This document shows positions 1-64,000 of a stretch of 64,000 nucleotides of DNA, piece after piece. The stretch is taken from assembly GCA_030386875.1 (NCBI GenBank), contig CM059558.1, positions 6,333,501-6,397,500 of the forward strand, read 5' to 3'. The position numbers and the translations under genes are program-made. The stretch comes from Morinoia aosen (Eukaryota > Arthropoda > Malacostraca > Amphipoda > Talitridae). A model generated the notes under the pieces. The model was not told the origin of the DNA, made no database searches, and was given only the letters and a program-made list of their open reading frames with translations. Positions within the stretch are counted from its first letter, which is position 1, and each line of letters starts with the position of its first letter.

Positions 1-1235
1 GGCTGCTCCACTGCAATCAAGGTAACCCTTTAAATGATCAATTGATGAAATACATATCTTGTCAAAATGCCACTTGAAAAGTTGCTTCTTTGCTAAACTT
101 ATGAGTATAATTCCTGGATCTTAGAATTTGACTTTTTCCATGTGAAAACCTTAAAACACATGCAAAGAAATTTTAAGATACTTCCAAAAATAGTCCTGAG
201 TACATTGTATAAGAAATAAATGAATTAATTGAGCATAGCTGAAGGGACTCGCTCATTATTTATGTACAGCCTTTTGGGATTTACTATTTTGTGTGTATCA
301 GAGCTAGAGCTATACACCTCGAGATGAAGAGGGGAGTTATTGGGTGGTGCATGTATTAAACTTGCATAAGATTAAAACTTTGAAATTTAGTTGTAAGGTT
401 TGTGTATATTAACTTTGCTCCTGGTGTTGACGAGTGAAACATATCTCACAATTTGCAAAAAAATACTCCTTTTTTTCAGGCAACCATGCTATCTCAGTTT
501 GCTGTTACTCAGACACGGATTCTTGATGATGAGTGTTGTGAGATTTTTGTGGGTAGTGAAATACGATTAAAACTGAAAAAGTTAGATATTTTTTATCAAT
601 GACTTGAAATGCCGTAAATTTACGATTGAATATTTTGTACAGTTCCTGAAATGTCACTTTCCGAGAAAGACAATCTTTCAAGTAGGCCTGCTGACTTGTG
701 AGTTGGATTGAATTTAGCATAAATTATTTTTCAAAATTCAATGTTGAACGCTAACATTTGTACCAGAAAAACCTTTTAGCTCATATGCCCATAGAAACAT
801 GAATTGTCTTTTCTTTCCATGGTACTTTTTTGTTTATTTTGTGTATGAATGATTCAATGATTTTTGTGTATGATTCAACGTGTAAGACTCTTATCATTCA
901 TAGAATTTGAAATATAATGAGAAATACAAAAGTGTGGGGTAAGATTGGCCAAAAAATACCGATTGGGAAATTAAAATGAGGAACTTCTTAAGGAAATCAG
1001 TAGAAGACAAAATAAAGAAAAAAAACCAAAGCTGACCTAAGTTAAGATAGCTAGATGAAATTGTACAGTGCTTCTAAAGGTAATAGAGGAAGAACTGAGT
1101 TTTTTAGTGGCATCTCTTGACATTGCATGGGTACGCTCCTTTGAGGAGGCTTAATAGACGATTTGCTAAAGTTAGTTAGGCATGTATATCCTATTATTTA
1201 GAGATAGGCGCAACTGAAGAAGATTTGCACTGCAG
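1..1235. other. A+T-rich sequence, nothing recognised
   Basis: Only short chance ORFs are present, and I see no RNA gene, tandem repeat or recognisable transposon protein. It precedes an old retroposon relative that starts near 1236. Confidence 0.5.
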
Positions 1236-1475
1236 AGTTACCTCAACAATAGATAGGCCTACGGCATGTATAACTTTCCTTCTTTTTTTCCTACATTCTT
1301 TGCTATTCATTGTTTCTTCTCTCTATTTCTATCTAACTTGCTTGATCTATGCCAGGGCATTCTGTGGGAGAACACACCTTGTGCATAAATTCCCCGTTAT
1401 TCTATGGGTCACTCAAAATGGTTTCTTCTCTTCTCTCGCGTGAGATCACCTTTGTTGTGGCCAGGGAGTCGTCAA
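1236..1475 (+). mobile_element. Diverged retroposon copy (3' half)
   Basis: This stretch matches the 3' half of the window's dispersed retroposon: a pyrimidine-rich centre, then a segment around 'CACCTTGTGCATAAATTCC', then 'CCTTTGTTGTGGCCAGGGAG' just before the end. It carries the longer version of the centre (GGGCATTCTGTGGGAGAACA) also seen near 35350 and 32390. No target duplication is visible, so this is an old copy. Confidence 0.5.
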
Positions 1476-1937
1476 GTAATATGGTGAGATAATGGTTATG
1501 TATGAATACACCTGAATGTCTTTAATGTATTTTGAAGTAAACATTTAGATCTATCTGGTGCTGTGTCGATTTTTAAACCTTTTGAATTGACAACATTTAC
1601 CATTGTCGTGTATAACTTCAGTATTATTATTTTACAGAGGAATGAGCGAAAACGAGGCCAGGCTCACACATACTCGCCAGAACAAACTTTTCTTCTGCTT
1701 AATTAATGATAGATCAGCTGAAGATGGTCGGTGAAGTCAAACATGCCTGGCAATAATGAAGATAAAACGAGTCAAAAGCTACTTCCAGTGGAATCGACAC
1801 CTTTAATCTGTTCAAAGTAAGTTTGTGGGAATTTTTATTTTGGCAAAAAATGTAAGTTACTAATGCATGCGATCCCCAACCCAGTAAAAATACCTTCAAC
1901 TGAATGTGCAAGCAAGGAATGGAAATTAATTTATGTT

Positions 1938-1948
1938 CATTTTCCTAG
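1938..1948 (+). repeat. Left TSD of the composite LINE
   Basis: CATTTTCCTAG occurs here and again, unchanged, at 8439-8449, exactly where LINE homology begins and ends. It defines a single target-primed insertion of a 5'-truncated element. Confidence 0.8.
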
Positions 1949-2926
1949 AGTGTAGAGTTGTGATGGGGGGCATGAATACGGGAGTGGGTGATTAGGTGGT
2001 GGATGGTGTCATTGGCAGATACGGAGTAGTTGGGTTGAATGATAGTGGTGAATATTTGGTGGAATTGTGTGAAGAGAGTGAGTTAGTTATTGGGAATAGT
2101 ATGTTTGAGAAAAAAGTGTGAACAAGTATACATATGTGAGGGTGAATGGAGGTGTGATAGTGAAGAAAGCATTGATGGATTATATTTTGAATAGCAGGGG
2201 AGTGATTGGTCATTTGCTTGACTTGCATGTATTCCGTGGTGAGATAAATGCGATATCGGATCATTAATTGGTAGAAGGAAAGTTGAGAGTAAGTGGAGTG
2301 TGGGGAGGTGTAAAAAGGAGGATTGGAAGGGAGGTGTTAAATGTAAACAAGTTGTATGAATCTGAGCGTGAGTATGAGTATCAGGAGAAGATGAAAGTGG
2401 AGTATGGGGGGTGAAGGTAAGTGAGGTTGGTGGAGTGGAAGGGGAATGGAAGTTGTTTAAAGATGCGGTGGAAAAATATGCAAGGGAAGTGTGTGGGGTA
2501 AGGAAGGTTGGAGGGGGGATTAGAAACGGGAGTGAATGGTGGAACGGAGAAGTAGGAGCGGCTGTGAGAAGAAAGCGAGGGGCGTTCGAAAGGTGACTGC
2601 AAAGGGGCAGCCAGCATAATTTCGAAGAGTATAGGGAGAGGAAGAAAGAAGTACAAAGAATGGTAAGGAGAGCAAAGAGGGCGGCGGATGAGGAGTGGGG
2701 GAGGAAGTCAGAAGGGGGTCTTCATTGAGAGAAGGAAGATTTTTTGGAAGGAAGTGAAGAGAATTAGGAAAGGACAGGTGGGGAGTGTGGCAAGAGTGAA
2801 GGATGCAAATGGTAGGCTGCTAGTGGAGGGATGTGATGTGGAGAAGAAGAAGAGATGGGCGGAGTATTTTGAGGAACTACTGAACTTGAAGTATGATAGG
2901 GTTGCGAGAGTGGTAGCTGTTGGAAG
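1949..2926 (+). pseudogene. LINE endonuclease end and linker (decayed)
   Basis: Conceptual translation, tolerating stops, gives a GMNTGVGD-like stretch, then GRYGVVGLNDSGEYLVELC around 2012-2070, and DYILNSRG followed by RGEINAISDH near 2178-2265. Together these match the C-terminal half of an APE-type endonuclease, including the terminal SDH motif. Downstream the open stretch at 2411-2596 holds the WWNGEVGAAVRRKR linker motif. A further stretch near 2790-2890 reads VKDANGRLLVEG then RWAEYFEELLN, typical of the segment just before the reverse transcriptase. The domain is non-functional because of stops and frame changes. It continues in frame at 4530 across the hAT insertion. Confidence 0.75.
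2919..2926 (+). repeat. Left 8-bp TSD of the hAT element
   Basis: GTTGGAAG here pairs with GTTAGAAG at 4522-4529 (one mismatch). Eight base pairs is the hAT-typical duplication length. Confidence 0.75.
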
Positions 2927-3157
2927 TAGTGATGTACCGGTGTATTGGTATCGGTATTGGCAGTATCGGTCACTTTTACTGGTATCGATGTCCGCAAAAT
3001 CCGGCCGATACCCTACCGATACTTTCCAATAATACGTATTTTATCTTGATAATGCAGGTCATAAATCGTGAAAGTAAAAGTAGAATCAAATAAAGAGCAT
3101 TTTCATACCTAGTAAATTAGTTAGCTAACTGTTAAACTACAGCGTTTAATCACTGCA

Positions 3158-3616
3158 GATGCTACCAGCAGCAGTGAGCACAAGAATGACCCTGTCACTG
3201 TTAATGTGACAGATGACACAGATGACTTTGACATTGCTTCGAGTCTTGGTCAACTGACAGCTCCAGCCTCATCAACATCCAAAGCACATAAGAAAACTCA
3301 AGTTACTCAACCTAAACGTTCTTCAGCTTCTTCTTTGACCAGGGAAGTTGATGAATGCCTCTCACTTCCAACAATATCAAGAGAATCAAACCCTGTAAAT
3401 TGTTGGGTAGAAAATAAAACCTTATACCCATATTTGTCCACAGTTGCTAACAAACTCTTATCATGTCCGCCTTGATCAGTTGTGAGTGAAAGAACTTCCA
3501 GCATTGAAGGCAACGTGTATTCTCCTCACAGGAATAAACTGAAGCATGAGAATGGAGAGATGCTCATGTTCCTTAATTTCAATTCGAGATTTTTCAATTT
3601 CCAATATCAAAAATAA
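3158..3616 (+). pseudogene. hAT transposase C-terminal fragment (hATC dimerisation domain)
   Basis: One reading frame gives a Ser/Thr-rich linker (TDDTDDFDIASSLGQLTAP), then a hATC domain: SRESNPVNCWVENKTLYPYL, then LSTVANKLLSCPP, an in-frame TGA at 3473-3475, and SVVSER...GNVYSPHRNKL followed by EMLMFLNFN. In hAT transposases this region mediates dimerisation. The conserved Trp of the domain is present (NCW). The opening 'CACTGCAG' looks like a splice acceptor, so it may have been a 3' exon of the transposase. The premature stop and missing catalytic region make it a pseudogene. Confidence 0.8.
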
Positions 3617-3639
3617 TGGTTTACATTTTTGTTTTTATT

Positions 3640-4140
3640 TGTTTTGAGGGATTGTTTTGATAGATTTGTTTTGAGAGTCTATTTTTTAATCATTTTTGCT
3701 CTGATTTGTTTAGAGAGATTTGTTTTGAGAGTTTATTTTGGAACCATTTTTGTTTTGATTTGTTTAGAGAACTTTGTTTTGAGAGTTTATTTTGGAACCA
3801 TTTTTGTTTTGATTTGTTTAGAGAACTTTGTTTTGAGAGTTTATTTTGGAACCATTTTTGTTTTGATTTGTTTAGAGAACTTTGTTTTGAGAGTTTATTT
3901 TGGAACCATTTTTGTTTTGATTTGTTTAGAGAACTTTGTTTTGAGAGTTTATTTTGGAACCATTTTTGTTTTGATTTGTTTAGAGAGATTTGTTTTGAAA
4001 GTTTATTTCGGAACCATTTTTGTCAAGAGAAATTTGTTCAGAGAGATTGTTTTCGAACCATTTTTGTTTTGATCAGTTTAGAAAGATTTGTTTTGAGAGT
4101 TTATTTTGGAACCATTTTTTTTTCGAGAGATAATTTTGAA
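3640..4140 (+). repeat. 54-bp tandem array inside the hAT element
   Basis: The motif GAACCATTTTT recurs at 3741, 3795, 3849, 3903, 3957 and 4011, exactly 54 bp apart, then at 4055 (shortened) and 4109. The unit is T-rich with a GTTTTGAGAGTTTATTTTGG core. The five central units are almost identical and the flanking ones are diverged. Because 54 is a multiple of three, two frames stay open and give artefactual 18-residue repeat peptides. I see no coding function. Confidence 0.9.
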
Positions 4141-4529
4141 ACTATTTTCGTTTTGAATTTATTTGAGATTATTTTGGTCTACTTTTGGAACTTATTGCTA
4201 TTATAGCTAGTCTACATAACGTTGTAATACGATTAAAAACACTTATCTATCGAATGGATTTCATTTGGTTATTTTTTCTCAACAATATGGTCAATATAGC
4301 AAGAGCAGTTTCATTATTCAACTTTATTGTCAATGTTGTAATAGTATTAGATATATTAGTAACTAATTATTTTATAACACCCATGTAGGGCTTAATGGTT
4401 TATTTTAATATAATTGTATCGGTATCGGTCAAAGTATCGGTATTCCCAGGTACCGGATTTTGGTATCGGCCCAAAAATAGGTATCGGTATCGGCCAAAAA
4501 AATGGTATCGGTACATCACTAGTTAGAAG

Positions 4530-4809
4530 TGATGTTAGAATGCCTGTGTTTGGAGAAGTGAATAGCAGTCGAATAAGAAGTGTAGAAGTGAAAGGTTCGT
4601 TGAATATGATGAAGAATGATTAAGCTCCAGGTATGGTTGGCTGCACGGTTGAATGTCTAAAGAAAGGACGAAATGCGGTTGTTGAATGGTTGGTACGTTT
4701 GTTTGTGTGTTTGAGGCTAGTAAAGTGCCTGTAGATTAGAGTAGCGCGTGTGTAATTCCGTCGTATTAGGGGAAAGGTGACAGGTATGAGTGCAGTAATT
4801 TGAGAGGTA
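4530..4809 (+). pseudogene. LINE segment: start of the reverse transcriptase
   Basis: The LINE resumes directly after the hAT TSD. The frame gives SDVRMPVFGEV, then MKNDKAPG and ECLKKG...VEWLVRLF, and a SSACVIPSY...GKGDRYECSN stretch that corresponds to the fingers region of LINE reverse transcriptases. Stops interrupt it (for example near 4737 and 4769). It breaks at the TA target of the Tc1 element at 4808-4809 and continues at 6475. Confidence 0.75.
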
Positions 4810-6472
4810 CAGTTAGCGACAAAATTATTCGTACACACCTCGTCTTTCAAAACTTTCAAGAATTACTCAAAAACTATTGTTGCCACATGCATAAGATTGT
4901 CACAGGGTGTGATGCACATACTAGTGACAATAATACGAAGTTTCATGAACAAAATATTATTCATGAAAGATTTAACAAGCTGAACTTCAGAAAGATGATA
5001 AGACCAAATTATTCCTTCAGTGAGTGGTATTACACTTTACTGAAGCAAATCTACCATTTGAGTACACTTTCAATAATCAATATCGTGACCTTTCATCTTC
5101 ATTACATTTAAAAGCCTTTTATTATAGTTTTTGACAAGATTTTCCGTAGTTTCAGATAAAATGTTGTTCCATTCTTCAATAGCGATTCGTTTCAATTCCT
5201 GAAGGTTCTTCGGAGCTTTCTTGTTGATATTGTCTTTCAATTCCTGCCTCAAATTTTCAAAGGGATTGAGATCAGGAGTCATCAAAGGCCATGGCAGCAC
5301 ATTTATCTTATTTCTTTGGAGCCAGCTAGTCGTAGACTTGGCCATGTGATTTGGGCCATTGTCTTGTTGAAAGGAATACCCACTGCCTTCCAAGTCCCAA
5401 ACTATTAGTTGATACCTTCAGGTTTTCGTCCAAAATAGGAATATAAACAGTTCAACTTCCCTTCAATTGCAACCAATTTTCCAGTACCCGATGCAGCAAA
5501 ACAACCCCAAAACATCAGTGATCCACCTCAGTGTTTAAGTGTTGGCACAGTGTTCTTTGACAGGAACGCTTCATTATTCTTACGCCAAACCTTCTTCACG
5601 TCATTGTGACCAAAAAGCTCAATTTTGGTTTCGTCACTCCCAACATCCTTTGACTTTATCCAAGTGTGACTTTGAGTTGAAGTTTAAGTTAAAGCGAGCA
5701 GCAACATGACATGATTTGTGGAGTGGAGTCCTTCGAGGTCGGCGTCCGTGTAAGCCTTCCTTGTTGAGACAGCGCTGGATTTTGCGATTGCTCACGCTAG
5801 TTCCCTGAGCGTTCAATCTCTCGACAATGTCGTCTAGCTTCACTCGTGGATTAGCGTTGACCTCACGACACAATTTTCGAGAAGGTCTCATCGAAAGTTT
5901 TTTTGCGACCACGCCCAGGCAACGTTTCTACAGTACCAACCAAACTCAGAAAACTTTTTTATAACATATTGTACTGTAAGTCATGGAATGCTCAAACACT
6001 TAGATATGTCGCCGTAACTATTTCCAGCGTTGTGGTAGTCAATAATCTTCTGTCTGAGGTCTACACCGAGTTTCTTAGTTTTTCCCATTGTGGCGCTGGT
6101 ATACGAAAGACAAAGCTCTACTCCTCTGGCTCCCCGTTAGCTCTGGCGCAATATTATAGAATGATCACACATCTAGAATGTTCAAAAGCATTTTAGACAA
6201 TTTTTTTTCAATAAATTAAGTATAACGGTAAATCCTTCTCAATGAAATATAGTGTTCTCAATTGTATGAATAATTTTGTCAACTCGTTTCTGAAGTTCAG
6301 ATTGTTAAATCTTTCAAAAATGATATTTTGTTCTATAGAGACTTGGTAATATTGTCACTAATTTGTGCTTCACACCCTGTGAGAATCTTATGCCTGTGGC
6401 AACAAAAGTTTTTGAGTAATTCTAGAAAGTTTTGAATGACCAGGGGTGTACGAATAATTTCGTCGCTAACTG
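4810..6472 (-). mobile_element. Tc1-type transposon, long terminal inverted repeats
   Basis: The element begins CAGTTAGCGAC at 4810 and ends with the reverse complement at 6472. The two ends remain alignable for roughly 190 bp, including a shared GGTGTGA...GTGACAAT region, so these are long inverted repeats. The left flank is TA. The right flank reads AA where the uninterrupted LINE reading requires TA, that is, a TA duplication with one substitution. Total length of 1663 bp suits a full-length Tc1 element. It encodes one broken DD34E transposase on the minus strand. Confidence 0.85.
5073..6088 (-). pseudogene. Tc1 DD34E transposase, broken
   Basis: Reading from the ATG at 6088: MGKTKKLGVDLRQKIIDYHN begins a paired-type helix-turn-helix region, and a stop follows near residue 35. 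The second DNA-binding part (RVKLDDIVERLNAQGTSVSN, about 5820) follows after a frameshift. Then comes DETKIELFGHND with the catalytic Asp region near 5650. The last block, 5073-5393, has QQDNGPNH and TPDLNPFEN. Counting residues between the Asp of DNGPNH and the Glu of NPFEN gives 34, the DD34E spacing of the Tc1 family. Total length of about 339 codons is normal, but at least four stops or frameshifts show it is inactive. Confidence 0.85.
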
Positions 6473-6474
6473 AA

Positions 6475-7298
6475 TAAGTCTACTGAGTGTCGTTCAGAAG
6501 CTGAATGGAAGAGTTTTAACTGGAAGAGTGAGAGTGATGACATATGGTGTGCTTGCTAAAAAACAATGGGGTTTTAGAAGTGGTAGAGGTTGTGTGGATC
6601 AAATGTTCAATGTGAGGCAGGTGAATGAAAAATACTAGGCAAAATGAAAAGATGTATTTTGGGCATTTATGGATCTGGAGAAGGCGTATAACATGGTGGA
6701 CTATGAGGCATTATGGCAAGGTGTAGGCTTGTATGAAGTAGGTGGGAGACTGTTAAATGCGATCGAGAGTTAATACATTGATAGAGCATGTGTGAGAGTA
6801 GGGAATGAGGTGATTGGTTCCCAGTTGTGGCAGGTGTGAGACACGGGATGCTTGAAGTCGCCGTGGTTGTTTAATTTGTTTATGGATAGTGTAGTGAGAG
6901 AAGTGAATGTCAGAGTTTTGGGAAAAGGTGCGCAATTTGTGGGACAAAATTTTATGAATTAAGAAGTGTGTCAGCTGTTGGTTGCAGATGATACAGCGCT
7001 TGTGGCTCATTCAGAGGAAAAACTGCGGAGACTGGTTGCAGAGTTTGGCAGAGTGTGCGAAACGGGTAAATTAAGAGTAAATGTGAATAATATTAAGGTG
7101 ATGAGATATTCAAGAGGCGGAGTGTTTGGAACATTGGATGTGAGGATGAATGGTGAAGTGTTAGAGAATATATAGCATTTTAGGTACTTCGGGTCAGACG
7201 TGGCTGTGAAGGATAGTATGGAAGTAGAAGTGAAGCATCGAGTGAGCTGCAAGACATGGGGTACAACGAGGAAAGTTTTTGAATGCAGGAGTTTGAGT
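6475..7298 (+). pseudogene. LINE reverse transcriptase core (decayed)
   Basis: The LINE continues in frame after the Tc1 insertion: SLLSVVQKLNGRVLTGRVRV, then KKQWGFRSGRGCVDQMFNVR, then FWAFMDLEKAYNMVDYEALW (finger/palm motifs, catalytic Asp region), SPWLFNLFMD near 6865, and the active-site box VADDTALVAHSEEKL near 6985. MRMNGEVLENI and a FRYFGSDVA stretch form the thumb. The usual hydrophobic residue before the ADD box is Val here. In-frame stops occur, for instance near 6638, 6770 and 7174. It is interrupted at 7298 by a 405-bp insert. Confidence 0.8.
7290..7298 (+). repeat. Left TSD of the 405-bp insert
   Basis: AGTTTGAGT here pairs with AGTATGAGT at 7704-7712 (one mismatch). Removing 7299-7703 plus one copy joins ...ECRSLS to AKRGLFES in frame, which independently confirms the boundary. 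Confidence 0.65.
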
Positions 7299-7703
7299 AT
7301 TGTAGTTTCGCTATTTTCTGGCGATATTAGGTTCGTATAGCAGGAAGCTTTAACTTCAATTCGCCTAGCCGCACACCAGGCAGGAGCGAATGAAACTCAC
7401 AGCAGGACTTCTAGTAATGTACTGGCTCAAAAAGGAACACACATGCCTTAATACTAGAGCGCCCCCGGAAGTTAAACAAAGCCCTTCCGGTAAGTGCACT
7501 ACACGACGGCATCCATCGGCTGCGTTTATGACACTTCCGCCGGTGACCGCGATATCCCAAACCAAGCACGATAAGGACATCCTGTGAGTTTGCCATGCGA
7601 GGCCCACAACAATGATCTTCCGGCACTCGTAAACCTAGGCCTCCGGAACTCTCACTTACAAACCAGTGTCATACTATAACGATGCATATTTTAATATATA
7701 ACA
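7299..7703. mobile_element. Unidentified 405-bp insertion in the LINE
   Basis: This segment has no LINE homology and is bounded by a 9-bp TSD. Its G+C-rich centre (about 7450-7640) contrasts with the A+T-rich right end (TTTTAATATATAACA). I find no transposase, no convincing terminal inverted repeat and no tRNA-like head. A retroposed fragment or a non-autonomous element of unknown type are both possible. Confidence 0.6.
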
Positions 7704-7712
7704 AGTATGAGT

Positions 7713-8148
7713 GCTAAGCGGGGACTGTTTGAAAGCTTAATCGTGCTAGTTTTGCCGAATGGGGTTTGAGAGCAGCTTGGGGTTGGGGGTTTGAGAGCAG
7801 CTGAGATGAAGAAGCTGGATGTGTTTGAGATAAAGTGTTTGAGGAGCATGTATGGAGTAACAAGGAGAGATAGGATTAGGAATGAGTTGGTTAGGGAGCA
7901 GACGGGTGTTGTCAAAAAGATGAGCAGGCGGGTGGACGAAAGTGTGCTTTGATGGTTTGAGCATGTTGAAGGAATGAATGTTGAGCGGCTGGTAAAAAAG
8001 ATTTATACGTCGGAAGTGATTAGTATTAGAGCGCAAAGTATGCCACGGGATGAGTTGGATGGATGGGATGAAACGTGCTTTATATGAGAGGGGTCTGACT
8101 GTGGACGTGGCGAGAGGGATGACTGCGGACAGAAGTGAATGGAAGTAA
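7713..8148 (+). pseudogene. LINE C-terminal domain
   Basis: The LINE frame resumes as AKRGLFESLIV, then LRAAEMKKLDVFEIKCLRSM and YGVTRRDRIRNELVREQ, WFEHVEGMN near 7945, and finally a TVDVARGMTADRSEW-like ending just before the TAA at 8146-8148. This arrangement (CLRSM, WFGHVERM-like, final W) is the standard C-terminus of arthropod RTE-like LINE proteins. A frame change near 8060 and a TGA in the stretch before WFEHVEG break it. Confidence 0.75.
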
Positions 8149-8438
8149 TGCATAAGGAGGAAATTATATTTTTTGACGCGGTCACTGGAAGCCTGCCCGC
8201 GTGTATTAGGGTTGTGTCCTGTCTTGTGTGGGGGGAGGGGCTGCTCTCAAAAAATAAAGCGATCAGGGTAAACCAGCTAGGCTGTCGGGCCTGACTGTGA
8301 AAGATGGTTGTGCTGGGCTGCTGCTGACCAGGGCAGTTTTGGCGAGGCCAGTGCTGCCTCTCTCGCCTCCTAGTGACTAAGCGTGAATGATTGTCGGCTA
8401 CCTTCCCGCCGGGAGGAGAAGCCTGGTATATGTGTATG
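8149..8438 (+). other. LINE 3' untranslated region
   Basis: About 290 bp between the ORF stop and the right TSD. It is G-rich with a TGTGGGGGGAGGGG run near 8228 and a short hairpin-like CCCGCCGGGAGG near 8405. It ends TATATGTGTATG without a poly(A) tail. Confidence 0.65.
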
Positions 8439-8449
8439 CATTTTCCTAG

Positions 8450-10000
8450 TTATAAGTTGTCCTGATTTTAGTTGATGCTTATATCTTACATTTTTCCTGG
8501 AAATTGCGAATAATTCAAGTAACTTTTTTGTGCTCTTATTTAATTTATCAAGATCTTTTTCCCGAAGGGATGTTCTATAAAAAAGTGTCTTTAAAGTTTC
8601 GAAAATCTGAAGGATTACGCGTCATTAGGGATAGACCGGATTTAAGGAGTGTTCTAATAGTGACTGGCCTTGCCAGCTTCTTCGGGAGACTTGTCTTTTA
8701 ACACGTTTCCTGCGAAGGGACACTCTGGTGGTCACTTATGGGATTTTCACAATGCTGCTGACAGACCTGCAGTCACTAACTCAATTATACTTATAAATAG
8801 TGAATGCAAAATAAAGGCACGATCCAGTTAATGTTAACTATTTTTAAAATTGCTCTCCACAATTGACTTTAAATTTAAATTAAATATTGAACTTTAGTTT
8901 AACCCATCGTTGTTAACTTGTTAAGACATTACCTGAGCTGCCGAAAACAGATATAAGAACATTATTTGTGAAAATTTGTTTTGGGTTTAGGTTTGTTCGT
9001 AAGGTAGGCCATGCTTTTTCATTTTTTCCACCTTTAGAGGAAGTAAACGACATGTCATTTCGCCAAATTCTTGCTTGAACACAATTGCTGGCTTCTTCCC
9101 TCTGCCTATTTTTCAGTGCGAGGTGATCTTATTGATCGATTTGATACTTACGGATTGCATGTACTGGAGTTTCAGTTAGAGTAATTAATGCACCATCGAC
9201 GACAAATGAGGGCTCTATTGGCTGTAAAAACTGAAAAACTCTATTGAAACTGAAGAGTAAAACTATCTCACTATACTTGCATTTCTCAGGTCGAATTAGC
9301 CTGCTTTTTGACTAGTCTCTACATTACTCTTGTATGAAAGATCTGAATACTTTCCTGTCAAGATCTTTACAATAATGTAAAGTTCCCATAGCACAAACAA
9401 TTCAATGTACTTCTCCAAACTTACCTGTACTTGAAAATTATCCCAGGGTATGAATAATGCTCAAAATAGCATCCTTGAACAAACTCACAAAAGAACACTG
9501 TTCAGATCGATGCTACCTTGTCGCCTGAGTTCTTAACATTAAGTGGTCATCGTCTGATGGGTCTTGCGCATTTCCGTCGATAGTTTTTCAGGGTCAAAAT
9601 CTTTAGATTTTATTATTGCTTCAGAAGAAAATTGTGAGCATGACTTTGAGGCTAATGGCTAATTTTGAATGCCAAATCTATTACGTAGTTGGTTGAAGAA
9701 AATGATGTTTAACCGCTTGATGCGTAGATAAACTGGAAAAATTAATATCCAACCCGAAAAATCAAGGTACATAAAGGAAAACTTGAGTTTATCTCACTTA
9801 AAAGGGAAGGTAATTGGATAAAATTAGACTTTGGATGCGAAAAAAAAAAACTTTGTGTCACGGCGCGTTATGCGGCCTCCTTCCTAATGTGAAAAGAGCG
9901 TCAGGCGTCTATAGGAAAGAAGAAGGAATGTGAAAATTTGCAGAGGAAAGGCGTTCAAAGAAAGAAGTAAGAAATAGTGGGCGCCTACTACGCTGCATTT
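8450..10000. other. No gene recognised
   Basis: Sequence between the LINE and the next retroposon. It contains short chance ORFs and an 11-A run at 9840-9850. I see nothing else to annotate. Confidence 0.45.
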
Positions 10001-10012
10001 GCTTGATCAACA

Positions 10013-10362
10013 AATTAGTCGTTTTAGCCTCCCTACCCAGAAACAAATGCGATCCAAAGAGAGGAAGGAGGAAGGCACGGCACCATTTAGTATGGAGTTA
10101 AGGAAACGCGGAATCTACGCAGAAAGGGCATAGAAACAGTAAGTTGTGAAAGAAGATCATGAAACAAGACCAAAGTTGAAGAGGAAAGTAGTAGGTGTTG
10201 AAGAACAGGACAGCAGTGAACCGAAAAAGGTGGTCCTTAACATAACAAAAACATTTTATTTCAACAAAAAGAAGGCTTACTTAACTCTCAGCTCGGGCCT
10301 TCACGTTGTCTCCCTGGGAGCGCTAGTTCCCATAGATACAATAATTGTATCCTCCTGAGGGG
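10013..10362 (-). mobile_element. Retroposon family copy A, full length
   Basis: A minus-strand copy of the dispersed retroposon. Its head (CCCCCTCAGGAGGATACAAT read on the minus strand) lies at the high-coordinate end and its 3' end (GGGAGGCTAAAAC) at the low end. A perfect 12-bp direct repeat, GCTTGATCAACA, flanks it at 10001-10012 and 10363-10374. No long ORF belongs to it. Confidence 0.8.
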
Positions 10363-10824
10363 GCTTGATCAACATGAGGTAATAAGGATTAACTGAAAGA
10401 TTCGGTTTTTTATTTAAAGTAAATACGTGAGAAAAATTGTGAATGAGTGCTCCACTGAGCACACCCTTTTAATGAATCTGAGATCTTCACCATAATTCAT
10501 CGACTCAAGGTTGACCGAAGCAGAATATGCAGTTTGGTGATGTAATTTCAAGATAACTATATAATTTATATTCGAGCCACACTATAAGGGAGGAAAAATA
10601 CACGTTGAATTCCAAAAATTATCCTCCATAATGCTTGAACACTTTGTGCTTCATTTTTCTTGCGCTGCATCGTAACGACACGTAGTATCTCTATACTTTT
10701 AATTCATATTGATACGAAAACTTGAATTTCACTCGAAACTTCACCCCTCAATGGTTTTCTTCGTTCACTTCTAACTTTCCCCCGTTGTTGTCTCTCTATT
10801 CCGCCTCCTTCAGTTGGTCGTCAG

Positions 10825-11215
10825 AAGTGAGGCACCAGCCTTTGGGTACGCCGGTGTTGTAATGTAGTGATGCTTGGGTGCGCTGTGGTGTGCTGGTGCT
10901 GGGTACGGGTATTGTGGTGCGCATGGTGTACTGATTCTCTAATAGTGGGGAGACTAGTGCCCTGGTGCTGTGTTGCGCCTTGTGCTCTGGTGCTGTAGTA
11001 CGCTGGTGTACTGTGGTGTGCTGCTGCTGCTATTGCTGAGCTTCGCATGGTGCATTGATCCTCTTGTACCGGGTAGACTAGTTCTCTTGTGTTGCGCATT
11101 GTGCTCTAGTACGTCGGTTCCACAGTACACTGGTGCGCTGTGGTATGCTGGTGCTGGGTACTTCTGTTGCGGTGTGCATGGTGCCATGACATGCCGGTGC
11201 GCTGCACCAGCGGCT
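10825..11215. repeat. Degenerate ~124-131 bp tandem repeat
   Basis: The landmark GCATGGTG recurs at 10921, 11045 and 11176. Each unit also contains GGTAGACTAGT- or GGGAGACTAGT-like and GTGCTCT(A/G)GT segments. The array is G/T-rich with GTGCTGGT motifs at a finer scale. Both strands stay open over 70-100 codons because of composition, not because of a gene. Confidence 0.7.
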
Positions 11216-11430
11216 AAGCACTACCCGTTTAGACCAAGCTCTTCGCCGCGGCGTGCAGCACTCCCAAGTACCCTCTAACAAAAGGAACTTCTCATATCCC
11301 CGACGCCGGAATAGTCCGTACCCTCCATGATCCGGCGGTTTCCTGCGCTCTGACCAAACCTTGCCTCACATTTCTTCGCTTCAAGAGAGATTTTATAAGC
11401 ATTTATTTATTACCCTTATCTCGTAGTATT

Positions 11431-11750
11431 GTCTGTCTTCGCTTCGTCCCATTTAGCATCGAATTTACATCATTCATATTTCAAAGTTTAATTATACCCA
11501 CAAAGTCTTTTTAAGGAAGCTTTCCACGCTCCACCCTCAAAAGTACCCGCAAACATTAAAGATGCTGTCTTCGCTTCACTCCTAAAAGCTGTCTTCGCTT
11601 CACTCCCATTTAGCATCGAATCTACATCATTCATATTTCAAAGTTTAATTATACCCACAAAGTCTTTTTAAGGAAGCTTTCCACGCTCCACCCACAAAAG
11701 TACCCGCAAACATTAAAGATGCTGTCTTCGCTTCACTCCTAAAAGTATCC
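11431..11750. repeat. Direct duplication, period 157 bp
   Basis: CCCATTTAGCATCGAAT occurs at 11448 and again at 11605. The sequence that follows (CATTCATATTTCAAAG, CTTTCCACGCTCCACCC, GATGCTGTCTTCGCTTCACT) repeats with only a few substitutions. High identity implies a recent duplication. Confidence 0.9.
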
Positions 11751-11759
11751 GCAACATGT

Positions 11760-13740
11760 CTACTATTCTGTCCAAGTAACGCCGTTCTATCGCGCGCTTT
11801 GCGCGCCATGTTTCAATACATTTGAACTCCAAAAATTAAAATAAACTTGCGAAAACTAAACTTTGGAACCTTCAAATTAAGTTAGGTAAATTTTTTTTGC
11901 TATTTCCTCTGTAGGATACTTTATTTGATCTACTGATGAAAAATACATACTCTAATGTAACTATTGTAAGTGAACAAAATCTTCCGTCTTAATGGCCACA
12001 GAAAACAGTTCATTGCTTATAAAAAGTGTTTTTTTTATGTAAATACATCGAAAACCGTTCCAGTCGTGCAAACTTGAAGGCATTGACGATATACTGCAGG
12101 GTGTGAGATGAACACTTCAGGCCAAAATTTTTACTTGTTTTATATTTCTTCTAGGACTTGAGTGCACGAGAGTGTATAATATCCTGCTGAATGCTGCAGG
12201 AGAAAAACTTTGGAAAGGATTTAGTAGATACAGGTGCGATGTTGGTTAAAATCCAAAATTTGCGTCGCTTGGCTGTTGCAAAAATATTTACGCTGATCGT
12301 TTCTACAGATTGAAACCTAATTTTACACGAGAATCCAAATACCGCTCCGAATTGACGTAACGACCTAATTGTTCTCCAGGAATGACGCCAAATGAGCTCT
12401 GGGTGGAGGTAAAACTGCAATTGTACAGTTGTAAAACCTAAACTGTACGGAACTTCAGTTGCACCTAGTAAAAAATAAACCTAAATTATACATCACGTGA
12501 AAGTAAAACCTCAGCTATTGCTTCATTGGAAAATAAATTTCCCACGTATGCTGATATTTCCTTTCTCTAGACTACTTCAATACAGAAAACCTGTCGCAGT
12601 TTCTTGGACAATTCTTGGACAAATTACGAAACAGCAGATCGTTGATTGGAAATAAGACCATGGCGGCATTATGGTCATGATTTAGAGGTCGCTGAGGCAG
12701 CTTGGAGGACATCAAACAAACTTAAATGCGGCCTAAACTCCCAGCAGAGCACCCAGCTCACTCGCTGGACGTCGTGCAAGAATATCTCCTCCTCTTCACA
12801 ATAGGTTGTATTGTTCATCTTTCAACCGTTTGTAGTGATAATTGCACCCCCGCCACAATGGCTAACAATGGAGGCCAAATCGATGGCCTAGGCTTGGCCA
12901 TTTGTTAAACGATTTCCGCTAGCCGAGAAAATTTCAAAAAAAGTAAGCCGTAACTCCTGTTCTAGCGAGGATTTTTTCATGCAAGCGGGATCTGTCCTGC
13001 TCAACTTACTGAGAAACCGGTGGGAAAAAATGATGCTTCGTAGAACGATTTTCAGAGGGACTAGAGATATATAGGATTTCTCAATCAATTTTATCGATTA
13101 CTGATATATTCTTTGTTAGTGGATTCCCTCTGTTCATAAACCTCACGGTGTACGTTTTTTGTTCTCTGACTTCACGGCTTTTGTTCAGAGATTTAAAGAA
13201 GATAGATAATTTATTTTACATGCTGAGGTAAATGAATAAAACTAGTTGAAATGGAAAAACTCGTATATTTTGCCATGATTTAACGGTTTTCTGATTATCT
13301 ACAAAATCTGGAGGTATGTAAATAGTGTATTTACCTGGGTAGTATGAAACCTCTGTTCATGTACGGTACAGGATATATTTCAGGGCAAACACAAGGTTCT
13401 GTCATGCTTTGTGTTTTGAGCAAACTCTAAGTTTTGTTCACTCGAAATCATGTATTATTTAAATATTGCATCACATTTTTAGATTTTTGTGTAATTTTAA
13501 TGCTTCACTGATAAGGGCTTATGCAAAGAGACTTTCAAAACTCAAAAGTCGCTGAAGAAGAGCAAAATAGTGTCGGAATATTTAATGAGTTCGAAATTTT
13601 TACTTAGGATTTGTTGTACTAAAAAAACCTCAGGTCTGTCATTGGAACAGCACATTTATTACCTTTAGGTAAAATTATCTGAAACTTGCAATGAACCTCG
13701 ATTGCTCAGGAGGCTTCTGTATCGACTAATGTGATATTTG
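11760..13740. other. No gene recognised
   Basis: A+T-rich sequence with isolated ORFs of 60-90 codons that show no recognisable domain and no codon bias I can see. Confidence 0.45.
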
Positions 13741-13744
13741 TGTA

Positions 13745-14135
13745 ATTTATCCTCCTTAGGGCAAAGGATAGGGCGATAGGCTCTGGGTTCAGGTGATTTA
13801 AATTTGGCTATTCCATGCTATGGAATACCTTAGAGAAATACTGTTAGGTTACCCCAGCTATAGATGGGCCTTCAGAACTTCTATTTTTCGTGCCCACTTT
13901 ACTTTTTTTCTTTACTTCTCCGCTATCACATTGTTTTTGCTTTCTCTTTGTACTTAGTCTGGTGTTATTATTCGCAGTATGCAAGAGGTAACACATTTTG
14001 TGCATTGATTCCTCGTTTTCTATAGCCCATACTAAATGGTGCTTCCTCTCTTCTACGGTCTTTGCTACATGGTCTTTTCTCTTTGCTCTCTTGAGATTGC
14101 CTTTGCTGCGGCTAGGGAATCTTCAATTTAATAAT
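13745..14135 (+). mobile_element. Retroposon relative with an alternative head
   Basis: The 3' half (TTTGTGCATTGATTCCTCG, ATACTAAATGGTGCTTCC, CCTTTGCTGCGGCTAGGGA, then a TAATAATATAATA tail) matches the main family. The 5' half instead reads GGATAGGGCGATAGG ... CCATGCTATGGAATACC ... GATGGGCCTTCAGAACTTCT, which is shared with 35165-35450 and partly with 18297-18360. It contains GGGTTCAGG near 13787, weakly like a pol III B box. Confidence 0.55.
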
Positions 14136-14139
14136 ATAA

Positions 14140-16280
14140 TAGTATTATTTTTTTCTGGGTACTCTAGGTACATTCTCTCTATAAATCAGTGATAACTATA
14201 CTCATTGTCTTGAAGCATTCCCATTGGGGGAAAAAAATTGAGTTGGGTTAGGGCATGTCGCGGTTTTTTTGTGCGGTCCTGTTGAAAGAGTATAAGGAAA
14301 ATGAGGTGTTGAAAATGGAATTTAAATCCTAGGTAGAGAAATTGGAGGAAGAAAATTGACAGGAATGTGGAAGTAAGAGCTAAAGTGAAAGTCGTGCGCT
14401 GCATAAGTTCGATTAATATGACAAAATGATGCACTGAAAATTCGGTTATTGTATTTGAAGTTAGCTTGTGAATTATGAATTGTGGTATAACTGCTCACGA
14501 ATGTAATAAAGAACATGATTAGCGACTCGCGCAAGACAAACCTGATTCAAAGTGTGCAGGCACTTAATTCTATATAAGAACATAAATCAAACTATAAACG
14601 GAAGTTGCAAACTTTATGAAGCATGATGTACCTTAGCCTTGTATGCCTCAGCATAATTATGTAACAAAAGATATTGCACAAGTGAAGAGCTACAAAAGAA
14701 ACCAAAAAAATTATCAGGCACTATTATCTCGATGTTGTAAATTTCAATAATTATGCACTAAGTTGCCAGCCTCCATCTTCTCTTGTTGAAGGTTTCGTAC
14801 ATAGATTTTACGTGTTTTTTACAGGTAGACTAACAAGGATAAATTGCAGATAAGTAAATCGATGGCTAAGGCTACTGATAATTAAGAGTATACGGCCTTG
14901 GTGAGTTAAATCGGCATTAAACTTAGATGCTCCCGATTTGAAATTAGTCTGGTGCGGGCCCACGGATCTCATTTGATAACGGATGCTGTGCATTATATTT
15001 GAAGATATTCGGTATCCAATATTTAGTAACGCGTTACATACTGCCTCAAGGAGGTTATGACTCTAGCCACAAGGATTTGATCCTTACGATGAATAGCTAA
15101 TTCATATTCGGTGCTGAGAGCAACACCAGCACCCAATACGTGTTTAATTTGGCACATCTGCTGTACGCCGACTACGATTATGTTGACTTAACACTGAATT
15201 TCCATAAATACACTGGAACGACAATGAAGATTTACGATTTTAAGACTCACGTCCCGCACATCTGGGAATAAGATGTAATTTCATTTTTAAAGTATATCAA
15301 ATTATACACTACTCAAAATTGTTCAAAAGCTTCATACTTCACAAGGTACGTCGAGAATGCATCTTACCGATTAAAGTACCTCTGATACGTGCGTGCCGCA
15401 CGACACTCCGATTCGAATAGCACTCTTTGTTTCCAATACGCAATATACCGCTAGAACCTCATTCTGTATTATTTGCGAACAGTCAAACCCTGGGCCGGCA
15501 AACGTAGAAGGCTCGTGCTTGAAACATCCTCGGCAGGATTCTACACGTATTCGTCCTTCTTGCAGGGAGTTACCCTGTTTTATCCCTCAATAATTCAAGT
15601 GTAACGACTGCTCATGAATTATCTCGAGATGTAAAAAGTGAGTCCGAGGATGTCCTGACTATTTGTCTTATCTCTCTTGATTCCATCTCCAGATAACACT
15701 CTGAGGCATATTCGCTCGCACCTGGAACTTTCCGATCAAATATAAAATGTAATACTATCACGTGAACGCTTTGTCCGAGTGCTTCCTTCAGAAAGCTAGC
15801 GCTACGTTAGCTAGATGGAGGCTGGTCCCTAAGCCATGAGGTAAGCCGAACCCGGTCCACGCTGGCTAAGGCGGGAGGCCGTCAGACCAATCACCTTTTA
15901 GAGAAACCTTTACCGTTTTCTGTTACAAACCTCGCAACAACCTTTGTTGCCAAGTAGCACCCATCCTGTTATTGTGTCAACTGTGCTTCGTTTGTAATTA
16001 ATTCAGAAACCTGTTACAGGTCCAGCCACTGAGCGTAGTTAGCACTATGGTACTCAGTAGAAATTAGGAAGAGGCGATGGGGTGCAGGCTTTATTGACAT
16101 TGAAGAATAAAATTGAAAAACTAAATAACAAGTCCGATGAGTTAGCCGGAAAAACACAAATGAAATAAAAAGTTACACACGATCAATATCAAGTCTCCAA
16201 AATATACAGAGGAATTTATCATATTTACACACAAACTTGAGCTATAAACAATAGAACTCTTGGGTGTTGAATTCCTTTGG
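14140..16280. other. No gene recognised
   Basis: Mixed sequence. A purine-rich stretch at 14220-14420 looks composition-driven. No tRNA, transposase or long ORF is seen. Confidence 0.4.
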
Positions 16281-16285
16281 GTAAA

Positions 16286-17197
16286 GGCCCTGATACACTG
16301 GGCAAAAATCGCGGTGATAACCGCCAGCACGCCTCTCAATGTGCCTCCCATCCCTGCACACCAGCCAGTTGGCAGAGTGGCCACCGAGCTTTCAGCGATC
16401 CGAGCATGTCTGGATTAGGACGGTCGTCACTGCGACGAGCAGTACCGTTTTGAACGTTGACGGGCGAGGTGCACAGCCATGTCTTGCTCTGCAACTGAGT
16501 AGACAAAACTCGAACGCTGAATTCTATAGACGCATTTAAAAAATTCGACTGTCCCCTCAGGGGGATACAACTATTGTATCTATGGGAATTAGCGCTCCCA
16601 GGGGAACCATGTGTGGGCCCGAGCTAAAGGTTAGGTAGGCTTCCTTTTTGTTGTAATAAATTAGGTTTTTGTTTTGTTACGGACCATCTTTTTTCGGTTC
16701 ACTGCTCTCCTGTTTTTCAGCCCCTACTACTTTCTTCTTCAACTTTTTTCTCATTTCATGAACTTCTTTCCTAGCTTACTGTTTCTGTGCACCTTGTGCA
16801 TAGATTCCGCGTTCCCTCAACTCCATACTAAATGGTGCCTTCCTCTTTCCTCTCTTGGAACATCTTTGTCGTGGTTAAGGGAGGCTAAAACTTTCTTATA
16901 TAATAATAATAATAATAATAATAAAAATTCAACTGTTTGCAGAATGTGATGAGCAGCGCTTACAGAAGGCTAAAGCACAGCGCAACGTGCGCTTTGGTTT
17001 AATCCTGCGCTCCATACGGCTGGTCGTAATCGCGCACCTATCTGTACGACACGCTGAGGCAGACTGACGCCTTGCATTGCATTCCGCGGTGCTTCATCTT
17101 GCGTGCTGAGTGTATCATGTCGCCAGTTCTCACTTCAACTGGCGGACGGATCCACTACCGCAATTTCTCGAGTCATGAACGCCAGTGTATCGGGGCC
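16286..17197. mobile_element. TIR element with a nested retroposon
   Basis: The left end GGCCCTGATACACTGG (16286) is matched in inverse at the right end, CCAGTGTATCGGGGCC, which closes at 17197 (one mismatch). Outside the right end the flank is TTAA; outside the left it is TAAA, so a TTAA target with one substitution is possible. Subtracting the retroposon and its TSD leaves about 530 bp with no ORF, so it is non-autonomous. TTAA targets suit piggyBac- or Kolobok-type elements; the assignment is tentative. Confidence 0.6.
16553..16922 (+). mobile_element. Retroposon family copy B, full length, (TAA)n tail
   Basis: Starts CCCCTCAGGGGGATACAACT and ends GGGAGGCTAAAACTTTC followed by eight TAA units. 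Flanks: AAAAATTCGACTGT (16539-16552) and AAAAATTCAACTGT (16923-16936), a 14-bp TSD with one mismatch. It lies inside the TIR element 16286-17197. Confidence 0.85.
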
Positions 17198-17199
17198 TT

Positions 17200-19310
17200 A
17201 ACACTGCTCTGTTATAGCAGTAGCAACAAAAATAGGAGCTAGACAGAGAGAAAGACATTTCCCTTTCACCAAACAAAACCTAAAGTGCTTCCATAGTAGA
17301 CAAACGGGTATTACCGAAAAGATAGACTTCAGTTTAGAGAAATAAGACTTATCCTCTGAATAATAAGAAATCTTCAAGTGTTCGGATTGGTAAGTATTCT
17401 AATAATTGATGAGCTAACGAACACTAAGAAATATGAAAAATGAAAAACAGTTACCCCTAATACAATAACTTTCCTTAATTGCCACAAATTATCAAACGGT
17501 CATTTAACCGCCCGAGAAGCACCGCACACCCGCATCCAGCGACAACCCACAACAGAATAATAGGTTGCGTACGTAACCGCAGAGGCGGCTTCTCTGTTCG
17601 CGCAAACAGACACATGAAGAGCCACTAAAATTAATATTTCGTAGAAATATAACAAACAATAGTACAAACTAAAAATAATAACAGTACGAAATAAAATGAA
17701 TGATAAAGTTATAGAAACAAAGGCATAATTAAAGTTCTTAACCCTATGTGCACCGCAGGCACCTGCAAGAGACAGGCTGGAAAAATCAGCTTTATTACAT
17801 TACGACTTTCCCTCCCCGCATAAGGAGTGACGTAAGTCGTAGAACCTTGTGGTATGTCGCTTTGGAAACACAGTGCCCAACGATGAGATAAAATGCACCC
17901 GCGACATCTAGACATTTCTATTAGTTCAAATCCTTTAAATAAATAAAATGTTAATAATATTCTATACCCACCGAAATGAACACAAGTTCTATGCTTACCA
18001 CCCAAAAGGATTATTTTTCCCACGCTTCTCCTAACCACATAAACATACGCTTTCCTTCACTGCGGTTTTCGTTCGAGTTTCATCTCATCGCGTAGCAGTA
18101 CTCGAGCTCTTCCGCCAGCGTTGCTCTTTTTCAAACTCCCCACAAGCAAACAATCTACACTCTGCCGATGCCTAATGGGTGCTGCATAATTTTCGAATTC
18201 TTAATTAAAATTGAAAAGTTTTGTTTCTAAATTTTCTAGACTCAAAGCAGTTCCTTAGAGATCGTCCGAAATAATTATGTTTTATTATTTTGCTTAGAGG
18301 TTTGTCTGTCGGATGCTATGGAAATACTGTTAGGGAACCTCTAGTAAGATAGATCTCACTCCTGCAGTTTGTCTAAAAAATAAAAGCTAGAAATCAAACA
18401 AATGGAGGTTAGCCGAGAAACATGAACGAGGAAATCAGGATACCTGATCCTGGCCGAATGTGAGCTAGTCTGAGGCGGCTCTCTGAATGTATGACAGTCC
18501 CCAGAGATTATTTTCCTTGAGTGAATGTTTTGATTTGAGCTGAAATCTTTAAAATATTCTGAGATATTGCATTCATTTCATCCCCTAAGATTGATGAATT
18601 AGGTTTTACGCGACAACCTGGTCTGGACTCGCTGAGCAATATACGAACCTTGCGGATTTTCAGAGTCAGGAAGCAAAATGCATTCGTACTCGGTTATTTT
18701 TCCTATCACCAAGTTCACACTGGATAACCTTTTGCTTACGTTTTCGTATTAAATGAATTCATTGATACCAAATAAAAAAATCTGTGCAAAACTTGATTCA
18801 GTTTTCAATTAACTAACGTTAAGCGTTCAACAAATTGTAATGAACTCATTGTGCACTTCGTATATTTTAGTTTTCACCAATGTTTATAATAGTGCCAAAA
18901 AATTTGATTTTTTTTCTCAGCCCCAATGTTAAAAAAATTTCAACGGCTCTAGTTTTTGAGACCAAAGTCAATGCTCTTTAATAATTTGCTCGTACAAAAG
19001 CCTATCCGAGCAAGCATTCGATGGCAAAATACCCCGACATCTCTACATTCCACTTCGGCAAATAACTACGGCAACCGCATGTGAGCTTAAATGATTCATC
19101 AACATATTGAACATCAGCAATTCTCATCGGTCGCTACTAATCAATTGAATCTTTATTAAACAATGAAAGAAACCTTGGCATTGTGAAAACTCTTTAAGGC
19201 GGCTCATACCAAAATTATTTGAGTATTTAGCCTATGATAGTCAGAGAATGGGTATGGTTGCGCATAAACTCTCGTTTGTTCGGTTTAATTCTTTGGTTTA
19301 ACCTCGTTCT
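17200..19310. other. No gene recognised
   Basis: The longest ORF (17709-18038, minus, 109 codons) has no recognisable domain. A short fragment at 18297-18360 (GGATGCTATGGAAATACTGTT) matches the alternative retroposon head seen at about 13815. Nothing else identified. Confidence 0.4.
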
Positions 19311-19315
19311 GCACA

Positions 19316-19388
19316 GCCCGGCTAGCTCAGTCGGTAGAGCACGAGACTCTTAATCTCGGGGTCGTGGGTTCGAGCCCCACGTTGGGCG
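19316..19388 (+). tRNA. tRNA-Lys(CTT)
   Basis: A complete 73-nt cloverleaf. Acceptor GCCCGGC pairs with GTTGGGC through two G-T pairs; discriminator G. The D arm is TAGCTCAGTCGGTAGAGC, the anticodon loop reads ACTCTTAAT with anticodon CTT, and the T arm is GTGGGTTCGAGCCCCAC. Internal A and B boxes are intact. A T5 run at 19394-19398 is a good pol III terminator. No intron. It looks functional. Confidence 0.95.
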
Positions 19389-19393
19389 ATATC

Positions 19394-19398
19394 TTTTT
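19394..19398 (+). terminator. Pol III terminator of tRNA-Lys
   Basis: TTTTT, six bases after the tRNA 3' end. Confidence 0.75.
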
Positions 19399-19399
19399 C

Positions 19400-20640
19400 C
19401 ATGGGAATGTGCATTAAAGCAGCAACTGTAAATGATGTCACAAATGTTTTAATGGAAGGAAAAACGCTTTTCCTCATTAGTTGTTTCTGCATTGTTCAAT
19501 TTATAATGTTTCATTGTTTTTAATTTTGATTGAATGCTCAGAACGTTCATGTGCATCGTGCATTAATACGGTGAAAATTATAATCAAAATAGCGTATAAC
19601 TAAATATGCAAGCTTTAGTACAAGTTGATTAATACCCAATTCCTGCATATTAAGCTGTGAAAAGGGTTTTGGTATGAAGTTTAAAAACAAAACTAATAAT
19701 TACGTAAACTATTGCACAGGTATTGTAGACAGCTGTCTATGTTTGTGTGCAGTTTTCAGCCAATTGGTAGCATACTTAACAGTTCGTATCCCATCTGTTG
19801 GGATGCACCGTGCACAAAATTCTACTGTTGAGTATTTCTGTACTGCATAACAAATTAGCCTATAATATTAATTGATAATAACCACTTGACGCTCCTTATT
19901 TGAAACTTCCTCTGTACGATCACTTTTGACATACCCAATTGAAGTGAAATGGATATTCCAAATTGAGCCCTGGAATGATTTGATCATTGTGCACGTATAC
20001 TATATGGTTAGATTTCTCCTTCCATTCGATGGAAGCACGTCAAGAAAATTTTCGCTGTAGGAAATATTGACGTGACAGCGTTCGTGTGCTGCCGCTGCTG
20101 CTGGAAGGCAGCACGTAATATCGTGTAAAAGATGCTACTTTAATATCAAATATTCTAAGGATTTCCGGATTCCAGTAAATTAGAGACTAACCTGGCTTCA
20201 CATAAGAGTTTAGGAACCTGCGACATAGTGTCGTATGGAGGCGACGTGTGTGTGCTGACGTGAGCATACATGGGACGTGTGCAATGAAGGCAGTCACGGG
20301 AAAACGATTCAGGCTGTACCTATTTACATGGGAAAATTATTCTTGTACATATGAGCAGCGGCAGGGCTGAGGACTGGCTTAATGATTTAGGTCGAAAAAG
20401 ATAACCACCACACCCTCGCTCAACGTCCTCGGTGCGGGCAGCGAAGGCCTCCACACAAAGCTATGGCTCTATTATCGCTGATTATAAAATTGAGTGAACA
20501 GCGACTCTTTCCCTTCGACCATTCTAAATTAAATATAGCAACAGCCCAAAAACCATGGTGGTCACAGGCCAGCAACCCTTGAAAGGGGCCCTACCCCTCC
20601 TCTACTCCCCTTTGAAGCTCTACGAAGAGACGACATGGAG
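19400..20640. other. No gene recognised
   Basis: Intergenic sequence downstream of tRNA-Lys with no ORF or repeat I can identify. Confidence 0.4.
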
Positions 20641-20645
20641 TGGAG

Positions 20646-21110
20646 TCACTTAGAGTGCACAGAATGGACGGAGAGGGCTGATGCAAGATCGAAATCCCCA
20701 TTCCTTGTATTGAGACTACAGAGCTCAACATTCTTGGCGATTAAATTTATGTATTCGAGATTGATCTCCAAGTTGAGTTTTCTGGGTTCACTGTTCGCAT
20801 GCTCGTAATGGTTGTCAGGAAAACGGTGTTTGTAGCCGATGAGCACCAACCATCGAATTAGGTGAGGGTGAACGTAATTGATGACGGAGCTGATTCTAAT
20901 GAGTCGTGAAGCGAGTGCCGCCATCTCTCTCTTGGTTTTAAGTTCAATTGGTTGTACGTCGGTCGCCCTGTGCGTGCTCTTCTCCTCCGTATACGTCTCA
21001 TCGTTACCCCGAAGTTCTTCCATGGAGCTTATGTGTTTCATAATCACCTTACGACACCCACGAATCACAAACAGAAACACGCGGCCTTGAAACTCTCCTA
21101 GCGCTACCAA
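20646..21110 (-). CDS. Uncharacterised 154-codon ORF
   Basis: This is the longest non-repetitive ORF in the window. It starts MVALGEFQGRVFLFVIRGCR and has a charged middle section (EEKSTHRATDVQPIELKTKR) and an ending rich in Asn, Leu and Ser. I recognise no domain, signal peptide or membrane segment. The ORF is flanked by a LINE fragment and tRNA genes. In A+T-rich DNA 154 codons is only mildly unusual, so this may be chance, an exon or an old transposon piece. Confidence 0.2.
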   Translation of the reverse strand: MVALGEFQGRVFLFVIRGCRKVIMKHISSMEELRGNDETYTEEKSTHRATDVQPIELKTKREMAALASRLIRISSVINYVHPHLIRWLVLIGYKHRFPDNHYEHANSEPRKLNLEINLEYINLIAKNVELCSLNTRNGDFDLASALSVHSVHSK

Positions 21111-21344
21111 CTTGTTGATTGCTTGATAAGAAGGACCTGATATAAAGGCTAACGTTTACGTGCCAACATTCGGGAGTACATTTATCCTACATCGTAAAGA
21201 CAATCCTTTACGTTCGAGACTTCAGTCTCTATTGGCAGTGACCTACAGTCCGTATTAATCATTATTTATATTGACAAAATCTTAAGTACATGAGAAACAC
21301 CAACATGCAGTATGTGTGACATGAGTACGAGTGTACGTAAATAA

Positions 21345-22040
21345 CATACATATACAGTACATGGCAATTCGTGGTCAAAGCTGCAGAACTACACCCCATG
21401 GAGTTCCTCAAGGACCTATATCTCATCAATGTTTCTCCCCCCCAAAACATATAAATTTCGCCAATTATTCAAGTAAAAAATTATTAGCGTTTACCCTGTT
21501 TTACCCTGTTTGTTCACCATGGCTCATGGTGAACAAAATCTATTCATGTCAAAAAAAAAGATATTTATACTAATTAAAGCAACAGTTTCACATTAGCATG
21601 ATAAGCGCTAAAGACACTAAGTAACTAATGACAGCGAGTTTCTTGGAATAACCGTAGGCGAAAGTTTGTCCTTCGAAAGTCATGTCGAACATATAGGTAT
21701 AAAATTGTCCCAGTCCATCGGAACTTTGCACTAGCCACATTATGAAAAAAAATTAAAAATTCTCTGGTTTGGAAAGTCAAAAATAAGACGTGACAATATT
21801 CACACGCGCAAAAAAGATACCGGGAGAATCTCCAACATAAAATATGACGCCAACACAAAAAAATCATTCGAGAGCCAAAAAAATCAAATGGTATAATGAC
21901 AACGTTTTATCAGAGAAAATTCCTAAAAATACCTAACATAGACTAAAATTCTGATATCAAATTTGCTCTCAAAGTGACCATCATACCTACTTACATAACG
22001 AGTTATACTCTCTTATTATGGCCTCAGCCAGATAACAAAA
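21345..22040 (+). pseudogene. LINE reverse-transcriptase fragment (palm to thumb)
   Basis: The stretch TPHGVPQGPISHQ (21390-21428) matches the GVPQGS motif of LINE reverse transcriptases. The next residues (HINFANYSSKKLLAFTLF) align with the segment leading to the catalytic ADD box, which is lost. At 21625-21740 the frame gives NDSEFLGITVGESLSFESHV, then IGIKLSQSIGTL, the thumb region, and near 21990-22025 a TYITSYTLLLW-like block. Spacing and order fit a CR1/jockey-type C-terminus. Many stops and frameshifts. It is a different family from the 1.9-8.4 kb LINE. Confidence 0.6.
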
Positions 22041-22082
22041 TCGCTTGCTTTTTCACTGGTACTAAATTTCAGAATCCCACTC

Positions 22083-22250
22083 CTGGTGACATTGCGATGT
22101 CACACCTATTCCTCCACACCTGGTGACATTGCGATCTCTCGCTTATTTCGAGAGAGCTTCAATACTTGATGTTGTTATACTAGGTAACTGTCAATCAAAT
22201 TCAAGAGAGCTTCAATGCCAGGTGCTCCCAAATTCCATGAGAGCTTCAAT
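22083..22250. repeat. Short degenerate direct repeats
   Basis: CTGGTGACATTGCGAT occurs at 22083 and 22120. GAGAGCTTCAAT occurs at 22152, 22205 and 22239. Between them lies diverged sequence, so this is a decayed minisatellite. Confidence 0.7.
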
Positions 22251-22670
22251 ACTAGGTACTCTAAAATTCCCAGAGAGATCCCAAATTACTTGCAAGATAA
22301 AATACAAATAAATTAAAATAGGTAATAAGCAAAAAAAGTCAAACGTAACCTCCTATCTAAACTTTTCTTCATCATGAATATAATCCAGAGTATAATTGTG
22401 TATGCTTACTGTTAGGGAGAGAGTTTTGGTGAAAGAAAAACTTGACCAGGAAAGTATTCCTCTCATCTTGAAATTAGCATATTTGTTTTGCATTCATGAC
22501 TATATAGTTCGACGTTAAAATATATAATACTTCGTTATATGTCATGATACTAAGTAATTATGAAAGATGAAAAAAATTCATTGTCAGTCATGCGGTAAAA
22601 TTTACCCCATCGTAAAGCTTTTGAGGTCAAAAATTTATTCTTTAAAGAATCGAAGCTGGATGAGTAGCAT

Positions 22671-22742
22671 GGCCTGTTGGTCTAGGGGTATGATTCCTGC
22701 TTTGGGTGCAGGAGGTCCCGGGTTCAAATCCCGGACAGGCCC
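22671..22742 (+). tRNA. tRNA-Pro(TGG)
   Basis: A complete 72-nt cloverleaf. Acceptor GGCCTGT pairs with ACAGGCC, discriminator C. Arms: TGGTCTAGGGGTATGATT (D), CCTGC-TTTGGGT-GCAGG (anticodon TGG) and TCCCGGGTTCAAATCCCGGA (T). The T4 at 22748-22751 serves as terminator. No intron. It looks functional. Confidence 0.95.
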
Positions 22743-23413
22743 ACGTGTTTTCCCTTCGTACGAAAGATTCTAAATGCAGCACATTTCCACTTCAGCCAAA
22801 GCTACCCGTTGTATAAAATGAGCTAGTTGATAAAAATCTTCATTAAACGTGCTGGTTAACTTATTTTGATAAATCTTCGTAGTAGAATAATATGTTCTAC
22901 AGTCTATAAGGGTAATTTCTGTTGCTATAAATCTTTGTGTACCTGAGAAAAAACTATTTGCTTGTAATTCCGATGTTTCTTACTCTATTCTATCAATCCA
23001 TTTCTCACTAAAAAATAATCATGACTTTAGGAACGGTCAAAGTATAACAAGTATACTGTTTGTACACGATCATTTGTCTTTTTTCAGTTGATATCACTTC
23101 ATAGCAGTTTATTACTGTTGCCGATAAGTGCAACTTTAAAAGACGAGCCAACCGGTTCTGGCCACAGACTCGACGCGGTCACCCAATCTCACTGTTCAAC
23201 GAATGCATTTTCATATGCGCTAAGTACTGAAACAAAAATTTGACTAATATTTAGAACTAAAAGCTAACATACCAGATTTGCATATCTCCTGACGGCCGTT
23301 GCTCACAATCAGGTAGACGGCAACCCTTGGATTGTTTGTTTCATTTGTAACATGCAGAACGGTTTCCATGGCTTCTAGTTGAGTACTGTGTGCAGGCGCT
23401 GAGCAAAAGGCAC

Positions 23414-23502
23414 TGCCCCAGGTGAGGCTCGAACTCACAACCTCGGCATGGCTCAATACTGTCGTATAAGTACCGCGCGCTAACCGATTGCGCCACTGGG
23501 GC
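23414..23502 (-). tRNA. tRNA-Ile(TAT) with a 15-nt intron
   Basis: On the minus strand: acceptor GCCCCAG pairs with CTGGGGC, discriminator A. The D arm is GGCGCAATCGGTTAGCGC, the anticodon stem CGGTA/TGCCG, loop CTTATAA with anticodon TAT, and the T arm GTGAGTTCGAGCCTCAC. A 15-nt intron (23450-23464) sits one base 3' of the anticodon, the canonical position. The mature form is 74 nt. A T4 terminator lies at 23405-23408 (AAAA on plus). This tRNA decodes AUA and is commonly intron-bearing in animals. It looks functional. Confidence 0.95.
23450..23464 (-). other. tRNA-Ile intron
   Basis: Minus-strand intron CGACAGTATTGAGCC between positions 37 and 38 of the tRNA. Removal closes a normal 7-nt anticodon loop. 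Confidence 0.85.
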
Positions 23503-23509
23503 ACGTGCC

Positions 23510-26290
23510 TCAGACACCAACACGCGCTAGTGACTTGGTATTTCGCTGCAGCTTCTACCAAAATAAACATGAAAGTCAAGCACAGTTCCAGCCACGAAAT
23601 TATTGCGCCAATACCTGAAAGGCTTTAGTTGACGTTAATGGTAGATTGTAGGCAAAGAAATGAAAATTGAAAAAATTTTCTCAGCGAAAATCATTCAAAA
23701 TAAAAATGATACTATAATAGAAAAATTGTAGACATGAATCAAAGATAATCACATTAACACGTAGTCGCTTCATTTTTATTATTAGATTTTGACATGAGTG
23801 CACTGTAAGTGATGGCATTGTATGAAGCAGAAAACAGTTTCCAGTGAAAATATGTCTCAGATTTACAGCCCCTGCCGCATCTATGCGCGTATGAATCATT
23901 TAAATTCCTTGCGACAACGACGAAAACATCAAAAATTTGCTTAGAACGTAACATCGCAAATCGCTTGTCAGTTGCTGTCGTCCATTTATAGATATTTGTG
24001 TGAACAGTCTTGTATATAAAAATGGAACGGGGAATATCTTATTCACAAGTTACTGCATAAAGGAGCGATTCGGGCGTTCGCTCATCAACAGCTGAAAAAT
24101 ATAGGAAGAGAGTCATGTATAGAACCTATCTCCATTACGTTACAGGTTCAGCATTACAAAAATAGCAAACGCACTAAGTCTACAGGTTTTATTTCATCGT
24201 TCTCATTTATTTTCTTCCAAAACGATCGTTAATATTCTTGATTTATGTGATTTGATTGCCGTCATTTTTGACGGGCCTTGCAAACTAGATGCTGAGAAAC
24301 AATAAATCCCAAAAAAAGCGAGTCCTATTTTAGTTTCCCCTTACATAGAGAAATGTAACACGCGGCTCACAGAGCGTACCCTGCTCGTGAGCTGGAGTAC
24401 ACTCACTGTAAGCTGGCAGCTCCAAATTATGCAGGTGCCATTGCGAGGACGATTAACTGGGCTGACTGGCACCCTGTGGTCCACTTCTGTGTAACCTTGT
24501 TCACGTCATTCTACTCACAGGTAGTAATCCTGGTAAACAAGTTCTGTCAGACGACTCATCCAGTGGAAAGCAGGATGCGGATAAACCAGTTGGACTAACA
24601 AATAGAGGTAGGTATTCATTTTCATTATAGCTAAACAACCGTTTAACATTTGATTGCGACCGCTACATTACGACCAATACACATTCAATATGCTCTCAAT
24701 CCCGAATTATAAACTCGACACAGCATCGGAAACTCTGCTCCACGGCACAACATATCCATCCACCGTGCATGCTTGGGAAACCTCTTAAGCGCATCTTTGG
24801 GGACTTAATATTGGTGCTGCCGGAATGCTTAGGATGTAATGAGTTCCCCGATGCAGTCAGTTCTCGTCATCTTATATATAGGAATTAGCGTTATTCGCAT
24901 GTAACCACACATTTGGAAAGATCAGTAAATTTGTTGCAGGAGTGTGCTGTGAGTTTACATTTATGATAAGGTAAGCCTTATCTTCATCGGTAGGTCTACA
25001 GAAAGGTAGGCGTACTGCGAAACCGGTCTTATCAGTTTTCCGCGGATAAGTGGTTTCATCTTTTTTCATTTTATATCTTTATTTCATCGTCATGCTTACG
25101 TCAGGGTTGCACTCTGTGAATGAATAAAATACATGTCTTGAATATTTCTAGTGCCTTTTTGAGGCAGTGCTTCAAATCTACAGTTTAAGGGGATGAATCA
25201 CTGACTTCAGATTCCTCGATAATCCAAGCAGGTAAATTCATTTGTTGAGATCAGGCGTTGAGGAGACGCACTTTCTTGCTTCAAAATCGTAAAATGATCC
25301 TGGCACTGCTACCGTAGCCTTTGTGAATGCGTGCTATATTGTTGAAAAGTGCACATCTGTCATTTGAAATACTCTAACCATCCTTTAAGCGCAGGATTCG
25401 AAATTTGTTCAGTGGATGAATTTCTGTCCACTTTTTCAAATTGAGTAAAGAATGAGATTTTCTTGTCGGTAGTGATGCCGTGTTAAAATCAAAACGGATT
25501 TATGTTCGCGCTCTGTAACTCAGGTAGCTTAATTTCGCCTTAATAGTAAGTTTCTCATCTAAAATCTTAATATCATTGGTGTGCACCCTCCTTGAAATTG
25601 TTCAGAAGAACCTGTGCCCTTGCCAATCATTTTTAAAGTTTGTGGGCGCTTTTTCCTCTGCGTTTGGTTTATTGACAAGTTCAAGTCTTTTTTGCTAATT
25701 GTTCTTTTACCCATATTCCTTTCTTGAGCGACAGTAACTACGACATTGATCTCTTTAAATTTCACATGACGCTCGTTTTGAAGGCTTTAATAATCTCATG
25801 AGAACAAGAAATTCGGGGGAAATGCCATGAGGAGACCATGCTTGGGAGTTATAAGTTCGTGGAACTGGCGCAGAGTGATCAACTCTATTTTTGAGCTTTC
25901 TGCAACATATGGATAATTTTTCATGTCATTTTTCAGGTATTCAAACTAGGGATTAATTACCCAGGAAAAATTCTTCAAAAAACAGAATCACCAACTCGTC
26001 TGTTTCAGAAACTGTACCGTATTGCACATGTTTATTAGGAGGGTACAAGATATTTAGGTATTTGACATTTATAGACTTTTCCATGTCCTGGTGATTTTTG
26101 GCGTACTTCAGTAACGTGAGTAGAAAATTGACGGAGAATGTCAACCTCTTTTTGTAAAACTGTGCGATGATTTTCGTTCGTAGAATGAACTGATAAAAAT
26201 CATTAATGAATATCAGATGATCCGAATACGAAGCGAGGAAAAAAGTTTATTCAGTCACGTTTCGTGTAAACCAATCTTAACGAGCTTTTA
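23510..26290. other. No gene recognised
   Basis: Several ORFs of 60-75 codons on the minus strand (for example 25559-25765, 25953-26144) without recognisable domains. Possibly old transposon coding sequence around 25.5-26.15 kb, but I could not match it. Confidence 0.35.
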
Positions 26291-26299
26291 ATATGCAGC

Positions 26300-26529
26300 C
26301 GTACTAAGCTGAAACTGCAAATCTGCAGTTCGCTTCTGATTTAGCAGATCGTCAGCTCTTCACACTTGAAACGGCAGGGGTGCAGCTGTTCTCACCTGAA
26401 TTGATTGTCAGAGCCTTGAAACACACATGAAACCGCAGCTGTGCTGAGAACTGTTCTCAGCTGGAATTGCTGGAGTGCAGCTGTATTCACTGGAGCTGCG
26501 TATCCACGGTTGTTCTCAGCTGGGGGCAC
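26300..26529. repeat. CAGCTG-rich degenerate repeat
   Basis: Repeated GCAGCTGT, TTCTCAGCTGG and CTGCAG motifs lead into the cleaner 28-bp array to the right. Too diverged to define a unit. Confidence 0.5.
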
Positions 26530-26715
26530 GTGTTTTCAGCTATATTGAGCTAGAGCGTGGTTTTCAGCTATATTGAGCTAGAGCGTGGTTTTCAGCTATA
26601 TTTAGCTAGAGCGTGGTTTTCAGCTATATTGAGCTAGAGCGTGGTTTTCAGCTATATTGAGCTTGAGCGTGGTTTTCTGTTATGTTGAGCTAGAGCGTAC
26701 TTTTCAGTTGTATTC
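26530..26715. repeat. 28-bp tandem array, about 6-7 units
   Basis: Unit GGTTTTCAGCTATATTGAGC plus TAGAGCGT, near-perfect for the first five units, then decaying (TTTTCTGTTATGTTGAGC, TTTTCAGTTGTATTCAG). Confidence 0.9.
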
Positions 26716-26929
26716 AGTTAGAACTGCAAGCCTGCAATTGCACTTTGCTCAATCGGCAGGTCTGCAAGCTGTCGTCTGCAGAAACTGCTCTTTCAAGACC
26801 CACAACTGCTGTAATTTAGGCAGGAAGCGGCGCATGACGCGCAATATTGTGGGCAAGCACACGCACGGTCTTGCGGCCGAGCTTTCTTCTTGTGATTAGT
26901 GTTGTCTGTTTATGGTGCTTACTGAAGAA

Positions 26930-27545
26930 TATATGATTATGTAGTGAGAAATGCTGTGCTACCCGTTTGTTATGAATCAGGTATTTTGAGACGATTCGCT
27001 GAGAAATGTGACATATATGGCCAAAGAGGATTCAGTCAGGTGCGAAAAATACCGAACGCCGGTTCGGTTTTTCGACGCAATAAACAGCAGTGCAAATATT
27101 TCGCGCGCATCTTAAACAATGGAAAATGGAAGCCCTTAGAACTAAAAATCCAACAGGCCTGCAAACTACAAATTTAAAAACTTTTGGTAACACGTGGAAG
27201 TTATTAAATCCAAACTGGTACGCAAATGGACAGGCACGAGAGGCATGGTGATGGCAAAATGGTGACATGAGAAAAATATCATGCTCGTTGAAGTGACTCA
27301 ATAAAACTTAGTGTAGAAGTTGCGAAATCGAATTATAGCATTTTGGAAGTGCGTCATTGGGGCTAATGAAATTTTACATTGAATTGATCACTTATTCCTG
27401 CTATAATTACGGCCAAGTTCGGTAAAAAATCGCAGAAACATTTTATTTTTCGTGTTTCGGCTTATTAACCAACCGAAAATATGAAAGGTTATAAAATTTT
27501 AGAAGTTTACATGCCACTGCAGCAAGTATGATATATACGCAGGAG
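26930..27545. other. No gene recognised
   Basis: ORF 26944-27177 (77 codons) has no recognisable domain. Nothing else found. Confidence 0.4.
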
Positions 27546-27548
27546 AGG

Positions 27549-27919
27549 CCCTCTCAGGGGAATACCACTTAAATTATGTATCAAAGGGAATTAGCACTTC
27601 CATGGAGAAAATTTAAGTTCCCGAGCTAAGAGTTAGGTAGGCTTTCTTCATTTTAAACTAAAATATTTTTTGTTATATTTAACGCAATTTTTTTCGATTC
27701 ACTGCTGTCCTGTTTTTTCTGTACTTCTGACTTATTTCTTCAACTTTCATCTGGTTTTCTTACTTTCCTTCTCAACTTCCTGTTTCTATGCGCGCGGAAC
27801 TAGTGTGTAACACCTTGTGCATACATAGATTGCCCGTTCTCTTAATTCCATACTAAATGGTGTCTTCATACTTGCTCTCTTTGATCATGTGTTTTGTGAT
27901 AAGAGAAGCCGAAATTAAC
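27549..27919 (+). mobile_element. Retroposon family copy C
   Basis: Starts CCTCTCAGGGGAATACCACT and ends AGAAGCCGAAATTAACT. It carries an expanded centre (GCGCGCGGAACTAGTGTGTAAC) relative to copies B and D. No clear TSD, and more diverged than B or D, hence older. Confidence 0.7.
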
Positions 27920-27924
27920 TCAAT

Positions 27925-30520
27925 GCTCAGGACATGCTTCTAAAAGAAACAAATATCCCTGACGAATATCCCCTATTCATATCAAGGTATGTTGGAAAAT
28001 AAAGAGCTAGCAGTTTGAAGTCGCAAAATTGTGATACATTGTTTTACACAATATTTAACTGTTCTTTCTTCTGAAGTCTCATTATGATTAAGTTCGATTT
28101 AATGAAACCCTAAACCTATTAGGTTTGGTTTGGTCAAATTTAACTCGTATGAGTTATTTCTTTACACATGAATCTGGCACTAGGCCAAAGTGAGGGCGGG
28201 TAGCTGGAACCCCTATCGTGGGGCCCTAACTACCACTTCTAAAAAAAATCAAGCCACTTATAAAACCCCTTCCATCCTGAAATCTAAATAAAATCTTTGT
28301 TAGGCTCCAAATTTCTATACATCTATGACATAAATTGTTTCCACGTTCAGTTGCCTTTGAGAAGTCTTCAGCGGGTAAAATCATAACGAAAATAGTGGTG
28401 ACTATGAAAAGCTTGTGAGACGCCGAAGTGGCGTCTTGTGTGATGGAACTTTATTTTAGTGAAATAAGTGGAATGAACGGATATTCGTCGTTAATATTAA
28501 TGAAATTTTGTGACGGCTGTTTCCCGGATTGTTATGGTAGAGGTATTGGAAACTGCCCTCCTATGAATTTCATTGTTTGTTGTGGTGAGGTAGAACAGTT
28601 GACACTTGAATTTTGAATCCTGGAACGCGGTATTCTTTGAGCTATTGAGGAGCTAGCGAGTTTTTAAAGTTACTGCTATTAATAATAAAATTGCCAAGTC
28701 ATTGTATAAATTACGAACATAACTTTGATAGAATTACCAAAGCGACAGCTAAATAGTCCGAGTGAAGTTGTCGTCAACTGAATTTATTATTATTATTCAA
28801 CAGCTTACAAATGGTGTGCGTTTCAAGAAATCGGATTTTCTACGAATGAAATGTGAGAAGCGTGCGTCCACTATTCGTATTTCGGTAATCTATATTTCCA
28901 TTCTTGTGTCTTCCGCAATGAAAGGAAGTCTTGAATGTAGGCATATTGGAGGAATGACATGTCATTAAAATGACATGATGCCTTGTATTAATCTAATTGT
29001 AGATATAATTTCATTGATATCAAAAAAGAGATTAACATTGGTTATATGGGCTATTAGAATACGTCGTTATTGTTACGCAGTTCAAGTTTCGAACGCGAGC
29101 CGGCGAAATGGTATTAAGATCTTTCATGTGAAAGTAGTGAAAGTGGTGCGAATATTTTTTTTGAAAATTTTCGTGAAGCTACTTAATAGTATCAAAAAGT
29201 GAAACTGTTCTAATACTGATTGTATAAACACTTCCAATGATGTTGAAGCTGATTTTATTAGAATAGGAGCCACGGTAGAAGCTGAGGAATTTCACTTGGG
29301 AAAAGTGCCTGTGTGAATAGAGTATCCAGATCTAAAATAATTCAGAGGCTCAAGATATATATTTCGCACTTGTTTGAAAGCATTTGGAGTCTATAGTACA
29401 CTGCGTTTCTGAAGCTCTTAAAGGTTGAGGATTTACTGACATGCGAGCATTAGAAACAAATCAAAGCTTGTGAACTGCAATTATCTTTACAAATTCACCA
29501 GTAAACTAAATTTTTGGAGCAAATCCCGTAGAGTGCTAGCAAATGTTTCTCCATTTGACGTGAAAGTTGTGTTTGCGTAGAGGTAGTGTGGGGAAATTTC
29601 CCCACAGATTCGATCGTGGTGTACGTTAATTCTGTAAAAATGTAAACTGCTGGTGCTGCGTGGCAGGTGAGGTTGTGCAGCAGCAGCACATATTTGAGGG
29701 TAGTTTCAGGAAAACAGGTCGCCATGCTGTTATGTGTCGGGCTCAGGCTGCGTCTCGGTAGAAGTCACCTGTTACGTCGGCACGTCGGGAGCACGCTCGG
29801 CTCGTGACGTGGAGTTTGACGACGGTCGCAGGCCTAACGTTTCCAACCCTTCTTCCTGCATGCTCAGTAAATCCATTGCTTGATTGTGTGTGTGAGGATG
29901 TGTAAAATTTAGGTGCTTTTATCCATTAGATAATTGTATGATAAAGGCGGGCTTTAAACCACAATTGACTTTCCTCTAAAAAGGCATGTTCGCTGCCCTT
30001 AAAGCGGGGCAACTTTACCCTACCGCAGTGAACCGCCGTCTCTATTAAACTATTAATTACTTCTTACCCATTACCTATTTTCTATTAAACTACCATTGGG
30101 CTTATGCGTTTTCTTATTACCATTAAACTGTATTGCGACTCCAATATCGCCTTACTCCCATTGTCTAACTGTCGCTTTGCGCACTTGAGGATAAAATTCT
30201 TCAGGTTGGTTTTCGTGTTTCTAATATTTGCTGATTACTTAAAAACGGATAATTTGTACAGATTTACCAAGATGGTAAACTTTGTTCTTACCCTATGCTT
30301 ATTTTTCAGAATCTCTAGCTGGCGCTGCGTCGCACTGCGCACTTCGTGCTTCTCAACCTACGTAGCGAATTTGAGCCACCTTCTGGGACCGCAGTAGCCG
30401 AAACTAGGTAAATTACTTGAACAGTTAACCGTTATATTCCCTCTAAACTGCTATTTGAAAAGCTGTGCTCAATAATATTCCTTGTCTAAATATATTTGCG
30501 TACATTTCTTCATTTTTGTA
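27925..30520. other. No gene recognised
   Basis: Contains a perfect 20-bp palindrome at 29587-29606 and a G+C-rich patch at 29640-29850. Short ORFs (28428-28616, 28762-28968, 28975-29202) show no domain. Confidence 0.4.
29587..29606. promoter_or_regulatory. Perfect 20-bp palindrome with a kappaB-like core
   Basis: TGTGGGGAAATTTCCCCACA is its own reverse complement. The GGGGAAATTTCCCC core resembles Rel/NF-kappaB or Dorsal-type half-sites facing each other. A regulatory role is only a guess; no gene is identified nearby. Confidence 0.2.
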
Positions 30521-30525
30521 TACAG

Positions 30526-30834
30526 CTCAGAGGAGACAGAGGGCATTGGTCGCGGTTTGGCATGCTCTTGCCCTGGTTGTAACCCTGGTGCCGGCTTCAG
30601 TCGAGTATCGTCGGTTTTGGCGCGAACTGTTCTTCTGTCATCCTGAAGTGCTAGGGATAAGCTGGCACCTTGAAGTTCCGCTGCAGCCTCGCGTCGTCCG
30701 CGTGTGCTGGCGCTGTATTGACCTGAAGCCGAGAGCTGCACCTGGGTCTTCTTCCCTGCGCCTATAGAACGGCCTTGCCTGACACCCCAATTTTGAACCA
30801 TTTAACATTATATACTCTTTTTAACCTAAATAAA
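30526..30834 (+). CDS. Candidate terminal exon (weak)
   Basis: A pyrimidine-rich acceptor-like TTTTTGTATACAG ends at 30525. The frame then stays open to TAG at 30765-30767 and reads QRRQRALVAVWHALALVVTL, and so on. It is G+C-rich compared with both flanks. AATAAA follows at 30829-30834, correctly spaced for a short 3' UTR. The minus strand is also open here, so base composition alone could explain the ORF. I recognise no domain. A retroposed GC-rich fragment is the main alternative. Confidence 0.2.
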
Positions 30835-31672
30835 TTTCTTGAGGACGAATTTGTCCGGTTTTAAAACTAATATTCTGAATTGGCTACTACCGTCCGTATT
30901 GCGCTTATGTTTACGTACCAATTGCCCTGTTATTATTAAGTTTCTTCCTCGGCATTGAGAATCGACATATAAAATTAAAAATTTGGAACACTTTTGTGTC
31001 CTTGTACTCGTTAATCTTTTCAGCTTCGAACAAGCTGCTAAATCAAATGTGTTGAGGTATTTCCTCACAGTAGACCACCAAATTGATGACAGGAAATGTA
31101 ATTTTTAATTACTGATGTAAACTCAAAACAGGAATTCATATATGTATAGTATTTATTGACGAAGAACTCGTGAGCTAAATAAGATTTAGGTGTTATTTCC
31201 TAAATGCTTAGTAACGCTTTTTCACTGTATTCTGCTGTAAATTAGCAGAAAATCCTGTAAAGTTTTCGGTATAAATTCATCGAAAGCTCCAGCACTTTTA
31301 GTATCGTCCGAAATTCCTGAATTTATTGGGAGTTGCGTCAGTTTGAGAAAATTTAATTATTGGAGACATGATTGAAAACTGCGCTAGCGTCAGCATTGAA
31401 TGAAAGAAATGATCGTACAACGGTGAATATCACCAACAAAAAGAAACGCTCAACCCATGGGGCGACACATCAATAGTAGTTTTTTGTGCTGAAACGAATG
31501 TGCTTGTGGGGGTTTTAAAAGGAGGCTTAGAGTGTGAGGTATTTCTCCACTACTGCCGACTCTGGCGCCTGAACGTGACTGACGTCTGTCAGCTAGAAAT
31601 TTCAGTGGGTACCCTAAAATAAATCGGTACTCAATCTGAAGCCAGGCTGTATTCAATTCTCATGCACTCACC

Positions 31673-32036
31673 CCGCAGGGGGATACAACTATTGTATCTA
31701 TGGGAATTAGCGCTCCGAGAGGAAAAATGTGAGGGCCCGAGCTGAGAGTTAGGTAGGCCTTCTTTTTGTTGAAATAAAAGTATTTTTTTTTATGTTATGG
31801 ACCACCTTTTTTCGGTTCACTGCTGTCCTGTTTTTCAGCACCTCTGACTTTCTTCTTCAACTTTTATCTTATTACATGAACTTCTTTCTCATCTTACTGT
31901 TTCTATGCCCCTTCAGCATAGATTCCTCATTTTCTTATCTCCATACTAAATGGTGCCTTCCTCCTTCCTCTCTTCGATACGCTCTATTTTTGTAGCGGTT
32001 AGGGAGGCCTAAACTAACTTATAATCTAATCTAATC
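31673..32036 (+). mobile_element. Retroposon family copy D, full length, perfect TSD
   Basis: Starts CCGCAGGGGGATACAACT and ends GGCCTAAACTAACTTA with a TAATC-repeat tail. Perfect 15-bp direct repeats, TCTCATGCACTCACC, flank it at 31658-31672 and 32037-32051. This is the clearest copy and looks the youngest. Confidence 0.9.
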
Positions 32037-32224
32037 TCTCATGCACTCACCGAAGTGCCGCCGCCGTAAAATTGTGTATGAGCGCTCCTGCATCTACAGG
32101 TGCGTCCTGCCACCATCGAAGGTAGTGTCTTGTGGTATTTATTTTATTTACCTCTTTTGGTGCATGTATCACTGATTTATGCATTCATTGATCAATTTTT
32201 ATGATAAGATTCTTTATAATTAAG

Positions 32225-32520
32225 AACTTAGAGTGAGGTAGGCCTTGATTTTGTTCAATTACTTTTTTTTGTTCTTTTGAGGACTTTTCTTCGCTTCAAT
32301 GCCGTCTTTTGTTTCAGCACCTCTGATTTTCTTCTTCGAGTCTTATCTAGTTGCCTATCCTTCAATCTAAATTTACTGTTTCTATGCATACAGGATCCTG
32401 TGCGAGAATACATTTTGTGCATAGATTCCACGTTCCATTAACTAAACGCTAAATGAGGCATTCATCTTTCGTCTATGTGAATAGCTTTGTTTTGGTAAGG
32501 GGGACTGAAACTAACAAATA
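32225..32520 (+). mobile_element. Diverged retroposon copy, 5'-truncated
   Basis: Begins inside the element (AGAGTGAGGTAGGCCTTG) and runs to GGGGGACTGAAACTAACA. It carries the extended centre (CAGGATCCTGTGCGAGAATA). 5' truncation fits target-primed reverse transcription. No TSD recognised. Confidence 0.7.
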
Positions 32521-32524
32521 TTCA

Positions 32525-33830
32525 TTCTCAATATAATTCATAGTGACGTGGATCACTTTCAATCTACAAACAATTAGAGGCGGTTGATGTGTGTAGTTAG
32601 CCAGTATTGGGATCTTGAAGTCAAACACAATTTACTGGCGTCCTGACTACCGCGCAAATTTTCATGACCCTGCTTGCCAAATGTTAATACTTCTCTGAAT
32701 TCCCTTGCTGTTAATGTACGGTGTTCATTTTTGTGTGTTTTCCTTTTGTTTTTATTAATTTCCTTCTGATGAACACCGAGAACTACCAATCTGATCTGGC
32801 TTGAAAGTTAGAACGCAATTATGACTATAAAATGTCGTCCGTTGCTTTTCACACAATTTTACTGAAACTAGTTTTCAAAAAGCTTTTATGGCTATGAAGT
32901 GTAGAAAAAATATTTAGTTATTTAAAATATAGGTGCGCATTACAATGCTTCAAACGTTATGAGTGAAAATTAGAAGATCAATATTTCAGAACCAAATGGT
33001 TCCCTTTATTTGACTTCGGAAGTTGAACACAAATTAGAGAGTTCCCATTAAAAGAAAAATGGGAAGGAGCAAATTTGGACTCCAGCTGGGCGTGGTAGAA
33101 GCGGCGTCTTATACGCTGTGCATTTCGAGCACGGACTGGCAGTGGACATTGGCGTCGCTTCAGCCGCGTTGATGGCGTGAGGCGTAAAAATTGACCGCCA
33201 TAACTGCACCGCTCCTGCAATTGGTCAAGAGTACATGAGAACTGGGCAAAAACATGGAGATACAACTCCTGGGAATGTCGCAGAATTTAACAATACACAC
33301 AAAGTAGTATAATGTGGAAAATAATTAGACCTGCGACAAATATGAAATTTATAATCAATTCGACTGTAGCTCTGAGCAATAAATATTCATTTGAACTATG
33401 ATTTCTCAAGGAAAATTATGCACAGCCAAATGATCAAAGAAGATAGAGGACGTCTAAGTGGCGCTTGCATTATATGCAAGAGAGGACAAATGTTAAGATG
33501 CAGGTGCTAAGCACGGTATCTAACGAACCTCGAGCGAGGATTGTCCAATGAGGCCATGTCTTCCTCCCGTAGTGGACCTCTAGTAGTTACAAGTCCGAGC
33601 CCGCTTCTCCCATCGCCGATGCAGCCCTCCCGCGGTGTTGCACTAGTGCTCCGTCATGATGGACGATGAGCTGCTAAACCTGCGTGCCAGAATGCTGCAC
33701 ATGGTCGTTCGAGGTGACCACTGGTTCCATAAAATCTACGTTAATAAGTGAGTAATTAATAAACACAGTTGGAACCAACCCTCCTTCAAGAGAGAAGAGG
33801 TGGAGAGGCAATGTGGTCAGCCCTCAACGT
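32525..33830. other. No gene recognised
   Basis: ORF 32978-33265 (minus, 95 codons) has no recognised domain. Just before the satellite, GGTGGAGAGG (33799) and GTGGTCAG repeats resemble fragments of its unit. Confidence 0.4.
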
Positions 33831-33836
33831 GGTCAG

Positions 33837-34938
33837 ACCTGGTGGAGAGACCTGGTGGAGAGACCTGGTGGAGAGACCTGGTGGAGAGACCTGGTGGAGA
33901 GACCTGGTGGAGAGACCTGGTGGAGAGACCTGGTGGAGAGACCTGGTGGAGAGACCTGGTGGAGAGACCTGGTGGAGAGACCTGGTGGAGAGACCTGGTG
34001 GAGAGACCTGGTGGAGAGACCTGGTGGAGAGACCTGGTGGAGAGACCTGGTGGAGAGACCTGGTGGAGAGACCTGGTGGAGAGACCTGGTGGAGAGACCT
34101 GGTGGAGAGACCTGGTGGAGAGACCTGGTGGAGAGACCTGGTGGAGAGACCTGGTGGAGAGACCTGGTGGAGAGACCTGGTGGAGAGACCTGGTGGAGAG
34201 ACCTGGTGGAGAGACCTGGTGGAGAGACCTGGTGGAGAGACCTGGTGGAGAGACCTGGTGGAGAGACCTGGTGGAGAGACCTGGTGGAGAGACCTGGTGG
34301 AGAGACCTGGTGGAGAGACCTGGTGGAGAGACCTGGTGGAGAGACCTGGTGGAGAGACCTGGTGGAGAGACCTGGTGGAGAGACCTGGTGGAGAGACCTG
34401 GTGGAGAGACCTGGTGGAGAGACCTGGTGGAGAGACCTGGTGGAGAGACCTGGTGGAGAGACCTGGTGGAGAGACCTGGTGGAGAGACCTGGTGGAGAGA
34501 CCTGGTGGAGAGACCTGGTGGAGAGACCTGGTGGAGAGACCTGGTGGAGAGACCTGGTGGAGAGACCTGGTGGAGAGACCTGGTGGAGAGACCTGGTGGA
34601 GAGACCTGGTGGAGAGACCTGGTGGAGAGACCTGGTGGAGAGACCTGGTGGAGAGACCTGGTGGAGAGACCTGGTGGAGAGACCTGGTGGAGAGACCTGG
34701 TGGAGAGACCTGGTGGAGAGACCTGGTGGAGAGACCTGGTGGAGAGACCTGGTGGAGAGACCTGGTGGAGAGACCTGGTGGAGAGACCTGGTGGAGAGAC
34801 CTGGTGGAGAGACCTGGTGGAGAGACCTGGTGGAGAGACCTGGTGGAGAGACCTGGTGGAGAGACCTGGTGGAGAGACCTGGTGGAGAGACCTGGTGGAG
34901 AGACCTGGTGGAGAGACCTGGTGGAGAGACCTGGTGGA
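33837..34938. repeat. 13-bp satellite, about 85 uninterrupted copies
   Basis: ACCTGGTGGAGAG is repeated head to tail for 84 full units plus 10 nt. Phase is held from the first base to the last (84 x 13 = 1092), so there is no net indel, and by eye I see no substitution. Since 13 is not a multiple of three, all plus frames read the same 13-residue peptide (WWRDLVERPGGET) and the minus strand is open too. The 400-codon ORFs here are therefore artefacts. Downstream, GAGAGACCTGGCTGC at 34946 is a decayed edge unit. Confidence 0.97.
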
Positions 34939-35164
34939 AACAAAAGAGAGACCTGGCTGCTCGTGCGCCCACCCGCCACCTTCACTCCGTCCGAAGCGAT
35001 TTAATCTTTTTCTTCATTTTAGTTTGAAGAAAATGGGTCACAGAAAGAAGGAAATGTTGGCACGTGCAAATTTTACCAACGCCAAATTAAATTTATCCAA
35101 CATGAAGTGCACATTGCTATAAAGAAAACTTCACCCCTCGAAGATAAAAAAATAGGCAATAGGT

Positions 35165-35450
35165 TTAGGTTCATTTTATCTAGCCTATGCTATGAGGACT
35201 GGCACCCCAAGGGAGATACTGGTAGGTTAATTTAGGTACAGACAGGCCTTCGGAACTTCAATCTTTCTTGCCCACTTTACTCTAATGGCTTCCGTAATAT
35301 GACTTTGTTTTTCCTACCTCGTGATTCCTAACTAGTTTCTTTGCACAGGGTATTCTGTGTGGGAGCATTCCTTGTATGTAATTCCATTTTCCTGCATCCG
35401 TATTAAGTGTTCCGTTCTCTTTCCTCTGTAAAAATATCTCTCATGAAAAT
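35165..35450 (+). mobile_element. Retroposon relative with the alternative head
   Basis: GCCTATGCTATGAGGACTGG ... GGTACAGACAGGCCTTCGGAA matches the head of 13745-14135. The 3' part (GGTATTCTGTGTGGGAGCAT, then TATTAAGTGTTCC) matches the shared 3' half. It ends directly against copy E. Confidence 0.55.
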
Positions 35451-35454
35451 AGAG

Positions 35455-35815
35455 CCCCCCTTAGGGGATGCAGCTATTGTATATAAGGGAATTAGCACTC
35501 ACAGGGGGAAAATGTGTGAGGTCTCGAGCTGAGAGTTAGGTAAGCTTTTTTTTTTTTTGTTGAAATAAAATGTTTTTTGCTATGTTAAGAAACACGTTTT
35601 TTCGGTTCACTGCTGACCTGTTTTTCAGCACCTACTATTTTCTTCTTCAACTATTATCTTGTTTCATGAACTTCTCAACTTACTATTTCTATGCCCCTCC
35701 TACATAGATTCTGCGTTCCCTTATTTCCGTACTAAATGGTGCCTTCTTCCTTCCTCTCTTCGGAATGCTTTTTTTGAGCGGTTAGGGAGGCTTTAACTAA
35801 CATCTAATCTTATTG
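35455..35815 (+). mobile_element. Retroposon family copy E
   Basis: Starts CCCCCCTTAGGGGATGCAGC and ends GGGAGGCTTTAACTAACATC. A standard copy, but the TSD is not evident. It adjoins the older relative at 35165-35450. Confidence 0.75.
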
Positions 35816-35819
35816 TCCT

Positions 35820-36446
35820 AACGTGGGTCATTTTACACTAATACAGATGCGTGATCATTTTCGATTAAAAAATTAGCTGCCATTTTTATACGTTGCGAAG
35901 AGCGAGAAAATGTCATTCAATGTCAAGAAAATATGTTTTTAAATTCGTTGAGTTTAGTACGAGTTAAATTTTAACCTCACCTAATTGGTAAATGAATGTA
36001 ATGGAAATGAGACAATCTCAATTAGGTTTTAGTGAAAGTAAAGTGTAACATGCGTTTTGCAAATTATGTACCATAAAGTTGGAGGGAAAATTGAGTTAAA
36101 AAATTCAGTGAAATAATTGTTGCAGTACAGAGTCAGGCTTCGTGAATCTTACTAATTTCCCCAAATTTTATGATTTCTCCCAGTATCCTACCACTATTCA
36201 AATTGCTGCAAAATATTTTTTTCTTTAAGTAGAAACAGCGACTAACTCGGTATCTGCATTAATGAGTTATTAAGATTATAGTTAGGTTATTAACCCATGA
36301 CATTATTTAGTTTCATTAAATTCATGAAAGTAGGTGTAGTTAATTCATCACAATTCTCGAAATTAATAATCTACTAACTTATTTTCTTGCAACGCTTTAT
36401 ATCTTACGTGAACCCTTGTCTTCAGGCAGTATTCTGGAATTCTGCG
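35820..36446. other. No gene recognised
   Basis: A+T-rich sequence up to the TIR element. Confidence 0.45.
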
Positions 36447-36456
36447 TGACGAGCGG

Positions 36457-37250
36457 ACCGGCTAGCCATTTTTGAGAACCCATCTAAGATCCTTCCCGAG
36501 ATCCTTCATTTTGGACGAGTCATAATTTCTAAAGCATTGCACCTAAAAACTTAAAATTAGTCTCATTATAAAGATCGATTTATTCTCCAATTCTGAGTGT
36601 ATAATAAAACTGTCATACGCTCCCTGGAGGAAGATGAAGAGCAAGTTTCTCCTAGCCTCTGAATGGTCGACCGATTTTTCAAAAGGCTCATTTTGGACGA
36701 GTCATAATTTCTAAAGTATTGCACCTAAAATGTTGAAATTAGTCTCATTATAAAGATCGATTTATTCTCCAACTCTGAGTGTATAATAAAACTCTCATAC
36801 GCTCCCTGGGGGCATGACAGAGAGCAAGGTAACTCGGGAAGGATCTTAGATGAATTCTCAAAAATGGCTAGCTGGTCATTTTGGACGAGTCATAATTTCT
36901 AAAGTATTGCACCTAAAAATTTGAAATTAGTCTCATTATAAAGATCGATTTATTCTCCAACTCTGAGTGTATAATAAAACTCTCATACGTTCCCTGGGGG
37001 ATGACAGAGAGCAAGGTAACTCGGGAAGGATCTTAGATGAATTCTCAAAAATTGCTAGCTGGTCATTTTGGACGAGTCATAATTTCTAAAGTATTGCACC
37101 TAAAAATTTGAAATTAGTCTCATTATAAAGATCGATTTATGCTCCAACTCTGAGTGTATAATAAAACTCTCATACGCTCCTTGGGGGATGACATAGAGCA
37201 AGGTAACTCGGGAATGATCTTAGATGGGTTCTCAAAAATGGCTAGCCGGT
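36457..37250 (+). mobile_element. 794-bp TIR element, copy 1 (inversion arm)
   Basis: Ends are 44-bp inverted repeats (ACCGGCTAGCCATTTTTGAG... ; one mismatch). Inside are four tandem units beginning CATTTTGGACGAGTC at 36507, 36689, 36877 and 37064 (182, 188 and 187 bp apart). Units 2 and 3 each end with a slightly mutated copy of the right TIR (...AAAATGGCTAGCTGGT or ATTGCTAGCTGGT). The first unit has a unique tail (CTGAATGGTCGACCG). No ORF. It is a non-autonomous element; TIR length and an 8-10 bp TSD would suit a MULE- or hAT-like type. Confidence 0.85.
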
Positions 37251-37372
37251 TGCTAGGTAGTCATTAGGTGCTAGGGAATCATTAGGTGCTAGGCAGTCAT
37301 TAGGTGCTAGGTAGTCATTAGGTGCTAAGGAATCATTGGGTGCTAAGCAGTCTTAGGTGCTAGGCACTCTCA
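37251..37372. repeat. 18-bp minisatellite, left half
   Basis: TAGGTGCTAGGCAGTCAT-type units, about six, with GGAATCAT and GTAGTCAT variants. The same unit in inverted sense abuts the other TIR element at 52316-52470. Confidence 0.9.
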
Positions 37373-37724
37373 AGATACCTGATTAAAGTAAAGGCAATCA
37401 TTAGGTACAAGATAATAACTAAGTATCGAGTCACAGATTGCTTCACGTATTAAAGTTAAAACTTTATACGAACATTGTCCCAACATAAACCATGAGATTC
37501 GAGACAAATTTGTAAAAATGCAAGTAACCAGGGTTGTCGCAGTGACACTCCATGCGTGCTTGAGCAATGAACATATAATAGAAAAGTGTAGAAACCATGT
37601 ACGTTGAAATGATTTACTCACCTGTCTTTTGTTTTTTTATACCATTTGCAGAGGATTCCGCAGTAGTTCCTTAATCATGACAAACACAACGTTTCAGAGC
37701 AAACGTACGCGATGAAATCTTGCC

Positions 37725-37875
37725 TTATCATGCTTCAATCGCTTCGTCATGCTTCAACTCGCTTCGTCATGCTTCAAAATGCTTTACCATTCTTCATCAT
37801 ACTTCACCATGTTTTCCCTCGCTTCGTCATGATTTATCATGCTCTATTACGCTTTATCACGTTCCATCGCACTCC
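37725..37875. repeat. ~20-bp degenerate repeat
   Basis: CGCTTCGTCATGCTTCAACT-like units, decaying to TGCTTTACCATTCTTCATCA and further. Confidence 0.75.
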
Positions 37876-38019
37876 GTTTTCAGTACGTTAATGCTACAAA
37901 CAGGGCAAACTTGATAATAACTACAGAATTCCTATTACAAATATTAAATTTTAATTTGTTCCAGCAGCGACATGTTCGCGAAGTGATCTGTAATTACAGT
38001 GGTATGTAAGAGTGATATA

Positions 38020-38223
38020 AAGGGTGTTCCAGAATCGGGCATCATCCAGGATGGCGGTTGAATTCTTGAGCTACAGAGCGGCATGTTGCCCCATCTCCTC
38101 TAAACATGAAAACAAATTGCACTTTTTCTTGTAATGTTAGTTTCTCACCCATATCAGATCTAATCTGAAGCATAAAAAAGGAATGCAAATTATTGTATAG
38201 TGCGTAAATTCTGGGACACCCTG
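38020..38223. mobile_element. Mariner-type MITE, 204 bp
   Basis: The left end AAGGGTGTTCCAGAAT and right end ATTCTGGGACACCCTG are inverted with two mismatches, flanked on both sides by TA (38018-38019, 38224-38225). No coding capacity. TA targets and an AGGGTGTCCCAGAA-type end are typical of mariner-related MITEs in arthropods. Confidence 0.65.
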
Positions 38224-38229
38224 TATAAT

Positions 38230-39575
38230 AATACGAATAATAGCATGCTCCTTGTCGTCATGGAATAGAAGGCGCATGTCGCAACGAGATAGAAGGTTAC
38301 AAACAGGATGCTGTAAGAACTGGAGCATTTCACGCATTGAGTTGCAGACCAGCAATAGCAGTCGCGCTTGAACAAGCTTCTGCTCTTCTCTCAACAATTG
38401 CTGCATTATCCGACACATGTCGCGCGAGCAGCTACGTGCTGAACTTTCACAGCTTTAAAGCAAGTGCACTTCTGCAGTCTCAGTTAGTAACGAGATGGTG
38501 CCCGGGGCGAATGTATTTTTTAGACTAAAGGGATTACTTACAAAATGATCGATGAAGGTACAGTTACAATTAGAGTGAGTGTAGAAAAGCAGCTTTGGTT
38601 TGGTCTCCTTTGCATAGGAAAGCGAAGGAGAAAAATTACAAGGATTAGACTAATATTATATATATATATATACAATTATTGAACCCTCTACAGATTCCAG
38701 TAGTCACGGCTTTTGATTCTCTTTTTTACTAATTTTTCAATATTTTGGCCCAATTCAAGATCTCAGCGTGTCGTAATTCTTGAAAAGATGAAGATCACTT
38801 AACAAAAACGGTTATCAATAATAGTACACTATGTAACATTTCAACGTCAAAGACTCCATCAACAGCGTGAGAAGATGAATGGATAACGGGTACACTGAGT
38901 TATAACGTATAAGTGTAACTATTCTTTCTTAAGTAAGCAGAAACTAAGGCAGGTCTCCAAAGTATTAAAGATTCGAACGAGAACGAGCCGCACAACTGCT
39001 CTTGAAATGTTTACACATGAAAAATATCAAAATTTTGTAAATTTTTATGATAAGTTGAAGGTCAAGAAACCACGCGTTCAAGCAATCATATTAGCGTATT
39101 GAAAAAAGTCATTGAACACAAATCGAACTTTAAAATATCACGTGAAGTACCTTATAATCTCACCAGAGTTTGAGAAGCGCTAGGTTCCGAGGGCAAGATT
39201 GCTCACAACCTGCCTTTAAGCATCGAAGCTCCTGATGCTTAATGGACTATCCCGATGATGCTGCAAGTGTAAAACGCTAGTGCTCTGATCTCTACTTCGG
39301 TTCGAACGCAACACGGAATGATTACTATGATCTAAAGTTCTTAATTTTTACACCTAGGTGACCTCAAGACCCCAAATATATACAAATAATGTACATGTAT
39401 ACAGATATATGTAAATATACATACACAAAATATGTACACATATTTAAACATATCTACATCTATATATTTGTACACATTGTGCATACGCACACATTCTCAT
39501 TAAGTTCTTCGACATGCTGAATGTCTTATTCAGTCACGATTGCATGACCTGATTTTAACGCTCTGGTCTCCGATA
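38230..39575. other. No gene recognised
   Basis: Contains a (TA)9-10 run at 38653-38671 and a simple-sequence-like ATATAC/TACATA stretch at 39375-39480. Confidence 0.45.
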
Positions 39576-39577
39576 TC

Positions 39578-39811
39578 ATGAGGAGTCATCTGTTCAATTT
39601 CGAGCCACAATTGATTCTGCATAGACGTCCAAACCTCAATCACTCCGAGACTGTGTTTACCACGGGAATCTTTCGAGCTGATCTGTTTCTTTCGTTCGCA
39701 TCGTGGGAAAAGTTGACGGAAGTTACTGAAGCAATTCAGCAGGTTACTGGAAGCGAAGATAAGCCAATTTCATACTCATACAGACTCAATGAGGATCACA
39801 GCGTGAGGTAA
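39578..39811 (+). CDS. Uncharacterised ORF, possible exon (weak)
   Basis: 77 codons, MRSHLFNFEPQLILHRRPNL to SYRLNEDHSVR, ending in AGCGTGAG|GTAAAT, a good splice-donor match whose TAA forms the apparent stop. Upstream the frame is open back to a TGA near 39546. No acceptor is evident and no domain is recognised. Confidence 0.15.
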   Translation: MRSHLFNFEPQLILHRRPNLNHSETVFTTGIFRADLFLSFASWEKLTEVTEAIQQVTGSEDKPISYSYRLNEDHSVR

Positions 39812-40009
39812 ATGTTGAGGCATCTGAGCAATTGATTCGGGATTTATAAATCTCTTCAAATTATGCACGTCATCCGTCCATTCGTGATGAAGACTAGCAT
39901 GATCTCTGAATCACTGACCTACAGTCGAAAGGTTTTCCTTGAAATGGCTGGCCATCAGAATTCATTCTGTATGATATTTTCGAGCAGTAAGCTATTGTTG
40001 GAATTAGAA

Positions 40010-42020
40010 AGCTAGAAAATAATGAGAAACGTCACTTACTTTTTTTTGTTGATATCGCTGAACATTTCTCTGGGATGCTTCGTGAAGCATTTTGAGTTCT
40101 GGTATCCTTCCTGAACGCAAATGATTCTAAAGTAGGTGTGATTTTTCTTTGTTGGTCGAGAGCTAATTCGTTAGTGCTTTTTCTAATATTTTTGACAAAA
40201 CAGGTAACAGAGTGATAGGTCAGCAATTTGAAACTGTATTGATGCCGCCAGATTTCCGTAATGTTATTTTTACGAAATGTTTCCACTGGTAAGGATATTT
40301 GTTTGTGGCTAAGTGTGATTTATTACCAAGCTGATGAATGGTGCTTTTAACAGGGAAGCTGTATTCAATATGTTGAAGGCTAATAGCCTCTCGACCAACT
40401 GCTCTTCCATGTTTCGGGGCGTATAAAATTTTGCTTATCTCTAAAACATGAACTACTCTTGGTTTTCATTTATTTCTGGGAAAAGGAGATAAGGTATTGT
40501 TTGGATGTACAACAGTAGGTTTGTTTGGAATGAGCTTTGATATTTCATCAAAACCTTGATCAAAAACTTTTGTGAAGAGTTGAACGTTGAATTCATTCAC
40601 TGTTTTCAAGGGAATGTAAAAATATCCTTAGCTGTCTGAAACTTTATTTTGACTAACGTCTCCTATGATTTTTTACGTTCGTTCGAGATTTCGTTTTGCC
40701 CTTAAAACAGCTCCCTGTGGATGTGTCAATTTTGGTCTTATGACTTATATCTGAAGGATAATTTCGAGAGGTTAATTTGGTTACTGAAAATACTGTTCGA
40801 CTACACGAACAATACAGTTCGATTGTAATTTTTACTTCATATGCTATCCGATAAGCATGTCTGTTTTGCTCTTTTCGTGTTAGGGTGCACATTTATTCAG
40901 GTTCGATGCATGATTGTTGTTAAAAAACGAAACTTGTAAATCAGCATCATCAGTGTCTTCTATGCTTTGAAATGCTTTTCATCTGTCGAATAGTTTTTCG
41001 TGGAGTGGTTTTGGTGAGTGGTTATCTTCCACTTGTTAGGTTTTACTACCAAATTTTTGCTTCTCTTCAACAATACTGATTAGAAATTTTAGTGACTGAT
41101 GATCGGAAAAGGAGGGTAAAATCTCTGCGCAAAGTACAGCTCGTAGATTGATTGTTACGGCTGAACCGAAAAACTTCCTTGAACTTTTTGGTAATGGTAA
41201 TCGGTTCCTAAGCCATTTGCAAGTAGAAAACTTTGCACAATACTTTGCTTGGCTGATTGATATTGTCAGATATACGTGGAAGTCATCAAAAATATCCTAA
41301 GACTATCTGGCTGCTGAGATTAATTTAAACGTTAGTCTATTCAAGGAGTTCTAAAGTTGAGAATAGAGTAGCTGGTGGGTGCTTGCACGACTGCTGATGG
41401 TGAAAGACTTGTTTTTGTTCCGCTGAACAATGAGCTGAACTATTTCAATGTTTTCACATTTTTCTCTTATTGCAAGTGACGATCTTGAGAAGACCTCTTC
41501 AATGTGAATGCATAAACCGCTATCTCTTATATTTTAACGCCGTCATCACGATAAAATGTAAACTCTGGATTGTTGAACTATGAGCCTCAAAGTCCTGAGT
41601 TGAAACATGATTCAGATTCGTATGAAATGCTGACGTCATCAGTAATCAACGTTACTCCGATATCTTTTTTTTACGTGAGCCGTCAGTAATGCTGTTTTAT
41701 TTTCTTGTTATTTACACTTAGAGGCAGGTATTTGAGGTAATACATGAGAGGTCTTGGAAAGTATTCTGCATTAATCTTCTTCATTCCTCAGTCCACTCTC
41801 ATGCAGGGGAACATGACCTTACAGTTCGGTTAGATGATTTTAAAGTAATAACCTTTGCATCTAGTCAAATAAACCTCCGAATTTCAAAATTGTTGTACAC
41901 TTTAAAAGAAAAACCTCTTAAAAACGACATGCAGTAAACATTCCCTTAGCAACTAGTGTAATATTTGAACTGAACATTTTTGTCTGTTTTTTTTGTTTGT
42001 TTCTCTTCACATTATTGATC
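40010..42020 (-). pseudogene. Decayed LINE (endonuclease and reverse-transcriptase remnants)
   Basis: Reading the minus strand from high to low coordinates: near 41570-41370, NPEFTFYRDDG and GLCIHIEEVFSRSS-like residues resemble the middle of an APE endonuclease. Near 40640-40480 follows a linker (FTFPLKTVNEFNVQLF). At 40310-40200, YPYQWKHFVKITLRKSGG and SN(stop)PITLLPVLSKILEKA match the YRPISLLPVLSK reverse-transcriptase motif. At 40150-40060, FAFRKDTRTQNASRSIPEKC matches the GFRKGxSTQ motif. Frames shift several times. It is a jockey/CR1-like family, distinct from the 1.9-8.4 kb LINE. The 3' half of the reverse transcriptase is missing. Confidence 0.65.
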
Positions 42021-42029
42021 TACATCTGA

Positions 42030-43030
42030 CATCTAACTAGATTTATTTCCTTGTTTCAGAGTTCATAATGACCCAGGATGTCAAAAGGTTAAAAAATATA
42101 TTTTTATTCATTGACTTTTTTTTAAATAAGATAACGATTTCACTGAATTCTTGTTTCTTAGCACAATTGTTTTCATTCAGATCTGCAAAAAGTGAAACAT
42201 ATATATCCATATCTTTGTCGCTGGCAAGATGCAGAGTGTTCGCTTTTTTGAAGAAAAAAATTGACGACTCTACCACCAAGCTTGTTTAGGCAGAATTGAA
42301 CATATATTTTTTAAAGACATGTAAAATCTACGAGACAATCCCTAAGTTTTTGCGTTTTAAACTATATAAAAAGTCTTTGATGTTGTCAAGTTTTTACAAG
42401 TCTTGGCAATCCAAACTTTTGTAAATGAGACCGCATCGAAAAGAACATATCTTAGGAAGCTGGCGGTCGAAAATATTCATTATGTTGGCCAGTTTGCTGG
42501 TGATATCTGAGCCAGGTGAAAGGTTATATCTTGATCTATATTATCTTTGTGTAAAATCGAAATTAAAACATTATGATTGCCACTGAGCATTTTTACGAGG
42601 ACACTGTAGATCATACTTTTGAAGAACTCTATCAAGAGAAAGTTATTGAGTTTAATTAATTTTTCATTTATAGTCTTTGACCTTTGATTTCATTCATACA
42701 GGGGAGATAGGGTGTCAGTAAAAATATTCATTTCAAACTTTTACCAACTGATGTTCTCTACAAAGGACAAATGATTGTGACGGTGCCACATTCTCACTAA
42801 AACGGTATTGAATTGAAACTACGGTTTAAAATATCGCAAAATCGCTTACCCTTAACTCACACACAAGATACGCTAATGCAGTGTCTTGTGCTCCAACGGA
42901 GATGCATCTTTAGCGAGGGAAATAATGAGGTTTAAAGGGTCGAAAAAGAATTCATCTCAATAGCAACTGCATCACAAACGAGAATGTAAATGAACCAAGA
43001 AATAAAAAAGTCATGGTGAAGGTAACCGAA
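42030..43030. other. No gene recognised
   Basis: A+T-rich; ORFs of 73-78 codons overlap on both strands at 42043-42289 with no domain. Confidence 0.4.
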
Positions 43031-43033
43031 CTA

Positions 43034-43366
43034 TTAACGACAATTAAATGATTTGCGCATTGAAGTGTTTTTGTCACAGTCAAATGAGCCTCGCCTGTCT
43101 GTTCCGGTCGGCATCCTTCGAACTTGAGGCGGATGCTCGACTAACTTCGTGTCTCCACGTCGGCTAACTGTGCCAGTTTCCTTCCATTGTCTTTCCTGTT
43201 TCGTGAATTTGGACAGCGTTTCTCTTGTGCAGCTACAAGTCAAAGAGCATTGTTCAGTGGTCAGATGAGAGTCCTCCGGCCGATGTGCAATGTGATAGTC
43301 ATTACGATCTTCAAGCCGTTGGTACTTGACAATGAGAAAAAATTCTGACTGACCATGGGACCACAC
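43034..43366 (-). pseudogene. Possible transposase helix-turn-helix remnant
   Basis: 110 codons. Residues KFTKQERQWKETGTVSRRGD resemble the WRETGSV-type second helix-turn-helix plus basic patch of mariner-related transposases, but no catalytic region follows. The match is short and judged by eye, so it could be chance. Confidence 0.2.
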
Positions 43367-43379
43367 ATCTTTGTTATGG

Positions 43380-46310
43380 AAACAATCTTATAGAAGCGAA
43401 CATACGGATGCTTAGACGTGGATATTGAAGAGTGTGAGAGTAAATGCTATTATTTCTACTATACTCTTCCTATGGTGATAGGGAGTTTTTGCCTTAGTAC
43501 CTGACAAAGCACAAGCTTGTGTATTAACCGAAGATTAGGTCGCTCATTTCTAAACTGTCACCATGTTGTATTATGTTCTGTTTCTGCACTAAGGATGACT
43601 ATTTTGATCAAAAATGGTTTATTGACCTTCATTTGTTTGTCTTCAGAGATGATTTTTATTAAAAGAACATTTATTTCGCCAGAAATTCGTTTACCTGTTA
43701 AAGCTCGTAAAAAAATTGCTGTTAAGGTTCTTGTTTGTTCGCCGACCAACATACACTGGAACCATAGTGCTTTCTAGCACTGAAATTCATTTTTCTAGTA
43801 GTCAAACAAAAATAACCTCTTATACCACGAGGTAGTACACAACCACACCGGATTTTTCTCACTGAAGGAACGACACACTTTCAAGAACGTTCGTAACACA
43901 ATTTACCTTAGAGTCCATGATCCAAATTGACTAAGTGATGCGATAGGAAATAGTATATGTGTCGCTGTAGCTCTGAGCACTTTCGTAATTTTTCACTTTT
44001 ATTCCATCCATTTTAGGAAGAGCAGAGCGAGTATTGCGCCTCGGTTTCCATTCTTTACGAAGTCCCTAGTAAACGATTCAGCACTCGGTATTGGCGCAGC
44101 AGTCACAAGCCTTTCAGATAAAAACAGAGCTCCGGTGGTCAACTGGGATATTAATGATTAGCATTATAGTTTGAATGCTGTAAACTAGTTCAAAAAATTT
44201 TTAGGCGTTGGATTTCTGCGTCATTGGATTCAGTAATTAATCAATTTTACATGAAATATGTTAATGAAAACGAACACACTCGAAATTTTTCTATAAGCTG
44301 GATGCTTCACGATATGGAGTGACAGTTTGACATCCAAGCGAAACTTCGCTGCAGGTCTTTATGATGTCTAAAGATGCGGACGAGAGTTCAAGGCAGGTCG
44401 GAGTGACATGGCTTAGCAAGTTACTCAGCAGAACTCGAAGTGTAAGCCACTTGAGGCAAACTTGGTTTATATCTCTAATGATCGTAAATGCCTAAATTAA
44501 AAAAAAAATGGATTACTTGGTTAAAGAATTGCAGGGCAAGAATCTACAAGTGAATATCGTAACGCTGAAGTGAGTACGTTCAGTGAATTTTTTTGAATTA
44601 CGAGTTGCTTTACTTAATCGTTGCGAACGGTGATATTGGGAAGGAAATTTCTCGTACACAACTTAGTGCTATTTTTAGAAATAAACTTTCAATGAAAATG
44701 TGTGAGGATTGCAGAGCGCTGGTGACTAGGCAAATGATACTCAAAATTCTGAGTTGCGGCTGGAAATTGATTTAATTGAGAAAATTAACTGAAGTGTAGC
44801 AGAAAAGCGCTCGCAATGGTAACAGAGGACATTGGGACGCTGATACAATAATTACAACAGGAGATATGTGTGCGAACTCCAGCAAACGAGGCGAGTACGC
44901 TCGCTAGCTGCTGCGCTTACCAGCATCAGCAGCACTGACTTACTAGCAGTTAAGACACGGTTCGCTACCCAGCATAATTATAAGCGAATTTTAGCCTCAA
45001 TAAAATGCCCTATGAGACAACTAATTAGGATATTGCATGCGAACCGTGCTCTACTGGACGCTCAATAATGAGGTACTTTACAGAGCTATAAATTTGAGCC
45101 CGCGTCTAATTAGTCCGCTTCTGTAAAGCTGGAATCGGTCCGGAGAAATCAAGGACCAGTTCAGACAGCGGCGCTCGGCGCTTTTGACTGTGACGCGGGC
45201 TGTGCGAATGCAAAGCTAACATTATTAAAACATTACTTACATTCTGACGGGATAATTGAAATGCCACGAATGAGCCTGTGGGAGTTCCTCGCCCGGTCGA
45301 CCATTGTTATTCCACGTACAAAAATTAAGAGCATATTATTCAAAAGAGTATGCAAATTTGACGCTCATTATATAGTTTTTATAAAGATATTGATGCTTGA
45401 AATGGAAAGACTTGGAAATTAGCACAATTACGAACAAGGTCTCGTTTGGACATGGATATTTATGCAGGTTGTTTAACTCACAAATGCCCCCGAATATAAG
45501 CCGTGCAGGAAGGAATTTATTATGCCTCTTTATTTTCCATTATCGCAAAAACAGTGGAATGGTAAGCGAATATCTATGACAGCCACTTGACAACACCCAG
45601 CATAGTACAACGAAGAGAGAAAGTTTTCTGTGTATACAGTCGGTGTGCGAAGATTTATCCAATAACTTCTGGTTACCATACCTATGTATCAATTATATTC
45701 ATAAATTTATTGATACCACAACCGCGAATCAATGTAATGAACAGTAATTTACTATTACCACCTCCAAACTTCGATAGCTTCAGCAATTTTTTGTCACCGC
45801 GTGCGAGTGTTCATGGCATTCTGTAGTTCACTAATGACGGTTCTGTGTTTTAATGAGACATTCAGTAATTTAGTTTCTGCATCCTCGTACCTACTTTGTA
45901 CTTACCTGTTTACTGGAATCACGTACGTGTGTCTACAATCAGCAGTAAGATGAAATCAACAGCAATACATTGCCGCATTTGCTCTTACATGTATTAGAGA
46001 CGAGGATTGAAATTCAACGCGTGTTTGAGGTTCTCACAGGAAAAGATATCTTTGCCGTATCATAGTCTCGTACCACACTCGGTGTGGAAAAAACAATTTA
46101 ATCAGTTGTAACAACATTCCGTAATGACTAGAAAATTTCAGTATTCGAAAGTGAATGTTATTTCAATGAGAAACTAGATTTAGTTTATGACCGCTCAACG
46201 ACTTTTTGCTGTTGTTTGTGTAGTTGGAGAAATAACAAGATTTTTTTTTTCCATATTGCGGTTATAGAGGCTTTCCGAGCGTTGTCATTTCCATTGAGTC
46301 GAGTAAAAAT
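43380..46310. other. No gene recognised
   Basis: Isolated short ORFs (43517-43777, 44593-44775, 44868-45068) with no recognisable domain. Confidence 0.4.
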
Positions 46311-46319
46311 TTAATTTAC

Positions 46320-46473
46320 GTAGGAATTATGCTGTTCAATGAAGTTGACAGTATAAAGACTTGAATTGACTAGCATCTTCGATTCTAAGGCTAAATATTG
46401 TTCAAGGATATTGTGTGGCGAAGTAACACCGACACTTTCCATACTAATCCTCAAATACTGTTGAGTTTCAAAT
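46320..46473 (-). repeat. Dispersed inverted repeat, copy 1
   Basis: About 150 bp on the minus strand matches 49091-49247 on plus. Both read ISMESVG..SP.NIL.QYL, then ESKMLVNSS or KSKMLVNSS, then TVNFI.QHN in one frame. The similar peptide frame suggests coding ancestry. I cannot name a protein. Confidence 0.7.
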
Positions 46474-46677
46474 ACTGTTGAACAGCTCATCCCATGAAAT
46501 AATCTTCGCTCAGGCAGCATTGACAACTTCTGCGATCATCATTAATTTATTCATCCATGACTGCGTCAACTGATGGGATGTACGGATGCTGTCTATGCGA
46601 TAAAAACAGTATACTTGCGCTGCAAAGAGGGAGGTGGTATATTCAAAGCACATCTGTACATTAAATAAGTTAGGCTA

Positions 46678-46997
46678 GATTAGCTTAAATGTTAGTTTCC
46701 GCCTCCCTAACCGCTAAAAAAAAGCGTTCCGAAGATAGGAAGGAGGAAGGCGCCATTTAGTATGGAGATCAGGGAATGCGGAATCTATGCAGCAGAGGCA
46801 TAGAAACAGAAAGTTAAAGATGAAATTTAAGAAAGAAGATAAAAGTTGAAGATGAAAATATTAGGCGTTGAAAAACAGGACAGCAGTGAACCGGAAAAAA
46901 GTGGTCCTTAAAATAACAAAAAACATTTTATTTTACAAAAAAGAAGGCCTACCCAACTCTCAGCTCGGGCCCTCACACATTTTCTTCTGGGAGTGCT
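46678..46997 (-). mobile_element. Retroposon family copy F, 5'-truncated
   Basis: Minus strand. The 3' end (GGGAGGCGGAAACTAACATT) lies at the low coordinate. The head stops at AGCACTCCCAGAAG, about 45 bp short of full length. A 15-bp TSD, AAATAAGTTAGGCTA (46663-46677) and AAATAAGATAGGCTA (46998-47012), has one mismatch. It inserted into the 3' tail of copy G. Confidence 0.85.
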
Positions 46998-47012
46998 AAA
47001 TAAGATAGGCTA

Positions 47013-47357
47013 AACATCTCCCAACCACAACAAAGGTGTTTTAATGAGAAGAAGAAGGAAGGCTCCATTTAGTATGGAGTGTGGGGAGCGGAAATTGTGA
47101 ACAAGGAGTGTTCCCACACAGATCTCCCTGCGGGTAGAAACAGTAAATCGAGAAAAAAATTATGAAATAAGATTAAAAAAGTCAGAGGTGATAAAAAAAC
47201 AGTGAACTGAAATACTATTTACTATGGTCCGTAACAAAATAAAAACCTATCACTCCAATTGCCGGAGAGCCTACCCAATTTTCAGCCCGGGACCTCACAT
47301 CTTGCCCCACGGAGCGCGAATTACCTTGAATACAATACGTGTACATTTCTGTGGGGT
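47013..47357 (-). mobile_element. Retroposon family copy G
   Basis: Minus strand. Head CCCCACAGAAATGTACACGT near 47357, 3' end GTTGTGGTTGGGAGATGTT at the low side. It carries the extended centre. Copy F sits in its tail, so G is the older of the two. Confidence 0.75.
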
Positions 47358-47359
47358 AA

Positions 47360-49085
47360 CTTGTTTCTTACGAGTGAAAACGGCTCACAAATGTTGAAAA
47401 AGAATAGTTTCAGATTCCATACAAGAAGTTTTTAAAACATAATATAGTTGTTAATAACGAGTCTGTTGCAATTTGAGTTCAAAATAATATATTTACCATA
47501 TCATTATATCGTCATTGTAGCTTATTTTATACACCGTTATTAAAGTAATGTATTTTTTATTTTTATGATATAGGAAATATATTTATATGTAAAACGCGAT
47601 CATGCATGAAAAATTATTGTAGCGTGAACATCTACAGTAACCAGAGCTTCACAGCGAATTGTCTCTGTACGTAACACTGCCGACTGGAATTTCAGTGAAC
47701 TAACTTTCCAAATGAAATAAAATTATTAATGACGTTAAAAAATGGCGAAAAAAATAATATGAGATATACACGATTCCTCTTTCAAACAAGTGTACCTGTT
47801 CTGGTAAAAATGACATTATTTACATACTCCAAAGTCGCAAGCTCTTTGGTTAATCGGTCCGTACTGGAAATCCTTTATTCGTATAAATTTGTATAGGTTA
47901 TTAGAGGTTTAAATTTCACATAAAAATTTTCATTACAATAAGCAAGTAATCTGAAAAGTAAAACTCTTCAAATTACTAGAACATTTTAATTTCGTTTCTA
48001 AGTACAAAATAGAAGTACTATCTGATCACGTCTTCTCTCATTCTGATTCATTATAAAGCCTAAACGTGTACTCGCGCGCATGCAGCTAACAAACGTAAAG
48101 TATTTAATGGTCATGAACTCATTTAGCTGACAATACTCACAAGTCTTAAGAAATTCGTGACAGATTTTAATATCATCAATCTATGAACAGCGAATTTATT
48201 TAAAGGTAACTCCAAAGATCAACCTATGAGCATGGCAGAACGTCAAAAGGCGCTTTAAGTTTGTAAATTCTGATTTTAATTGAACGAACGTAATAAATGA
48301 CCTTAGAGCTCAAAAGCTTGATAAGCCAACAAAAACCTTTGACTCTTACTCCGAAACATTTCACAGGAAACCTCAACTTTGAGGTTCAACATTCAAGTTG
48401 CATCGCTAGGAGAACTAGCCATGCTTCAAAAAAGACTCGACTTCAGGAACTGAATTCCTTCAAAAGGATGAACTTCAAGCCTATTTCGCTCCTTGCAGAA
48501 GAAACTCTGGGGCTGCTTATTTTACATTCCCTAACCTTCTCAGGCATGAAACTAGTGCAACCAGCAAGTTAGAATGTCCGAAGAAAATCAATGAGAGGTT
48601 GAGAGCTTTAACTTTCCTCTGTCCGGACCAGAGCACCCGCGGTAGCTGCAGCAAGTTAGACAGCAGAGGCCAGTGGTAGCAGCACGAAACCAATCTCCCT
48701 TCGGAGACTTGATAAGCCGAGACCTTCCGTCTGCAAACGCCCGTCTCCTCAGGCGACAGTAGCAAGGCTGCGCGAAGAGGCTTAGTTCAGTTTACGTAAA
48801 CAAAAAATAAATAAATAATTAATAATAAGTTGACAAATAATAAATAATTAATCAATAAGTAATCAGTACACGATCAATTAATAATCAAATAATAATCTTA
48901 CCTAATAATACCCTTGGCGTGTTTATTTATTTATACTCGTATATTTGTTTGGTGTCCGCATCTTTCGTCTCTGCCACGCTCATAAGAATGCCTATTGACT
49001 GTACTTGTAATGCGAGTTTCACCAGTGCACAAGTTCAACAATATTTTTATCACGGGTACTGTTAGGATGGATATAATTGCTTGTC
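47360..49085. other. No gene recognised
   Basis: G+C-rich patch at 48600-48780. A (AATAATTA)-like low-complexity stretch at 48805-48905. ORF 48297-48572 (91 codons) has no recognised domain. Confidence 0.4.
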
Positions 49086-49090
49086 ATCTT

Positions 49091-49247
49091 CAGTATTTGA
49101 GACTCACTGCCTCCCCCAGAAGGATTAGTATGGAAAGTGTCGGTGCATCATCGCCATTCAATATCCTTAAACAATATTTAGAATGAAAATCGAAGATGCT
49201 TGTCAATTCAAGTCTTTTTACTGTTAACTTCATAGATCAGCATAATT
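49091..49247 (+). repeat. Dispersed inverted repeat, copy 2
   Basis: Partner of 46320-46473 in opposite orientation. GGATTAGTATGGAAAGTGTC, AAGATGCTTGTCAATTCAAG and CAGCATAATTC are shared. It differs from copy 1 mainly just before the GGATTAGTATGG motif. Confidence 0.7.
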
Positions 49248-49319
49248 CAATCAGCATAAGTTTGTTCAAGAAAGGCATTGAATCCCGTCTTAATTGGCGG
49301 GCCGTGCACACTAGTAATT

Positions 49320-49465
49320 AATAAACTATAATTAAAAAACAATAAAAAATATATTTAAGAATGATTGCATTAAAAAAGAAATTTAGAAAAATTAAATTAC
49401 AAAACAATTAACTATTTAACAATTAAATATACACAAAACTACATAATTAGAAAACTATACCTCAA
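49320..49465. repeat. A+T low-complexity tract
   Basis: A run of AATTAAA, AAACAATAAA and TTAAATTA variants with very few G or C. Confidence 0.7.
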
Positions 49466-49726
49466 TTGCTCAGATTGAACCTTATCTAGTTAACTCGGTT
49501 TCAATTATCAGCATATTCAAATATATTTTTCTGTTCTCTTCTCTTCTTCCCTTACTGAAGCCTAAATCCTTCTGACAAACTGATGAGATAAATGGGCATC
49601 ATGGCAATGGGCTACGAGGAATCCAAAGCATATCTACAGAAATTATTGCATCGTTTCAGAAACAGTAGACAATAATCATAAAATTATGCAGAAACGGTGC
49701 CATTAAAAACCCAAAATGCAACAATT

Positions 49727-49820
49727 CTACTTGAATGTGTAGAATTCAAGTAGAATTCTTAAGTATTAAGTAGAATTCTACTTGAACAAGTAGAATTCTT
49801 AAACAATTCTACTTGCACAC
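49727..49820. repeat. Cluster of AAGTAGAATTCT direct and inverted repeats
   Basis: The 12-mer AAGTAGAATTCT and its inverse occur about seven times. AAGTAGAATTCTACTT at 49768-49783 is a perfect 16-bp palindrome. TCTACTTGAAT / ATTCAAGTAGA form an 11-bp stem at the left. Confidence 0.85.
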
Positions 49821-49829
49821 ACACACAAC

Positions 49830-51060
49830 GGAGCCGTATACAAGAACTTCTAAATACTTTATATTAAATCAAAAAGCTAGGCTATGATGTCCACAAAACG
49901 TGAACATTAAGTCAAGAAAAAGTCAAGCTTTCAGACGAATTTCACTCGCTGACTTGGTTCGTATCAAGCGGCTTGGTTTCTGAATTCACACAAGTTATGC
50001 TTATAATTTTGACCGTAAACTTCCAATAGTCAACACAGCGTTGATTTCGTCCAGAATAAGGCGGCCACTTTATGTTATTCAGAAAAACTCGTTTCCACGA
50101 GGGTTAACTAATGAAGAAAAACATCCAGGTATCTAAGTATTCCTGCGAAAAAGCGCCGTTTGGCTTGAGACTGACATGTTCGAGATGAAAATGCATCTAC
50201 ATATGCGTTCAGGAGTAACGCGCTCTTTAATCAACTGACTCGGCAGAAACAGTAAAAATTTTACAATCATGGGAATATGTTAGGACAAACTGTGAAGCAG
50301 ATTCTTTTTTATTTCATCAGTGCTGCTGAAAATGTCTCACGTTTCTGTACAAGTGAAAGATCCTTCAGTATGTTTCAGGCCATTAGTAATTAATTCAGAA
50401 AAGAATTAAAGGCCAATCTATGACAACGCTGCTCCACACAAATGAGGGGCTTCACACAAATTATGTGTTCGTGTCAGGTGACCATACAGTATAGTCAAGT
50501 ACTATACTGTAAAATATAAAGAAACACAACAGTATATTAGAACATCAAGAAGTAGTTTCCGATTTCGGAAGAGGAACAAATTGAGACTTAGCAAATGCTG
50601 TTAATGCATTTTTATGAAATCGGAGGTTTCGCGAGTACCACAACCTGAACACAGTAAAATTCGATAGGAATGCTGATGATGCTTGTATAGCAAGCTCTCA
50701 ATATTTCTACCGCATAAAAAGAACTATGAAGGCATTACTAATACTTTGGGATATTTCATCCTTGCATGGAAGAGGAGAAGTTGCAGAGTACTACAAGCTA
50801 CACAATTCACTCAAGGCAAATCATGGAAAATTAATTTATTATTCGAGACTCCCATACAGCAACGGCTGGTGAAAAAGGTTACAAGTTGAACAGCCAGCTC
50901 TAATTAGAGGCTGGCAACAAATTTCAGTAATTAAAAACTATTGAAACTAGGGTGCGTCCAATAGTCACAAGTTTATCACGGCCGTGGCCGATCTCTGTAA
51001 AATTAAATTTCTTTAATTTTGAGAAGGTGAAAATTGGCCAAATGCGGAATTCCCTTTACA
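49830..51060. other. No gene recognised
   Basis: A+T-rich sequence leading to the CpG-rich patch at 51100. Confidence 0.4.
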
Positions 51061-51099
51061 TAAGGGCAATACTCTTTCTTGACTCTTGAGCTTATAATC

Positions 51100-51350
51100 T
51101 GGACTCGCCGGCGATTACTAATCTTGGGCCACCAATGCGGCCCGGAGACACGCAGGAGGTGCCCTCTCAGATTGCCCGCAGGTCGTCGTGCGGTCGAGCA
51201 GCGGAGAACGCGGATAACGACTGTGCCACACGGCGCAATACGACGTCACAGCTGCGGCCGAGATAGCGGCCCACCCTCGTGACAGAGACAAGCACGTGCT
51301 GGCGGCGGAAAATTCAAGGACCGCGGTAACACCGCAGGTGCATCGACCCG
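51100..51350. other. CpG-rich patch
   Basis: Many CpG dinucleotides (GTCGTCGTGCGGTCGAGCAG, AACGCGGATAACGAC, GCTGCGGCCGAGATAGCGG) in otherwise A+T-rich DNA. Both strands are open for 70-90 codons. It could be a CpG island, an exon or a retroposed fragment. It ends about 170 bp from the inversion arm. Confidence 0.5.
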
Positions 51351-51521
51351 TCTGATAAAGAAACCATAAATGAGTACGAGACGAAATTATCAAAATGTTA
51401 ACCTTTCAAATTTAACACAACAAATTGTAAAGTTTTGCGAGATAAGTTACCTATTTACCTAAGTAAGCGCAGCTGAGAGGGGTAAATAGACACCGGAGAA
51501 TGCAGCATAGGCCCGCTCGTC

Positions 51522-52315
51522 ACCGGCTAGCCATTTTTGAGAACCCATCTAAGATCCTTCCCGAGTTACCTTGCTCTATGTCATCCCCCAAGGAGCGTAT
51601 GAGAGTTTTATTATACACTCAGAGTTGGAGAATAAATCGATCTTTATAATGAGACTAATTTCAAATTTTTAGGTGCAATACTTTAGAAATTATGACTCGT
51701 CCAAAATGACCAGCTAGCAATTTTTGAGAATTCATCTAAGATCCTTCCCGAGTTACCTTGCTCTATGTCATCCCCCAAGGAGCGTATGAGAGTTTTATTA
51801 TACACTCAGAGTTGGAGAATAAATCGATCTTTATAATGAGACTAATTTCAAATTTTTAGGTGCAATACTTTAGAAATTATGACTCGTCCAAAATGACCAG
51901 CTAGCCATTTTTGAGAATTCATCTAAGATCCTTCCCGAGTTACCTTGCTCTCTGTCATGCCCCCAATGAGCGTATGAGAGTTTTATTATACACTCAGAGT
52001 TGGAGAATAAATCGATCTTTATAATGAGACTAATTTCAAATTTTTAGGTGCAATACTTTAGAAATTATGACTCGTCCAAAATGAGCCTTTTGAAAAATCG
52101 GTCGACCATTCAGAGGCTAGGAGAAACTTGCTCTTCATCTTCCTCCAGGGAGCGTATGACAGTTTTATTATACACTCAGAGTTGGAGAATAAATCGATCT
52201 TTATAATGAGACTAATTTTAAGTTTTTAGGTGCAATGCTTTAGAAATTATGACTCGTCCATAATGAAGGATCTCGGGAAGGATCTTAGATGGGTTCTCAA
52301 AAATGGCTAGCCGGT
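51522..52315 (-). mobile_element. 794-bp TIR element, copy 2 (inversion arm)
   Basis: This is the reverse complement of 36457-37250, equal in length, with the same four-unit internal structure in reverse order and the same unique unit (CGGTCGACCATTCAG) now near the right end. Its 44-bp TIRs are perfect. Only scattered substitutions separate it from copy 1, implying recent transposition or gene conversion. Confidence 0.85.
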
Positions 52316-52470
52316 ACCTAGCACCTAATGATTGTCTAGCACCTATAATGACTGCCTAGCACCTAATGATTGCCTAGCACCTAATGAATGCCTATAGGAT
52401 CTAATGACTACCTAGCACCTAATGATTGCCTAGCACCTAATGATACATAGCACCTTATGAATGCCTAGCC
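52316..52470. repeat. 18-bp minisatellite, right half
   Basis: CCTAGCACCTAATGATTG-type units, about eight, decaying rightward. This is the inverse of the units at 37251-37372. Confidence 0.9.
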
Positions 52471-52474
52471 CTAC

Positions 52475-53345
52475 CCCTACTGCACGAGTCTCGCACAGCG
52501 CTCTGAGGTGTGCAAGCCTCACACAATGGGTTTCTATTTCTAAAACTAATGCGTAACGCAAGGTAAGGTTTCCGTGTTTTCGCAAGAACTCGTCCTGTTT
52601 CGCTTATGTTTTTATCTATTTCTTTTATATGGATTTGAATAATACAATTTGAATAGATTCATTGCCCTAATAGTGCGCTACGAACACTATGTACATCCAG
52701 CTCATGGTTCAAAGTAAAATATTATTCGTACGCGTAGAAAAGTAAACACGCCAGCAGTGATTGCTGAAGTTGATATCAGGGGCTTTAGGGTGGCTATATT
52801 TGATCAAATTAATTCTTTACTACTGATTAATTTCGGAACATTAAGTCAAGAAACTCTTAAAATTATTTTCAAACGCAGAGCTCCGTAAGGAAAAGTTCAA
52901 ATTTTACTGCCGCATTATACGAATGGACGACCTGGTCCTTTAGTTTCGTATCTCTGATCATAAACTGGCAAGATCTTTACAGCTTCAGGTAACAAATTTT
53001 TCTCTATTAATACCACTATTACGACTCGTCGTTAGTTTTGCGCAGGCACAATCACCACGGCTCGGACAGATTTGCTTTACTTGCAGAAATGATAAAAATG
53101 TCACGCTGAGATCTTGTACGGTAGCGGAGAAAAATCAATGCCTCATAAGATAATAGCCCATTATTTACACGCACACACTGATCTAAAAGGAACACTATAA
53201 TCAAGAAACGTGATAATTAAGCCCCTAAAAAATGGAGTTTTTATTAGCAAAAAAAATCAGTTTATCTTGTATCACAAGTACCATTGTAGCATCCGTGAGT
53301 CAGGTATCGTTTTGATCAAAACTATCAGGACAAGATTCGCAGTAG
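52475..53345. other. No gene recognised
   Basis: No ORF, repeat or RNA gene identified. Confidence 0.45.
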
Positions 53346-53362
53346 AGTTGTCTAAAATATTA

Positions 53363-53715
53363 CTCCTCAGAGGGAGACAACTAATGGATCTATGGGAATT
53401 AGCGCTCCCGGGGGGATTATGTAAGGTCCTGAGCTAAAAGTTAGGTAGGCCTTCTTTTTGTTGAAATAGAATACTTTTTTTTGTTACGGACCATTTTTTT
53501 TCGCTTCACTGCTGTCCTGTTTTTCAGTACCTCTAACTTTCTTCTTCAATTTTTGCTTGTTTCATGAACTTCATTATTAGCTTTCTGTTTCTATGCACCA
53601 TGTGCATAGATTCCACGTTTCCTTAACTCCATGCTAAATGGTGCTTCCATCTTTCCACTCTTTGAACATCTTTGTTGTGGTAAAGGGAGGCTAAAACTTT
53701 CTTATAATCAATCAA
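53363..53715 (+). mobile_element. Retroposon family copy H, full length
   Basis: Starts CTCCTCAGAGGGAGACAACT and ends GGGAGGCTAAAACTTTC with a short ATCA-repeat tail. TSD TGTCTAAAATATTA (53349-53362) and TGTCTAACATATTA (53716-53729), 14 bp with one mismatch. Confidence 0.85.
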
Positions 53716-53734
53716 TGTCTAACATATTATTGTC

Positions 53735-56160
53735 CGTTTTTGCTGACTAACTTCAGCTCAGGCTGATATCTCACACTACGCACCACTGCACCCTAATATC
53801 GAACAGTGCAGGAACTTCTCGAGAAATTAAGCTTGAGCTTCGCGAGGAACTCATAAGCAATTCTTCATTATAGAACCCGGAAAATCTCATAAATCACCGA
53901 GCCCGCTACGCAAACACTGCCAGCGAGCTTTTGAATGCAAGAATGGGTCGTGCGTGTATCTCACAGAGCAGACCTATAGTTCTCGGTACGGCGCATCGTG
54001 TAACGCGCATGTGAGAACTGCGTTACGAATCAGAACCCCGGAGCGAAACATCCTTCCCTCTGTGTTCTGTTTTGTGCCATGAGCACCGGGTGTTGACAGA
54101 CAGAACGATGGTGGTACGTGTGAAGTACCCCTAACAAGCACCTCGCACATCATCACCTCTGCAGGAGGTCTTATGGGTAATTCTATGTGGCGCGGCAGAG
54201 TTCGATTGCCTGGGCTGAGTCAATTGTCGGTGCCGTGAGAGAGACTTGATGTTCTTCATTAAAAAAACAGCGGGGACTGTGCATCCTCCTGAGAAGCCAA
54301 TTGCCTGAAATTCTTGCACTTTGATATCTACAGAAAGAATATAGGTGGTTAACTGTTTGTGCTCTAATAATGGCGAGTCTTACGCGATTACCAGCTTCAT
54401 AATTCATACATTACAAAATTAGCGGTAAATTGTAATTTGATTGGATTAAAACTATTCTTGGATCCTACATTTAGTGCTATTTAGTGTGCTTACTTGATAC
54501 CTCACAAAAAATTCTATCTTGTAAAATTTTTAAACGTGAAATGAAGTATTCTTTCGTAACCTGTATGAGTTCCACGCCACAAAGTCTCGGCTTATAATAG
54601 TTGTCTATCACTGACTTGGATTACGTCATGCTCAATTACACGTAGAGTTGGTGAGCGCGTGGCGATGAGAGCCTCACATGCAACAAAGCTCATCTGATAG
54701 TATTCTTTTTGTTCGTGATTAATGGAGGCGAAGCGGACGCAATTCTTGCCCCTCTCGCTCCTGCTGAGCGCGCAGGCGATCGTGACATTACATGTGGTGC
54801 AGTACCCGCAACGCAGCCACCCCTCGTGCGCTGCGCTACCCCCCTCTGCTACGTATTAAGTGGCAACATTTGGAACAAGAGGGCAGGTAAAGTATCATGA
54901 TTTGGACAATATGCCTTCCAATCTGGGTAGAAAACTGTACCATTCGAGTAATCTAATTCACGAAATGCGGAAATCCTGGAATGTGATCAGATCTTTACCA
55001 GCAGAGTGCGTAGTACACTGTATCTTCATGGCACGAGGCTATTGGTAGTGGGTGTCCGTGTCTTTTTGTGTCTTGTATGAACAATCTTTTTCTGTTAAAT
55101 TTCTCTGCTCCTTCACTTGATATTTTTATGCCTTTTAGCATTAATGGGAAAAACGTTTTACCAACCTACTTCTGATGTGAAACGAATGTTATTAGTTGAA
55201 CTGTTATTCCTTTCAAACATTTTGAAAAAGTAAATTAATTTTGAACTAAATTCTGGTTCTCTAATTTTTCGTTTGTAATAACGTACCCTGCAATTGCAAT
55301 TCCTCAATGCAGCAAATTATATTTTTAAAATTTGTGTAGCTGATCGTGTCAAGATGTCTAAGTGATACAGATGAACGTTAAAAAACATAAGTTTAAAATT
55401 TACAGATTAATTAGATTAGCTTGTGCTTGGATTTTAGTTACATCACTGTCTAAGTATATTTTAACAGAGCACAGAAGGACAAATAAATGAGTTCGAGCAA
55501 CTTTGTCAGAAGATTTATGAGCCCCAACCATAAATGCTAGACAATAGCTCTTAAACCTTTCTAGCTCCGACACACTCTCTCGTAGTAGTAAACCTTATTC
55601 TTTCCTTCTCAACTACGAAACATAACCTCGTAACAGCGCCATTCAATTTACTTAGCAAACACTCTCTCATATTAGTTTGATAAATCAATTAATTATCCAT
55701 TGACGTTAACTTCTTAACCCTACTCAGTCGCCGAGAACAAAAGTTTTATTATAACAGAATGATCAGCCTTAAAAATAGCCATACAGTATAGTCATGGGCT
55801 TAGAAGAATCGAAACAAATTTAAAACGTTGAAATGAAAATCTCTCGAATTGGTTCAATGCCAAGATAGTTTCTCATTTGAATGATGGCGAACGAAAATGA
55901 AAATTGAAAAATCGCTGCGACTAGAAATAATTAGTTGTTTTAACTATGGCAAAGCACGTAATAGTTTTCTTTATCTTTTATTGTCATTAATGATTTCCCT
56001 TCAGTATTATCTAAACATAGAACCCAGATGATGTTGAAATTGAATTGATGTCTGGTAAAAAAACACACTTTTTTTGTTGAGCTAAATGTTTCAAAAGTCG
56101 TTTGAATGCTCAAACTTATGACTTTCAGCATAGATACATTTTTTTATACGAGTCAGAATT
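53735..56160. other. No gene recognised
   Basis: G+C-rich patches at 53990-54250 and 54720-54850. Short ORFs without domains. No RNA gene seen. Confidence 0.4.
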
Positions 56161-56164
56161 AGCT

Positions 56165-56491
56165 ACGTACTTCGCACCAAGGTGTCCAATGAGATTTCTG
56201 TCTGCACACACCACTCTCGCCATTCTCAGGTCTCCACTGTCTCTACGCTTTATCTAGAATTTTAAACTTTCAAACGGCTTAATTAATAAGCTGCTCTTGC
56301 TCTACGTAGCTCAAACGTACGCCTACCAACTCGATCGATGATTCTGCCTCTCACTGAAGAAACATTTCATTAGATTTGTAAAGAAATCCAGCCGTTTGGA
56401 TGTGGAAGTAGGTTATCTTTGTTAACGCAAAGCCTGTAGTTATTTTTTTGAGCATCCAGAAATTCTATTGGACACCTTAATGCAAAGTACG
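56165..56491. mobile_element. 327-bp TIR element
   Basis: The left 34 bp (CGTACTTCGCACCAAGGTGT, then CCAATGAGATTTCT) is matched in inverse at the right end with about six differences. No ORF. The target duplication is not clear. A non-autonomous DNA transposon is the simplest reading. Confidence 0.6.
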
Positions 56492-56667
56492 AAATCAGTT
56501 GTGATTTGAACCCAAAGATGTACCTATTGTGAAGGCCACCAGATTAAACATTTAATCTCATCATTGGAACATTTAGTTTGACTTGAGGGTCTACTCATTT
56601 GTTTAATCAAATTTTAACTTTTTTCCTAAGATTCAACCTTGCATCTCTGATATATAATATTTTTTAA

Positions 56668-56888
56668 CACTTTGACTGCGACAACTAAATATTAAGTTCA
56701 ACACCAAACTCAAATTTAATGTCAATTGTAGTAAGCTATTTAGAAAATACCAAACATGAACAGGATCGTGCCCTCATTTAGCTTTGATTAAATATTTATG
56801 GAAATTGAGTTTGCGACAACTGGCCGGTCGGCAGCATTTTGAAAATTACCTCCGTGTACCACCGGTGGCGCACGTCGCAGTCAAAGTG
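56668..56888. mobile_element. piggyBac-like MITE, 221 bp
   Basis: A perfect 15-bp inverted repeat, CACTTTGACTGCGAC, is bounded on both sides by TTAA (56664-56667 and 56889-56892). TTAA targets and a C-A-C/C-C-C-TTTG start are characteristic of piggyBac-type ends. It has no ORF. CCACCGGTGG near the right end is a 10-bp palindrome. Confidence 0.75.
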
Positions 56889-56929
56889 TTAAGATAGTTT
56901 AAAGTGTGGGTACATTGTTTATGCCGTCA

Positions 56930-57140
56930 GCATGTCTTCACTGATGAAAAATCCGGATATAAGAAACGGAACTCTGATTTTCTATAGCATAAGAAGTGTG
57001 TTTGACAGGGAATCTAGGGAAATAGCCGTTCAACCCTTAATGCTTTCGCGTCTTGATTATTGCAGCCTTATCTGGATTTACATACCGTAATATCTTCAAA
57101 GAGCGCTGATGAAATGTTCAAATTTTGTTAGCAAGTTTGT
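56930..57140 (+). pseudogene. LINE reverse-transcriptase C-terminal fragment
   Basis: One frame gives FYSIRSVFDRESREIAVQPL then MLSRLDYCSLIW and YLQRALMKCSNFVSKFV. This matches the thumb segment of CR1/jockey-type LINEs (the LxLSRLDYCxxxW motif and the following LQ..QN helix). A stop sits between the two blocks. The rest of the element is not recognisable nearby. Confidence 0.55.
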
Positions 57141-57149
57141 GTGCAATGT

Positions 57150-58495
57150 TGTTTTTATGAGCTATTTTCCATATGAAATGAAGCATAAATCTTTGTATCT
57201 TATGCCTTAATGTAGCACAGACTTCCCCAGCGTATAATAACATTCAATCAATGAAGGAATTGCACATCATTTGTGCGTAAAAATACCAATTATATGCTGT
57301 AATACATACAAATTAGGAACAACATTCTTCCTCTCGTTACTCTAAACTGTTTTTATTTGTGATTAAAATTTCTAATCGTATACACATGTGATGTGATTTC
57401 TTATATGCTAGTTCGGGCACGTGTAATGTTTATCTACTATAGTTAGAACATAATATGACTTTCAATGACTTTCATTTTTACTTGGACCGTAGTGCTCATC
57501 GAATCAACGAACTACTTGGTACCATTTACCATCATTCCATGATATTCTTATCGTTGAGTTCATACATCAATGTTTGTAAATATCATAAACTGCTATATCA
57601 CTTAACTGCATACAATTAGCAAATATTAGATTGCACATCAATCACTTAAATGCATAGTAGGTGCTGGCTCATAGGCACAGTTTATATTATTGCTCTATTC
57701 ATGTTGTTAAATGTTTTTATGAGCCTCGTGTGACAATATTTTTTCTCATTTTCGGAAAGTTTTCATGTAGGAAATTAGGAAACTCCTTGATTTTTTAGAT
57801 AGTGAGGCATGTTCTCTTTGATTTGTAAGCACTTGTTACTAGGTACTTTTTAATATGTGTTCACTAAAAGTTAATTTCAAATTTCCGAACATTCTACCAT
57901 TTAGCTTAACTTGTATTGTTATTGCCTCTCAATAAGATAGACTAAACAAGGAACTACTAGTTTTCTCACAATATTTTGTTCAACTATTGACATGGCTATT
58001 GTAACGTATATTATAGTGTGTTTGCTAAGTAAAGGCCTTTATATTAAGAAATTTCTAGAACAAATGTTTTAGAAACCTTATGTATCACCCTTATTAAAAT
58101 TAATAGTTTTTCTACTGTTCATTTTTTGGACTCTCGAGCAGCCGAATTTTTTGTCTTACACTCGTGATCATCCATATCTGCACTCAATGCATCCCCGCCA
58201 GTATTGTGAGACAACGACCCGAGTTCATGAGACGAAGTAAACAGAGGCCGTATTCTGCAGGGTGTTCCTTATCACTATCATTTATTTAGCGCCACTAATT
58301 TTGTGCTCTTTCAGAATGAAGTAGTCTAACCAAGAGAAAATTATGTTTTTCTTTCAACTGTTTGGCTAATCATTCACATGTCCATTATGATATCTCTACA
58401 GGTATTTTTCTCAACAAAGGAATTTTAAGTTGGCACTTTTTGGAAGTAAAATTTTAATTACATATCGTGTTTCAACTTTGTTAGAAGTTAACGGT
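57150..58495. other. No gene recognised
   Basis: A+T-rich sequence without features I can support. Confidence 0.45.
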
Positions 58496-58498
58496 TAT

Positions 58499-58795
58499 AC
58501 TTCCTTTTCTACTTTTTCTTTTGAAATTTCTTCCCTCACTTTTCTTTGTTCTCTTTTTCTCTCCTTTTTCCTTCGCTTCTTTCTTTTTCTTCCTTCCTAG
58601 CCTAATTTCCTTCCTGATTTTCTACATTCTTTTTTTCCATGTTTCCATTTCTCCCTTCTGTCTTTCTTTCTCTTTTTTTCTTCCGCGCTTTTTTTTGCAC
58701 ATTCTTTTTCTTCCTTTTTATTATTTATTTATATTCTTCTTATTCTTTCTCTCATCATGTTTTTCTTGCTCTCTTTTTTAATTATTAATTCTCTT
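58499..58795. repeat. Polypyrimidine tract, about 300 bp
   Basis: Almost uninterrupted C/T on plus (TTCTTTC, CTCCTTTTTCC and similar). The 86-codon Phe/Ser/Leu ORF across it is a composition artefact. Confidence 0.85.
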
Positions 58796-58799
58796 TCCA

Positions 58800-61700
58800 A
58801 ACTAGACCGGTCGTGATGTAAAAGCTGCTCAAATTTCAGCCAAGGCATGCTTAACTCAGATCAGGTTCATTAGTGAATCGAAAATTGTTTTGACCGACTG
58901 ACTACGGCTAGAACATTTGAATACGTGTTGGTCCTAGTCAATTAAAAAAGTCTGAAAAAATTAATTTTTGATTAACGTTTTGCCGTTAAAGTGGAGAAAA
59001 TAATTTCGGTCTGTTGACAAGTTAGCTTCAGCAATTCGACAGTCCTCGTCCGAGCAACAAAACTTTATGCACATTATGGCGGTTTGCAAAGCTTTCGTCG
59101 CTCTTCCGAGCAGCTATTTTCTCCCCAGCTGTTTTGATCACATGTAAATATCGCGTCAGCCTTCCTCGTCAACTTCATGAACCTTCAGACTTCTTTTCCT
59201 CCTTACCTGCTCGTGCTCCTCGAGTTCGATATTGTTGTTAAAAACCGCTCTTGTTCAACAAAATCCAGGTTCAGACGTATGTACGTAATGAAGTATGGAA
59301 GTACCTCACTGCCGATATTCCAGAAAGAGCTCCGCTCTCCTTTTCCTCCCTCCCTATTTATTGCTGTCTCTCCCCCCAATTTCCCCGCGTGACGGGTGGC
59401 ACAGTCACCCCCCACGGAGGTGATAATGAAGCCGGCGAGACAGGCCGGTCCCCCGGAGCTGCCCCTCGTCACACGCCGCGACTTTCAGCTCGGCTTCCGC
59501 ACGCTGACAGAGACGCCCTTTGGCTGCTCACCGTCCTCCTTGCGGCCATAAACTTTCATTGGGCAGTCACGCGGGGATTTGTTCCCAAACAGGCGCCGCA
59601 CGATCCTCTAGCTAACTTTAGAAGTTGGGCTTCCAAAACAGAGCTAAGTACGCTGCCTGTTAGCATTTCATGCTCTTAAAGGTTATGTGGTGAGGTTAAT
59701 CATCTCTATGTCTAATCTGGATTCTTACAAAATGTGTCATTCCAAGAGTCATAGAGAAAAATGTAGAATTTATTTTAGGTCAATTTTTATTTATAATGGT
59801 ATAGAAAATTCTAATTTTGTAATTGCATTTAGGTCTAGCGAACTCTAATTATTCTACTCTCATTTTCATTTCTAGCAATGTGAAAGTAGCGACCTAGTTT
59901 TACACGGTCACATTTTGTAACTCAAAGATACCGAATATTTCAAGAAATAGATTATCGATACCGTAATAGCTTGGGTAGGATCACCGGAAGAATGAGCGAT
60001 ACTGGAGCGTTTATTCATCAGATGATATGAAGTGGGAGTGCCGTTTCTTCATGCATAAATTATGGGTTTTGATTAGTTCGTAGGTTCTGATATGATGATT
60101 CTTTTATAAAGTTTACTATAATTATTCTGTGTTGCTTTTTGTCTAAATTAGATGTGTTCGTCAAATAAATACGTGTGTTCATTTTTAATTTTTTCTTACA
60201 TTCTGTAACAATGACAATGACTTTCATATAGTGACTACTTTTTTTAACTATGATTTGTTGTTTTACGAATTTTCATGCGTAAGGCAGTATTTCATCAATG
60301 TCTTTTTTAAATTTCTGTCTCTATATAAAACTGCAAAATAATTTGGGGAGCCTATTTTTCATGTAGTAAAAGTCAGGGTGCCACTCCATCAGATGTAATT
60401 TAATTACAGACAGCTTATTCGTCATATGATCCCATAGTTTTTTGCAACGCACATGACACTCAAACTGTCGGTACGCAGACGTTGCCAAATAGGTACTTTG
60501 TCTTAAATGAGATTTTGGCATGCAAACCGCCATTTAAGTTCTACTTATATATAGGCTATCAGTTGCAACATATTCAACAAGTAATATTTCTCTTGTACTT
60601 TAAACGAAAAGGAAATTTTAAGCAAAGCAAAGCAAAGATGACAGCAAGTTCGTAAGGAGTTAATTATTTGTAGAAGAGGCTCTCATCATCTCCTTGGGTT
60701 TGTCGTTGAGTATCATCCGTATAAACTGGACATACTCGTATGTATCTGTTGAGCAGATTTGGCTTTAGCCAGCAAAACAAAATTTTGGGAAGACTCGATA
60801 GCATTCGCTATTTTTTACATTTGGCCCAAGGTTTATGAATGACTTACGGCTTAAGATACAGCAAAATATCTCATAAGCATTTTGCGAAGTTGTTCCTTTC
60901 AAAGACGATGAACAGGAAAGAGAATATAGCCAGAAATTATGCATATTAATATAAGACAATTCACAGAAAGATGAAGTACAAAGCATGCAAATGTTAAGCT
61001 AGAAAATAAAGAAAAATAGAAAATTCATGTTTACATTTAGGTTCAAGCGAGCAGATTCAAAATCGCCTCAATTACCTGATCTGATTCTGTAAATAGAAGA
61101 TTGCAAAAACTAAATTTTTATTCAATGTAAAAACATCAAGTCGAGACAACAAGTGCTTCGCCCCTATGCTTCAGTAAACGCTCATTACTAAAATTTATAA
61201 CTTGACTTGCATAGGACTCATGACAAGATTTAGGTTATATTTGTCAATTTTGTTCCAAAAAATTAGGAGATTCTCTCGAGGGAAGCTGGCTGGCGAAGCT
61301 CAATTGAACTTAAATGAGATGGCTGAAAGTTGACAGCACAGCACCATGACTGCCGCAAGCGTTGAGGGAAATTTAAACATTTCAGACTATGTATGGAGTA
61401 AACGCGCTGCCGAGTGTAGTAGACTCATGTTGGTCGCACAGCTCGAAGCCTCATCAGAACTGGCCATATGTGGTCCCCGATGATGTGTTCTGCTCCGGAA
61501 AAAATGAGCCCACCATGGTGTTCCGCTTCGGACCGTTTTGCAGATCTCCATCTTACAAAGATCGGTACGCTGTGTTCAGAATAATGCATAATCCAAATGA
61601 AATTGGCAGTGGCCTCCTAACGCAATAACAAATTTTCTCTAGGCTGTCATTAAAGCTTTACTTACATAAAGGCTATCAGTTTCTACAGTATTTAACACGT

Positions 61701-64000
61701 TATATTTTTCTTGCATTTTAACTAATAGAGAATTAGTGAATGTTTAAGGTTGGAAAATTTTCGAGTGCAGAAATGGACACTGCTAAAATTTTTGGCGCTT
61801 TTTCTCTCGTATAGTTATTATCCTGCAGTACTAATACCGTTATTGTCTCTACTCACGTAAAAATTTGCGTCAAAACAACGGCCATTAATATTTCAGAGCT
61901 ATATTAAAATCAATGAGCTATATTAAAATAATTTTACTAGCAATGGTGAAAGCGCACCGACGATCAAAAACATTGACAATTAATGCATTTCACCCAAAGT
62001 TTACTGTGATGTCCTGATTAATAAAAAAGTTTTGTTGAATAAATATCAGAGTTCTTTAGTTCTACCATACCTTTTCCCCTTAATACAGGAATTCGTTCAA
62101 ATTTAACACGAGCTCTAAGGTAAAACACAAAAGATAGATTTTAAATGATGCTATATCTACTGTGCATTCCTTATTCGTAAAACACATGGACATACTGTAT
62201 TTATATTTTGTTGTCAGCTTCTGCCGTGCAGGTGAACAACTGAGTAGACTTAAATTTAGTTCACATAGGTAACGTTAGGCTACTTCTGAGTTGTGAGCAA
62301 ATCAAATTTCCCTCTAAAAATTTTGACTGTTCAATTGAAACTTCATGTTCTGGAGATTTCAATTGATGCGAGTTCAAGTAGTGCATAAAGGAGATTTAAA
62401 CAAAACATACTTGGCTGCGAATATAAACAGCTTCCTTTATTGACACCAGAAATATTTGAGGTTTTGTTCTTCCGTCATAAAGAAATATTAGTTTTCCTGT
62501 CACTTGTCCCTCAGTACCTCATGGATTGGTCTACCACTTTTTTTAACGCAAACCTAAGAGAGACCCGTTGTCTTTTCTGTGATACCTCTACATGCGAATA
62601 ACATTGAAAGCTTTTCTTCAATATACTGAGTTTTTATGGTTAGTAGAAATACAGCAACAGTTAAATAGATGGAAACTAGTATTTGAATAAATGACAGAGT
62701 GAAAAATATTCCTGGAACCCTGTCTAAAGTAATTGTATTTCAGAACATTTATTTTCAATTTTTCTTTCGTTTCTTACACTCTGCCAGCCGGTTCAAAAAT
62801 CCCTCCTGGATTGTTGTGAGAAGTCATTACTCCTTCAGAAATTCCGCTTGCAGCCGTCCCGACGAAGGGCATCGTGGGGAGGCGTGAGGGGCGGGAGCAG
62901 AGTCAGTGGTGGGGAGGACATATGATATTCCTGGGCATGCGCTGCCCAGTGGGAGCCACAGTGGTCATAATTTCTATTCATAGGAAAGTCATGAATCTAA
63001 ATAGACTCATTGAGCGAGCGTGCCATTGGACATAGTTCACGGACCATAAGTGGACGGAGCAGCGCATCTCCTTCGTTGCACGTAGCATCCGTCCACCACT
63101 CGTAAGCGATTCATTTTGCTTCTTGTCAAGCATTTTTCTACGAAGCGCCTTGCAGAAACGTTAAAATTTATGCATAGTTTCATTTCAGCTCTCTATATAA
63201 TTATATAGAGCCTAGATAAGTTTGATGTTTCAAAATTTTGCAATTATTTTAAAGGGATTTACGGCACAAAGAAAGAAAATACATTAAGGGGCTGCTGCTA
63301 TTTGATAGTTTTTTTAAGTTCTCATCAAAGCTAGAGAAACTGTAGCATTATCCATGGAATGAGGATAAATATTAAATAATGAACAAACATTTCGATTGAA
63401 TGCAAAAAACTAAAGTTTTTGAATATTCCGAACTAAAGAGATCTAATCTAAACCGTGAACAATCCTAACCCGTAAACAGAACCAATCATTTTACTACAAA
63501 CGTAGTTAATCACCGTCTCAAGAGGACTAACTGTAATGAGTTCTGAAACACGCTTACTAATGAAATGAAACGATGTACTTGGGTAAAGGAAATCCTCGTA
63601 AGAAACAGTAAAATGGAATGACAACGCTTGAGTTAAGAGTATTTAAAAATGTAATATATTTATTTTTGAAAATAAAAAACAAGTAGAAGCCACATGGACG
63701 CGAGTGCACAAAGCATGGTGGCGGGAAAGTTGGTAGATGTAGGCAGATGACATTCATTTGGACTATTGGGTGTGAACGACTCGCAGTGGAAAATACAACC
63801 ACCGTCCAGCAGGCTGATCGAGTATAAGAAATGACAATTGTTTGTATTCCCACGTTGTTAGCCCACCGCAGTTGTGCGCAGCTCTACTGCAAAATTCATC
63901 CAAGTCGCCAGTTAGAACCTACGGCCGGTGTAGCCTAAAATAACTCGGTAAGCATTTGAAGGTAATTTTAGCGGAGTCACATATTTTGTGGAATTTTGTT
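58800..64000. other. No gene recognised; one G+C-rich patch
   Basis: 59390-59620 is G+C-rich and open for 142 codons on plus (59251-59679), with no domain recognised. 60621-60639 is AGCAAAGCAAAGCAAAG. 63191-63210 is a perfect 20-bp palindrome (CTCTATATAATTATATAGAG). The rest is A+T-rich with short chance ORFs. Confidence 0.4.

Follow-up and report, generated by a model that had tools for sequence, protein, structure and literature searches.

Inversion of a 14.3-kb segment between two copies of a Foldback/Mutator-like element in Morinoia aosen, with exchanged target duplications

Results

Within a 64,000-nucleotide stretch of the amphipod Morinoia aosen genome (the window), a segment of 14,271 bp (37251..51521, no strand assigned) is almost certainly inverted between two copies of a terminal inverted repeat (TIR) element. 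Comparison of the flanks showed that the segment is flipped relative to its pre-insertion state and that the flip exchanged both target duplications. Element copy 1 (36457..37250, + strand) carries 44-bp TIRs (ACCGGCTAGCC...) flanking four units of ~187 bp, and element copy 2 (51522..52315, - strand) lies in the opposite orientation. Both are 794 bp long, as in the original prediction, whose coordinates for the two copies were also borne out, and they differ by 11 mismatches in 794 positions (98.6% identity).

The left flank of copy 1 is GACGAGCGG (target duplication A, outer copy, 36448..36456, + strand) and that of copy 2 is its reverse complement (inner copy, reversed, 51513..51521, - strand), a match of 9/9. 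Similarly, the right flank of copy 1 reads TGCTAGGT on the + strand (target duplication B, inner copy, 37251..37258, annotated on the - strand), with its reverse complement, ACCTAGCA, to the right of copy 2 (outer copy, 52316..52323, + strand), a match of 8/8. The two flanks of any one copy matched each other only at chance level, with at most 4 bases in common (lengths of 8-11 tried). Flipping the segment back restores a proper target duplication at each site, as had been proposed; the one-base difference between the two, left unexplained at that time, is normal for an element family with duplications of 8-10 bp. Exchanged target duplications, a feature of inversion by ectopic recombination, are present in the window pair, and the rough probability of finding both swapped matches by chance in one given pair is ~4e-10, an estimate in which the site-B part is non-independent, with minisatellite on both flanks, although the pattern of that minisatellite is confined to the locus. 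A macrotransposon, with both copies moving the 14 kb as a unit, was rejected, as GACGAGCGG and ACCTAGCA, which flank the pair on its outer sides, do not duplicate each other. No Pfam matches were found for nine ORFs of 88-117 aa in the inverted segment, nor for one more outside it.

Site A lies in a copy of a dispersed repeat that is now split. The outer half (36371..36456, + strand) is gapless at the junction against L094 and L095 in the restored order, and the inner half beyond the duplication (50813..51512, - strand) was defined by alignment to L094, which consists of two pieces at restored-site positions 1415-1925 and 1938-2200, with the junction after 1500. Elsewhere, this repeat crosses the restored junction uninterrupted in all 38 of the other scored places. 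Site B lies in an 18-bp minisatellite, of which the inner half array, now reversed, occupies 37251..37366 (- strand) and the outer half array 52317..52473 (+ strand). Removal of copy 2 and one duplication brings the array into phase, as judged by eye, and its two-unit pattern had no match elsewhere in the 1.99-Gb genome. Because the site-A repeats are uninterrupted elsewhere and the site-B minisatellite is locus-specific, the predicted flip of the inner segment is supported independently of the duplications.

The element belongs to a Foldback/Mutator-like family that includes long, palindromic members. The 794-bp copies contain 187-bp units, four relatives measuring 8.4-10.6 kb have the same TIR and possess long inverted arms, and the duplications have the length of ~9 bp (8-10) found in Foldback/Mutator-like TIR elements. 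Exact duplications flank 19 of 34 unpaired elements, 14 of them 9 bp long (including L033 and L035, which have common flanks) and five 8 bp long; a further two of the 34 match at 8/9, and 13 have neither an exact nor an 8/9 duplication. The duplication of L054 is 10 bp, and those of the four close pairs described below are 8-10 bp. P element target duplications are 8 bp, and the 7 or 8 bp of the P superfamily, which includes Galileo, does not agree with a commonest length of 9 bp (14/19 exact). Some of the 13 elements lacking a duplication may have mutated or shifted ones (L013, L027, L031, L036, L041) and L045 may be cut short, so the orphan fractions are rough and do not consist entirely of rearrangement products.

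By eye, fragments of a protein family with open frames of up to 1,359 aa lie within a long element (C8:36793772-36803990), and the same protein family occurs no more than ~12 kb from a small number of other exact ends. For a 1,206-aa frame at L093, Pfam reported no domain with E as high as 1, and there was only a non-significant cysteine-protease match; the fragments in L050/L051 likewise had no Pfam hit.

In the subfamily census, all four whole-element pairs less than 20 kb apart were inverted and swapped, their members being separated by 83, 191, 684, and 14,271 bp, while only ~0.036 (~0.04) neighbours within that distance would be expected by chance for 60 elements. The census was built from one set of right ends and one set of left ends rather than from all 595 TIR-like ends (the first 100 of the 595 were listed). 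Among whole elements it contained neither close neighbours that each kept a matched duplication nor close neighbours in direct orientation, where same-orientation ends at most 1.1 kb apart were merged as one element and a closer direct pair would escape. L009 is a doubtful case of this kind, having a single right end, no duplication, and two left ends separated by 400 bp. Set aside were C2:49920564/49933039 and C8:57901471/57941544, both interpreted as a single element split by other DNA, C9:46180478/46182635, putatively one element, and the fused spacerless composites C11:31634394/31634601 and C2:49933039/49933255. Beyond the 20-kb limit, L018 and L021 lie inverted and 135 kb apart on C8, each with its own intact 9-bp duplication. 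When the restored L028 site was used to look for an unoccupied counterpart in other places, the hits were uninformative, comprising only its own three pieces and a short repeat near the query's right end, and an AACAC/GTGTT bias in the L019 spacer, which fits the flanks only if flipped, lends weak support to inversion there.

The four pairs differ in the kinship of their members. In the alignment the window copies are clear sisters, being 1.4% apart, with every other copy among the 24 aligned lying 2.8% or more away, 8 exclusive shared variants in that set of 24, and a fork supported at 100/98 in a 23-row tree. They are closest to each other in both halves and no chimerism between halves was seen, a check in which sister parents would mask chimerism; in the middle third, they show 4 differences from each other and 4 from L009b. 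Since their split they have changed about equally, at 6 and 5 sites. By the same comparisons the L019 pair appears only modestly sister-like: its copies are 1.39% apart and are not mutual nearest (L019b is 1.0% from L012), and they have 2 exclusive variants, a 90/86 fork, and a left-end variant in common that is absent from the others of 54 left-end hits. No sister signal was found for the remaining two pairs. The L063 copies are unequal (236 and 418 bp), L063a being nearer to the unlinked L064 (235/236) than to its partner, and the L028 copies, of 605 bp and a scrambled 1,313 bp, include one (L028a) for which several unlinked copies are closer relatives than its partner.

Partners were also sought by left flank for three intact copies with mismatched flanks, L014, L015, and L011, for which 0, 1, and 2 matches were found, all of them carrying 2 mismatches and attributed to chance. 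Tandem duplication as the source of these copies was rejected, with the 3-kb flanks on either side being dissimilar; the only 9-bp match in that comparison was the reversed left flank of L011, ~2.9 kb to the left of L011 itself.

Discussion

For the origin of the flip, we favour, by a narrow margin, a one-step inversion coupled to transposition rather than two insertions followed by ectopic recombination. After replication, transposase would pair opposite ends of the element and its sister-chromatid copy, and the resulting hybrid element would insert at a distance of 14.3 kb, in either of two orientations. The inverting orientation would produce, in a single step, A-element-B / inverted DNA / A'-element'-B' and a pair of sister copies, and the alternative orientation would give a deletion and a single copy without matching duplications; a replicative strand-transfer route would yield the same-looking structure. 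The swapped duplications, the restored sites A and B, the sister window copies, and the four of four close pairs argue for such an event. Against it, copies should be identical at birth, yet two of the four pairs differ in length, although unstable tandem units could explain the unequal lengths in L063 and L028. Furthermore, local insertion with repeated flipping would leave about half of the pairs swapped, and four of four would then occur with a probability of 1/16, and no transposase domain was recognised by Pfam in the L093 frame or the L050/L051 fragments. Only one pair of the four clearly consists of sisters, and direct pairs closer than 1.1 kb escape the census; for these reasons we regard the one-step reading as evenly poised between right and wrong.

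The strongest rival is the sequence of events demonstrated for Galileo through chimeric copies, as presented in passages of Delprat et al. 2009 (PMC2775673), in which separate insertions, perhaps including a local hop, form A-e-A and B-e-B and ectopic recombination then flips the segment. This would yield precisely the observed end structure, the unequal copy lengths in L063 and L028 suit two different parent elements, and the partnerless copies could be direct-repeat deletions. It requires, however, three events at each of four places, with chance neighbours so rare, in a census holding no close unswapped or direct whole-element pairs (direct pairs <1.1 kb merged), and with window copies that are sisters without chimerism in their halves. 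We consider it a serious possibility that is nonetheless rather more doubtful than not. Recombination between inverted copies, offered as a cause in the original prediction, is plausible but not clearly the best fit, given sister copies and four of four close pairs bearing the mark.

Extended to the whole family, the one-step reading would mean that a Foldback/Mutator-like MITE family routinely flips adjacent DNA by transposition, with close neighbours as one-step inversions (<100 bp to >10 kb) and partnerless, duplication-less copies as the matching deletions, a tentative proposal that we place slightly below the balance point. The partnerless L011, L014, and L015 are as expected for the deletion product of hybrid insertion, and recombinational deletion between direct repeats would account for them just as well.

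Inverted repeats are known to cause contig mis-orientation, and the original prediction had named a mis-oriented contig as another cause. We find mis-orientation between the two 794-bp inverted repeats very unlikely: the 1.99-Gb genome comprises 29 contigs, a nearby perfect 13-bp array (1.1 kb, 84.9 copies, 100% matches) suggests accurate long reads, 11 sites distinguish the two copies, and the L019, L028, and L063 pairs show this arrangement inside stretches of 1.3-2.0 kb, spannable by single long reads. Finally, the notion that the flank matches are meaningless and the elements unrelated insertions, which gains something from the B flanks both being the same minisatellite and their 8-bp match therefore non-independent, is refuted because the site-A repeats run uninterrupted elsewhere (38/38 other scored places), and the 9/9 match at A, a minisatellite pattern restricted to these two places, and a double match of this kind in three more pairs leave it a negligible probability.

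Comparison with known systems

Inversions are often put down to transposons whose old copies recombine with each other. In the present case the flanks in one genome support an inversion with no need of a second species, and its recurrence in close pairs suggests that the jump itself may flip DNA. If this is true, very small inversions would gain a source that breakpoint surveys may miss, and exchanged duplications would allow a rearrangement pathway, for which crosses are otherwise the main source of knowledge, to be read out across the genome. The type of event is already known from Galileo and Ac/Ds, and the recurrence is the unusual part.

In the passages describing Galileo at the Drosophila buzzatii inversions (2z3 and others; PMC2775673), inverted TIR copies likewise lie at the inversion ends with exchanged duplications. 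Galileo differs in belonging to the P superfamily, with 7-bp duplications and chimeric 2z3 copies, whereas the present family has 8-10-bp duplications, sister copies in the window, and spans running from 83 bp to 14 kb. Tetris/DAIBAM of the Drosophila virilis group, as covered in parts of PMC4079207, is similarly a Foldback element with tandem TIR units (~220 bp in that case) and 8-10-bp duplications, and Tetris has a MITE relative located at inversion breakpoints; those elements belong to another genome, their inversions are discussed there as products of ectopic recombination, and we liken them by description and not by sequence. The Mutator/Foldback element Tm1 of root-knot nematodes (PMC3169594) resembles ours in its composite repeated TIRs, its 8-10-bp (mostly 9) duplications, its MITE-like forms, and its forms with a putative transposase, but its TIR units are 13-15 bp and the passages of that paper concerned with it do not describe inversion pairs. 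Related to the proposed route are P-element hybrid insertion (PMC2775673) and maize Ac/Ds alternative transposition (PMC8225341), where cooperating element ends make inversions. Hybrid insertion from one site is described as giving an outcome strikingly similar to that of ectopic recombination, with identical copies (PMC2775673), and in the maize account it is the reversed ends of two elements that produce the inversions, with inverted duplications described as the outcome of sister-chromatid transposition (PMC8225341). P and Ac/Ds belong to other superfamilies, and in our case the route is deduced from genome structure only.

Inversion between two short element copies

In the 1.99-Gb genome (29 contigs), where the window corresponds to C3:6333501-6397500, two 794-bp copies lie in opposite orientation at 36457-37250 (copy 1) and 51522-52315 (copy 2), exactly as originally predicted, with a spacer of 14,271 bp between them. 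Each consists of four ~187-bp units enclosed by 44-bp terminal inverted repeats (TIRs), and there are 11 differences between the two. The two flanks of either copy match each other at chance level only. Exact alignment confirmed the predicted matches between copies: at site A, GACGAGCGG left of copy 1 recurs as its reverse complement left of copy 2 (9/9), and at site B, TGCTAGGT right of copy 1 recurs as its reverse complement right of copy 2 (8/8).

Two independent tests revealed that the 14.3-kb segment is truly flipped, as had been proposed. For site A, the flanks were rejoined by flipping the segment back and a 240-bp query was compared with the whole genome, yielding 64 candidates, the best 40 of which were scored. 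Besides the window's own two split halves, these were 38 places where a dispersed repeat occurs; every one of the 38 (among the best 40 of 64) spanned the junction, with 80-88% identity. The two repeat copies inspected (L094 and L095) were ungapped at the junction, with gaps elsewhere, and carried a single target copy, GACGAGCGA and GACGAGCGG, respectively. For site B, a pattern of two units of the 18-bp minisatellite, allowing 3 mismatches or fewer, was searched genome-wide. This pattern was locus-specific, its 6 matches all lying in the half arrays adjoining copies 1 and 2, and joining the half arrays keeps the 18-bp array in phase. From both restorations, we concluded that the elements had interrupted a single array and a single copy of the repeat, the halves of which are now ~15 kb apart.

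Among 34 unpaired elements, exact duplications were 9 bp in 14 and 8 bp in 5, while 2 matched at 8 of 9 positions and 13 had no match; the duplication of another locus, L054, was 10 bp, and those of the close inverted pair L028 were 10 and 9 bp. Since duplications in the family run from 8 to 10 bp, the predicted 9-bp and 8-bp sites are both normal, and the one-base difference previously called unexplained is not anomalous.

Recurrence in close pairs

In the short-copy subfamily, 77 right-end and 54 left-end matches defined 60 elements or fragments, among which four pairs of whole elements were no more than 20 kb apart; for 60 random elements, ~0.036 such neighbours are expected. All four pairs were inverted with both flanks exchanged exactly: the window copies (spacer 14,271 bp; 9+8 bp), C22:26922295/26923278 (191 bp; 8+9 bp), C13:16373180/16373868 (83 bp; 10+9 bp), and C13:21262315/21263235 (684 bp; 9+9 bp). 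This census contained no close inverted pair with unswapped flanks and no close direct pair of whole elements, same-orientation ends within 1.1 kb having been merged.

Origin of the inversion

We give roughly an even chance to insertion of a hybrid element, which in a single step would leave close inverted copies with exchanged flanks; the close spacing and the exchanged flanks in 4/4 pairs are what this route predicts. The two window copies are each other's sisters, with fork support of 100/98 (the bootstrap not being fully settled); among the 24 copies aligned, they alone share 8 variants, and they are closest to each other in both halves, the middle third being tied with another family copy, L009b. 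A second close pair, L019, has a 90/86 fork and 2 exclusive variants, and by raw distance its member L019b is nearer to the family copy L012 than to L019a. Against a single step, partners in the L063 and L028 pairs are of unequal length and resemble unlinked copies more than their own partner; if the family is young and its copies nearly uniform, contraction of the arrays might account for this.

Ectopic recombination between two separate insertions, one of two causes originally suggested, gives the same end structure, and for Galileo it was demonstrated by chimeric copies; hybrid-element insertion from a single site is described there as strikingly similar in outcome, but with identical copies (Delprat et al. 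2009, PMC2775673). Such recombination joins separately inserted elements, whereas the window copies are sisters, and we consider it a serious contender that falls somewhat short of an even chance. The other suggested cause, a mis-oriented contig, is very improbable.

The element family

With up to 2 mismatches, the TIR pattern occurred at 595 genomic places, internal copies included. Four relatives with the same TIR (8.4-10.6 kb) have long inverted arms and 9-bp duplications, and two share flanks; these are Foldback-type elements, and the 794-bp copies are short, MITE-like versions of them. In one long member (C8:36793772-36803990), each arm contains a fragment belonging to a protein family whose open frames reach 1,359 aa and which has at least 151 genomic matches; some of these matches lie, by eye, within ~12 kb of exact TIR ends (C6:5021645, C14:22161581, C4:66942551, C20:45260025). 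Given the fragments and this closeness, the protein family is a candidate for the transposase. One member of this high-copy family, 1,206 aa long (locus L093, 369-3989, minus strand), has acidic repeats at its N terminus and a possible cysteine-protease motif at its C terminus; the C-terminal resemblance to a cysteine protease was non-significant (E = 0.028), a Pfam search at E up to 1 gave no match, and its 6-kb locus showed no TIR of the element family.

Two ~10-kb Foldback elements, L047 (C10:60864700-60874640) and L048+L049 (C10:62145800-62156500), lie 1.3 Mb apart and were apparently duplicated along with their surroundings, since their flanks are identical (24 bp compared per side); within L047 there is a nearly perfect palindrome of 3.1 kb, along with large arrays in which matches are set 39 bp apart. 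At C8:57901431-57941596 (ends in L065 and L066), TIR ends 40 kb apart are both flanked by the 8-bp duplication CCTATTGA, apparently a single element with ~39 kb of nested insertions or cargo between its ends. The stretches C4:66942551-66976411 and C4:67207844-67230154 (L075, L076, L079, L080) have TIR ends at their boundaries, with inner flanks that read as reverse complements (24/24 and 23/24 bp). They form an inverted segmental duplication with family members at its edges, which aberrant transposition may also have produced. Some copies are scrambled or fused and contain extra, inverted or partial TIR units (L028 1269-2581, L039, C2:49920544-49933307); these look like products of self-insertion or template switching.

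The window also contains a very young minisatellite at 33835-34938 (13-bp unit AGACCTGGTGGAG, 84.9 copies, 100% matches, no indel), whose perfection hints at accurate long-read assembly. A ~350-bp repeat, SINE-like in size, has at least 8 window copies ~65-85% alike (10021-10364, 16553-16902, 27548-27902, 31670-32039, 32224-32516, 35456-35822, 46664-47343, 53362-53728).

Comparison with known systems

Galileo already offers examples of inversions at TIR elements whose target duplications were exchanged (PMC2775673), and P elements and Ac/Ds produce inversions through alternative transposition (PMC2775673, PMC8225341). A non-exhaustive literature search, drawing on parts of the sources, found no family with inversions of this sort at all of its close pairs and no 83-700-bp inversions of the exchanged-duplication kind; we do not claim that either is absent from print. 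The kind of event is thus known, and the degree of its recurrence is unusual. The closest described families are Tm1 (PMC3169594) and Tetris/DAIBAM (PMC4079207), DAIBAM being a foldback-related MITE that sits at inversion breakpoints; Drosophila FB4, with 9-10-bp duplications, has been placed in the Mutator-like group (PMC8277862).
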